Shown piece by piece: positions 1 through 41,483 of a stretch of DNA of 41,483 nucleotides (positions are counted from its first letter, which is position 1; each line of letters starts with the position of its first letter). A model generated the notes under the pieces. The model made no database searches. It was given only the letters and a program-made list of their open reading frames with translations, and had not been told where the DNA came from. This DNA is from a virus. The stretch is taken from positions 1 to 41,483 of the IMG/VR virus record IMGVR_UViG_3300022602_000193. One strand, given 5' to 3'. The position numbers and the translations under genes were made by a program.

Positions 1-814
1 CCATGGATGCTTCTTCGTAACTGATGCCAATGTCCAGCTCAACACGAACATGCATGCCTGTATTTAACAATGTATCTGCACTGTCAAGCAGTGAGCTTAG
101 TTTAGTCACACGATACAGTGGTTGTCCTGGCCAGCTGTGATACTCAGGCTCTTTACCCCAGTCCAGGATCATCATGCCACGATTGCTATCGCCGGCATCT
201 GCATAGTTGTGAGGGAAACAGTTGCCAATGTAGTGTATGTTGTTGCGTTGTTGTCTTAGGTGAAAGTGTCCACTAAACACTTTGTCAACACCACCAAAGT
301 CATTGGCACTGATTTCACCGTGATCAGGCATTTCTACCATGGCGTTCATTTTAAAATGTGGTAATTCAAAATGCCCAAACACATATTTTGAGCTAAGGTT
401 TGGCACACGCTTGTAGTCATCACCTACCAGCCACGGAGCAATAGTTACATCACCGTCGGTAAACCAATCGTTGACAATTTGAATGTTAGGAATGTGTTTG
501 GCCCACTCGGTGCTATAGATATCGCGTCGGTCACGATAATACAAATCGTGATTGCCGGGAATAAAGTAAAAGCGATCAAATGCCGCAGACAATTTTTCCA
601 AGCTACGCAAGGAATATTGCAGTGTTTGCATGTTGATTGAACTTCTGTGATGACTCCAGTCGCCTAGGAACATTCCAGTTTCGCAACCGTTTTCTCGAGC
701 AGTTTTGATAAACCAATCAATGAAATCGTTACAATCTTGATTGTGAACTAGACTGTTGGATTTGAGACCAAAATGGATGTCTGTGCAGACGGCAACTTTT
801 TTAAATAGATTCAT
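1..814 (-). CDS. gp47: SbcD/gp47-like metallophosphoesterase, nuclease subunit (C-terminus cut by window edge)
   Basis: The reading frame begins at ATG 814-812 and is still open at base 1, giving 271 residues against about 339 for T4 gp47. All calcineurin-like phosphoesterase motifs are visible: D12-x-H14 (TDIHFG), GD52W, GNHD at 87-90, a GHFE motif near the middle, and GHFH at 182-185. T4 gp47 has the same order of motifs, including an IPW/APW element between GNHD and GHxE. In T4, gp47 pairs with the ATPase gp46 in the Mre11/Rad50-type complex that resects DNA ends for recombination-dependent replication; that role is taken from the family. The start lies 5 bases after the stop of the radical SAM gene and has no clear Shine-Dalgarno, so translation is probably coupled. 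A gp46 gene would be expected beyond the left edge. Confidence 0.9.
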   Translation of the reverse strand, partial: MNLFKKVAVCTDIHFGLKSNSLVHNQDCNDFIDWFIKTARENGCETGMFLGDWSHHRSSINMQTLQYSLRSLEKLSAAFDRFYFIPGNHDLYYRDRRDIYSTEWAKHIPNIQIVNDWFTDGDVTIAPWLVGDDYKRVPNLSSKYVFGHFELPHFKMNAMVEMPDHGEISANDFGGVDKVFSGHFHLRQQRNNIHYIGNCFPHNYADAGDSNRGMMILDWGKEPEYHSWPGQPLYRVTKLSSLLDSADTLLNTGMHVRVELDIGISYEEASM

Positions 815-819
815 AGCAA

Positions 820-2394
820 TTAGTTTAACATATATCCCATGGCCGCTGCAATCTCTTTGTGTGCAAATCGAAGATCTTGATTTCTGCGCTTATCGATTTC
901 TGCAACCGTCTGCACAAACTTTGATTTAGTAACTGGTTGTCCTTTTTCTACCATTGCAACCACAACATCAATTTGACTTTGGTGCTGACCAAAGTTGTAA
1001 TTTGTAAGCTTTTGTAGTACTAGATCTTTGGCTGACTCAGTCATGTTGGTAATGCAATAATGCTGTGGAGTCCACACAAGATTGATCCACCACGAATCAA
1101 AATCTTGTGAGTTGTACCATTCGCACAGTTCTGGCAAATACAATACATTCATAATGCTTACCACAGTACTGACCTGTGTTTTAAAATTGAACCTGCGTTC
1201 TTGATTAAATCGATGAATATTTTTTACAACTTGATTCCAGTTGGCACCGTTGCGCTGGTACTCAAACCTATCGCCAATGTCGTCAATACTAATGTCCAAA
1301 TGAACCAACTTAAATTTTTCCCACAGTTCAAATATTGACTCAGGACATTGTGTACCATTGGTATTGTAACGCAGAGTTATGTTTTTTGCACAATCTAAAT
1401 CTATTGCCTTTTTCAACACATCGAACTGTCGCGGCAACATCAAGGGCTCGCCTCCAGCAAACTGGCAATAATTTAAATTTGGAAGAAGTCGTTCAAGCTC
1501 AGTCCAAAACACCGGCTGAGTATTTGGCCAGTCACCGTTGCGTAAAGAAATATATGCTGGATGAGTTTTCTTTTCACTGGATGGTATGTTGGCCAAATTT
1601 TCTACTGCCCAGGACGAACTCAAAGTTGGACTACAGGTTCTACAACTTAAATTACATAAATTTCCCAATTTAAGATCAACTGAAGTGATATTTTTTATAT
1701 CTTCAGATTCATAGTCAATGTTGTACAACTCATCTTTCAACGCCCAATTGTACAACATCCTGTCGCTCTTTTTACCTGAATCTTCTTCTCGCCAACACTT
1801 ACTACACCCAGCGGGTCGATGTCCATCACGAAACTCTTGTCTCAGCGTTTTCATTGTTGGAGAAAAATAAATGCTCTCAATAGAAAATGATCCTTTGTTG
1901 TTCATGTTGAATTCTTGATCATGCTTGTTGGTCAACGGACCACTGTACACGCAACAAGGTCTCACTGTGCCACTTGGTTTGAACTCAAGTTGCTTCCACG
2001 GATACATGCACATTGTTTCTGGTGGATTCAACAACGGACGATGATTTTCTTGAATGATCTGCTGGTCTGGAATATCAATGTTGACTATTTCAAACTTGGT
2101 TGGGTCTGTACTGTATTTGCTGTGAACCGCATTAACTAGCGACTCGGCATCAGGGTCAGTGGTGCACAGCAATACAAAACAATTTGTGATATCTAGGTGT
2201 TGTACCACACGCTGAAGATGTGCTATCAAATCATAAGGAATCGCACCCTGAAACGCAACCACAATTCGTTCGTTGGGTGCGTACGAAGGTTTATATAGTT
2301 GCTTAAAGGTTTTGTATAAACTTGAACTGGGAAGAAATAAAAACTTTTTAAGGTATATTATTTCTTCAAAGTCATACTGATCAATATTGCTCAT
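820..2394 (-). CDS. Twitch/SPASM-type radical SAM protein
   Basis: This is a 524-residue protein. The radical SAM cluster motif CxxxCxxC (CNLSCRTC) is at C247, C251 and C254, followed by GGEP at 314-317, which contacts SAM in this family. An extra Cys-rich block precedes it: CMYPWKQLEFKPSG near residue 128, then RPCC, and a CSKC pair near 200. This resembles the auxiliary-cluster (SPASM/twitch) region placed N-terminally, as in the twitch-domain radical SAM proteins of marine T4-like phages. The N-terminal 120 residues look like a separate domain of unknown role. Characterised SPASM/twitch enzymes modify ribosomal peptides or sugars; the substrate here is unknown. I chose ATG 2394 rather than the in-frame TTG at 2397. 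The start overlaps the gp55 stop by 14 bases, so the two are probably coupled. Confidence 0.85.
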   Translation of the reverse strand: MSNIDQYDFEEIIYLKKFLFLPSSSLYKTFKQLYKPSYAPNERIVVAFQGAIPYDLIAHLQRVVQHLDITNCFVLLCTTDPDAESLVNAVHSKYSTDPTKFEIVNIDIPDQQIIQENHRPLLNPPETMCMYPWKQLEFKPSGTVRPCCVYSGPLTNKHDQEFNMNNKGSFSIESIYFSPTMKTLRQEFRDGHRPAGCSKCWREEDSGKKSDRMLYNWALKDELYNIDYESEDIKNITSVDLKLGNLCNLSCRTCSPTLSSSWAVENLANIPSSEKKTHPAYISLRNGDWPNTQPVFWTELERLLPNLNYCQFAGGEPLMLPRQFDVLKKAIDLDCAKNITLRYNTNGTQCPESIFELWEKFKLVHLDISIDDIGDRFEYQRNGANWNQVVKNIHRFNQERRFNFKTQVSTVVSIMNVLYLPELCEWYNSQDFDSWWINLVWTPQHYCITNMTESAKDLVLQKLTNYNFGQHQSQIDVVVAMVEKGQPVTKSKFVQTVAEIDKRRNQDLRFAHKEIAAAMGYMLN

Positions 2395-3280
2395 CAAGAC
2401 TAGATGTAACTGGTCCGGATAAATGTGCAGTGCCCTTGCCTGAATTTTGCCGGGTCCAAGACGGGTTAAGCCCGTTCATTTCCAAAATATCATCACGGAT
2501 ATTTTGATTTTTCTTTTCCAAGTTTAGAATACGAGTAAAGCTGTTGGTGATGGCAGCAGTATAGTATGCAAATGGATTCTGTGATTTTGATTCATCGAAC
2601 TGTAGACCAATTTGACTCAACTGCAACAATGCCTGTCCACGCATTTCTTCGTTGTAGGTATAGCCACGCCAGTTTGATCTTGTGGCATAACGCTCACACA
2701 GTTTCATAAACATCATTGCAAGTTTACGAGTCATTTCTCCGTGATCTCTACTGAACTCGCCGTTTTCTAAATCGCCTTTCCAGTGGCTTTTGCCCACAAG
2801 ATAAGGAACTTTGTTTTCGTCTATGCGATAGTGATAGAATGGAGGAAAGTTCAATCTAACATGTTTGGGATCCAGCACAGGTACTTCTACCAACTCTGCC
2901 AACGGATCTTCGTCTTCAACATCTAATTCAAAAATATCTTGTAACTTTTGTTTTTTGGCTTCAGCTTTGGTTATTTTCTTTGGCGCCATTGGGATATGTT
3001 CCCAACAGGTAATACGAAATACTAAGTCTGTATTAGGAATCTTTTTAGGATCTACAATAACACCTTCACGCTTGAAGCGATCTGCTCTGTTGCGTCTGGC
3101 TTCTGCAATGGTTTTTTGATTGATCTTGTTTACTGCGGGTAAAATAATATCATATTGATGATCAATCTTGGGATCACGAAAGCTACAGTATGTATTTTTG
3201 CTTAAATGTATTTCTTTAAGGATATCTCTATTGTTGAGATAGTTGGTTTTTGCTGGGGTTCTAGCAATAGTTTCTGCCAC
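2381..3280 (-). CDS. gp55: Late-transcription RNA polymerase sigma factor, T4 gp55-like
   Basis: This is a 299-residue protein from a GTG start. The C-terminal third matches the T4 gp55 core: KLCERYATRSNWRGYTYNEE, GLQFDESKSQNPFAYYTAAI and FTRILNLEKK align with T4 SKRFNFSGYT, NFDETKYKNPHAYIT and FVQRIKKERK. A short N-terminal piece, NYLNNRDILKEI, matches T4 NYVNNKELLQAI. About 150 residues lie between the two blocks here, where T4 has only a few tens, and they include a Lys-rich and an acidic stretch. gp55 binds host RNA polymerase core and recognises TATAAATA late promoters. I chose GTG 3280 because AGGAG lies 8 bases upstream and because the upstream ATG at 3343 falls ahead of the -35 box of the promoter at 3306-3333. 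T4 gp55 is 185 residues. Confidence 0.9.
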   Translation of the reverse strand: MAETIARTPAKTNYLNNRDILKEIHLSKNTYCSFRDPKIDHQYDIILPAVNKINQKTIAEARRNRADRFKREGVIVDPKKIPNTDLVFRITCWEHIPMAPKKITKAEAKKQKLQDIFELDVEDEDPLAELVEVPVLDPKHVRLNFPPFYHYRIDENKVPYLVGKSHWKGDLENGEFSRDHGEMTRKLAMMFMKLCERYATRSNWRGYTYNEEMRGQALLQLSQIGLQFDESKSQNPFAYYTAAITNSFTRILNLEKKNQNIRDDILEMNGLNPSWTRQNSGKGTAHLSGPVTSSLDEQY

Positions 3281-3288
3281 TGGTTGTT

Positions 3289-3293
3289 CTCCT
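3289..3293 (-). promoter_or_regulatory. Ribosome binding site fixing the gp55 GTG start
   Basis: The minus strand reads AGGAG, then 8 bases, then GTG (3280-3278). This is one of the strongest Shine-Dalgarno sequences in the window. It supports the GTG start over the upstream ATG at 3343, which has no comparable site. Confidence 0.8.
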
Positions 3294-3300
3294 GAATGTA

Positions 3301-3308
3301 TATTTATT
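3301..3308 (-). promoter_or_regulatory. Late-promoter-like octamer overlapping the gp55 -10 box
   Basis: The minus strand reads AATAAATA, close to the T4 late consensus TATAAATA. It overlaps the TACAAT -10 box and would start transcription about 15 bases upstream of the GTG codon. It may allow late re-expression of gp55, or it may be chance in AT-rich sequence. Confidence 0.35.
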
Positions 3309-3333
3309 GTAGCATAAAACCCACAGTTGTCAA
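3306..3333 (-). promoter_or_regulatory. Sigma70-type promoter for the leftward gp55 operon
   Basis: On the minus strand TTGACA (3333-3328, perfect) is followed by 16 bases and TACAAT (3311-3306, five of six matches). Transcription would begin near 3299, just upstream of the AGGAG site of gp55. Host sigma70 polymerase could therefore start this operon before any late factor exists. This is read from sequence only and has not been mapped. Confidence 0.75.
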
Positions 3334-3366
3334 CCTTTATCATTATATTTGCCTATTATTTTACTG

Positions 3367-3374
3367 GTAAATAC
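3367..3374 (+). promoter_or_regulatory. Late-promoter-like element, start of the baseplate gene block
   Basis: GTAAATAC ends 16 bases before ATG 3391. It shares the TAAATA core found before other structural genes here. A start about six bases downstream would leave a leader of roughly 11 bases. Confidence 0.5.
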
Positions 3375-3390
3375 TGCACAGAGAACAACT

Positions 3391-4893
3391 ATGGCCGGAC
3401 TAACACCAGATCAAAAAGCATTTTATGAAGCGGACCTTGCACAGGTAACTGCTGCCATCGACATGTTGCAACAAAATATTGTTGAGCAAAACGCGGCCAT
3501 CACTGATGCACAAACACAAATCAATGTGGCACAAGCACAAATTGCCGCAGATGAAGAACAATTGGGCAGTGAATCTAACAATCTCACACAAGATGCAGTT
3601 GATGCGTTAAATCAAAATATTTCCGAATCTCAGGCCAGTATAGATCAAAATCAAATTGTTATTCAGCAGGCCACAAACAATATCAATGTTGATCAAACTC
3701 AACTGGATGAACAACAACTTTATCAAGAACGAGATATAGAAGCACTTGGTGCTACAACATCTCCGGATCCTGTGGGCAACCAATCAGTAAATCCTGTGGC
3801 CTATGATGACGAAGGCAATCTACTGCCCGGTTATCAACTTGACGAAAACGGTAACCCTGTGTATGTGGGTGGCGGAACACCGCCCACGGTATTCTCGCCA
3901 TCTTCGGTTAATTCTAGTACTGTAGGAGTCAATGGAGTAACTAGAACCGCTGCCAGCGCAACTGCAGCAACTACAAATGGAGTTGCACAACAAATTGGAG
4001 TTTCTTCCATACCGAATGTGATTGGTGCAATATCAGGATCAGTTCCGCTAACACCAGAGCAAGTAGCGGCAGTTAACCAAGCTGCCACATTGGCACTGGC
4101 CCAACAACAACAAACATTATCAGAACAACGCAATCAAAACAACAATGCTGATTGGCGGTTGACATTGAGCCTGGCACCTGGCAGCAATTATCTTTATAAT
4201 GCAGATCCACCTGGAATATTGTTACCGTTGTTCAACACAGGTGGAGTTATATTTCCTTATACTCCAACCGTTGATACTTCTTACCGAGCAAATTACAGCA
4301 GTTATGATCTAACACATTCCAACTATCGTGGATATTTTTATCAAAACAGTTATGTAGATCAGATCACTATTCGTGCAATATTTACTGCACAGAGCACTGC
4401 CGATGCTGATTACTTGTTGGCAGTGATACACTTTTTTAGATCAGTTACCAAGATGTTCTACGGACAAGATGCAGAACGCGGATCACCACCACCAATTGTT
4501 TACTTGAACGGATATGGTGCATATCAATTCAGTAATCATGCTTGTTTGGTCAGTAACTTCACCTACAACTTGCCTGCGGATGTGGACTACATCAGAGCCG
4601 ACACTGCAAGTAATCTTGGATTGAATCAAGTCAATCAAAGAAATCGTGCAACAACATCGACTACCACATCATTCAACAGTACCAACAGGTTAGCATCAGT
4701 AGGGTTACCACCCGGAGCAATCAATACTACTCCAGCAAGATTGTCATTGACCACAACTGCTCCAACCTATGTGCCAACCAAAATGGAAATTAGTTTGACT
4801 TTGTTACCAGTACAAAGTCGTCAACAAGTCAGTCAAAACTTCAGTGTCAAATCATTTGCCACTGGACAATTACTTAACGGAGGGTTCTGGTAA
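3391..4893 (+). CDS. Baseplate-associated structural protein with N-terminal coiled coil
   Basis: This is a 500-residue protein from ATG 3391; an in-frame TTG at 3349 lies upstream of the late-promoter element and was rejected. Residues 10-120 are Gln/Asn/Ala-rich with heptad-like spacing and look like a long coiled coil. A Thr/Ser/Asn-rich linker follows. Residues 265-410 form a compact domain rich in aromatic residues, with SLAPGSNYLYNA, VIFPYTPTVDTSYRANYSSY, GYFYQNS, HFFRSVTKMFYGQDA and LPADVDYIRA. That core is of a type I associate with tail-tube or baseplate-proximal proteins of marine T4-like phages. I cannot assign it to a named T4 gene; a gp48/gp54-type role is possible because gp53 follows directly. 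The stop overlaps the next start (TAATG), which suggests coupled translation. Confidence 0.75.
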   Translation: MAGLTPDQKAFYEADLAQVTAAIDMLQQNIVEQNAAITDAQTQINVAQAQIAADEEQLGSESNNLTQDAVDALNQNISESQASIDQNQIVIQQATNNINVDQTQLDEQQLYQERDIEALGATTSPDPVGNQSVNPVAYDDEGNLLPGYQLDENGNPVYVGGGTPPTVFSPSSVNSSTVGVNGVTRTAASATAATTNGVAQQIGVSSIPNVIGAISGSVPLTPEQVAAVNQAATLALAQQQQTLSEQRNQNNNADWRLTLSLAPGSNYLYNADPPGILLPLFNTGGVIFPYTPTVDTSYRANYSSYDLTHSNYRGYFYQNSYVDQITIRAIFTAQSTADADYLLAVIHFFRSVTKMFYGQDAERGSPPPIVYLNGYGAYQFSNHACLVSNFTYNLPADVDYIRADTASNLGLNQVNQRNRATTSTTTSFNSTNRLASVGLPPGAINTTPARLSLTTTAPTYVPTKMEISLTLLPVQSRQQVSQNFSVKSFATGQLLNGGFW

Positions 4894-5192
4894 TGGCTAC
4901 ATACGACAGCACCAGCCCTTACTATACCACTGGGTATAGTCAGTTTTTCTTGGATGTAATGGTTAATAGACCAATTGACAAACAAGTTGATGACATACTG
5001 TTTCAAATTAATTTGACTTACCAATATCGCCCAGATTTATTAGCATTTGACCTATACAAAGATTCTAGACTTTGGTGGGTGTTTTATCAACGAAATCCTA
5101 ATACTTTGCAAGCACCACCTTTAGATTTTGCTGCAGGCGTACAAATTTATTTGCCAAAACTCAGCACATTAAAATCTAATCTAGGATTCTAA
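4893..5192 (+). CDS. gp53: Baseplate wedge protein, gp53-like
   Basis: This is a 99-residue protein. Its core, YRPDLLAFDLYKDSRLWWVF followed by QRNPN, matches the T4 gp53 segment RPEELANAIYGNPQLYWVLL followed by MCN. The ending YLPKLSTL resembles a LysM-like C-terminus, as in tail proteins that clamp neighbouring subunits. T4 gp53 is 196 residues, so this is a minimal version. In T4, gp53 joins adjacent wedges to the hub during baseplate assembly. The gene shares a TAATG junction with the gene before it and ends one base before the next ATG. Confidence 0.75.
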   Translation: MATYDSTSPYYTTGYSQFFLDVMVNRPIDKQVDDILFQINLTYQYRPDLLAFDLYKDSRLWWVFYQRNPNTLQAPPLDFAAGVQIYLPKLSTLKSNLGF

Positions 5193-5193
5193 T

Positions 5194-6816
5194 ATGGCAA
5201 TTACCCTGCAAGATATCTATGTCGCGATAGCTCTCAATGGTATTTCATTCAATGGTTCAACTATTAGATTTGCCTCAGCACAGGATGTTGCAGCTTATAT
5301 TGCTCAAAATGGAAACTTTCCTTCGTATGCTACACTGACTTGGCAAGGACAACAGGTACAATACGGAGTATCGTTATCGCAGTTGGTCACTGCACTGCCA
5401 CCAGTAGACAGCTCTGGACAAATTGCAGCCTCGCAACAGGCAGCGCGCGATGACGGAGCCAACACACAAAATCCTCAGGCACCTGCTACCACGCTTACAC
5501 TAGATGGTAGAATTGTGCCAACCAATCAAAACAGTGGAGTTGTCAACACAACTGTGGTCAATGGACAAACAGTGGCACAGGACGAAGAAGCTGGTACTGA
5601 CGGTCCTCTTGTGTCTATATCTCAGAGCCAGGCAACTCCGCCTCCAGGAACCACCCAAGTAAACGGACAATCTGTTAATACTTTGCAAGGCGTTGACCCA
5701 ACCACTGGGTTGACTCCAGAAGTTGCTGCACAAATAGGATCTGCGTATGGTTACAACACCATGGTTGGTTCAACACCGGGTGCAGGTGCAGGCACTGGAT
5801 TCAATAATCAATCAAATACCAATGATGACAATACTGGAAAAAATAATCAAACAACATCGCAGGTACTGTCTCAAACTTTTACTGGACAAATTCCCACACA
5901 AGCAAATCAGCTAGATCAATACGCCAGTTACACCTATTCATTGAGTTGGTATTTGTTAACACCGTCGCAGTACAATGCCATGCTTGACAGTCAAAAGAAA
6001 GACATATCCAATTGGCAATTGTTGATGCAGAGCGGCGGAGCTGCTCCTACTCCAACTATATTCTATGAAGCCGACGGACAAGGTTCGCAGTCCACCGGAG
6101 GACGCAGCCAATATTTTCCTGTAGACTATTACATGGATGATTTAGAAATTGATTCTAAGATTCCACTGGGCGGTACAAACATGAGTAACTCAGCTACAGA
6201 TTTACGATTCAAAGTAACTGAGCCAAACGGCATCACTTTGATCAACAACTTGTATCAAGCAGTAACTTCAGTGTACAAGCAAACTCAACAAGCAGTTAGT
6301 TCTACTACTAATACAATTGTAAACACAACTTCTCAAAATCCCAATTATCCAATGGCACAGTATTGCATGGTCATACACTTTTATGGGTATGACAGCAATG
6401 GTAATCTTGTGGCACCGGCCACCGGCACATACATCGATTCATCAAACAACATAAGCTCTACCGCAGTAATAGAAAAATATTATCCGTTTGTGATCAGCAA
6501 TATTAAATTTCATATAGCAAACAAACAAATTGAATACGAAGTGTTGGGCAAACCAATTCCGCATTTTTACAATTTAAGCACCGATAGAGGAACAATTCCT
6601 TTTAACTTCAATCTAACTGGTCAAACAATAGGACAGGTGCTGATAGGTAAACCTGTGGCCACACAATCCTATACAGATCCTACTGCAAGAACCACCACAC
6701 CTGTACCAACAAATGTTTCAGTAACCTCTCCGGCTACTGCATCTGTGCTGGACAATACTGTATCAACTATTAACAACGGTGTTGACACAGTTACTGGGAT
6801 TAATTTTAATTTTTAA
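5194..6816 (+). CDS. Baseplate hub-like structural protein, part 1
   Basis: This is a 540-residue protein. Residues 1-70 form a small domain (LQDIYVAIALNG). Residues 75-225 are a low-complexity Gln/Thr/Gly/Asn linker. Residues 245-495 form the folded part, with YASYTYSLSWYLLTPSQYN, YYMDDLEID, ATDLRFKVTEPNGITLINNL, YCMVIHFYGYDSNG, YYPFVISNIKF and ending NFNLTGQTIGQVLIGKP. A Thr/Pro-rich tail closes it. From memory of related phages, this folded part continues directly into the kind of domain that opens the next gene. I therefore infer the two are halves of a hub protein, possibly in the gp27 role because the gp5-like spike follows. The gap to the next ATG is three bases. Confidence 0.65.
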   Translation: MAITLQDIYVAIALNGISFNGSTIRFASAQDVAAYIAQNGNFPSYATLTWQGQQVQYGVSLSQLVTALPPVDSSGQIAASQQAARDDGANTQNPQAPATTLTLDGRIVPTNQNSGVVNTTVVNGQTVAQDEEAGTDGPLVSISQSQATPPPGTTQVNGQSVNTLQGVDPTTGLTPEVAAQIGSAYGYNTMVGSTPGAGAGTGFNNQSNTNDDNTGKNNQTTSQVLSQTFTGQIPTQANQLDQYASYTYSLSWYLLTPSQYNAMLDSQKKDISNWQLLMQSGGAAPTPTIFYEADGQGSQSTGGRSQYFPVDYYMDDLEIDSKIPLGGTNMSNSATDLRFKVTEPNGITLINNLYQAVTSVYKQTQQAVSSTTNTIVNTTSQNPNYPMAQYCMVIHFYGYDSNGNLVAPATGTYIDSSNNISSTAVIEKYYPFVISNIKFHIANKQIEYEVLGKPIPHFYNLSTDRGTIPFNFNLTGQTIGQVLIGKPVATQSYTDPTARTTTPVPTNVSVTSPATASVLDNTVSTINNGVDTVTGINFNF

Positions 6817-6819
6817 ACC

Positions 6820-8520
6820 ATGGCAAGCGATCCTAATACCCCTAACAATGCATTTGCGTCAAATGGTGGCGGAGCTGCCTTTGGTAATCCCAGCATAACT
6901 CGCCAGGCTGCAATTTCTGGTGCCACTCAAGCTGGCACAGGTGCTGGTGCTGGCAGAGGATTTGTTAATCCTTCAACTAGTGGAACAACACAGGCACCGC
7001 CCAATGCCACTGCCGCTGTTACCAATACCAACGAAGTATTTTCCGGGTTGGTATCTGCGCTGAACACATACCAACAACGACTAGTTAAACAAACTAAAGC
7101 TCAGTATCCAGATGTGTATGTGATTGAGTTTGCACCTGCTGATATGCAAAATAGCACTCTGAAGAAACCCGACAACAGTGACACTACCAAAGTTGCATTT
7201 GCAACACCGACGGCTGCCAATAAAATCAACACAAAAACTGATTCAGTGGATTTTAACAGTAGAATATGGCAAGTGACTGCTGGTACACAAGTTGTTCAAT
7301 TTATTGATCAAGTGATTCGTAGTAGTTCGTATATTACTAATCAACAAACAGTTCAAGTGGCTGCCGACGGTACAACAACTCCCAGTCAAGTTGCATCTAC
7401 TAGCGGAACTGCCTGGTATAAAATCACTGTTCAAGCAAAACAGTTACAATATGATAATATTCGTAGAGACCATGCCTATGAGTTGAAATACATAGTTGCT
7501 CCGTATGCGATCAATCAGGCGGCCAGTAACTTTTTTCCAGACAGCAAGTATCGTGGATCACACAAGAGCTATAACTATTGGTTCACTGGACTCAACACAC
7601 AAATTTTGAGCTTTGAACAAGAGTACAACAATCTTTATCGATTGGTAATTAGTGGAATTGGCAACAATGTGATACAATCGTCCACTGTTGATTTTAGAGG
7701 TCGCGATCAATTTAGAAAAACATCGTTGGCAACCAGTGCGCAACATACACAAGGTGCCGACGGCTATGTAAACGAACCTGGCGATAACCTGGCAGACTTT
7801 TTATACAGTCCCAGTGATCAGGCACATTGCAAAATAAAAATTCTTGGAGATCCTGCCTGGATGCAGCAAGGCGAAGTCGGATCAGGCGTTGGCCCATCAA
7901 GTGCATTTAACTTCCAACCGTTCAATGCAGATGGTGGAATAAACTATGATAGTCAACAAATTGTATTTGATATAAGTTTTAATCGTCCAGTAGACTATGA
8001 TTTTAATACTGGACTAATGAATGTCAACGCACAAAATGTCACAATAAATGGTCAGTCATTGCCACAAGAAAATTTCACATACACTGCAATCAAATGCAAA
8101 AACTTGTTTAGCAAAGGCAGATTTGAACAAGAAATTGAAGGCAGATTGTTGATTGAATTTAACAAGAATCCTTCTGCTACTGCTGAGCAACTTGCAAATG
8201 GGCGACCAGTTGGGGATCAAATTGCATCAAGTGCAAATCAAACTTTGGCAACTGCTGCAAGAACAGGTGTGACTTTAAACAACACCAGTGCTGGCGGAGG
8301 AAGAGGGTTTGTTAATCCAGCAAATGCTTTTAACAATAATCCTACTTCTACACAAACAAGTAATCAGGCACCGGCTAATCCACAACCGTTGCCGGCAGCT
8401 GATCCTGCTGCACCTGATTCAACAGGTGATATTAATTCAGACAACGGACAAACACCAGAAGATCAAGTTTTTGGTGACAACAACACTGATGCAAATCAGT
8501 TCATGGACAAGGAAGCATAA
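6820..8520 (+). CDS. Baseplate hub-like structural protein, part 2
   Basis: This is a 566-residue protein. Residues 1-65 are Gly/Ala/Thr-rich and probably disordered. Residues 70-470 are folded and carry VSALNTYQQRLVKQ, WQVTAGTQVVQFIDQVIRSS, AWYKITVQAKQLQYDNIRRD, ELKYIVAPYAINQAA, NYWFTGLNTQILSFEQEYNN and a late segment ending EGRLLIEFNKNPS. The last 90 residues are again Pro/Asn/Asp-rich. The phrase GRGFVNP occurs in both tails, near residues 45 and 495. It precedes the gp5-like gene, as a gp27-like partner should, but I see no decisive gp27 signature. The stop overlaps the next start as TAATG, and AAGGAAG precedes that start. Confidence 0.65.
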   Translation: MASDPNTPNNAFASNGGGAAFGNPSITRQAAISGATQAGTGAGAGRGFVNPSTSGTTQAPPNATAAVTNTNEVFSGLVSALNTYQQRLVKQTKAQYPDVYVIEFAPADMQNSTLKKPDNSDTTKVAFATPTAANKINTKTDSVDFNSRIWQVTAGTQVVQFIDQVIRSSSYITNQQTVQVAADGTTTPSQVASTSGTAWYKITVQAKQLQYDNIRRDHAYELKYIVAPYAINQAASNFFPDSKYRGSHKSYNYWFTGLNTQILSFEQEYNNLYRLVISGIGNNVIQSSTVDFRGRDQFRKTSLATSAQHTQGADGYVNEPGDNLADFLYSPSDQAHCKIKILGDPAWMQQGEVGSGVGPSSAFNFQPFNADGGINYDSQQIVFDISFNRPVDYDFNTGLMNVNAQNVTINGQSLPQENFTYTAIKCKNLFSKGRFEQEIEGRLLIEFNKNPSATAEQLANGRPVGDQIASSANQTLATAARTGVTLNNTSAGGGRGFVNPANAFNNNPTSTQTSNQAPANPQPLPAADPAAPDSTGDINSDNGQTPEDQVFGDNNTDANQFMDKEA

Positions 8521-10073
8521 TGGCTGGTGAAAATCTACCACGAAGTACAGGAAGACCGAGTAATTACAAGTTTGATCGCGGCGGTATGCCCATCGAACCA
8601 GGCCCGTTTATTGGTGTGGTCAAAAACAATATTGATCCGACCCGTCAGGGACGACTGCAAGTTTACATTGATCAATTTGCCAGTGGTACTCCGGATGACC
8701 CAAGCTCATGGCGCACGGTAAGTTACTGCCCGCCCTTTTATGGAGTTACTCCTAAATCTGGAACCAACTCTGGCACAGGCGGATACACTCCTGGCAATCA
8801 ACAAAGCTACGGCATGTGGTTTACTCCACCTGATATTGGCGTGTCTGTGATATGTATATTTGTTGAAGGCGATCCCAACAAAGGTTATTATATTGGATGT
8901 GTACTTGAGGACGGATTAAATCACATGATTCCTGCAATTGGATCTGCTCCTGGTAATCAAGCAGTAACACAAAACAATACACAGGCAAGTTACTTCAACG
9001 GATCCCCGGCATTGCCAGTCACAGAAATAAATGCTGACAACACTGCAATTGGTGATAACTCGCAATTCTTTAATCAGCCTAAACCTGTGCATAGTTTTGT
9101 AGCCGCAACTATGTTCCAACAAGGATTGATCAACGATCCTATTAGGGGCCCGATTGCTTCAAGCAGTCAGCGCGAAAGTCCCAGTGCTTGTTATGGTATC
9201 AGCACACCAGGTCGTCCAATTTATCAAGGCGGTGTTGATGATGCTACTGCGTTAGCAGATGCCCAAACACTTCAACCAGCTGATGTAAATGTGATTGGTC
9301 GTAGAGGTGGACATACATTGGTCATGGATGATGGTGATGCCAGTGGCAACAATAACTTAGTTCGCATTAGAACTTCTAAAGGCCATCAAATTACCATGAG
9401 CGATGACGGTAATTGCTTTTATATATGTCATGCCAACGGACAAACTTGGGTAGAACTAGGCCAAGAAGGAACATTAGATGTTTATTCTACCAACAGTATA
9501 AATCTCAGAACTGAAGGAACATTGAACTTTCATGCCGACGGCGACATCAACATGTATGCTGGCAAAACAATGAACTTGAAAAGCAAAAGTTCAACTGCAA
9601 TTCAAAGTGATGGCGACTTGAATGTTGCCAACAAAGGAAGCATGACTTTGTTTGCTGGAGGGTCTATGGGACTAAAAGCTGCTACAAGTTTGGCTATTAG
9701 CAGTAACTTAGGAAGTTGGAGTGCAGGAGCAACATTGAGTTTGTCTGGAGGACTTATATTCTTAAATGGTGGCCCTACTTTGCCAGTAGAAGCACCCACC
9801 GGAATTACAAATTATACACAACCAGATGTACAATTTAATTCTACTACCGGATGGACAGTTAGTCCCACAGGATTGACCAGTGCAGTAAATCGCGCTCCTA
9901 CACACGAACCTTATCCATACCACAATCAAGGTGTGCAAGCAAGTATTAACCTTGGAACTGCTCAGCCTACACCTCCACCAGGTGCGCCTGGATTACCAGA
10001 TGGCACAAGTATTACAGCAGTTGCCAATCAAGTAGATACTGCTATTACTGATTTTGGAACCGACAATGGCTAA
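8520..10073 (+). CDS. gp5: Baseplate central spike protein, gp5/VgrG-like, without lysozyme domain
   Basis: This is a 517-residue protein. Residues 25-130 fit the OB-fold of gp5/VgrG spikes: GPFIGVVKNNIDPTRQGRLQ, WRTVSYCPPFYG, and GDPNKGYYIG. A linker follows, then the RRGGHTLVMDDGDASGNNNL hairpin typical of VgrG and gp5-type spikes. Residues 290-400 are an alternating beta prism with repeated short units such as TEGTLNFHADGDINMYAGKT and SDGDLNVANKGSMTLFAGGS, which should trimerise into the needle. T4 gp5 (575 residues) has a lysozyme domain between the OB-fold and the needle. Here that interval holds no lysozyme-like sequence. The Pro-rich C-terminus may carry a tip or contact the next protein, whose start overlaps it by 8 bases. 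Confidence 0.85.
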   Translation: MAGENLPRSTGRPSNYKFDRGGMPIEPGPFIGVVKNNIDPTRQGRLQVYIDQFASGTPDDPSSWRTVSYCPPFYGVTPKSGTNSGTGGYTPGNQQSYGMWFTPPDIGVSVICIFVEGDPNKGYYIGCVLEDGLNHMIPAIGSAPGNQAVTQNNTQASYFNGSPALPVTEINADNTAIGDNSQFFNQPKPVHSFVAATMFQQGLINDPIRGPIASSSQRESPSACYGISTPGRPIYQGGVDDATALADAQTLQPADVNVIGRRGGHTLVMDDGDASGNNNLVRIRTSKGHQITMSDDGNCFYICHANGQTWVELGQEGTLDVYSTNSINLRTEGTLNFHADGDINMYAGKTMNLKSKSSTAIQSDGDLNVANKGSMTLFAGGSMGLKAATSLAISSNLGSWSAGATLSLSGGLIFLNGGPTLPVEAPTGITNYTQPDVQFNSTTGWTVSPTGLTSAVNRAPTHEPYPYHNQGVQASINLGTAQPTPPPGAPGLPDGTSITAVANQVDTAITDFGTDNG

Positions 10074-12882
10074 TTTTAACTATACCCTACCATCTGGAGA
10101 AAGTTTTGTACTACGAGCTCCGCAAGGAACTACTCAAGCGCAGGCTGATCAGATATTTTATTCTCAAGTTGCAGCTGGAGGGTTAGTAGGATATGTTCCA
10201 GGACAAACATTGACCAGTGTTGTTTCTAATCTAACTGAGTTTCAGTTGAGTCGATTAGATCGTGGCACTGCTGGAGTTGGAAGTAGTTGGAATGGCACAC
10301 TAGGCAGTGGTGGTATTGGTAGCCAGTACGGCGGTGGTAGCCAGTACGGCGGAGCAGGATTTCGAAGCACCGGAACTGGTGGTGGCTACGGAACTGCTGG
10401 TGGCGCAGGTGGACTAGGGTTAGGTGGATTAGGCGCCAATGGTGGATTAGGTAGTATAGGTGATGGCAGCGGTGATTTTACAGTACTAGCATTGTACGGT
10501 GGCTTGCCTGTGGTTTCTACTGCATTACCAATTACAATTAGTACACCATTGGTAAATCCAGTTTCACAGGCAAATGTTGTCAGTATTACCAACGACAGCA
10601 CTGGATTCAACAACAATGGAGATTTTGGTGCCAAACCAATTGGTCCAATGACTGCGGCACAGGTTGGTGCAGTACAGGCACAAATTACAAACTTTGTCAA
10701 TCAACCCTCAACTGCTACAAGTGACTCTGGCACAGGACAATACGGTCATACCATTCAGCAACTGGAACAAACTGGATATGTCAAACCTGGCACCAGTAGA
10801 TTTGCCACACAGTATACCGAAGGAATATCCGGGCCTACAGAAGTTTGTGGTGACGAAAAAGTAAATTATTGGATAGCAACCGGAAATCCGGGCGATACAT
10901 TTACTTGGGAAAGTGCCGCCAGTACCTGGTACAAAGCTGGTCCAGATCCTTCCTGGTGCACATTTATGAACCAATATGCTATTTGGACTGGGCAACCCAA
11001 TGACATCACTACCAATCAAATTGGTTGGCAAATATATCTTCCTGACAGCGGAACATACACATTTAATTTGTCTACAGATAACGCCGGCAGTATCAAAATA
11101 AACAATGTGGTAGTCAATAGCTTTGACAGTTTTACCAGTGTAAACACAACCACACATTATTTTGCCGCTGGTACCTATACAGTGACATTGAGCATTACCA
11201 ATGTTGCCGACGGGTATACCAACAATCCTGGCGGCATTGCTGGAAACATATTGAATCCTGCTGGCAACGAAATTTACAACACCTTACAGTTGATTGGGTT
11301 AACTGCCAATCCTGATGGATATAACCACGGCGGCGGAACACTAGATGCCAACGGTGAGTTTCAGCAACCTGGAACTTTTTTAATTCCTGGCAATTACAAA
11401 TATTTGTGTAAGTGGGGAACTGGAGATCATTTGATATATCAAATTGTTGTATCTTATTTGCCAACTGCAGCCCCAACATTTCAATTTTATACCAAGAGTA
11501 GTCCAGTGTCAGTGCTGAATGCACCCGGAGTATGGACAGGGAAAAATGGAATATATTCCTTAAATGATTATCTCTCCAGCACTTCTGCACAAAACAATGT
11601 TCAGCAGACATTGATGCAACAGGCCTATGATAGCCTGCAGGCCAGTGGAGTAATAACTCCACCAACAACTAATTCAGTAACTACCAACACCGGACAATTG
11701 TACAGTCAATACGGATTACAACAAGTGTCAGCCTTGAGTTTGTTGGTGAATACAGCATTGTCAGTGTCACCAACTGCGCTAAACGCAGTGACTGGTACTC
11801 CTGTGGCATCATTGTTATCTAGTCCAGTGCTAACAACTTCAACTCTGTCGTCGGGCGCAGTTAATAACATAGCTGCTGGATCTTATCCTATAGTAACTGA
11901 TAGCAGTGCACAAGTAACACAAGCAGTCACAGGACAAGTGGCTGCATTGGTATCAAACGCCAGTAAATTTGGCACAGCATCTACTATCAGTTGGGCCGCA
12001 TCAGGGGCTACTGGATCTACCAGTGCAGCATTAACCAATGCTGGAATAAACATTGGTACTGGCATTGTCACAAGTAATTTAGCAAGCAGCTTGACCAAAG
12101 CTGGAGTTCCTCCAGTGGTCACACAGTCGGTTACAAATGCAGTAAACAAAACTTTGACCACAACATTGAACAGTCAACTAAGTCAGCTGGGCAAGGCATC
12201 CACATATGCGTCTGACTCTGCCAGTGGAGTATCTTCAACACTTAATCAACTTGGTAATGTGGATCTCAGCAATGTTGTCAGCAACGGAATTAACAATGTA
12301 TCTAACTTGGTTGATAGTCAAATTAATAATCTTACATCTGGAAATTTTGACGCTAGTAGTTTGCTTAACAGTGGAACTATTGCGCTGGCATCCAAGGCCC
12401 TGGGCATATCTAGCACAGATGCCAAAAACATAAACACCGCAGTAAATTTAGTAAGTGCAATCACCGGCGGTGGCGACATTGTTAATGTTGGGTTGAGCCT
12501 ACTGGGTGGATCTGGAGTAGGATCAGCACTTACAGGATTACTTGGTGGCAGCGGTGCATTGAGCAGTTTGACAGGACTTGGAGACATCACCAGTATCGGA
12601 GGATTATTTGGCGGCGGGGGTGGCGGGTTATCCAGCAGAACTGTAGCGGCAGCAGGTTATACCAACACAGTGAATCGTTCAACTGTGGACTCGGCAGTGG
12701 TGCAGATCTTAGGCAGTAACAAGATACCAACTCCGTCTTTTGTGTATCAATCTGCGCAGGTCAAAGCAGCTTCAACTAATTTAACACAGGCACAAAATGC
12801 GTTAACTAATTTGCAATCATCTAATACTTTGGATCTAAGTTCTGAATCATCATTTGATTATGGCAGCTCCACTGCAGGATAA
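10066..12882 (+). CDS. Large Gly/Ser/Asn-rich tail or baseplate protein with a PA14-like beta-sandwich
   Basis: This is a 938-residue protein from ATG 10066; an in-frame TTG at 10054 lies inside gp5 and has no better binding site. Residues 1-75 are a compact domain (FNYTLPSGESFVLRAPQGTT then QAQADQIFYSQVAAG) seen in other phage structural proteins. Residues 80-145 are Gly-rich with a perfect DNA repeat. Residues 280-410 look like a PA14/lectin-type beta sandwich (IYLPDSGTYTFNLSTDNAG, AAGTYTVTLSITN). Residues 480 onward are Ser/Thr/Asn/Ala-rich repetitive sequence, a Gly cluster near 840, and a final coiled-coil-like stretch (NLTQAQNALTNLQSS). It may be a host-contact or spike-associated protein. 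No T4 counterpart is recognised. Confidence 0.7.
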   Translation: MANFNYTLPSGESFVLRAPQGTTQAQADQIFYSQVAAGGLVGYVPGQTLTSVVSNLTEFQLSRLDRGTAGVGSSWNGTLGSGGIGSQYGGGSQYGGAGFRSTGTGGGYGTAGGAGGLGLGGLGANGGLGSIGDGSGDFTVLALYGGLPVVSTALPITISTPLVNPVSQANVVSITNDSTGFNNNGDFGAKPIGPMTAAQVGAVQAQITNFVNQPSTATSDSGTGQYGHTIQQLEQTGYVKPGTSRFATQYTEGISGPTEVCGDEKVNYWIATGNPGDTFTWESAASTWYKAGPDPSWCTFMNQYAIWTGQPNDITTNQIGWQIYLPDSGTYTFNLSTDNAGSIKINNVVVNSFDSFTSVNTTTHYFAAGTYTVTLSITNVADGYTNNPGGIAGNILNPAGNEIYNTLQLIGLTANPDGYNHGGGTLDANGEFQQPGTFLIPGNYKYLCKWGTGDHLIYQIVVSYLPTAAPTFQFYTKSSPVSVLNAPGVWTGKNGIYSLNDYLSSTSAQNNVQQTLMQQAYDSLQASGVITPPTTNSVTTNTGQLYSQYGLQQVSALSLLVNTALSVSPTALNAVTGTPVASLLSSPVLTTSTLSSGAVNNIAAGSYPIVTDSSAQVTQAVTGQVAALVSNASKFGTASTISWAASGATGSTSAALTNAGINIGTGIVTSNLASSLTKAGVPPVVTQSVTNAVNKTLTTTLNSQLSQLGKASTYASDSASGVSSTLNQLGNVDLSNVVSNGINNVSNLVDSQINNLTSGNFDASSLLNSGTIALASKALGISSTDAKNINTAVNLVSAITGGGDIVNVGLSLLGGSGVGSALTGLLGGSGALSSLTGLGDITSIGGLFGGGGGGLSSRTVAAAGYTNTVNRSTVDSAVVQILGSNKIPTPSFVYQSAQVKAASTNLTQAQNALTNLQSSNTLDLSSESSFDYGSSTAG
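10318..10352 (+). repeat. Tandem 18-base direct repeat in the Gly-rich linker
   Basis: The unit GGTAGCCAGTACGGCGGT occurs twice head to tail; the second copy differs only at its last base. It encodes a repeated GSQYGG and marks recent expansion of the linker by slippage. Confidence 0.8.
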
Positions 12883-12901
12883 AGCAGTGATTTTTGTTGC
12901 G

Positions 12902-12909
12902 GTAAATAC
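12902..12909 (+). promoter_or_regulatory. Late-promoter-like element immediately before gp25
   Basis: GTAAATAC ends only 3 bases before ATG 12913. The TAAATA core matches the other late elements, but a normal start point would fall at the ATG itself. No Shine-Dalgarno lies between them. Confidence 0.4.
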
Positions 12910-12912
12910 AAG

Positions 12913-13287
12913 ATGGCTACATTCATTGGATTTAATACTATCAATCAATATAAAAAGTTCACAGTGGTTGACTTTGATTTGATCAAAATTGACCTACTAA
13001 ACGCTTTTAATATCAAACAAGGACAACTTCCTGGACGCCCAAGTTACGGAACAACCTTGTGGGATAATATATTTGAAAACCAAACACAAGAAACAATTGC
13101 AAACATTTATAACGAAATACAACGAGTATGTGCTCAGGATCCTAGAATATATGTGTCAAGCACACAGGTATTTCCACAACAAAATGGTGTATTGATTCAA
13201 GTCGGATTGGCCACTGTGGCTGGTACAAACGCTCAACAGTTGGCAATATTTTTTGACCAGTCTCAGGGTGTTGCTGCCTTTGTTTAA
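12913..13287 (+). CDS. gp25: Baseplate wedge protein gp25 (GPW/gp25 family)
   Basis: This is a 124-residue protein, close to T4 gp25 (132). The family core is clear: DLIKIDLLNAFNIKQGQLPG followed by RPSYGTTLWDNIFEN, then IQRVCAQDPRI, the place of the conserved acidic-Pro-Arg (EPR-type) motif of the inner wedge. gp25 homologues occur in phage, R-type pyocin and type VI secretion baseplates, where they bind gp6 and the sheath. The next gene is gp6, the expected partner. There is no clear Shine-Dalgarno: ATG 12913 is preceded by TACAAG and by a TAAATA element. Confidence 0.9.
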   Translation: MATFIGFNTINQYKKFTVVDFDLIKIDLLNAFNIKQGQLPGRPSYGTTLWDNIFENQTQETIANIYNEIQRVCAQDPRIYVSSTQVFPQQNGVLIQVGLATVAGTNAQQLAIFFDQSQGVAAFV

Positions 13288-13306
13288 CGGCGTAGTTTAT
13301 ACAGCC

Positions 13307-13314
13307 CATAAATA
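13307..13314 (+). promoter_or_regulatory. Late-promoter-like element of the gp6 gene
   Basis: CATAAATA lies in the 45-base gap between gp25 and gp6. A start near 13320 would give a leader of about 13 bases that still contains the AGGAAGAG binding site at 13323-13330. It is one of the best placed late elements in the window. Confidence 0.55.
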
Positions 13315-13332
13315 ATAAAAATAGGAAGAGAC

Positions 13333-16300
13333 ATGGCAACAACCACAAGACAGACGGTGATATTTGGAGTTGAAGATTGGAAAAGAATCTATCAAACCTA
13401 CAGAGAAGCTGACTTTCAAAGTTATGATTTTGAAACTCTACGCAAAAGTTTCGTAGATTATTTGCGCTTGTATTATCCAGAAACCTTTAATGATTATATT
13501 GAAAGTTCTGAATTTATTGCCTTGTTAGATGTAATGGCCTTTATGGGTCAGTCATTGGCCTTCCGCAGTGATTTAAACACTCGTGAAAATTACATGGACA
13601 CAGCAGAGCGCCGAGATTCTGTTGTTAAACTTGCCAACTTGGTCAGCTATACACCATTAAGAAATACTCCTGCATCTGGCTATCTAAAAGTGTTCAGTGT
13701 AAAAACCACAGAAAGTGTAGTAGATTACAATGGCATAAACCTTGCAAACATCACAGTTAACTGGGCAGATCCTACAAACCTTAATTGGCAAGAACAATTT
13801 ACATCAATTATCAACGCTAGTTTAGTCAACACTCAACGCTTTGGTCGACCCGGAAATGATCAAATAATTCTTGGTGTCGACACACAAGAATACACTATTA
13901 ACTTGGTGCCAGGATATCTTCCAGTAATTCCTTACACTTCGACCATTGATGGTATCAGCATGCCATTTGAAGCTGTAAACGCAACCAGCTCTGGTGAGAG
14001 TTATGTTTACGAACCGCCTCCATTGCCCAATGGACAGTTTAATATATTGTTCCGCAATGATGCGCTGGGATATGCCAGTGCCAACACTGGATATTTTTTC
14101 TTGTTCAAACAAGGTGTACTACAGAATCAAGACTTTAATTTACCTGAGCGTATCAGCAATCGTCAAGTTGATATCAATATTGAAGGTGTCAACAACACCG
14201 ATGTATGGTTGTATCAATTAGACAACACTGGCAATATCAGTAGCTTCTGGCAGTATGTACAAAGTGTTTATGGTGCTGCCATTGAACAATTGTCAGCAGG
14301 CACACGCGACATTTACAGTATTACTAGCAGAACCAATGATCAAATTACATTGAACTTTGGTGATGGTGTGTTTAGTACCATTCCTGTGGGAACATTCCGC
14401 ACTTATGTTCGTGCATCCAACGGATTGACTTATATTATTAATCCAGCTGAAATGCAAAGCGTACAAATTCCTATCAGCTATGTAAGTAGAACAAATCAAA
14501 TTGAAACTATTACATTTACTTGTGGTATCACTCAACCTGTGACCAATGCACAGGCCAGAGAAACAATTCAAGAGATCAAACAACGAGCTCCTGCAAGATA
14601 CTACACACAAAATCGCATGGTCAACGGTGAAGACTACAACAACTTTCCGTTTACACAATACAACAGTATTTTAAAAAGCAAGGCCTTGAATCGTGCATCT
14701 ATTGGTACTAGTCGTTATCTTGACCTAGTTGATGGCACAGGAAAATACTCAAGCACAAACACATTTGCCGCAGACGGCGCATTATACGAAGCAAACAATT
14801 TGCCAGCGTTCCAGTTTACTTGGTTGACAACCAGTGACATTGCCAATGTGATTTATAATCAAGTAACTCCTTTGTTGGTTGAAGCTGGACTACAACAATT
14901 TTATTATGCAAACTTTCCAAGACCAGATTTAACATTATTAAATTATACTTGGCATCAAAGTACACTTATTACCAATGAAACCACTGGATATTTCCAAAAC
15001 TCACTAGGTAATCCTATCAGCATAGGAGCGTATGCCAGCAACAATGCTCAATATATCATTGAAGGTAGCTTGGTAAAATTTGTTCCTCCTACAGGTTATT
15101 TCTTTAATGCAAGCAATCAAATAATTGCTGGTGTTCCAAGCAACCCAGGCGACAAACTGGTATTATGGGCAAGTCCTACTGCGGTGTACCTTGAAGGAAC
15201 TGCACAGGGCCTTGGTAATTTGCCATCTGGCGTTGGCCCAGTTGTACTAAACAATTCTATTCCGACTGGAGCAATACCCACACAGGTAATTCCTTTGTTT
15301 GTTACACAACTGCCTACCAGTGTGCAACAAAGCGTGCTAAATCAAATTTATTTGAATCAAAATTTTGGTCTTGGCTACAATAATCTAACCAACAGTTGGT
15401 ATTTGATTGCATCAAACAATCTTGCGATCAATGCAAGTTTTAGTTTGAGCAATGCTCAAAGCACCGCTGGTGTCAACAGTGATGCTTCGTGGCTGATACA
15501 ATTTACCACAAACAATGGAACATACACTGTGGTATCACGAAGCTTGGATTATTATTTTGGTAGCGTGATTGACACAAGATTTTTCTTTTACTCAAACCAA
15601 CCAATTTACGATTCCAGAACTGGAACAGTTATCACTGACTATATCAATGTGTTGAAAATCAACAGTCAACCTGACAGTAATTCACCATTGTCTGGTGATA
15701 GCATTTTAAAAATAATTGGTCAGCCCATTCTCAGCGACGGCTTAGTTGACGACTTTCAAGTGCTAGTAAGTTTTGAAACTACCAGTGGTGATTTAATTCC
15801 TATCAATCCTGATTTCTTTAACGACATTGTAGCTCCATCAGTTAACGCAAATCAGAAATTGGTATTCCTGCAACAAACAGTTGACTTTGATAATCTTCAA
15901 CGCTATTTGTTAGTTGCGTCTGGAGTGGTCAATAGTGATTACCCAACTATGAGCAGTATTGAATTGGTAAAAGCAGACTACCTAGTCGGGCAAGTATTCT
16001 ACGCTTATCAAGATCAAGTATTCTACGATCTTACCTTGGACTCTTTAGGCAATAGTGTGTTGACAGTGGATTCGACTTTTATTGCCTATACAGGTCGCCA
16101 AGATTTGTATTTTCAGTATAGACACAATTCACCATTGACCAGTAGAATTGACCCTGGATCAACCAATATCATTGATTTGTACATTGTTACTAATGACTAT
16201 TATACTTCCTATCAAAATTGGATTAAAGATTCAACCGGTACAGTGGTAGAACCAACACCACCTACCATAGACGAATTAACAACTGCCTATGCAGGACTGC

Positions 16301-16737
16301 AAGATTATAAAATGATTTCTGACAATATGATTTTAAATTCAGTGCAGTTCCAACCATTGTTTGGCAGCAAGGCAGATCCATCATTGAGAGCAATTGTCAA
16401 AGTTATTCAATCTGCTCAAAGCACTGCTAGTGTAAGTGAAATTAAAAATCTAGTTGTAACAAATATGAATGCTTACTTTAGCATTGATGCTTGGGACTTT
16501 GGTCAGACATTTTATTTCAGTGAACTTGCGGCCTATATACATCAAAACATGGGCGACATTGTTAGCTCGGTAGTATTAGTTCCGTTGGATCCACAAAAAA
16601 GTTTTGGTGACTTGTACGAAGTTAGATGTGCACCAAATCAAATCTTTGTAAATGGCGCAACAGTCAATGATGTTCAAGTAATAACAGCATTGACCAGCAC
16701 CAATATTAGAACAGCCCCTGGTAGCGGAGTAATTTAA
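13333..16737 (+). CDS. gp6: Baseplate wedge protein gp6, enlarged
   Basis: This is an 1134-residue protein against 660 for T4 gp6. Residues 10-110 hold the N-terminal wedge region (LRKSFVDYLRLYYPETFNDY, ALLDVMAFMGQSLAFRSDLN, RRDSVVKLANLVSYTP). Residues 220-450 continue the family with FNILFRNDALGY, NFGDGVFSTIPVGTFR and the RAPARYYTQNRMVNGEDYNN motif, which matches T4 APKFFQTQNRAVTVEDY. The C-terminal 130 residues (VVTNMNAYFSIDAW, SFGDLYEVRC) also look like family. Between about 480 and 990 lies a beta-rich insert. In the virion gp6 forms the inner ring dimer that holds the wedges. The start has AGGAAGAG just upstream, and the stop overlaps the next ATG (TAATG). Confidence 0.9.
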   Translation: MATTTRQTVIFGVEDWKRIYQTYREADFQSYDFETLRKSFVDYLRLYYPETFNDYIESSEFIALLDVMAFMGQSLAFRSDLNTRENYMDTAERRDSVVKLANLVSYTPLRNTPASGYLKVFSVKTTESVVDYNGINLANITVNWADPTNLNWQEQFTSIINASLVNTQRFGRPGNDQIILGVDTQEYTINLVPGYLPVIPYTSTIDGISMPFEAVNATSSGESYVYEPPPLPNGQFNILFRNDALGYASANTGYFFLFKQGVLQNQDFNLPERISNRQVDINIEGVNNTDVWLYQLDNTGNISSFWQYVQSVYGAAIEQLSAGTRDIYSITSRTNDQITLNFGDGVFSTIPVGTFRTYVRASNGLTYIINPAEMQSVQIPISYVSRTNQIETITFTCGITQPVTNAQARETIQEIKQRAPARYYTQNRMVNGEDYNNFPFTQYNSILKSKALNRASIGTSRYLDLVDGTGKYSSTNTFAADGALYEANNLPAFQFTWLTTSDIANVIYNQVTPLLVEAGLQQFYYANFPRPDLTLLNYTWHQSTLITNETTGYFQNSLGNPISIGAYASNNAQYIIEGSLVKFVPPTGYFFNASNQIIAGVPSNPGDKLVLWASPTAVYLEGTAQGLGNLPSGVGPVVLNNSIPTGAIPTQVIPLFVTQLPTSVQQSVLNQIYLNQNFGLGYNNLTNSWYLIASNNLAINASFSLSNAQSTAGVNSDASWLIQFTTNNGTYTVVSRSLDYYFGSVIDTRFFFYSNQPIYDSRTGTVITDYINVLKINSQPDSNSPLSGDSILKIIGQPILSDGLVDDFQVLVSFETTSGDLIPINPDFFNDIVAPSVNANQKLVFLQQTVDFDNLQRYLLVASGVVNSDYPTMSSIELVKADYLVGQVFYAYQDQVFYDLTLDSLGNSVLTVDSTFIAYTGRQDLYFQYRHNSPLTSRIDPGSTNIIDLYIVTNDYYTSYQNWIKDSTGTVVEPTPPTIDELTTAYAGLQDYKMISDNMILNSVQFQPLFGSKADPSLRAIVKVIQSAQSTASVSEIKNLVVTNMNAYFSIDAWDFGQTFYFSELAAYIHQNMGDIVSSVVLVPLDPQKSFGDLYEVRCAPNQIFVNGATVNDVQVITALTSTNIRTAPGSGVI

Positions 16738-19700
16738 TGGCAAATAATGTTCGTTCAGTAGACTTTTTACCTCCAATTTTCCAGACACCTGTAAACAAAC
16801 AGTTCTTGGCTGCAACATTGGATCAATTGATCCAAGAACCCAAATTTAAACAAACACAAGGATTCGTAGGTCGTCGTGTTGGTCCTGGTGTCAACGCTAA
16901 TGATCAATATGTGATTGAACCGACTAAAACTCGCACTGATTATCAACTCGAACCTGGTGTTATCCAAGTTGATCCAAATAATTTTAATCAAATTGTTGAT
17001 GCAATCACTTACCCTGGGTTAAATGATGCAATCAAGCTACAAGGCGGTGTAACTACTGATGCCAACAGTTTGTACACCAGTGACTATTATACCTGGGATC
17101 CGTTTGTTGACTTTGATAAATTTGTAAATTTTGCACAGTACTTTTGGTTGCCCAATGGACCAGATGCAGTGGATGTATCCAGTGTAGGCGTACCTATCAC
17201 CGACGACTTCACTGTGACCAGAGCCAATGGTGTATACACTTTCAGCGGATACACTGGCAACAATCCTACAATCACATTGGTCAAAGGTGGCAGTTACAAT
17301 TTCAATGTGGCACAAAATGACACTGCCACTGTTGAATATCGTGTGACCAACAAAGGTACAAGTGCCTATGTTGTTGATTACTCAACTAATCCAACTTTGA
17401 CTTTTACTCGCGGAAACACTTATACATTCAATCTTTCGTTGACTGGAATATTTCCCTTTTATATCAAGACTCTAGTAAGTCTTGGAACAGTTAATGTTTA
17501 TTCTGAAGGCGTGCTCAACAACGGAGCCACAGAAGGACTGATAACATTTACAGTGCCCTACGATGCGCCAGATACATTGTATTACTGTGCATCCAATGAA
17601 ACTAACATGTATGGACAGTTGAACATCATTGATGCAGTTCCTGGCACTGGTCCAGGTTTTTGGATTCAAACAGATCCTGGCATAAACGGTCGCATTCCTG
17701 CTACTCCTAACATCAGTAGTAGAGATGTTCTAGGTGTGGTTAACAATGGTATAGATCTTGGCACAGTGACATTTAATGTGCCACTCAATGATGCTCAGAG
17801 TTTTTACTATAATTTAGAAAACATTGGCACAATTGATTTGATCACCACATTGGAATTTGATCAAATCAACAATGTATATGTTGATGATTTTTTAGCAGCC
17901 AATCCTGATGGCATTGATGGCATTACAAATCTCAACGGTCGTACTTTGGTGTTTAACACCACAACTGATAATGGATGGGAAATATCCACACGCTACGATC
18001 CGTTAGTTAGAACAAGTCCTCCTTACTATCCTATCCAGTCTGAAACAATCGACGGTGATCCTGCACTGTGGATCAACAACATCAGTTATGATGTTGACGG
18101 TCAACCTTTTGATGCACAAGATTTTAACACAGATAACTTCAATGTGTATTCTGGTTCGCCAGATCCATTGGATGGATATCCTGGTAGCTTTGATAGTTTA
18201 CCGTTTGACCAAGCCACATACATCACAGACCAAAGCATTAGATACAGCATATGGCAAGCAAACTATGTGCCTGACTCAGAAGGAAGATTATACATTTCTC
18301 TCACTAGTACAACACAAATTAGTAACCTACAAAAATTTACTATATTGTTTGGTCAACAGTATGCTAGTACACAGTGGTACAAGGACGCAGAAGGTTACTT
18401 CCAAGAAGTACCATTGTTGACTGCTGATAAAACTTTGTTGTTTTACCAAGATGGTGCAGACCCAGAAATTTTTGGACAGATCAGATTAATAGAAGAAAGT
18501 TTGTCTGACACTATCGATGTTTCCAGCATCCTTGGCAAGAAAACTTATACTTCTCCCAATGGTGTGACCTTTACCAACGGGATGAAAATTGTGTTCCGAG
18601 GCAGTGTCAACCCTACCAGCTACGAAAACAATGAATACTATGTCGAAGGTGTTGGAACTGCAATTCAGTTATTGCCTGTTACTAATTTTGTTACTCCTGA
18701 AACATACACACAAAGTGCATCAGTACCATATGATTTAACAACCTATGACAACGGAAACTTTGATGGCACACTCAATGCTCCGCTGATTCCAGATTATCTA
18801 ACTATAAATCGTGCCAGTCCAGATCTCAACGCATGGACCAGAAGTAATCGTTGGTTCCATGTGGATGTTATCAATGCTTCTGCGGTATACAACAATACTG
18901 TGCCAGTGCTTGACAACAATTTCCGTGCTCGCCGTCCAGTGTTGGAATTCCGTGCAGGTACAAAATTATTTGACTTTGGTACACAGGGTAAACAACCAGT
19001 CAACATCATTGATTTTAATGCCACTGATGCACTGACCACAATCAATGGATCAATTGGATACAGTACAGACGGATACAAACTGATCACTGGCAGTAGAGTT
19101 ATTTTTGCTGGCGATGCAGATCCACTAGTAAGAAATCAAATTTATGAAGTTGAATTTATTATACCAGACACAGTTGCACCCTTGATCGCAGAACCTATTA
19201 TTAATCTGGTTCCAGCAAGCGATTCAACTGTGCTCGCAGATCAGTCTGTGGTTTGCTTGGATGGTATTACACTTCAAGGTGTGACTTTCCGTTATGATGG
19301 TGTTGAATGGATACAGGCACAACAAAAAGTAAGTGTAAATCAGCCACCACAATTTGATGTCTACGATGCCAACGGAATTAGCTTTGGCGATAGAACAGTA
19401 TACACTGGTACCAACTTCTATGGAAGTTCTTTGTTCAGTTACGCAATAAGTTCCAATGCGCCAGACCTGGTACTGGGATTTCCAATAACCTATTTGAGTC
19501 TGACCAACATTGGCGACATTGTTTTTGACAACAACTTGTACAGTGATTCTTTTAACTATACTTTGAACAATGTGGGACAAACTGTGCCATTGAGCACTGG
19601 CTTTGTTTACCAGTACAGTGATAGAACCCTATATACAAGAGAAATTGGATGGCAGACCGCTGCAACCAAGAGCCTGGTACGACAACAATTCCAATTTGTA

Positions 19701-22700
19701 TATGATGGTAGTCCTGTGCAACTTGATGTTGCAGTAAGCACCAACACAACTGTTCCTGCAATACAAGTATTCATCAATGCCACATTCCAAGAGTCGTACA
19801 ATTATAGAGTATCAATTTCTTCAAACACTACCACAATCACCTGGCTAACTGCTTACAATCCTGGCGACTTGATTGAAATTGATGTGTTAAGTGATCAAAC
19901 CAGTGCAATTGGTTTTTATCAAGTTCCTATCAATTTGGAAAACAATCCATTGAATGGAAACAGCACACAATTTACACTGGGAACAATTAGAAATCACTAC
20001 AGTACAATTGCACAAAACCTAATAGGGTTAAGTGGCCCTGTGATTGGCGCAAACAACACTCGAGACCTAGGTAATATTATTCCCTACGGCTTACAAATAC
20101 TGCAACAAAGTTCACCATTGACTTTGGCTGGATATTTCATGCGAGATGCCAACTACGACATCTTTGCATCACTGGATTTCAACAGCAGAGAATATATTAA
20201 ATTTAAATCTCAACTGTTGGACACTGTGGTCAACAATGACTACACAGGACTAACTATTCCGGAAATTCTTGATTCAGCAATTTCACAAATCAATCTAGGA
20301 AGAACCAGCTTAAATCCCTTCTACTGGAGTGACATGTTGCCCACTGGCACAGTGTTTACTTCAACTGTGACCACAGTGACACAGATCACAACGGCTGTGT
20401 TTAACACTTTGCAAACATACACATATACATCTGCTAACTATCTAGGTTTGTTGGTTTACTTAAATGGTGTTTTGTTGACCAGAGGTTATGATTATGTGGT
20501 ATCAACTGACAGTCCACGCTTGACAATTTCTGTGCCATTGAAAACTGGTGATGTTGTTACTATCAATGAATATTCAACTACAACAGGAAATTTTGTTCCC
20601 AACACTCCGACCAAACTTGGATTGTACCCTAAATTCAAACCAGAAATCTTCTTGGATGTTGATTACATAAATCCTACTCCTGTAATCCAAGGTCACGACG
20701 GAAGTATCACTGTGGCGTTTGGCGATTTTAGAGATCAAATATTACTTGAATTTGAAACTAGAATCTACAACAATCTAAAAACAGATGACAATCCTGTGCC
20801 ATTAACTGCTGATGATGTGATACCTGGATTCTTCCGCACAACAGATTATAGTCAGGCGGACATCACTGATATATTAGGCGAAAGCTTCTTGAGCTGGGCA
20901 GGCTACAACAAATTAGATTACAAGACACAAAATTATTTTGCTGCTAATCCTTTTACCTACAACTACAGCAGTGCTGGTAACAAACTTAACAATCAACCAT
21001 TGCTGGGTGCATGGCGTGGCATATATCGTTACTTCTACGATACAATTTCTCCTAACTTGACTCCTTGGGAAATGTTGGGATTCAGCGAAATGCCAGTATG
21101 GTGGGAAAACCGTTACGGCCCTGCTCCATACACCAATGGTAACTTGGTGTTGTGGGGAGATTTGGAACTGGGTCTAGTGGCAGATCCTGTGGCTCCTTAT
21201 ATACTGCCTAACTATGCAAGACCTGGGTTGACAGAAGTAATTCCAGTTGATTCAGAAGGAAATTTGTTGTCACCATTGGACAGCGTGGTTGGTGCATACG
21301 ATCCCACTGCTTGGCGTAAGAGTTGGGTTGTAGGCGACGGCGGCCCAGTAGAAGCAGCTTGGTGGTCAAGCTCTAGCTATCCATATGCAGTGATGAGATT
21401 ATTGGCAGTGACTCGTCCTGCAGAATTCTTCTCGTTGTTTGCTGACAGAGACTTGTACAAGTATAGCACTGAGTTTGATCAATACTTGTACAACGGTCGT
21501 TACAGAATCAATGCAGGTCAACTTGCTCCATTGTACGGCAGTGGAACAAGCAAGGCCAGTTATATTGATTGGATTATTGATTATAATCAACAATTAGGTA
21601 TTAATTCTTCTGACGCATTGACCACTGACTTGGCCAATATTGATGTGCGTTTGTGCTACAGAATGGCTGCGTTTACAGACAAACAGTATGCCAGCATATA
21701 CCTAGAAAAATCCAGCCCCGAAAGTCAGAATTCTAGTTTGTTATTGCCTCCAGAAAGTTGGAACCTACTGGTATACAAAAATCAACCATTCGATGAAATT
21801 ATCTACAGTTCAATTATCATTGAACAAATGGAAACTGGATTCAGTGTCTATGGGTATAGCAACACACAACCTTATTTCCCAATTCTTGCAAGTTCAACCA
21901 GTGGACTCACACAGACCATCAACGCTGGCGGTGTCACAGTACAGGTTCCTGCACAGTACACAAACAATGTTGTGCAAATTCCGTATGGATACAACTTTTC
22001 TAACATCACTATTGTAGTTGACTTTATTTTGAGTTATGGAGCATTGCTAACGGCACAAGGATTGTCCTTTGACAATGTTGAAAATGGTTATGTATTAAAT
22101 TGGCAACAAATGGCCCAGGAGTTTTTATACTGGGCAAATCAAGGCTGGGCTCCTGGTGCAATTATCAACATCAACCCATCGGCTACCAAACTGTCTGCTT
22201 ATCGACCTGGTGCAGTGGTTGATACCATTGTGAGTCTGACTCCAGAAAACATGTTGTTGGATCAGAACAAACAAGCTCTTGCCACACGAAATTTAATTAT
22301 ACTTCGTGATGGTGACAGTTTCTCAATTACATCTGCAACCAATCAAACAATTTCATATTTGGATATGAGATTTACCAACTACGAAAACATGGCAGTACTG
22401 GATAATGTAAGTATTTTCAATGATTTGATTTATGATCCTATCACTGCTGAAAGACAAAATCGTATTGCGTGGTCGGCAGCTATTACTCCAGAATGGAACG
22501 GTACATTAAATGCACAAGGGTTTATCCTTAACCAAAACAATGTCAAAGCCTGGCAACCAAATACCAAGTACACCAAGGGCGAAATTGTCATATACAAAAA
22601 TACCTATTGGAGTGCACTTAACATTGTTCAACCAGCTGCACAGTTCAACTATGCTGACTGGGTAAAGAGCAATTACGATTTGATTCAACAAGGCTTGTTG

Positions 22701-25700
22701 CCAAATATTGCCAACAAAGCTGATCAGCAGGCCAACAGCTACAACATCTATGATGCCAATCTTGAGCCAGACAATGACTTGTTGGCCTACGGATTGATTG
22801 GATGGAGACCTCGTCAATACATGGTTGATCTTAATCTTGACAATGTGAGTCAAATTAACCTGTATCAACAATTCATTGGTGTCAAAGGAACCTTGCTCAG
22901 TACTGATATTTTTACCCGAGCAAACTTCAACAAAGAAACTGGTCAATACACTATCCTTGAAAACTGGGGTGTGTTGGTTGGAACCTACGGTGCCAACGCA
23001 AATCGCAGTTACATTGAATTACGATTAAATGAAGCATTGTTGACTGGAAACCCTAGCACAGTACAAGTTATACAACCTGGACAAGCCAGCGAAGCAGATC
23101 AAACTATTATTTTACAGGATTTGTGGAGTGAGAGTTATAAAATACCCACAACAAACATATTCCCTACTACTTACACCACTAACTTGGATGTTTCATTGCC
23201 TAGTGCAGGTTATGTAAATCTCAATGATGCAGACCTTACTGTGTTCAATTTGAATGATCCATCAAGCATTGAAGCCAATTTAACCACAGTTGGCAATGGT
23301 ACAACTATTTGGGTCGCTCAAGTAAACAGCTACAACTGGGACATTTATAGATGTGTTCAAGTTCCAGGTCGCATGATTAGATTAAACGACAATCTAAATC
23401 AAACTAGCGTTGCTACATTTAGTAGTGCTCATGGATTGTCAGTTGGAGATCTCATGGTTGTGAGATATTTCAGCAACAATGTTGACGGTGTGTTCCGTAT
23501 CTTAGCAGTACCGTCTACAATCAGTGTGGTCATTGCATATGCATTTACCAACACAAATCAAACACAAATTGTCAGCAATGGTATAGCATTTTATCTACAG
23601 TCAATGAGAGTTGCACAAGCAAGTGACATTGTTAATTTGCCGGCAGCGCATCAACTTCTTCCTGGCGTCAAAGTCTGGGTTGACAACAATGGATCCGGAC
23701 TATGGGAAGTTGTTGAAAAAGAAGACCCATTTGTTGAAAAGATATTATTAGAACCGTTCCTTCCTGTGACAAATTCATTGTTTGGAACCAGTATTAGTCA
23801 AAGCTCTGATCATTACAGTGTTATTGTTGGTGCACCTGGTGCCAGCAGTGGTGCAGGTGCATTGTACACATATCGCCGTGAACAAACTCAGATCTATGTT
23901 GACAACATCCTGTTATATTTGACTGCAGCTGGCACAGTTGGCTACGGTAACAGTGTGTCTTTTGGCAATCAAAATTGGGCAGTGGCTGGTGCCAGTGCAA
24001 GTAATTCCAACGCTGGATATGTAACGCCATTGTATCAAATTCCAGGAACCAACGACTATGTTCAAACACAGTTGTTGGTTGCTCCAGATCAGAATTTTGG
24101 CACAATTAATTTTGGTGCATCAGTTGTAATGAGTCAAGATGAACACTGGATGTATATTGGTGCTCCTGGCGCTAATTGTGTTTATGCCTACGGTATTGTG
24201 GAAGTTCCTGGACAGACTATATCCTACCTGACTGATGGTGTAACAACCAGCTACAACTGGTCTAGTGCTATTCAAATTAATCCAGCACATCCAGGACAAC
24301 TTATTGTTTTGTTGAGCAATAAAACATTGACCTTTGGTATTGACTACTATATCAACTCAAATGTTGTGCAATTCTATACACCACCAGTTGCTGCACAACC
24401 ATTGATCATTACAAGACGCATTTCTGCCACACTGGATCAAAACATTTATTATAATGTTACACAAAATTCCACATCTGGTACTGGCACAGGTGCAACATTC
24501 ACAGTGACAAATACTCGTGGCACTTACTACCCAACACTGAGCTTTGGTGGCCATGGGTACGCATACAACAACACATTGACCATAAGCTATACACAAGTAT
24601 CACCTACTGGGTCATCTGCTAACAACTTGACAATAACAGTTACTACAGTTGATGGTACTGGTGCTATTACTGGGTTTACCTATTCTGGATCTGGGGTTTC
24701 AAACACCAGCACATTTACACTAAATCCATATTTGGCCACACTGTCTGACATTTATTCGTTTACTGTGACTGTGAACGGTGTGTTACAAAGACCTTACATT
24801 GATTACACCTACAACAGTGGCACATCTGTAATAACTTTTATTACTAATCCCAGTGCAGGTGCAACAATCAGTGCCACAACTGGAACATACTGGGATTATA
24901 TCAATAAAATCAATGTATCTGGCCTAGATAGTGCTGCATTGTTTGGTGGAACTGTTACTACATCTACAGATGGAACACAGATTTTAATTGGCGCGTCTAA
25001 CGACAGTGGTGTCGATTCAGCTGGAGATACAATATCTCATGCTGGTGCGGTATATGCATTTGATCGCACATCAGTTAATATTCAGATTACCAATGCAAAT
25101 CAAAACACATATTCAATTCCAGGATCATCTACTGCACCTGTTGCAGTGTTGTTGAACGGTGTGTATCTAACAAACACTGTGTATTATATCAACGGTCAGT
25201 ACACAATCAGCGGATCTAGCGTTGTATTGTCATCTAATGTTGTATTGACAGTGGGTGATATTCTAACAATTCAAACTAACCAATTTAAATTTGTGCAAAA
25301 AATGAATGCCAATGTTGTGATTGATGAATCAGCATTTGGCAAAGCAGTACAAATGTGTGCAAATAACTGTAGCTTGTACATTGGTGCTCCGTTTGACAGT
25401 ACAGCTGCACCACAAGGTGGTGTGGTTGAGCGTTTTGTAAATCAAAGTAGGATCTACGGAGTTACAACCAGTACCATTGCCAACCCAACATTGACTGCAG
25501 GCAACACCATAAGAATCAACGGTTATCAAGTTGCAGTTCCCAGCGGATCCAAACAAAACATTCTTGGACTTATCTCTGCAATTAATTCTGCACAAATACC
25601 CAATGTTGTAGCAACCGCAGTGTCAGATGTTACATTGGCCGGTGACGGTAAAACTACTGCATTTTATATTGGATCTGTTTATTCAGCCGCTAGTTCTTAT

Positions 25701-28700
25701 ACCACAGTGGTCTATGTCAACGGAACCTTGTTGACTTATGGATCTGACTATAGTTACAACAACACAACTCAACAATTATTCTTCTCGGCAGCTCCTGCGG
25801 CAAACAGTGTGATAACAGTACAAGCTGGAAGAATGACTTTGAGCGTGATGAACGCTGATGCAGCATTGCCTTATAATAAAATAAATGTGCTGCCTGGAGT
25901 AAGTGGTACTGCATTTGCAGACATTGGATTTGATACTTTTGTATGGGTACAAGACATATTTGCTCCAAACCCAACACAGTACGCACAATTTGGTTCAAGT
26001 ATCAGTATCAACTCAAATGCAATAAATTTAGTAGTTGGTGCACCAAACGGCAATGTTTATGAAGCAACTACATTTGATGCTGACACAACATATTTTGATG
26101 AGCATAGCACTTCGTTCTTCAATGAAATATTTAATTCTGGTGTAGCATATTCATATGACTACTTGCCTAGTGCTACTACATCATTGGCCAACCCAGGAGC
26201 GTTTGTATTTGGACAACAAATATACGAAGGCGTTCTTGCCACTGGCGACCTTTATGGTACCGCTGTAAATTATCGTAACGGTCGATTACTAGTTGGCGCA
26301 CCTGGCAGTGACCAAGGAGCCACAAGTGGAAACTTTGGATTGGTTTCTGTACTAGACAATCCCACAGGAGCACCGGCTTGGACAGTATTGTACCAGCAAC
26401 AACCTGTGGTTGATGTGTCACAGATTGACACAGTTTACAGCTACAACAAATTACTAAACAGTACACAAACATATTATGACTTCATTGATCCGCTGCAAGG
26501 AAAAATACTTGGAGCTGCCAGAAGAAATATTGACTTCATTGGTGCAGTTGATCCAGCAAATTATAATCAAGGGTCTGTTCACAATGTTGGTAACAGCTGG
26601 GGGTCAGAACATGTTGGACAAATTTGGTGGGATACAAACACAGTAAGATTCATCGATGCCAACCAAGATGATTTGGTTTACGCAAGTCGTCGTTGGGCAC
26701 AAATATTCCCAGGCAGTAGAGTTGATATCTACCAGTGGATAGAAAGCACAGTGCCACCATCACAATACACTGGGCCTGGCACACCGTTGAGCACAATAAG
26801 TTACACAATAAAATCAGTGTTGACCAACAACGGAGTATTCTCAACTGTGTACTATTACTGGGTAAGAGGTATTTCAACAATCAATACTGCAGCCGGCAAG
26901 ACATTGAGTTCTACGGGTATTGCTGGTTATATTACAAATCCATACAGTAGCGGAATACCATTTATTGCTGGTATCAATGCTAACACTGTGGCCTTGTATA
27001 ATTCTTCTGGATTGATATCTGCAACTGACACAATCTTACATATTGGATATGTTCGTCAAGCGTCAGATGCAAACATTCACACCGAATATGAATTTATTGC
27101 TGATGGCCGCCCTAGTGATTTCTTGAATGACAATTTATATCGCAAGCTCCAAGACAGTTTGTGCGGTGTTGATACTGCTGGTAATCTAGTTCCTGATCCT
27201 GGACTCAGCCCAGGCGAACAATACGGTGTACAGTATAGACCCCGTCAAAGCATGTTTGTTGATCGTTTCATGGCATTGCAAAACTATTTGACTCGTGCCA
27301 ATAGCATATTGTTGCAATACCCAATATCTGAAACACGAAACTTTAGCATGCTAAACAGTGCAGAAGCTCTGCCTACTAACTCAGTGGCCACAGGAACACA
27401 GTGTTCAATATCCGGAAACACATTGACAATAGCTGGCGAAATCACTGGAAGATTCAGTGTCGGCATGTTGGTTCTTGGCAATAATCTTGTCAGTGTTGCA
27501 CCTGGTACAATTATCACCGGACTTGGCACAGGCACAGGCGGTGCAGGAACATACACAGTTAATATATCTCAAACAGTGGTTGCCACAAACATTATTTGTG
27601 TGTATGGATGGAATCAGGAAGTACCAACACTACAAGTTTTGGATTATCAAAATCTCAACCAAGTGCCTGTAGGATACATTTATCTAGTAGATTCTGATTC
27701 CAGTCAGAATGGCCTATGGACAGTGTATCAAGTGGATTTAGCTGCCACAGGCAACAGAATACTTTCATTGATCCGTATTCAAAACTACGATACTAAACTC
27801 TATTGGGACTATGTCAACTGGTACATGCCTGGATACAATAGTTCTATTCAACCCATTGCCACTGTGCCTAACTATGCTGGCTTGTCCACTTTGAGTTTGA
27901 CTGCTGCTCCTGTTGGCAGTAGTGTCAAAGTTTCTGCCAACGGTCAAGGTAAGTTTGAAATTTATCTTAGAAATGCCACAGGATGGGAGCGTGTGGGACT
28001 AGAAGACGGTACTATACAGTTTGATGAATCTTTGTGGAACTACAATGTTGGACGATTTGGATTTGATAACGAAGTGTTTGATGCACAGTATTTTGATCAA
28101 GATCCAACTACAGAAACAAGAAAAATTATTCAAGCAATCAATGAACAATTATTCATTGACGAATTGTTGATTGAAAAAAATCAATTGTTGATCCTGATGT
28201 TCAACTACATCTACAGTGAATTTACTGCACCAAATTGGTTGATGAAAACCAGTTTTGTCAGTGTAGACCACACAATTCGTGCACTGTTGCCGTATCAATT
28301 CTACATACAAGACAATCAGACTTTTGTTGAAGATTACCTACAAGAAGTCAAACCTTATCATACACAGATACTTGAGTTTAACTTGATCTATGATGGCCTG
28401 GACACTTATCCTGGCAGCATGACTGACTTTGATTTGCCAGCATACTACGACAATAGCTTGACTTTCCCACAGTTTGTGAGTCCAATACTTACACCTTACA
28501 CTGCCAGCGGAAGCAAGGTTGAAAGTTTTGTCAGCGATGCTGAACCCAACGCTGAAATTTGGGCACAGGATCCATGGAGCCAATGGTACAACAATTACCT
28601 GTTAGAAATAATGAGTGTGAATGTGATCAATGGCGGGTATGGATACACTGTACCACCAGTGGTCACTGTCACAGGTAACTGTATCACTCCAGCCACAATG

Positions 28701-31631
28701 ACTGCTGTTATCAACAGCGCAGGACAAGTAATCGGAGTGAACATTGTTGATCCAGGCTACGGATATACAACCACTGCACAGATCGCACTAGAAGGTGGCA
28801 ACGGTTACGATGCCATAGCAGTAGCAGTAATGGGCAATGGATTGGTAAGATCCATTAAAACTGTTATCAAATACGATCGCTATGAGTACAATAGCAGCAT
28901 CGTAGATTGGCAACCAAATGTGGTATACACACAAGGTACCTTGGTTAGATATGCCAATGTAGTATGGAGTGCACCTACAACTGTTGTGGGTACTGTGTTT
29001 ATTCCCACAGAATGGACATTGGTTGATGCCAGCACACTAAGCGGTGTTAACCGTACCATGGGATATTATACTCCTACTCCAGACGAGCCTGGTCTGAGTC
29101 TACCATTGTTGATTGACGGTGTTGAGTACCCAGGTGTGCAAGTAACTGCACCAACATACAATCAAAACACAGGTTTTGATGTGGGTAATTTTGATGTCAA
29201 CCCATTTGATAACATTGTTTATAGTCCAGAAGGATTCCCAACATACGATCCATCTATCCTGGATGCGGCATACAGCAGTAGTTACTTAGACACATATCTA
29301 GGAACAAGACCCACAGACATCAATGTTGATGGTGGTGCTTATGTTGATGCATACAGTAGCCATGCACCAGAAGAACTAGTACCAGGTGCTGAATTTGATA
29401 CCCTGGATTTCAGAGTATATACTACTCCAGGAGCAGACTGGACCGGTCGTGGACATGGTGTAGCTATTGCTGGTCGTAGATACGCCTATGATCCAGCTAA
29501 TCCGTTGTTGTATTTTGGTGACATTATACCGTTCCCAATGACAGTGTTTGTATTCAACATTACCAATGGTTACGGAGTTGAATCAGATGGATATGATTGG
29601 TTAAACTACCAATTATATGTTAGCCCAGCTAATCCATTGGTTGCTCCAGGCGATATTATACAAGTAGCAGTATCAGGCACCGGCGGCGGAAACCAATTGC
29701 TAAATGCAACATACACCGGGTCTGAAGTACAGGCAGCAAATAATTCAATTACCGTGCCGTTTCCATATAGTTCAATTTACGAATTTGTGATTTACATTGG
29801 CGAGTACGGTCCGCTGACATTGGACGAAGAATATTACTTTGTTCCAATTTATGCAGATACAGGTCCTCAAGCAGTTTATAGTCCTATAAGCAGTGGAACT
29901 AATCTGGTTGTTTCTTCAGTAATTGGCATTTCTGTAGGATCTTTGATATTTGGCAACGGATTTACTCAAGGACAGACTGTGGTCAGCATAGACGGTCCAA
30001 CATCAATGACCATCAGTGCTCCGCCAGATTCAACTCCAGGTGATGTGTTGACATTCCTTGCAGACACAGGTTCCACACTGATTCAATTTACATTTGAAAT
30101 ATTCCCAGTATATCGCGTAAATTTAACTTGTTTGGGTTACGAGTCCAACGGCCCAACACATAGTTATTCACTACCAACATTCCAGACTTGGGATGCTGAC
30201 GGAAGTTTATCAGTTACACTAACCAACAGTTTGCAAGGAACAAATCCTGCCAACATGATTATTGCGGTCAACGGTCTTCGTGCTAGACCACCAGAGGGCA
30301 TAAGATATATTTCAGATGGATCCACCGTGACCTATGCATTGCCACGCAACGGTGGTTATAGTCAAAGCCTAGTGTCCGACAATGATGTTGCGGTTTACTT
30401 AGATGATAGTATTCAGCTTATCTTAGGAGTTGACTATGTTGTTGATCCATATGTTAACGACGCAACTCCACGCACAATTACTTTGTCTAATTCTGTGCCT
30501 GTTGGATCTGTAATATTGATTTCTGTGAGAACAATTGCTCAGTACTGGATACTTGGTGACCAACTTCAATTCCGACCAGATCAAGGACTGTATCCTCAAA
30601 TTGGATACAGAGTTGAAATTGTGACCTGGAATGATACTTCACAACAAGGACTTGAAACACAAGTTTGGATTGGCCCTATCACTGAAGGTGTACTAGTAAG
30701 TGAAACCTACGACTCAACTGACTTTGACATTGGAACAGTGAATGATGCTTCTGGATCATTTGACTACAGTGTTGGCACACAAAAACAAGTAAATGTGTTT
30801 GACACTGGTAGATTGATTACCAATGCAGAAAGAATATTTGTGTCATTGGATGGATACTTCCTGTTTGATGGCAACGGTTACATTGTTGATGGTACCAAGA
30901 TAATTATTCCAGGTCCTGCAATTGGTCCCACATCAACTGTGGTAATTACCAGCTTCACACAAAATATTGTGCCACAGGCCATGGCATTCCGCATATTCCA
31001 AGACATGCGTGGTAATCAATTGACATATCGTATTACACCAGAAACAACAACCACTTTGCAAACACCATTGTTGGCCACAGATGATATAATTTTTGTAACT
31101 GATGCCAGTGCACTGGTTGATCCAAACTTGGAAGAAAACATCTGGGGTGTGTTGACCATTGATGGTGAAAGAATTATGTATCGTTTGCGCGACACAGTTT
31201 TTAACACAGTCAGTGGATTGATGAGAGGAACTGCTGGAACTGCAGCTGCTGATCATGCAGTGGGCGCAACTGTGTATAACATAGGACTTGGCAATTTGTT
31301 GTATCCAGAATATCAAAATTACATTGTAGAAACCAATATCCTAGGCGATGGTTCGACCAGTGTGTTTGTTGCGGAAAACATTGTGACTCAGACCTTAAAT
31401 GAAGCAAAAGCTGCAGTTGAAGTGTATGTGGGCGGAACCCTTGTAGAAAATAACATTTACAATTATACGATAGACAGTTATAATCCTGTCACTGTAAACT
31501 TCTATTTCCCTCCTGCTGCAGGGTCAATGGTCACTATATTAGTACGCAGAGGCGAGTCTTGGTACAATACTTCTGGTGTGCCACTGCAAGAAACTGACAC
31601 AAAGGCTGCAAGGTTTTTACGGGGACTATAA
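16737..31631 (+). CDS. Giant 4964-residue modular baseplate/tail protein
   Basis: A single open frame of 14.9 kb encodes about 530 kDa. GGAG lies 7 bases before the ATG, which overlaps the gp6 stop. Residues 1-150 are a conserved head domain (RSVDFLPPIFQTPVNKQFLA, YQLEPGVIQVDP, YTWDPFVDFDKF). Residues 215-300 look like a cupredoxin. Residues 1380-1880 are a Trp/Tyr-rich block (WRGIYRYFYDTISPNLTPWE). CBM-like motifs begin near 1939 and 4058. Seven FG-GAP-like repeats span 2349-3200. A GTGTGGAGTYTV module is near 3590, and EVKPYHTQILEF is near 3875. At least nine beta modules carry V-x-V/L-N-G and D-Y signatures. It sits where T4 has gp7 but shows no visible gp7 similarity. I infer a baseplate periphery or host-contact protein. 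Confidence 0.85.
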   Translation: MANNVRSVDFLPPIFQTPVNKQFLAATLDQLIQEPKFKQTQGFVGRRVGPGVNANDQYVIEPTKTRTDYQLEPGVIQVDPNNFNQIVDAITYPGLNDAIKLQGGVTTDANSLYTSDYYTWDPFVDFDKFVNFAQYFWLPNGPDAVDVSSVGVPITDDFTVTRANGVYTFSGYTGNNPTITLVKGGSYNFNVAQNDTATVEYRVTNKGTSAYVVDYSTNPTLTFTRGNTYTFNLSLTGIFPFYIKTLVSLGTVNVYSEGVLNNGATEGLITFTVPYDAPDTLYYCASNETNMYGQLNIIDAVPGTGPGFWIQTDPGINGRIPATPNISSRDVLGVVNNGIDLGTVTFNVPLNDAQSFYYNLENIGTIDLITTLEFDQINNVYVDDFLAANPDGIDGITNLNGRTLVFNTTTDNGWEISTRYDPLVRTSPPYYPIQSETIDGDPALWINNISYDVDGQPFDAQDFNTDNFNVYSGSPDPLDGYPGSFDSLPFDQATYITDQSIRYSIWQANYVPDSEGRLYISLTSTTQISNLQKFTILFGQQYASTQWYKDAEGYFQEVPLLTADKTLLFYQDGADPEIFGQIRLIEESLSDTIDVSSILGKKTYTSPNGVTFTNGMKIVFRGSVNPTSYENNEYYVEGVGTAIQLLPVTNFVTPETYTQSASVPYDLTTYDNGNFDGTLNAPLIPDYLTINRASPDLNAWTRSNRWFHVDVINASAVYNNTVPVLDNNFRARRPVLEFRAGTKLFDFGTQGKQPVNIIDFNATDALTTINGSIGYSTDGYKLITGSRVIFAGDADPLVRNQIYEVEFIIPDTVAPLIAEPIINLVPASDSTVLADQSVVCLDGITLQGVTFRYDGVEWIQAQQKVSVNQPPQFDVYDANGISFGDRTVYTGTNFYGSSLFSYAISSNAPDLVLGFPITYLSLTNIGDIVFDNNLYSDSFNYTLNNVGQTVPLSTGFVYQYSDRTLYTREIGWQTAATKSLVRQQFQFVYDGSPVQLDVAVSTNTTVPAIQVFINATFQESYNYRVSISSNTTTITWLTAYNPGDLIEIDVLSDQTSAIGFYQVPINLENNPLNGNSTQFTLGTIRNHYSTIAQNLIGLSGPVIGANNTRDLGNIIPYGLQILQQSSPLTLAGYFMRDANYDIFASLDFNSREYIKFKSQLLDTVVNNDYTGLTIPEILDSAISQINLGRTSLNPFYWSDMLPTGTVFTSTVTTVTQITTAVFNTLQTYTYTSANYLGLLVYLNGVLLTRGYDYVVSTDSPRLTISVPLKTGDVVTINEYSTTTGNFVPNTPTKLGLYPKFKPEIFLDVDYINPTPVIQGHDGSITVAFGDFRDQILLEFETRIYNNLKTDDNPVPLTADDVIPGFFRTTDYSQADITDILGESFLSWAGYNKLDYKTQNYFAANPFTYNYSSAGNKLNNQPLLGAWRGIYRYFYDTISPNLTPWEMLGFSEMPVWWENRYGPAPYTNGNLVLWGDLELGLVADPVAPYILPNYARPGLTEVIPVDSEGNLLSPLDSVVGAYDPTAWRKSWVVGDGGPVEAAWWSSSSYPYAVMRLLAVTRPAEFFSLFADRDLYKYSTEFDQYLYNGRYRINAGQLAPLYGSGTSKASYIDWIIDYNQQLGINSSDALTTDLANIDVRLCYRMAAFTDKQYASIYLEKSSPESQNSSLLLPPESWNLLVYKNQPFDEIIYSSIIIEQMETGFSVYGYSNTQPYFPILASSTSGLTQTINAGGVTVQVPAQYTNNVVQIPYGYNFSNITIVVDFILSYGALLTAQGLSFDNVENGYVLNWQQMAQEFLYWANQGWAPGAIININPSATKLSAYRPGAVVDTIVSLTPENMLLDQNKQALATRNLIILRDGDSFSITSATNQTISYLDMRFTNYENMAVLDNVSIFNDLIYDPITAERQNRIAWSAAITPEWNGTLNAQGFILNQNNVKAWQPNTKYTKGEIVIYKNTYWSALNIVQPAAQFNYADWVKSNYDLIQQGLLPNIANKADQQANSYNIYDANLEPDNDLLAYGLIGWRPRQYMVDLNLDNVSQINLYQQFIGVKGTLLSTDIFTRANFNKETGQYTILENWGVLVGTYGANANRSYIELRLNEALLTGNPSTVQVIQPGQASEADQTIILQDLWSESYKIPTTNIFPTTYTTNLDVSLPSAGYVNLNDADLTVFNLNDPSSIEANLTTVGNGTTIWVAQVNSYNWDIYRCVQVPGRMIRLNDNLNQTSVATFSSAHGLSVGDLMVVRYFSNNVDGVFRILAVPSTISVVIAYAFTNTNQTQIVSNGIAFYLQSMRVAQASDIVNLPAAHQLLPGVKVWVDNNGSGLWEVVEKEDPFVEKILLEPFLPVTNSLFGTSISQSSDHYSVIVGAPGASSGAGALYTYRREQTQIYVDNILLYLTAAGTVGYGNSVSFGNQNWAVAGASASNSNAGYVTPLYQIPGTNDYVQTQLLVAPDQNFGTINFGASVVMSQDEHWMYIGAPGANCVYAYGIVEVPGQTISYLTDGVTTSYNWSSAIQINPAHPGQLIVLLSNKTLTFGIDYYINSNVVQFYTPPVAAQPLIITRRISATLDQNIYYNVTQNSTSGTGTGATFTVTNTRGTYYPTLSFGGHGYAYNNTLTISYTQVSPTGSSANNLTITVTTVDGTGAITGFTYSGSGVSNTSTFTLNPYLATLSDIYSFTVTVNGVLQRPYIDYTYNSGTSVITFITNPSAGATISATTGTYWDYINKINVSGLDSAALFGGTVTTSTDGTQILIGASNDSGVDSAGDTISHAGAVYAFDRTSVNIQITNANQNTYSIPGSSTAPVAVLLNGVYLTNTVYYINGQYTISGSSVVLSSNVVLTVGDILTIQTNQFKFVQKMNANVVIDESAFGKAVQMCANNCSLYIGAPFDSTAAPQGGVVERFVNQSRIYGVTTSTIANPTLTAGNTIRINGYQVAVPSGSKQNILGLISAINSAQIPNVVATAVSDVTLAGDGKTTAFYIGSVYSAASSYTTVVYVNGTLLTYGSDYSYNNTTQQLFFSAAPAANSVITVQAGRMTLSVMNADAALPYNKINVLPGVSGTAFADIGFDTFVWVQDIFAPNPTQYAQFGSSISINSNAINLVVGAPNGNVYEATTFDADTTYFDEHSTSFFNEIFNSGVAYSYDYLPSATTSLANPGAFVFGQQIYEGVLATGDLYGTAVNYRNGRLLVGAPGSDQGATSGNFGLVSVLDNPTGAPAWTVLYQQQPVVDVSQIDTVYSYNKLLNSTQTYYDFIDPLQGKILGAARRNIDFIGAVDPANYNQGSVHNVGNSWGSEHVGQIWWDTNTVRFIDANQDDLVYASRRWAQIFPGSRVDIYQWIESTVPPSQYTGPGTPLSTISYTIKSVLTNNGVFSTVYYYWVRGISTINTAAGKTLSSTGIAGYITNPYSSGIPFIAGINANTVALYNSSGLISATDTILHIGYVRQASDANIHTEYEFIADGRPSDFLNDNLYRKLQDSLCGVDTAGNLVPDPGLSPGEQYGVQYRPRQSMFVDRFMALQNYLTRANSILLQYPISETRNFSMLNSAEALPTNSVATGTQCSISGNTLTIAGEITGRFSVGMLVLGNNLVSVAPGTIITGLGTGTGGAGTYTVNISQTVVATNIICVYGWNQEVPTLQVLDYQNLNQVPVGYIYLVDSDSSQNGLWTVYQVDLAATGNRILSLIRIQNYDTKLYWDYVNWYMPGYNSSIQPIATVPNYAGLSTLSLTAAPVGSSVKVSANGQGKFEIYLRNATGWERVGLEDGTIQFDESLWNYNVGRFGFDNEVFDAQYFDQDPTTETRKIIQAINEQLFIDELLIEKNQLLILMFNYIYSEFTAPNWLMKTSFVSVDHTIRALLPYQFYIQDNQTFVEDYLQEVKPYHTQILEFNLIYDGLDTYPGSMTDFDLPAYYDNSLTFPQFVSPILTPYTASGSKVESFVSDAEPNAEIWAQDPWSQWYNNYLLEIMSVNVINGGYGYTVPPVVTVTGNCITPATMTAVINSAGQVIGVNIVDPGYGYTTTAQIALEGGNGYDAIAVAVMGNGLVRSIKTVIKYDRYEYNSSIVDWQPNVVYTQGTLVRYANVVWSAPTTVVGTVFIPTEWTLVDASTLSGVNRTMGYYTPTPDEPGLSLPLLIDGVEYPGVQVTAPTYNQNTGFDVGNFDVNPFDNIVYSPEGFPTYDPSILDAAYSSSYLDTYLGTRPTDINVDGGAYVDAYSSHAPEELVPGAEFDTLDFRVYTTPGADWTGRGHGVAIAGRRYAYDPANPLLYFGDIIPFPMTVFVFNITNGYGVESDGYDWLNYQLYVSPANPLVAPGDIIQVAVSGTGGGNQLLNATYTGSEVQAANNSITVPFPYSSIYEFVIYIGEYGPLTLDEEYYFVPIYADTGPQAVYSPISSGTNLVVSSVIGISVGSLIFGNGFTQGQTVVSIDGPTSMTISAPPDSTPGDVLTFLADTGSTLIQFTFEIFPVYRVNLTCLGYESNGPTHSYSLPTFQTWDADGSLSVTLTNSLQGTNPANMIIAVNGLRARPPEGIRYISDGSTVTYALPRNGGYSQSLVSDNDVAVYLDDSIQLILGVDYVVDPYVNDATPRTITLSNSVPVGSVILISVRTIAQYWILGDQLQFRPDQGLYPQIGYRVEIVTWNDTSQQGLETQVWIGPITEGVLVSETYDSTDFDIGTVNDASGSFDYSVGTQKQVNVFDTGRLITNAERIFVSLDGYFLFDGNGYIVDGTKIIIPGPAIGPTSTVVITSFTQNIVPQAMAFRIFQDMRGNQLTYRITPETTTTLQTPLLATDDIIFVTDASALVDPNLEENIWGVLTIDGERIMYRLRDTVFNTVSGLMRGTAGTAAADHAVGATVYNIGLGNLLYPEYQNYIVETNILGDGSTSVFVAENIVTQTLNEAKAAVEVYVGGTLVENNIYNYTIDSYNPVTVNFYFPPAAGSMVTILVRRGESWYNTSGVPLQETDTKAARFLRGL
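17388..17640 (+). other. Cupredoxin-like domain in the giant protein, ligands apparently lost
   Basis: Residues 218-301 read NPTLTFTRGNTYTFNLSLTG, PFYIKT, ITFTVPYDAPDTLYYC and NMYGQLNIID. This follows the pattern of cupredoxin-like domains found in marine phage structural proteins. From memory of those, a GHPF His and a CxxHxxM loop carry the metal. Here the corresponding spots read IFPF and ASNETNM, so the His/Cys ligands seem to be missing. Confidence 0.45.
22551..22667 (+). other. CBM5/12-like motif 1 in the giant protein
   Basis: Residues 1939 to about 1977 read WQPNTKYTKGEIVIYKNTYW, then a stretch ending in ADW. The W-x3-Y-x2-G-(D/E)-x-V-x-Y-x3-(Y/W)-(x)n-W pattern is that of small chitin/cellulose-binding modules (CBM5/12). 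It is a likely sugar-contact site. Confidence 0.5.
23781..26320 (+). other. Seven FG-GAP-like repeats (integrin-type beta-propeller) in the giant protein
   Basis: Blade motifs begin near residues 2349 (FGTSIS...IVGAPG), 2403 (YGNSVS...AVAGAS), 2459 (FGASVV...YIGAPG), 2736 (FGGTVT...LIGASN), 2867 (FGKAVQ...YIGAPF), 3085 (FGSSIS...VVGAPN) and 3173 (YGTAVN...LVGAPG). Seven copies is the number needed to close an FG-GAP propeller such as that of integrin alpha. Blades 3-4, 4-5 and 5-6 are separated by inserts that carry other beta modules. Confidence 0.65.
28908..29030 (+). other. CBM5/12-like motif 2 in the giant protein
   Basis: Residues 4058 to about 4098 read WQPNVVYTQGTLVRYANVVW, then a stretch ending in TEWTLV. 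It repeats the pattern of motif 1 about 2100 residues earlier, including the opening WQPN and the closing Trp. Confidence 0.5.
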
Positions 31632-31636
31632 ACAAG

Positions 31637-31644
31637 GTAAATAA
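31637..31644 (+). promoter_or_regulatory. Late-promoter-like element after the giant gene
   Basis: GTAAATAA lies 3 bases before ATG 31648 of the mini-gene. As at gp25, a start point about six bases downstream would fall on or after that ATG. The leader would be ample for the next gene at 31791. Confidence 0.4.
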
Positions 31645-31647
31645 TCC

Positions 31648-31794
31648 ATGACTCAGAATAATATACCAAAGCAATCTCAACCTGCTGCTCCTGCACCCAA
31701 AAGACCCAATGAGCGTGGAACTATTTCGGTTGAAGGATTTGTAAAGATTTTTGACCCTAAAACCAAAGAAAAATTTGTGGAGAAGCGAGCATGA
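31648..31794 (+). CDS. 48-residue mini-protein, paralogous to the N-terminus of the next protein
   Basis: The frame is ATG 31648 to TGA 31794, with AAGG 10 bases upstream. The first 20 residues are Pro/Ala/Gln-rich. The rest reads SVEGFVKIFDPKTKEKFVEK, which aligns without gaps to KIEGFVKIHDPKTGEILVDK at the start of the following protein. The stop overlaps that gene as ATGA, so translation should be coupled. It looks like a duplicated N-terminal module kept as a separate protein. The function is unknown; occupying the same binding site as its neighbour is one possibility. Confidence 0.7.
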   Translation: MTQNNIPKQSQPAAPAPKRPNERGTISVEGFVKIFDPKTKEKFVEKRA

Positions 31795-32396
31795 TTCAAC
31801 CAGGGCTAGCTAAAATTGAAGGATTTGTTAAAATCCATGACCCCAAAACTGGCGAGATCCTAGTGGATAAAAAGAATGCTATTCACTATGAAAACATCAG
31901 TATTGCCATGGCAAACATGTTAGCAGACAAAGACCTAGGCTACATTTACGAAATGGCGTTTGGTAATGGAGGTAGTGCAGTAGATCCCACTGGTGTTATT
32001 ACCTATTTGCCCCCAAATACCACTGGACAAAATGCAGATTTATATAATGAAACCTATGCCAAAGTTGTAGACAACAACTCTGCTGCTGATGTGGATCCAG
32101 CAAACAACTACATAACTGTACTACATACCGCTGGAAATGTTTATACAGACATTGTGGTCACTTGCTTACTGGATTATGGCGAACCCGCCGGACAACAAGC
32201 GTTTGATAATAGTACTAATCTTAATGGTGAGTATGTGTTTGATGAATTGGGATTAAAAAGCTGGAACGGAGATACCAGCAATTTATTGCTAATAACGCAT
32301 GTTATTTTTCACCCTGTACAAAAAAGTTTAAATCGACAAATTCAAATTGATTATACTTTGCGTATACAAACACTAACAAACCTAAGTGCTGCATAA
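31791..32396 (+). CDS. Conserved phage virion structural protein (baseplate or fibre-attachment type)
   Basis: This is a 201-residue protein with GGAG 8 bases before the ATG. The N-terminal 22 residues repeat the mini-protein module (IEGFVKIHDPKTGEILVDKK). It continues NAIHYENISIAMANMLADKD and MAFGNGGSAVDPTGVI, then YNETYAKVVDNN, and ends with beta-rich sequence (IQIDYTLRIQTL). Proteins with this opening and the FGNGGS segment occur in the fibre/baseplate regions of marine T4-like phages, as I recall, but I cannot give a T4 gene number. The position between the giant protein and the fibre genes fits an adaptor for fibres. Confidence 0.65.
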   Translation: MIQPGLAKIEGFVKIHDPKTGEILVDKKNAIHYENISIAMANMLADKDLGYIYEMAFGNGGSAVDPTGVITYLPPNTTGQNADLYNETYAKVVDNNSAADVDPANNYITVLHTAGNVYTDIVVTCLLDYGEPAGQQAFDNSTNLNGEYVFDELGLKSWNGDTSNLLLITHVIFHPVQKSLNRQIQIDYTLRIQTLTNLSAA

Positions 32397-32399
32397 ATA
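32392..32399 (+). promoter_or_regulatory. Late-promoter-like element, distal, upstream of the fibre gene
   Basis: CATAAATA overlaps the stop codon of the preceding gene. It is the first of two late-type octamers in the 51-base gap before ATG 32448. Confidence 0.45.
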
Positions 32400-32417
32400 T
32401 GAACATATTATCATGCA

Positions 32418-32425
32418 CTAAATAC
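32418..32425 (+). promoter_or_regulatory. Late-promoter-like element, proximal, with RBS for the fibre gene
   Basis: CTAAATAC is followed by a predicted start near 32430, then GGAG at 32434-32437 and ATG at 32448. Spacing to a T4-style start and to the ribosome site is correct, so this is the most convincing late promoter of the set. Confidence 0.6.
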
Positions 32426-32447
32426 ATGACGACGGAGTAACTGAAAC

Positions 32448-33728
32448 ATGGCATATACAATTACATTAACCAATGGTACTATATTTGCGGTAATCGCAGA
32501 CGGTACTGTTAACCAATCTAGCTCAATGACACTAGTTGGTAAAAACTGGGCTGGTTACGGTCAGTTTCTAGACGATAACTTTATTCGTTTGCTAGAAAGT
32601 GGAGCAAATAGCTCGCCACCCGGAGCACCATTGACTGGTCAGCTTTGGTGGGATAGTACCAACAATGTTCTAAAGATTTACAATGGTTCTATATTTAAAA
32701 CCATTTCTGCTGCCACTGCTAGCACAACTGCTCCTACTAGTAATTCGGTTGGTGACCTTTGGTTTGATACAACCAATCAACAGCTTAAAGTTTGGACTGG
32801 TTCACAATGGTTATTGATTGGTCCACAGTTTACTGCTGGTCAAGGTGTTACAGGTGCTATTCCAGTTACTATTGCAGACAATGCATCGGGCGCACACTAC
32901 TGTATCGAATTGTATTGTAACAACGACATTGTTGGTATTATCAGCCAAGACGCTACATTTACTCCAGCGGTCGGTATTCCAGGATTTACAACAATCCGTC
33001 CAGGTATCACACTGGCAAGTATTGTTGGTGCCAATGTTCCGTTGTTCCAAGGTACTGCAACAAATTCTCAAACATTGAACGGACTTACCAGTTCTGAATT
33101 CATGCGCAGTGATACTTCAACTAGTACTTCTGGTACATTGAGCGTGTTAAACAACAGTGGTTTATCAGCTGGTGTTAACAGTGACTTCCGTGTCAGCGTT
33201 GCAGGTACTGCTGTGACATTGGCTAATCAAACCAGTGGTGGTAACATTTATTTTGGTGTGAACATTGCTGGTACACCCACAACAGTAATGACAATCAATG
33301 GCGCATCTGGCGCAATTTCCGGCAATCAAATCACTGCTAACTACGCCGATGTGGCAGAACGCTTTGCTGCAGATGCTGTTTATGAAGCAGGTACAGTGGT
33401 TGAACTTGGTGGTGAACAAGAAATCACATATTCAAGATCAGATTTAAGTGAAACTGTATTTGGTGTGATAAGTACTAAAGCTGCCTACTTGATGAACAGT
33501 AGTGCAGGTAACGATTCTACACACCCACCAGTTGCGATGACTGGACGAGTTCCTGTTAGAGCAATCGGAACAGTTGCCAAAGGTGATCGATTGGTATCCG
33601 CGGGTAATGGATTGGCTAGAGCTGCAAAGCCTGGTGAAGCTACTGCATTTAATGTAATTGGCCGTGCGTTGCGAGATAAATTAGATTCAGCTGAAGGCAC
33701 AGTAGAAGCCATCGTTACAATAAATTGA
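32448..33728 (+). CDS. Tail fibre-like protein with conserved C-terminal domain
   Basis: This is a 426-residue protein. The N-terminus (GTVNQSSSMTLVGKNWAGYG) and two tandem motifs, GQLWWDSTNNVLKIYNGSIF and GDLWFDTTNQQLKVWTGSQW, are typical of marine phage fibres. A Ser/Thr/Gly/Asn-rich beta shaft follows (about 140-300). The C-terminal 125 residues begin NYADVAERFAADAVYEAGTV and run through VFGVISTKAAYLMNSSAG, VAMTGRVPVRAIGTVAKGDR and an ending EGTVEAIVTIN. This domain recurs at fibre C-termini and resembles the peptidase-G2-type region, which in some phages is an autocleaving chaperone; that activity is not shown here. It is expected to bind receptors at the cell surface. Its own late promoter and RBS precede it. 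Confidence 0.75.
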   Translation: MAYTITLTNGTIFAVIADGTVNQSSSMTLVGKNWAGYGQFLDDNFIRLLESGANSSPPGAPLTGQLWWDSTNNVLKIYNGSIFKTISAATASTTAPTSNSVGDLWFDTTNQQLKVWTGSQWLLIGPQFTAGQGVTGAIPVTIADNASGAHYCIELYCNNDIVGIISQDATFTPAVGIPGFTTIRPGITLASIVGANVPLFQGTATNSQTLNGLTSSEFMRSDTSTSTSGTLSVLNNSGLSAGVNSDFRVSVAGTAVTLANQTSGGNIYFGVNIAGTPTTVMTINGASGAISGNQITANYADVAERFAADAVYEAGTVVELGGEQEITYSRSDLSETVFGVISTKAAYLMNSSAGNDSTHPPVAMTGRVPVRAIGTVAKGDRLVSAGNGLARAAKPGEATAFNVIGRALRDKLDSAEGTVEAIVTIN

Positions 33729-33743
33729 TTGGAAACTTAAAAA

Positions 33744-34748
33744 ATGACATATTCAACAGGCGGAACAGTACAAGCAACAGACTATAACGGATTTGTTAGC
33801 ACTACATCTGGCGCTAATATAAATGCTACCTGGGGTACTGCTAGTAGCAGTGGCGGGTATGGCCAGGGCAATATTGCCACAGTTAATGTGGCCGATATAG
33901 TAACTGCCACACAATGGGCTACTTTAAATTCTAGAATTAGTTCAATGGCCAGTCACCAAGGAACATCAATTACTGCTCGTACAAGTCCGGTTGCTGGTAA
34001 TGTTATTAGTGTATTGGCAGCAGTTAACACTGACATCACAAACTGTTATACAAACAGAGCCAATGCAGCAAGTTCTGGTGCACAAGTTTCTAACTGGACT
34101 GGTACAACTGCCAAAACAGGTAGTACAGGATCTGGCGGTAGTGCATGGACTATTACATTTACTCATACCATGACTTTTGCAAACAGTGCTGCGTTCTTTA
34201 GCTTTTTTAATGCTGGCGGATATACTCAAATTCAATTTGGCAAAACATCCACTGGTACAGTGGCCGATCAAGAATGGAACTCATTTATTGGTAACGGAAC
34301 CAGCAACGGTGTTGTAAGTAGATTAACACAAACTGGCACTGCAGGGTCAAAGACTATTGCATCTACTAACTACACAGGTTTCACTAAATTTAGCGGATCT
34401 GGATCCCCAACAACATATGCAACCACAATTGGTGCATTTGCATTAACCACAAGCCCACAGACTATATACAAACAGTTTGACTCAGGTTCTGCATATTCAA
34501 GTAACTATGTTCAAGTTAATGCTCAAGTTGACAACAACTCAGCACCAACAGTGATTACCTATACAACAACTTGGTATGATGCTGGCGACGGTACTACGGG
34601 TTCTACCGCTCAAATCACAGGCGGTACACAAGGAACAGGTACAACATTTGGTACTGCACCAACTACATTGTTAACTTACTACCCACCAGAAACAACATAT
34701 CTGAGCAATGTATGGGGCACACCCACTGTTGCTGCCACAGTGGCATAA
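33744..34748 (+). CDS. Virion structural/fibre protein, Thr/Ser/Gly-rich
   Basis: This is a 334-residue protein with GGAAA about 9 bases before the ATG, 15 bases after the fibre gene. The first 90 residues (VQATDYNGFVSTTSGA, GGYGQGN, ITARTSP-type spacing, ATQWATLNSRISSM) match the opening of structural proteins common in marine T4-like phages. The remainder is a beta-rich, low-charge sequence (NSAAFFSFFNAGGYTQIQFG, QVDNNSAPTVITYTTTWYD) suited to a fibre or decoration domain. It contains no Cys apart from one near residue 98. It is the last gene before the terminator. The name and exact virion position are unknown. Confidence 0.65.
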   Translation: MTYSTGGTVQATDYNGFVSTTSGANINATWGTASSSGGYGQGNIATVNVADIVTATQWATLNSRISSMASHQGTSITARTSPVAGNVISVLAAVNTDITNCYTNRANAASSGAQVSNWTGTTAKTGSTGSGGSAWTITFTHTMTFANSAAFFSFFNAGGYTQIQFGKTSTGTVADQEWNSFIGNGTSNGVVSRLTQTGTAGSKTIASTNYTGFTKFSGSGSPTTYATTIGAFALTTSPQTIYKQFDSGSAYSSNYVQVNAQVDNNSAPTVITYTTTWYDAGDGTTGSTAQITGGTQGTGTTFGTAPTTLLTYYPPETTYLSNVWGTPTVAATVA

Positions 34749-34771
34749 CATTAGGTTAATTAATATTACCA

Positions 34772-34791
34772 AAAGGGCCCAAGGGCCCTTT
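34772..34791 (+). terminator. Hairpin terminator at the end of the fibre genes
   Basis: AAAGGGCCC, two bases, then GGGCCCTTT form a perfect 9-bp inverted repeat. The T-tract after it is short and broken (TTTACCTTT). Its symmetry would let it act in either direction. It separates the late structural genes from the accessory operon. Confidence 0.75.
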
Positions 34792-34817
34792 ACCTTTAGT
34801 CAAATTTAGTGTATACT
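34789..34817 (+). promoter_or_regulatory. Sigma70-type promoter of the right-arm accessory operon
   Basis: TTTACC (34789-34794, four of six matches) is followed by 17 bases and TATACT (34812-34817, five of six). The -35 box uses the last three bases of the terminator stem. The first codon begins only six bases after the -10 box, so the transcript would start at or next to the ATG. Confidence 0.55.
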
Positions 34818-34823
34818 TGTTAC

Positions 34824-35132
34824 ATGAATACTGACGAATTAATTGTACATAGTCGAAGCCGTTTTGACCATGCGGTTGCAAAACGAGTTCTCAAAGAAAA
34901 ATATCAAGCCAAAATGACTTTTGCTCATGCAGGAGGACTTTGGCGTGCCGGCCCGGAATTGCAATCAATGATTTTTACTTGTGGCAAAATCGGCGAAGCA
35001 GTGCTATTAGATCTTTACGAAACTCCTGTAAAAGTCAACACCACAGAGCTCATGGCATTAAGTCAGCAACGCTGGCAAGAACAAATGAATGCTTGGTTGA
35101 TAGAACACGAAGAGCTAACCAAACAAAGATGA
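34824..35132 (+). CDS. Small conserved phage protein of unknown function
   Basis: This is a 102-residue protein from ATG 34824; an in-frame GTG at 34809 overlaps the promoter and was rejected. There is no Shine-Dalgarno, and the -10 box is six bases away, so translation may be leaderless. Visible features are a basic segment (RFDHAVAKRVLKEKYQAKMT), FAHAGGLWRAGPEL, and VLLDLYETPVKVN followed by a Gln/Glu-rich helix (QQRWQEQMNAWLIEHEEL). It has no transmembrane segment or metal motif. Its stop overlaps the next start as ATGA. I recall similar small proteins beside glycosyltransferase genes in T4-like phages but know no function. Confidence 0.7.
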   Translation: MNTDELIVHSRSRFDHAVAKRVLKEKYQAKMTFAHAGGLWRAGPELQSMIFTCGKIGEAVLLDLYETPVKVNTTELMALSQQRWQEQMNAWLIEHEELTKQR

Positions 35133-35929
35133 CTACCGGTGTACTAATATTTGCCTACAACAATGAGCACATTGATTATCTTGCTATGGCCAATTGGTCT
35201 GCACAAAACATTCGCAGACATTTAAATTTGCCAGTGTGTGTGGTAACTGATCAAGTTGTTCCGGACAGCTATAAATTTGAACAAGTGGTTTATGCAACAT
35301 CTGGTAATCAAAATTCTCGTTGGTTTGCTGACATAGATGCCACAGTAACTTGGTACAACGGCAACAGATCAAACGCATTTGAACTAAGCCCTTGGGATCA
35401 AACTCTTGTACTTGATGCAGACTATGTGGTAGCAAGCGATCAATTAACCCAGCTATTGACCATTGATCAAGACTTTATGTGTCACGGTCATGCATATGAT
35501 GTTAGTGGTCAAATGTCGTTTGACGAAAATAACTTTTTTGGAAAGCATCGCATGCCCATGAATTGGGCCACAGTGATGTTGTTTCGTAGAACCAAGCCCA
35601 CAGAATTGATTTTTGAAACCATGCAAATGGTAAGAGATAACTGGGATCATTACAGAAATTTGTATGGTATTTTAAAATCTACATATCGCAATGATTTTGC
35701 ATTAAGTATAGCAATGAACACAGTTGATGGGCACACACTCAGTACTCCGACTATACCTTGGTCGTTGGCATCAGTGCTGCCAGATCACAAATTAACACAG
35801 TTAGACCCGGACCGATATCGTGTTGACTTTGTCACACAAGATAAAAAACCTCGTTGGATTACAGTAACATCGGACTTTCATGCTATAGGCAAAAAACATC
35901 TAGGAGATATAATTGCCAGTTCTTGCTGA
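35129..35929 (+). CDS. GT-A-type glycosyltransferase-like protein, copy 1
   Basis: This is a 266-residue protein; the start ATG 35129 overlaps the preceding stop. It opens with a Rossmann-like strand and helix (GVLIFAYNNEHIDYLAMANW) and a nucleotide-site style VCVVTD. The metal/nucleotide-sugar motif is LVLDADYV with D96 and D98 (DxD). The second half carries MPMNWATVMLFRRTKPTELI and a long helix. The overall plan matches nucleotide-diphospho-sugar transferases. It aligns along its length to the next protein and is a clear paralogue. The sugar donor and acceptor cannot be told from sequence. Confidence 0.65.
   Translation: MTTGVLIFAYNNEHIDYLAMANWSAQNIRRHLNLPVCVVTDQVVPDSYKFEQVVYATSGNQNSRWFADIDATVTWYNGNRSNAFELSPWDQTLVLDADYVVASDQLTQLLTIDQDFMCHGHAYDVSGQMSFDENNFFGKHRMPMNWATVMLFRRTKPTELIFETMQMVRDNWDHYRNLYGILKSTYRNDFALSIAMNTVDGHTLSTPTIPWSLASVLPDHKLTQLDPDRYRVDFVTQDKKPRWITVTSDFHAIGKKHLGDIIASSC
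35902..35906 (+). promoter_or_regulatory. Ribosome binding site supporting a TTG start
   Basis: AGGAG lies 6 bases before TTG 35913, inside the end of the preceding gene. No ATG or GTG is better placed, and the protein family resemblance begins soon after the TTG, so a TTG start is preferred. Confidence 0.7.
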
Positions 35930-36656
35930 AAGAGGCTATTTAATTCCAGCATTTAATACCAGCGAAGTTGACTATGTAGCATGTGCCAAGCAACTTGCTG
36001 ATAGCATACGACAATGGCATCCTGATGCCAACATAACTGTACTAACCAAAGAAATGTTGCCCTATGGTGATCTAGGCGGCTATGCCAATGACTGGCAAGT
36101 GTTTCATGCTAGCCCGTACAGACAAACTATCAAATTAGAAGCAGACATGTTGGCAGCTAGTCCCATTGACCACTGGTGGACCTTGTTTGAACTTCGCGAT
36201 GTTGTAGTCAGTCAAGGTGCTAGAGATTTTTACGATCAGACCACTGAGTCAAGATACTATAGAAAAATATTTGATAACAACAATTTACCAGATGTTTACA
36301 ATGCTATAACCTACTGGCGTGTGAGCCAAACTGCCAAAGAATTTTTTGGTCTTGTAAGAAATATTTTTGAAAATTGGCCAGACTACAGAAAACTATTAAA
36401 AATGCCCGATGAGCAAGCCAGCACAGATGTTGTATATGCCATGGCCGCAGTAATCATGGGACTGGATCGTGTTACTTTGCCTACAGGATTAGGTCCTAGT
36501 ATCGTGCATATGAAAAAGCACATCGTACCTATTGCCACTGACAACTGGACCAATGAACTGGTTTGGGAACATACCAATCCTGGGCTTAGAGTAAATACCA
36601 TAGCCCAGTGGGGGTTGTTTCACTATCACATCAAAGATTGGATTCACAATGAGTAA
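35913..36656 (+). CDS. GT-A-type glycosyltransferase-like protein, copy 2
   Basis: This is a 247-residue protein from a TTG start with AGGAG 6 bases upstream; it overlaps copy 1 by 17 bases. It aligns with copy 1: LIPAFNTSEVDYVACAKQL against LIFAYNNEHIDYLAMANW, SPYRQTIKLEADMLAAS against SPWDQTLVLDADYVVAS, and LPDVYNAITYWR against MPMNWATVMLFR. The DxD position reads E76-A-D78 here, a change that can still bind metal but may alter the donor. Its C-terminal half differs (WEHTNPGLRVNTIAQWGLFH). This is probably an ancient tandem duplication with functional divergence. Confidence 0.65.
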   Translation: MPVLAERGYLIPAFNTSEVDYVACAKQLADSIRQWHPDANITVLTKEMLPYGDLGGYANDWQVFHASPYRQTIKLEADMLAASPIDHWWTLFELRDVVVSQGARDFYDQTTESRYYRKIFDNNNLPDVYNAITYWRVSQTAKEFFGLVRNIFENWPDYRKLLKMPDEQASTDVVYAMAAVIMGLDRVTLPTGLGPSIVHMKKHIVPIATDNWTNELVWEHTNPGLRVNTIAQWGLFHYHIKDWIHNE

Positions 36657-36948
36657 AGAAGAAGACAAATTCAAACATTCCAAGCGTTTACAAAAAGATG
36701 ACAATGCTATTGCCAAACAAGTAAAAATTGCCAAATCTAACAGTCATTTTGATCAACAGAATATCAAAGAACCACATCGTTTGGTCAAGCATCATGCCAT
36801 GGATTGCGGTAATCCAGAATGTTACATGTGCGGTAATCCTCGCAAAACACACAAAGACAAACTGACACAACAAGAAAAAAGACTGTTTCAAGATGTAGAC
36901 AAAACAACAGACCGACACAGCAATGGGTTAGCACCAAAAGATGAATGA
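36649..36948 (+). CDS. Small Cys-rich, highly basic conserved protein
   Basis: This is a 99-residue protein overlapping copy 2 by 8 bases. The centre reads EPHRLVKHHAMDCGNPECYM and CGNPRK, giving C-x4-C-x2-C with nearby His residues; a zinc site is likely. The flanks are Lys/Gln-rich and predicted helical (KQVKIAKSNSHFD, LTQQEKRLFQDV). I recall the CGNP-x-C-x2-C-x-NPRK signature in small uncharacterised proteins of phages and bacteria. The function is unknown; RNA or protein binding is only a guess from the charge. Confidence 0.65.
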   Translation: MSKEEDKFKHSKRLQKDDNAIAKQVKIAKSNSHFDQQNIKEPHRLVKHHAMDCGNPECYMCGNPRKTHKDKLTQQEKRLFQDVDKTTDRHSNGLAPKDE

Positions 36949-37285
36949 CACCACAGAAAACTTTTGGGCTGCCTGGGCAATACCGTCGGAGGCTCCAAAA
37001 CCGATATTTTATAGAGTATACTATGATGATCACGGAGACTTCCTATTTTACAGCATGGAAGATGTTCCAGGTAATTACTTAGAGATAGATCAAGCTACCT
37101 ATGCACAGTCATCGCCGAGAATAAGAGTTGTAGACGGAAAGCTCTATCATATAAAAACAAATGTCGCAACAAAACTGGTTCCTAGCAACCAAGGACAAGC
37201 ATGTGATCCTAGAGATGTTACTGTGGTAACCACAGGTCAACACAAACAATATTGGGAATTGAAAGCCACTGATGAATCAAATTGA
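36941..37285 (+). CDS. Small conserved phage protein of unknown function
   Basis: This is a 114-residue protein overlapping both neighbours (8 and 14 bases). Features are IFYRVYYDDHGDFLFYSMED, VPGNYLEIDQATYAQ, RVVDGKLYHI and a conserved-looking ACDPRDVTVV. The YRVYYD...FYS...PGNYLEID pattern suggests a small beta-rich domain. There is no signal peptide or membrane segment. Its place between glycosyltransferase genes, with overlapping frames, implies co-expression. No function is recognised. Confidence 0.65.
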   Translation: MNDTTENFWAAWAIPSEAPKPIFYRVYYDDHGDFLFYSMEDVPGNYLEIDQATYAQSSPRIRVVDGKLYHIKTNVATKLVPSNQGQACDPRDVTVVTTGQHKQYWELKATDESN

Positions 37286-38195
37286 TATTGCAGATTTAGA
37301 CTGCATTTACTTAACATATGACGAACCACAAAAAGAAGAATTTTGGATCCGTATTAAAAACATGGTACCATGGGCCAAGCGTGTGGACGGTGTTAAAGGA
37401 TCGGATGCCGCCCACAAAGCAGCGGCCCATGCTAGTGATACTGATCGCTTTGTGCTTATTGACGGAGATAATCTGCCTGACGCTGATTTCTTCAACCTCC
37501 AATTACATTTGGATTCTACTAATGATAATTGCGTTTTCCGTTGGCGGGCTCGCAATAGCATTAATGGCCTAATGTATGGCAATGGCGGATTGAGTTGTTG
37601 GACCAAAGAATTTATCAACAACATGAAGACACACGAAAACTCAGATGGCACTGAAGAAAACGATGTAGAATTTTGTTTTTATTCCAACTATCTAGCCATG
37701 CATGATTGTTATAGCGTAACACATCCCAATGGCAGTGCTTATCATGCTTGGCGTGCTGGATTTCGTGAAGGTGTTAAGATGTGCTTGGATCGAGGACGCA
37801 GACCCAGTGTAAATGAATTCAAAGATCGTGTACACAGTAGAAATTTAGATCATCTAACAATTTGGCACAATGTAGGTCGAGATGCTGAACATGGTATATG
37901 GGCAATCGCTGGTGCCAGGATGGGCACATACATGACCATGCTCACCGCCTGGGACTACAAGTCGGTGCAAGACTTTGATGCGCTGAAAGAATTATGGACC
38001 ACAGTGGAAGAGTCAAATCCAGAAATACTTGCTGGGCGTGTTGCTGAGGATTTGGTAACGCAATTAGACTTGCCTATCAACAGATTGGACGAGCAAGAAA
38101 GCAAATTCTTCAAACATCACTACAAGTCCAACTGGCACAACCGTGGTATTATGACAACTGAAATTGATGTGATACGAGCACAAGAAGGATGGTAA
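37272..38195 (+). CDS. Glycosyltransferase-like protein (GT-A, DGD motif)
   Basis: This is a 307-residue protein starting inside the preceding gene (14-base overlap). Residues 10-60 read CIYLTYDEPQKEEFWIRIKN, VPWAKRVDGVKGSDAAHKAA. The DxD-type motif RFVLIDGDNLPDADFF has D64 and D66. It continues FRWRARNSINGLMYGNGGLS and a late WHNVGRDAEHGIWAIAGARM. This architecture recurs in T4-like phages next to fibre genes, as I recall. It is not an obvious copy of the two preceding transferases. The acceptor is unknown. Confidence 0.65.
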   Translation: MNQIDIADLDCIYLTYDEPQKEEFWIRIKNMVPWAKRVDGVKGSDAAHKAAAHASDTDRFVLIDGDNLPDADFFNLQLHLDSTNDNCVFRWRARNSINGLMYGNGGLSCWTKEFINNMKTHENSDGTEENDVEFCFYSNYLAMHDCYSVTHPNGSAYHAWRAGFREGVKMCLDRGRRPSVNEFKDRVHSRNLDHLTIWHNVGRDAEHGIWAIAGARMGTYMTMLTAWDYKSVQDFDALKELWTTVEESNPEILAGRVAEDLVTQLDLPINRLDEQESKFFKHHYKSNWHNRGIMTTEIDVIRAQEGW

Positions 38196-38196
38196 A

Positions 38197-38907
38197 ATGA
38201 TTGGATTAATTGGCAGTACTGGATTAATTGGTCAAGTATTGTCTCAGCACATCCAATTTGATAAGACATTTAATTCTGCTAACATAGAATCAATTGTTGA
38301 CTATCAATTTGATATTGTGTATTGTGCTGCACCATCAGGCAACAGACTACTGGCCAATCAAAATCCACAACAAGATTCTGCCAGTATTCAAAAATTAATA
38401 AACATCTTGGCACATGCCCGTATACAAAAATTTGTATTGATCAGCACAGTTGATGCAGTACATGCCAGTGATACCACCTACGGCAGCAATAGAAAATTGC
38501 TTGAAGATTTTGTCAAGCAACAATTTGCAGATCATCACATTGTTAGATTATGCGGTTTGATTTCAAAGCATATCAAGAAAAACACCCTGTATGATCTCAA
38601 ACATTCTCAGTACATCTCAGATATTAAATTAGATTTAAAATGTCATTGGTACCCACTGACTAACCTAGTCAAAGATTTATCAACTATTATCAGCAATAAT
38701 ATTCGCGAAGAAAATTTGGTTTCAGAACTTGTTTCGAACAGAGAAATTGTCAATAAATTTTACCCTGACTACATTGATTCTATACTGCCATCAACTGAGT
38801 TTGAATCGTACAACTTGACATGCAACAACACTGATATTTTTGGGCAATATCTACTGACCAAACAAGATATTTTTAACTCAATGCAGGATTACATAAATGA
38901 CAATTGA
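38197..38907 (+). CDS. SDR-type NAD(P)-dependent epimerase/reductase-like protein
   Basis: This is a 236-residue protein with AAGGAT just upstream and a 1-base gap from the previous gene. The Rossmann dinucleotide motif GSTGLIG is at 6-12 and YCAAPSG near 42-48. The catalytic region reads LISTVDAV (S83, T84) and TTYGSNRK with Y95. In extended SDRs the Tyr is followed four residues later by Lys; here that place is R99. The protein is shorter than typical sugar epimerases (about 310-350), and the C-terminal substrate domain is reduced. It may make or modify a nucleotide sugar for the neighbouring transferases, or act only as a binding fold. Confidence 0.65.
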   Translation: MIGLIGSTGLIGQVLSQHIQFDKTFNSANIESIVDYQFDIVYCAAPSGNRLLANQNPQQDSASIQKLINILAHARIQKFVLISTVDAVHASDTTYGSNRKLLEDFVKQQFADHHIVRLCGLISKHIKKNTLYDLKHSQYISDIKLDLKCHWYPLTNLVKDLSTIISNNIREENLVSELVSNREIVNKFYPDYIDSILPSTEFESYNLTCNNTDIFGQYLLTKQDIFNSMQDYINDN

Positions 38908-39880
38908 TGTAGTTACTAGTGATTCTATTATTTGGAACAGCAACACTTTTATTGTAGAATTTATTTCTGCGATGTTAAAGAATGACCGTGTAGAAGTATA
39001 CCTGGCTCCGGAAGGCCCGTGTGCTAAACAACTTGAATTTTACACATTGTTAGACAATATTTGTGCTGAGTTTAAGTTTGATAAAAATAGAATAACCATA
39101 GTAACATGCAATCGTTTGGAAACACACTCTGAATATAAAATTAGATATGTGCATAGAATAGCAACATATTTAGGAACTGCAAAACAATATTCTGCACAAA
39201 TTTCCAACACTGATAAAACTTTCAATGATCAATTTAAATATTTTGGTCATTTTATTGGACATGGAAATCTTCCGAGATTACTACTAGGCAGTTATCTGTA
39301 TAATCATCAGCAAGATAAAACATTGCAAACATATCATTGTGATATTACATCAGATTATCACAAACCGTTTTTGGGAATAAATGACATGATATCCAGTGGC
39401 TGCACCTGGGATCAAATCAATGATGCCATAAACTTAATAAAAAATTCTCCACTCACAATTGACAAAATTGATCAGTACCCAATATTGTCGCCTGCTACAT
39501 TAAACATATCTAAAGTTTATCCAGATTTTTTTGTTGAAATAGTATCGTTAACATACTACACTGGAAATACTTTTTACACTGATGAGAAAATATGGCGCCC
39601 TATAATGATGAAAACACCTTTTATCATACAAGGCCCTCCACACTATATAACCAACTTACACAAACTTGGATTCAAGACATTTGACCATTGGTGGAGTGAA
39701 GGTTATTGTGATGATGAATCACAGTGGCAGTATCGACAAATAGTTGATATCATTGATGTTCTTGCATCCAAATCCGTGACTGAAATAAAGCAAATATATA
39801 CAGAAATGATTCCGGTATTAGAACACAATTTCAACAGAATGTTGGAATTAACCGGCGATGACTTTGATAATCTAATATGA
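38897..39880 (+). CDS. Fucosyltransferase (GT10)-like protein
   Basis: This is a 327-residue protein overlapping the SDR gene by 11 bases. The diagnostic part is the C-terminal half: NTFYTDEKIWRPIMMKTPFI (residues 224-243), then IQGPPHYITNLHKLGFKTFD and a helix ending LEHNFNRMLEL. The FxTEKxxxPIxxxxPFIxxG pattern with LGFKTF is that of GT10-type fucosyltransferases and their phage relatives. The N-terminal half (VEVYLAPEGPCAKQLEF, FGHFIGHGNLPRLLLGSYLY) has no named match. It is AT-richer than the structural genes, with more runs of A. It probably transfers a sugar as the last step of the cassette, but the donor is unproven. Confidence 0.55.
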   Translation: MTIDVVTSDSIIWNSNTFIVEFISAMLKNDRVEVYLAPEGPCAKQLEFYTLLDNICAEFKFDKNRITIVTCNRLETHSEYKIRYVHRIATYLGTAKQYSAQISNTDKTFNDQFKYFGHFIGHGNLPRLLLGSYLYNHQQDKTLQTYHCDITSDYHKPFLGINDMISSGCTWDQINDAINLIKNSPLTIDKIDQYPILSPATLNISKVYPDFFVEIVSLTYYTGNTFYTDEKIWRPIMMKTPFIIQGPPHYITNLHKLGFKTFDHWWSEGYCDDESQWQYRQIVDIIDVLASKSVTEIKQIYTEMIPVLEHNFNRMLELTGDDFDNLI

Positions 39881-40737
39881 AAAAATTAAAAATACCATAC
39901 TGTGAATTTTATATTACCAATGTGTGTAATATGTCTTGCACTGGATGTAATAGATTTAATAATTTTCATTTCACTGGATTTCAAAAATGGGATGATTATA
40001 AAGACATTTATAAACAGTGGAGTCAAGAAATTGAGTTTAATTCAACTGCGATACTTGGCGGAGAACCGTTTTTAAATCCTTCATTCATGTCATGGGCAAA
40101 AGGAATCACAGATTTGTGGCCCAATGCAACTGTGAGAATTATCAGCAACGGCACTAGGTTGCACAAAGTTGCTGGTTTGTATGAGCTATTAGTTGAAAGA
40201 AAAAAACTAAAACTATGCGTGGGAATTCACAATAAAAAACACAAAAAAGAAATTGTTCAACAAATAAAAGACTTTTTGCAAGCACCGTTTACAATTGAGT
40301 TCTCTGACGAAAATCCTTATCAATCATACATGACTATCACTGACACCAATGGCGTTGAAGTTAAAATAGAATATAATTGGTGGTTCCATCAAGGATCAAT
40401 TATCAAAGATGAAAATTCATTGACCTTGCATAACAGTGACCCAGTCAAAGCACATGATATATGCCACATGAAGACTTGCCATCATTTTGTATCAGGCAAA
40501 TTATACAAATGCGGAGTTGTTGCAGTTTTACCAGACTTTGATCAACAAAATAAATTGCAACTATCACAACAAGATCGAGACCTGATGCTCAACTATGCTC
40601 CACTGGAACTAACAGCTGATTATGATACTAAATTAAATTTTGTCAATAATTTGACCAATCCTATCAATCAATGTAAATTTTGTCCAGAAGCTTACAATGG
40701 CCAACAAATATACGCAGAAGAAAAGAAAAACTTATAA
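39877..40737 (+). CDS. Radical SAM protein with SPASM-like C-terminal Cys cluster
   Basis: This is a 286-residue protein; the start overlaps the previous stop as ATGA. The cluster motif CNMSCTGC is at C17, C21 and C24, and GGEPFLNP starts at 61. The C-terminal third holds C196, C201 and C212 (CHMKTCHHFVSGKLYKC) and C266-x2-C269 (CKFC), enough for at least one auxiliary Fe-S cluster. A short radical SAM core plus this Cys pattern is typical of twitch/SPASM enzymes acting on peptides or sugars. It is not a close copy of the radical SAM protein at 820-2394. Its neighbours, a transferase and an SGNH-like protein, point to a glycan or glycopeptide substrate. Confidence 0.8.
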   Translation: MKKLKIPYCEFYITNVCNMSCTGCNRFNNFHFTGFQKWDDYKDIYKQWSQEIEFNSTAILGGEPFLNPSFMSWAKGITDLWPNATVRIISNGTRLHKVAGLYELLVERKKLKLCVGIHNKKHKKEIVQQIKDFLQAPFTIEFSDENPYQSYMTITDTNGVEVKIEYNWWFHQGSIIKDENSLTLHNSDPVKAHDICHMKTCHHFVSGKLYKCGVVAVLPDFDQQNKLQLSQQDRDLMLNYAPLELTADYDTKLNFVNNLTNPINQCKFCPEAYNGQQIYAEEKKNL

Positions 40738-41447
40738 TGTACAAATACATTTTTGCTGGTGATAGCTGGGCACTCAAAGGATTTACCACAGATAACTATG
40801 CATTTGGTAACGATGATCCCTTGCCTGGTGATGTTAGATTGGCAGATCACTGGGGTATAGAATATATGTTATGTTTGCGTCCCGGGCTTGGTAATCTGGC
40901 AATATTAAAAAAGTTATTAACAATGGAAGTTCCATCTGATGTTCCTATTGTTTGGGTATACACTGAACCAGGACGAGATTACGGAAACATAACCAACAGT
41001 TCACCATATAACTGGATCACCAGTGAAAACATTTTTGAAATAAGACAAGAACTTGATGCACACATACTTGCTACAATTCGACAACAAGTTCCTAACCCTA
41101 TAGCACTAATCGGTGGGCTGTCTGACATCAACACAGAGTTAGCTGAGAGTTTGGGATTTACTGTGTTACATCCCAGTTGGCAACAGTGGACTGCTGACAA
41201 ACTAGGATCACAGTGGTTCAAACAAGGGTGGGGAGCCAGTGACATAGGTTGGCGTATGCACAGCAATAATGTTATTCCTAGTAAGGCTGCAACATTTGCC
41301 TGGGACGAACAAATCAAAGAATGGTGTTGGTGGGAAGAACAAGGATACTTTTGTCACGAACATCCTAGTCCACGATCTAATTTGGAATTTGCAGAATTTC
41401 TAAAACCCAAAGTAATAGAATGGTTAAGTCAATATGAACAAAGGTGA
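40737..41447 (+). CDS. SGNH/GDSL-like hydrolase
   Basis: This is a 236-residue protein from ATG 40737, sharing TAATG with the radical SAM gene; the in-frame upstream start at 40680 lies inside that gene and was rejected. FAGDSWA at 6-12 places the nucleophile Ser at S10 (GDS block I). Later blocks are PGLGN (block II Gly), IGGLSDIN in place of GxND, and EHPSPRSNLEFA as the catalytic His block. The usual Asp three residues before that His is replaced by Cys (CHEH). It may be an esterase or acyl-transfer enzyme on sugars, or an inactive relative. There is no signal peptide, so it would act in the cytoplasm. Confidence 0.6.
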   Translation: MYKYIFAGDSWALKGFTTDNYAFGNDDPLPGDVRLADHWGIEYMLCLRPGLGNLAILKKLLTMEVPSDVPIVWVYTEPGRDYGNITNSSPYNWITSENIFEIRQELDAHILATIRQQVPNPIALIGGLSDINTELAESLGFTVLHPSWQQWTADKLGSQWFKQGWGASDIGWRMHSNNVIPSKAATFAWDEQIKEWCWWEEQGYFCHEHPSPRSNLEFAEFLKPKVIEWLSQYEQR

Positions 41448-41483
41448 TGAAACAGTCAACAATAAAAGTAAGTTTCTAAACTC
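41434..41483 (+). CDS. Start of a further gene of the accessory operon (cut by right edge)
   Basis: ATG 41434 opens a frame that stays open to the window end (16 codons, beginning MNKGDETVNNKSKF) and overlaps the preceding stop by 14 bases, like its neighbours. The competing ATG at 41447 closes after ten codons. Too little is present to name it. Confidence 0.45.
   Translation, partial: MNKGDETVNNKSKFLN

Follow-up and report, generated by a model that had tools for sequence, protein, structure and literature searches.

A predicted seven-bladed, integrin-class FG-GAP propeller set into a fixed slot of a giant protein, most likely of the baseplate, in uncultured jumbo phages

Propellers of the FG-GAP type are already known, as are propellers in phages. 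The receptor-binding protein (RBP) of phage phi11 has a five-bladed propeller implicated in recognition (PMC4901313), and PhiKZ gp131C is seven-bladed and located at the baseplate periphery, with a recognition role offered as a suggestion only (PMC4901313). In SU10, the nozzle contains a propeller of seven blades, and Ig-like domains are inserted between them (PMC9509320). Like PhiKZ gp131C, the phi11 RBP and the SU10 and T7 nozzles, the protein described here is a tail or baseplate protein containing a beta-propeller, and with SU10 it also shares inserted domains; those proteins, however, are located elsewhere in the particle and, so far as is known, belong to other repeat families. With PF14312 repeat proteins it shares the FG...GA-P blade core; it differs from them by large domain inserts in blades 3, 4 and 5 and by its placement within a baseplate protein of about 5000 residues. 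Homologous body sequence on both sides of the propeller slot occurs in the phrog_10938 giant protein of Rak2-like and PA5oct-like phages (121Q gp582, CBB_236, Paride_0436), whose genes come after gp25 and gp6 as they do here, and which lack the propeller. Our literature search found no paper that joins FG-GAP repeats with phage baseplates. Nor did the papers searched describe an integrin-class propeller that fills a slot in the giant baseplate protein of a jumbo phage.

The window analysed is the whole 41,483-base IMG/VR record IMGVR_UViG_3300022602_000193. Its giant virion structural protein of 4964 residues is encoded by an open reading frame at 16737..31631 (plus strand, as are all features given below). 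The phrog_10938 profile matches the body of this protein with E 9e-290, which places it in that family; a PDB search with the body gave no match, and no family in NCBIfam matched. The gene lies directly 3' of one for a T4 gp6-like baseplate wedge protein (13333..16737; phrog_10646 E 2e-280, phrog_219 E 1.5e-22, the latter family including T4 gp6), which is preceded by a gp25-like baseplate wedge subunit gene (12913..13287; phrog_261 and phrog_43 matches). The order gp25-gp6-giant is also that of CBB and 121Q. In T4, gp7 comes after gp6, so the giant gene stands at the gp7 position. Homology to T4 gp7 (phrog_964) was considered and rejected, hhalign giving a non-significant probability of 0.1%, and because of this profile-profile result the label "gp7" denotes position alone. 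Relatives of the protein have been seen in particles: CBB_236, a direct relative, is represented by 21 peptides in CBB virions (PMC5259590), and phAPEC6 gp245 (381.9 kDa, adjoining the wedge gene product gp244), which we judge to be the counterpart by size and neighbouring gene, by 17 peptides (PMC7247149). Proteomics of the PA5oct-like phage MIJ3 lists four bands only. Gene order and virion peptides of relatives together make a baseplate component of the particle the most likely identity, and the same evidence upholds the first-pass annotation in calling this a phage tail protein. We describe the source as an uncultured jumbo myophage with a giant wedge-type baseplate protein.

The first-pass annotation had reported seven FG/YG...GAP units in this protein and read them as an integrin-type propeller. 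Searching with the motif [FY]G..[VILAMT]-x(5,18)-[IVLAMF]-x-[VIAG]-G-[AS] gives exactly seven units, at the very residues it had named: 2349, 2403, 2459, 2736, 2867, 3085 and 3173. Shuffling the whole protein 1000 times yields a mean of 0.26 units and a maximum of 3; for residues 2330-3220 shuffled 2000 times the mean is 0.11 and the maximum 2. The Pfam model FG-GAP_2 (PF14312) scores 29.4 bits against the whole protein (E 9e-7; curated cut-off 23) and 47.8 bits against the propeller region alone (E 1.6e-12), so that the profile search proposed earlier returns a significant family assignment, and all 42 relatives scanned match the same model at E <= 0.01. The window has no match to the classical FG-GAP model PF01839 and does not belong to that calcium-binding type. 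A blade HMM built from 54 relatives recovers all seven window units at 31-41 bits each, although it is not independent of the window, whose sequence it includes. Searched by tblastn against 50,697 phage records, the propeller found no match.

The cores of the seven blades, placed by motif and model strands, are at 23781..23837 (residues 2349-2367), 23943..23996 (2403-2420), 24111..24167 (2459-2477), 24942..24998 (2736-2754), 25335..25391 (2867-2885), 25989..26045 (3085-3103) and 26253..26303 (3173-3189). The propeller with its inserts covers residues ~2331-3222 (23727..26402), as delimited by the AlphaFold2 (AF2) model, FG-GAP_2 and the junctions with 121Q; the first-pass annotation had the region right, and the propeller runs slightly past both ends of the extent it gave.

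AlphaFold2 was run on 978 residues of the window with a 54-row alignment, and returned a model made nearly wholly of strands with pLDDT 89 and pTM 0.87. Its top neighbours in a Foldseek search of the PDB are mostly integrin alpha heads (best E 1.3e-8), with a TM-score of 0.1-0.25 by query and up to 0.49 by target; the low values are attributable to the large inserts. The second PDB match is 9k09_U, a chain of the portal-tail complex of cyanophage A4. Since inserts depress the score, we also modelled L059 (758 residues; pLDDT 90, pTM 0.90), the relative whose inserts are shortest. All 50 PDB matches listed for it are integrin alpha subunits, with best E 2.3e-11 and a target TM-score of 0.60 over complete seven-bladed integrin heads (440-452 residues). 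Neither model has PhiKZ gp131C, the phi11 RBP or the SU10/T7 nozzles named in its list of 50 structural neighbours. In a comparison with predicted structures of viral proteins, the window model paired with other FG-GAP proteins, most of them from giant viruses, at target TM-scores reaching 0.75. A profile of the propeller region found no real match among PDB sequences, and for that reason sequence alone does not tie it to solved propellers. We hold with high confidence that the fold is a seven-bladed FG-GAP propeller of the integrin-alpha class. The predicted structures match a seven-bladed integrin head in place of separate beta sandwiches, the sandwiches present being additional loop inserts of three blades, and the TM-scores suggest that the seven repeats close into one ring. 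The earlier propeller proposal is thus borne out by the FG-GAP_2 match and by two models with integrin alpha neighbours.

The integrin alpha propeller (4wjk, 9ind) is the best structural neighbour (E ~1e-10) and has in common with the phage protein seven blades and FG-GAP-type repeats. The phage propeller differs in lacking the DxDxDG calcium loops, in an identity of about 10%, and in having no known beta-subunit partner. Its inserts are in the C-D loops of blades 3-5, whereas the integrin I domain lies between blades 2 and 3. In integrin topology, the C-D loops form the lower face and the B-C and D-A loops the upper, ligand-binding face. Membership in the integrin alpha subunits proper was rejected: the calcium loops are missing, the propeller sits within a phage structural protein, and only the propeller fold is common to both.

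Mapping the FG motifs onto the model's DSSP assignment locates the inserts in blades 3, 4 and 5, in each case between strands C and D. That of blade 3 (24204..24881) contains a beta-sandwich module twice (2493-2572 and 2655-2719; module HMM 57 and 62 bits), the copies being separated by an optional domain of ~88 residues. The insert of blade 4 (25068..25271) is a single copy of this module (2781-2850; 36 bits), and that of blade 5 (25449..25931) a small mixed domain plus one copy (2963-3032; 60 bits). Copies also occur elsewhere in the giant protein, at residues 1209-1278, 4522-4603 and 4867-4934. The small mixed domain of blade 5 is, in one relative, weakly like flagellin hook IN.

Searching IMG/VR with the protein body turned up over 200 relatives, and 80 of these were retrieved; a second, profile-based search yielded a further 80 loci, some of which overlapped with the first set. 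In nearly all retrieved relatives the units occupy corresponding positions. Spacings from unit 1 to 2 and from 2 to 3 are 52-68 residues, and that from 6 to 7 is 88 in nearly all full-length rows, while the remaining spacings vary more widely (3-4, 188-297; 4-5, 121-143; 5-6, 148-263). This recurrence, the constant as against variable spacings, and the FG-GAP_2 match in every relative scanned identify the units as blades and the variable stretches as inserts.

In seven cultured relatives, 121Q, CBB, Paride and Atu_ph07 among them, the giant protein is present but has no blades. The family profile aligns to 121Q until window residue ~2220 and then again from ~3200. Read by eye at the junctions, window 'VWVDNNGSGLWEVVEK' corresponds to 121Q 'VWMFKDGNGLWNIFELVD', and homology returns near 'AWTVLYQQQPVVDVS'. 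The slot so delimited holds roughly 100 residues or fewer in 121Q and CBB, and about 1000 residues of other modules in Atu_ph07 and Phosso; a Pfam scan of the slots of five cultured relatives found no FG-GAP. The finding delineates a modular site in the baseplates of a large phage group, one that poses the question of an extra adhesin versus a fibre hub, and the pattern of presence and absence supplies natural comparison phages.

A tree of 102 body sequences (7 cultured and 95 uncultured), rooted at the midpoint only and with sampling skewed toward relatives of the window, groups the cultured phages together. Nearly all full-length members of an uncultured clade of 80 rows have seven blade hits; a deep sister subclade of 15 rows has only 1-7 recognisable blades. 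In three uncultured rows without blades, the contigs end before or at the slot. The propeller is therefore conserved across a large uncultured phage family and lacking in all seven cultured relatives examined. Applied to bacterial genome contigs, the body profile hit ten MAG contigs, mostly marine, which are probably phage contigs binned with various bacteria and for this reason were left unused as host evidence; a search of genome contigs with the propeller profile, for host assignment, found none.

Three marine relatives (L180, L181 and L182), with a body identity of ~32%, carry in the same slot a seven-bladed propeller of ~450 residues without domain inserts, scoring 52-65 bits to FG-GAP_2. 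Profile-profile comparison of these compact propellers with the window family gives 99.8% probability and E 5e-28, and the gaps fall at the insert regions. Because the insert-free forms align in this way, the seven-bladed ring is, judging from the alignments, the conserved unit, with the inserts either later additions or elements that were lost. The integrin-type propeller would thus be used as a whole seven-bladed unit, its blade number conserved and its decorations changing.

The residues of the FG and GAP motifs rank with the best-kept positions of the 54-relative alignment. Mean pairwise identity is 0.45-0.58 in the propeller and mostly 0.6-0.7 in the body, a moderate drop in conservation that would still allow the propeller a role in receptor binding. 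Its best-kept long loop is the B-C loop of blade 6 (residues 3104-3134; 26046..26138), with the motif FDxxxTxFD found across relatives: in strict form it is present in 107 of the 120 relatives having at least seven blade hits, and also in the three compact marine propellers. DxDxDG-type Ca2+ loops are missing from the blades of nearly all 54 relatives searched; D-x-[DN]-x-[DN]-G occurs in nine of them, at blade 6 in only two and in the others mainly before blade 1.

Computation supports the repeat units, their family, the predicted fold, the slot, the conservation and the gene order. The reading we favour, at a probability of roughly 0.5, is that the propeller is a conserved docking or adhesion platform of the baseplate. 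One closed seven-bladed FG-GAP_2 propeller of the integrin-alpha class would be set into a fixed slot of the protein at the gp7 position, the chain leaving a conserved W-containing hairpin (~2312-2328), circling the seven blades, and rejoining the conserved body at ~3212. Blades 3, 4 and 5 are lengthened by the beta-sandwich modules used elsewhere in the giant protein, and the propeller would form a rigid platform repeated around the baseplate. The face with the conserved blade-6 loop may bind a conserved partner, either a neighbouring baseplate part or a fibre, and the sandwich-bearing face may point outward and contact the cell surface weakly and multivalently. What we infer here is how the propeller is oriented in the virion, how many copies there are, and any role in binding. 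The blade-6 loop is kept across phages whose core proteins are only ~32% identical, a pattern that a host receptor would explain no better than a conserved partner would.

A receptor-binding head, as proposed in the first-pass annotation, would instead bind a host glycan or protein directly, with the sandwich inserts tuning specificity. We regard this as possible, though on the doubtful side, given an integrin-class fold, the precedents of the phi11 RBP and, as a suggestion, PhiKZ gp131C (PMC4901313), insert lengths that differ among relatives of a propeller less conserved than the body, and CBM_5_12 carbohydrate-binding modules that Pfam identifies in the 4964-residue protein. The propeller is not hypervariable, however; even very distant phages retain seven blades and the blade-6 loop, and the blades lack Ca2+ loops in nearly all relatives. 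A separate gene downstream (32448..33728) encodes a fibre/spike-like protein with an autoproteolytic chaperone domain (tail-fibre PHROGs; Peptidase_G2 26.1 bits, cut-off 25), a possible alternative seat of host specificity. With the variability moderate, these observations leave the receptor-binding label unsupported as such. The wider proposal that an uncultured jumbo-phage lineage uses a slot-displayed integrin-class propeller, with plug-in sandwiches on three blades, as its host-recognition or adhesion head, its cultured relatives filling the slot with other modules or none, seems to us somewhat unlikely.

Another alternative is that the propeller is purely a structural ring, like the SU10/T7 podovirus nozzles, which packs against neighbours and is reshaped on contraction with no outside ligand. 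The Ig-like domains between SU10 blades (PMC9509320), the portal-tail chain 9k09_U as second match of the window model, and the conserved flanks and blade-6 loop are compatible with it, but no relationship to nozzle proteins was apparent in sequence, and 121Q has fewer than 100 residues in place of the module. Seven cultured relatives do without the module, which disfavours an essential part of the core architecture, and we consider this account improbable.

That the seven motifs reflect chance or composition in an FG-, GA- and T-rich protein of separate sandwiches, as its wealth of beta-sandwich modules with G-rich turns might suggest, is already refuted by the shuffles, Pfam matches and constant register, and next to nothing is left of it given two confident models with integrin neighbours and the compact insert-free relatives.

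One marine relative also just passes the classical FG-GAP model PF01839, at 22.4 against 22.1 bits.

Agrobacterium phage Atu_ph07 and Sinorhizobium phage Phosso carry about 1000 aa (giant protein residues ~2100-3190) in the slot, the fixed insertion place that holds the predicted propeller in the window. Another domain is found there in repeated copies, matching family-profile positions ~3840-3915, and the slot therefore takes different cargo in different phages. Despite its propeller-free giant protein, Atu_ph07 may encode a stand-alone propeller: the predicted viral structure of its 393-aa 'hemagglutinin', A0A2L0UZX4, compared with the propeller model, gives a target TM of 0.65.

A deep subclade of uncultured relatives (L160, L161 and L164-L176, mostly at 40-46% identity) shows only one to seven recognisable blades, in giant proteins that are longer, up to 5925 aa. 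The ring in these members may be degenerate or simply divergent.

The giant protein of the window (16737-31631) also matches carbohydrate-binding module family 5/12 in Pfam, with 31.8 bits in total over two stretches, one at residues 4058-4079 and the other, placed by eye, apparently near residue 1970. In cultured relatives this protein bears a 'chitin-binding type-3' annotation. Separate from the giant protein, a fibre/spike-like protein (window 32448-33728) contains a Peptidase_G2 autoproteolytic chaperone domain and is a plausible candidate receptor-binding protein.

Two radical-SAM-like proteins, encoded at 820-2397 on the minus strand and 39877-40737 on the plus strand, adjoin virion genes. 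A late-transcription sigma factor (phrog_12791, E 1.7e-76) is encoded at 2381-3343, on the minus strand.

Follow-up and report, generated by a model that had tools for sequence, protein, structure and literature searches.

A glycosyltransferase-like and radical-SAM gene cassette behind the fibre genes of a jumbo phage: a putative operon for assembly and tailoring of an unusual glycan

The window analysed here, a stretch of 41,483 nucleotides of viral DNA, closes with a cassette of ten complete plus-strand open reading frames (34824-41447) that comes after the baseplate wedge, a 4964-aa protein and the fibre genes (Table 1). Neighbouring genes overlap by 1-17 nt, the sole exception being g06 and g07, which are separated by a 1-nt gap. 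The right end of the window is the end of the contig, so that the cassette is interrupted and the 5' part of the operon is present. Of an eleventh gene, g11, the start is retained; its N-terminal translation, MNKGDETVNNKSKFLN, matches MNKGDETVDNKSRFLN, the first radical-SAM gene of an array in contig G001, and the gene, being incomplete, was assigned to the N_Twi family from this N-terminus. The original prediction of at least eleven overlapping, co-directional genes after the fibres was thus borne out. No transmembrane or hydrophobic segment was found in any of g01-g10, and scanning the window for Rfam families and tRNAs gave no matches. Elsewhere in the window lies r2, a second copy of the array family.

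Table 1. Features of the cassette locus and its surroundings, with occurrence in related loci
Feature	Position	Strand	Description	Related loci
r2	820..2397	-	525-aa N_Twi radical SAM (NF033640, E=7.8e-99, 331 bits)	
F3	33744..34748	+	fibre protein of 334 aa, rich in Ser/Thr (32%); precedes the cassette and is a candidate acceptor of the glycan	80/80
Terminator-like hairpin	34772..34791	+	8-bp stem, 4-nt loop, between F3 and g01; predicted from sequence	
Promoter	34789..34817	+	sigma70-type, TTTACC-17-TATACT; overlaps 3' arm of hairpin	
g01	34824..35132	+	102 aa, conserved protein	72/80
g02	35129..35929	+	266 aa, putative GT8-like glycosyltransferase	80/80
g03	35913..36656	+	247 aa, TTG start, paralogue of g02 (aligns with g02); PHROG 1903, E=9e-7	80/80
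g04	36649..36948	+	small accessory protein of 99 aa with CGNPxCYMCGNPRK, rarely present; PHROG 4499, E=6e-9	6/80
g05	36941..37285	+	114 aa, conserved protein	52/80
g06	37272..38195	+	307 aa, putative GT-A-fold glycosyltransferase, DGDN motif; core gene	
g07	38197..38907	+	236 aa, atypical SDR, variable slot; NAD_binding_10, E=0.002 (below cut-off)	3/80
g08	38897..39880	+	327 aa, transferase-like protein; C-terminal TEK/LGFKTFD block conserved in alignment	42/80
g09	39877..40737	+	286 aa, radical SAM, variable slot	5/80
g10	40737..41447	+	236 aa, SGNH-like (GDSW...HEHP), variable slot	3/80
g11	41434..41483	+	incomplete start of the array's first N_Twi radical-SAM gene; translation compared with G001 149549-150949	

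Directly 3' of the fibre genes we found the predicted terminator and promoter unit, both parts of which recur in relatives. Compensatory changes occur at four of the eight stem pairs of the hairpin (in hairpins that had been selected for pairing). A sigma70-like site is present in 40 of 66 gaps of related loci, against 0.1 expected. The -10 box lies 6 nt from the ATG of g01 (5-7 nt in 36/72 loci) and a Shine-Dalgarno-like sequence precedes g01 in 2/72 loci; the g01 mRNA is apparently leaderless, as far as can be predicted from sequence. The fibre genes carry late-type promoters, different from the sigma70-type promoter of the cassette, which makes joint expression of cassette and fibres unlikely. 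The best reading, with timing taken from promoter motifs alone, is that the cassette is expressed early.

Over 80 related loci the core order is F3, g01, two GT8-like proteins, (g05), g06 and a radical-SAM array, and this order is constant across about 59 non-redundant loci with g06 identity as low as 54%. The two tandem transferase-like proteins of the original prediction, g02 and g03, are retained as an invariant GT8-like pair, albeit with a weak match: their joint profile aligned with glycogenin at E=0.007, including the DxD motif, and Pfam gave no match. The proposed third transferase, with a DGD motif, was upheld in that the structure model of g06 (pLDDT 81) has a GT-A-like fold with GT-A enzymes as top structural matches. 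The presence of g06 was confirmed in 594 viral stretches, and g06-like genes of Nocardia and Micromonospora are flanked by genes that we judged, by eye, to encode glycosyltransferases. The protein g08 had been taken for a GT10-like enzyme, but no search supports this; it matched no family in Pfam, NCBIfam, PHROGs or PDB profile searches, and a GT10 fucosyltransferase was rejected. Overall, the glycosyltransferase identity of g02, g03, g06 and g08, drawn from sequence comparison and modelling, is weak.

The small proteins, predicted to be conserved, differ in this respect: g01 is common and g05 fairly common, whereas g04 is rare. The SDR, g09 radical-SAM and SGNH genes occur rarely (3-5/80 loci), as cargo of a tailoring slot that varies in content and separates g06 from the array. 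SDR-like g07 has the GxxGxxG motif, but its profile match is weak and YGxNR replaces YxxxK in all homologues listed. The radical-SAM assignment of g09 is firm (PF04055, E=1.7e-7, above cut-off, with CxxxCxxC intact), and its C-terminal cysteines C196, C201, C212, C266 and C269 are invariant in the alignment. With 18.5 bits against NF033640, far under the cut-off, g09 belongs to another radical-SAM family than N_Twi_rSAM; a motif scan of bacterial genomes for relatives of g09 found none. For g10, the GDSW, GN and HP blocks are conserved and the top Foldseek match of the model (pLDDT 75) is the SGNH esterase 3mil, at a marginal E=9e-4; Pfam gave no match, so that an SGNH-like hydrolase is a plausible but not a firm assignment. 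Slot and array genes of relatives include members of the AMP-binding, DegT, epimerase, GDSL and hexapeptide families and amidinotransferase-like genes.

In related jumbo phages the cassette is longer: 4-6 radical-SAM genes of the twitch type (NF033640) come next, along with a carbamoyltransferase of the sugar type and a conserved 355-aa protein. We counted as N_Twi_rSAM (NF033640) those proteins that score above the curated cut-off of 170 bits and have an intact CxxxCxxC. The array is present in 76/80 loci; its five N_Twi genes in G001 score 282-403 bits with CxxxCxxC kept, as it is in 293/293 N_Twi-like ORFs of at least 350 aa. The carbamoyltransferase, which adjoins the array, was found in 7/7 cassette records of at least 225 kb versus 1/10 isolate jumbo phages, and IscU is encoded by 7/7 and 0/10 of these, respectively. 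SAM synthetase and an MTAN-like nucleosidase were rejected as general partners; they occur in only 2 of the 13 cassette records checked genome-wide and are therefore optional, although the two genes do lie within the array of L126/L129. Hence, what had been proposed as a system of SDR, GT10-like, radical-SAM and SGNH enzymes stands as a glycan operon of which the conserved part is the GT8-like pair, the GT-A protein, the radical-SAM array and the carbamoyltransferase, mostly beyond the window.

A literature search, mostly outside subscription journals, found no paper describing the present operon, in line with the prediction that it is not a described system, but there is precedent for its type. 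The host recognition cluster of pelagimyophages and cyanomyophages adjoins the fibre genes within the structural module of these T4-like phages; it is variable, contains radical-SAM cassettes and several glycosyltransferases, GT8 being the best represented, and was proposed to alter the host O-chain (PMC7029224). The present cassette shares the position next to fibre genes in the structural module and has glycosyltransferase-like genes; it differs in its RaK2-related jumbo clade, its fixed core order, its own promoter and an array of twitch radical-SAM genes that ends with a carbamoyltransferase. That cluster sits between VrlC and the neck gene gp14; the present locus comes after the baseplate wedge and the 4964-aa protein, and VrlC and gp14 were not identified in it. 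The T4-like environmental virus TARA_ERS488813_N000010 has 12 radical-SAM genes and an A-type carrier, treated as Fe-S metabolism, without a glycan operon (PMC5332604); many radical-SAM enzymes plus phage Fe-S assembly genes are shared, but here the radical-SAM genes form an ordered array joined to glycosyltransferase-like genes. When the cassette genes were searched one by one, matches in isolates were only distant. Synechococcus phage S-SCSM2R (PQ898602) has glycosyltransferases, an aminotransferase, a radical SAM protein (23% to g09) and an amidinotransferase in a single run, but we found no N_Twi array over the curated cut-off, no g02, g03 or g06 homologue and no IscU. In Sinorhizobium phage Phosso (PV764938) radical-SAM genes directly follow a giant virion protein, the same baseplate/fibre position; again no N_Twi array over the curated cut-off and no cassette genes were found. 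Related radical-SAM genes are also present in Vibrio phages K566/K567, which with Phosso are the nearest cultured models; the exact operon is not known from any cultured phage. Classical O-antigen seroconversion of the GtrABC type uses a membrane flippase and a membrane glycosyltransferase; the cassette encodes neither of these, nor a polymerase, which speaks against a role at the host surface.

As a class of system, a glycan assembly and tailoring operon is well supported, and the pathway probably makes an unusual sugar structure and modifies it chemically. Our main reading, to which we give slightly less than even odds (roughly 0.45), is that the operon, with its own sigma70-type promoter, encodes a soluble cytosolic pathway acting most likely on a host envelope glycan precursor. 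Sugars would be transferred by g02/g03 (GT8-like) and g06 (GT-A), and the variable slot would provide swappable decorations (reduction or epimerisation, acylation or deacylation, amidination, amination, adenylation). Radical chemistry by the 4-6 twitch enzymes may alter the sugars (dehydrogenation, epimerisation or deoxygenation) and the carbamoyltransferase may cap a hydroxyl, while phage IscU could aid loading of the iron-sulphur enzymes. Modification of the precursor would alter the surface of the infected cell and so exclude competing phages.

The host surface is the most likely target, with the adjacent F3 next. That the glycan is instead made on F3 (or F2) in the cytosol prior to assembly, and shields the fibre or changes host range, we regard as possible but rather unlikely. 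F3 lies just before g01 in every locus, its homologue in G001 has the highest Ser+Thr content among 278 ORFs, co-divergence with g01-g03 is seen for F3 (partial Mantel 0.28-0.29) but not for F2, and the cassette enzymes are soluble; linkage, composition and co-divergence all fit a virion target. However, fibres are commonly Ser/Thr-rich, and co-divergence is equal for all three neighbours, so that plain linkage may account for it; as proof of a fibre target it was rejected, since it does not discriminate. The separate promoter behind a terminator, next to late-type fibre promoters, weakens fibre glycosylation relative to host-surface remodelling. Of the original proposal of a glycan built, attached and acylated on fibres or host surface, the assembly and tailoring part is well supported.

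Several peptide maturases among the secondary matches of the array enzymes, and a match of g09 to YydG in the PDB profile search, could point to RiPP-type maturation of a virion protein or a peptide, in which glycosylation would play a secondary role and the small proteins g01, g04 and g05 would be possible substrates. We consider this improbable: g04 is seldom present, no leader/core pattern was seen in the g01 and g05 alignments, and the cargo around the array is of sugar type (carbamoyltransferase, DegT, epimerase, glycosyltransferase). The high variability of the slot might also suggest a pile-up of unlinked genes in a hypervariable region without a single pathway, but the fixed core order, the tight gene overlaps and the fact that each of the seven large records encodes both IscU and the carbamoyltransferase leave this little credence. 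Finally, although some phage DNA hypermodification uses glycosyltransferases and carbamoyltransferases, a cluster of that kind (e.g. for glycosylated or carbamoylated hydroxymethylcytosine) is very improbable, with a thymidylate synthase/dCMP-hydroxymethylase family member in 1/13 cassette records, no TET/JBP or C5-cytosine methylase in the seven largest, and a position beside fibres.

A bolder form of the glycan pathway, which we put forward tentatively as a rather doubtful possibility, is an IscU-fed array of 4-6 twitch enzymes that edits and carbamoylates a glycan attached either to the host surface or to the neighbouring fibre, which is rich in Ser/Thr; in some members a phage SAM synthetase would contribute and the nucleosidase could clear 5'-deoxyadenosine. 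If true, this would be a virus using radical chemistry to diversify a recognition surface. The operon is conserved and testable in abundant but uncultured jumbo phages, with a fixed core separable from swappable decoration genes, and the uncharacterised twitch radical-SAM enzymes, an entire family, gain a context that is probably one of sugars. A surface glycan, should this be the product, would explain why these phages have an iron-sulphur scaffold of their own and would tie phage competition to radical enzymology.

We consider the cassette that lies 3' of the fibre genes (F1 to F3) to be a glycan pathway (probability about 0.75), in which g02, g03 and g06 would transfer sugars, the enzymes of the variable slot between g06 and an array of N_Twi ("twitch") radical-SAM genes would decorate the product, the array would perform radical editing, and O-carbamoylation would be a further modification. 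The eleven genes of the original prediction were counted correctly, ten being complete and the eleventh (g11) represented by its start. The window is a complete viral record of 41,483 bp but itself a fragment, and the contig end cuts the cassette. Compared with its counterparts in jumbo phages of the RaK2 type and related ones (121Q, CBB and Phosso), the baseplate wedge protein shows about 34% identity; relatives encode giants of about 3300-4900 aa, similar to the structural protein of the window, in the same place.

Features of the window and of related records
Feature	Record	Position	Remarks
N_Twi radical-SAM gene, 525 aa	window	820-2397	- strand; insertion with a phosphoesterase on one side (SbcD/gp47-like, judged by eye and from synteny with 121Q) and a probable late sigma factor of gp55 type on the other
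Structural protein, 4964 aa	window	16737-31631	3' of baseplate wedge gene
g01 promoter	window	34789-34824	conserved
Ten complete cassette genes (g01-g10)	window	34824-41447	tightly overlapping; 3' of the 4964-aa protein and F1-F3
g11 start	window	from 41434	first 16 codons, by translation
TctC/Bug-type solute receptor gene	L112	10923-11801	Pfam
TctC/Bug-type solute receptor gene	G001	36108-37085	by eye
Three radical-SAM genes	Vibrio phage K566 (L159)	15971-20373	near-continuous run; weakly related to array family

A scan with g06 confirmed at least 594 viral stretches, of which the best 80 were fetched. Among these, which all contain g06 by construction since it was the query, F2, F3, g02 and g03 were each found in 80/80, followed by the array family (76), g01 (72), F1 (68), g05 (52), g08-like ORFs (42), g04 (6), g09 (5), g07 (3) and g10 (3). 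With few exceptions the order was F3-g01-g02-g03-(g05)-g06-[slot]-array throughout. The slot measures from none to 4.7 kb, and slot and array regions contain AMP-binding, DegT, epimerase, class-III aminotransferase, hexapeptide, GDSL, B12-binding and radical-SAM domains, amidinotransferase-like genes (four loci) and, by eye, sulfotransferase-like genes. The SDR, radical-SAM and SGNH-like genes stressed originally (g07, g09 and g10) are thus present but, given their low counts and the variable slot content, are cargo and not core. L006 and L017, which are apparently the same phage, showed the full set g01-g10, as did L008 and, apart from an undetected g04, L007.

In G001, the 346,856-bp contig behind L017, homologues of g01-g10 occur in identical order. 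After them come a radical-SAM gene and a g08-like gene, then a block of four radical-SAM genes, and finally genes for a 355-aa protein and a carbamoyltransferase with a further radical-SAM gene behind them. Five of these radical-SAM genes score 282-403 bits with NF033640 (cut-off 170), and the N-terminus of g11 is the same as that of the first. The whole 347-kb contig has 19 or more radical-SAM genes and several SGNH-like ORFs, and it encodes IscU.

The AlphaFold model of g06 (pLDDT 81) has GT-A enzymes as nearest solved structures (E just above 0.001); its closest phage matches are followed by annotated viral glycosyltransferases, and g06-like genes of Nocardia and Micromonospora are flanked by genes read as glycosyltransferases. 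A weak profile match with an aligned DxD suggests that g02 and g03 may be GT8-like, and g10 is marginally SGNH-like. g08 matched no family in Pfam, NCBIfam, PHROGs or PDB profile searches. g09 is a radical-SAM protein whose five invariant C-terminal cysteines would be those of a SPASM/twitch-type domain.

The F3-g01 gap contains a hairpin and a sigma70-like promoter, the latter seen in 40/66 such gaps (0.1 expected), whereas a late-like [GT]NTAAATA motif occurs at F1 (42/48; 2.2 expected) and F2 (23/60; 3.4 expected). In G001, inspection by eye also places this motif before structural genes, among them a putative tail sheath gene, and sigma70-like sites before non-structural ones. Unlike in the fibre genes, the -10 box of g01 in the window lies 6 nt from the ATG without a Shine-Dalgarno motif; the distance is 5-7 nt in 36/72 loci, and a Shine-Dalgarno-like motif was seen in 2/72 loci for g01 vs 64/96 for F2. 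These features therefore predict a leaderless g01 transcript, expressed independently of the fibres. Because of the promoter class we tentatively favour the host surface as target. Modification of the fibre is the less likely option. The Ser/Thr content of F3, whose homologue ranks first among the 278 ORFs of G001, and its fixed position next to the cassette speak for the fibre; a co-divergence test (59 loci after removal of near-duplicates) does not decide between the two targets. DNA is disfavoured as target since the cassette records largely lack the usual base-hydroxymethylating enzymes: the thymidylate synthase/dCMP-hydroxymethylase family was found in 1 of 13, and neither TET/JBP nor a C5-cytosine methylase in the 7 largest. 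The TctC/Bug-type receptor genes hint at a betaproteobacterial host for the L112 and G001 phages.

Among cassette records of 225 kb or more, IscU (split in two in one of them) was found in 7/7, as was one carbamoyltransferase of NodU type close to the array end; these records are related and therefore not seven independent events. The isolate jumbo phages compared gave 0/10 and 1/10, respectively. G001 further carries genes for a ferredoxin, two IscA/ErpA-type proteins and a SAM synthetase, together with a PNP_UDP_1 protein that we interpret as an MTAN-like nucleosidase; SAM synthetase and nucleosidase recur together only in G021 among 13 records tested genome-wide. In L126 and L129, SAM synthetase and MTAN-like nucleosidase genes lie within the array, which would fit SAM supply and 5'-deoxyadenosine removal. 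Fe-S assembly genes alongside radical-SAM genes were already noted in T4-like viruses (PMC5332604).

The host recognition cluster of pelagimyophages, proposed to alter the host O-chain, likewise combines glycosyltransferases, GT8 being the commonest, with radical-SAM cassettes (PMC7029224). The operon described here works similarly in outline, but its gene content, the fixed order of its genes, the array, the carbamoyltransferase and the group of phages that carries it set it apart; we therefore regard it as a variant of a kind already known. The radical-SAM run of Vibrio phage K566, a cultured-phage record, may offer an experimental model.
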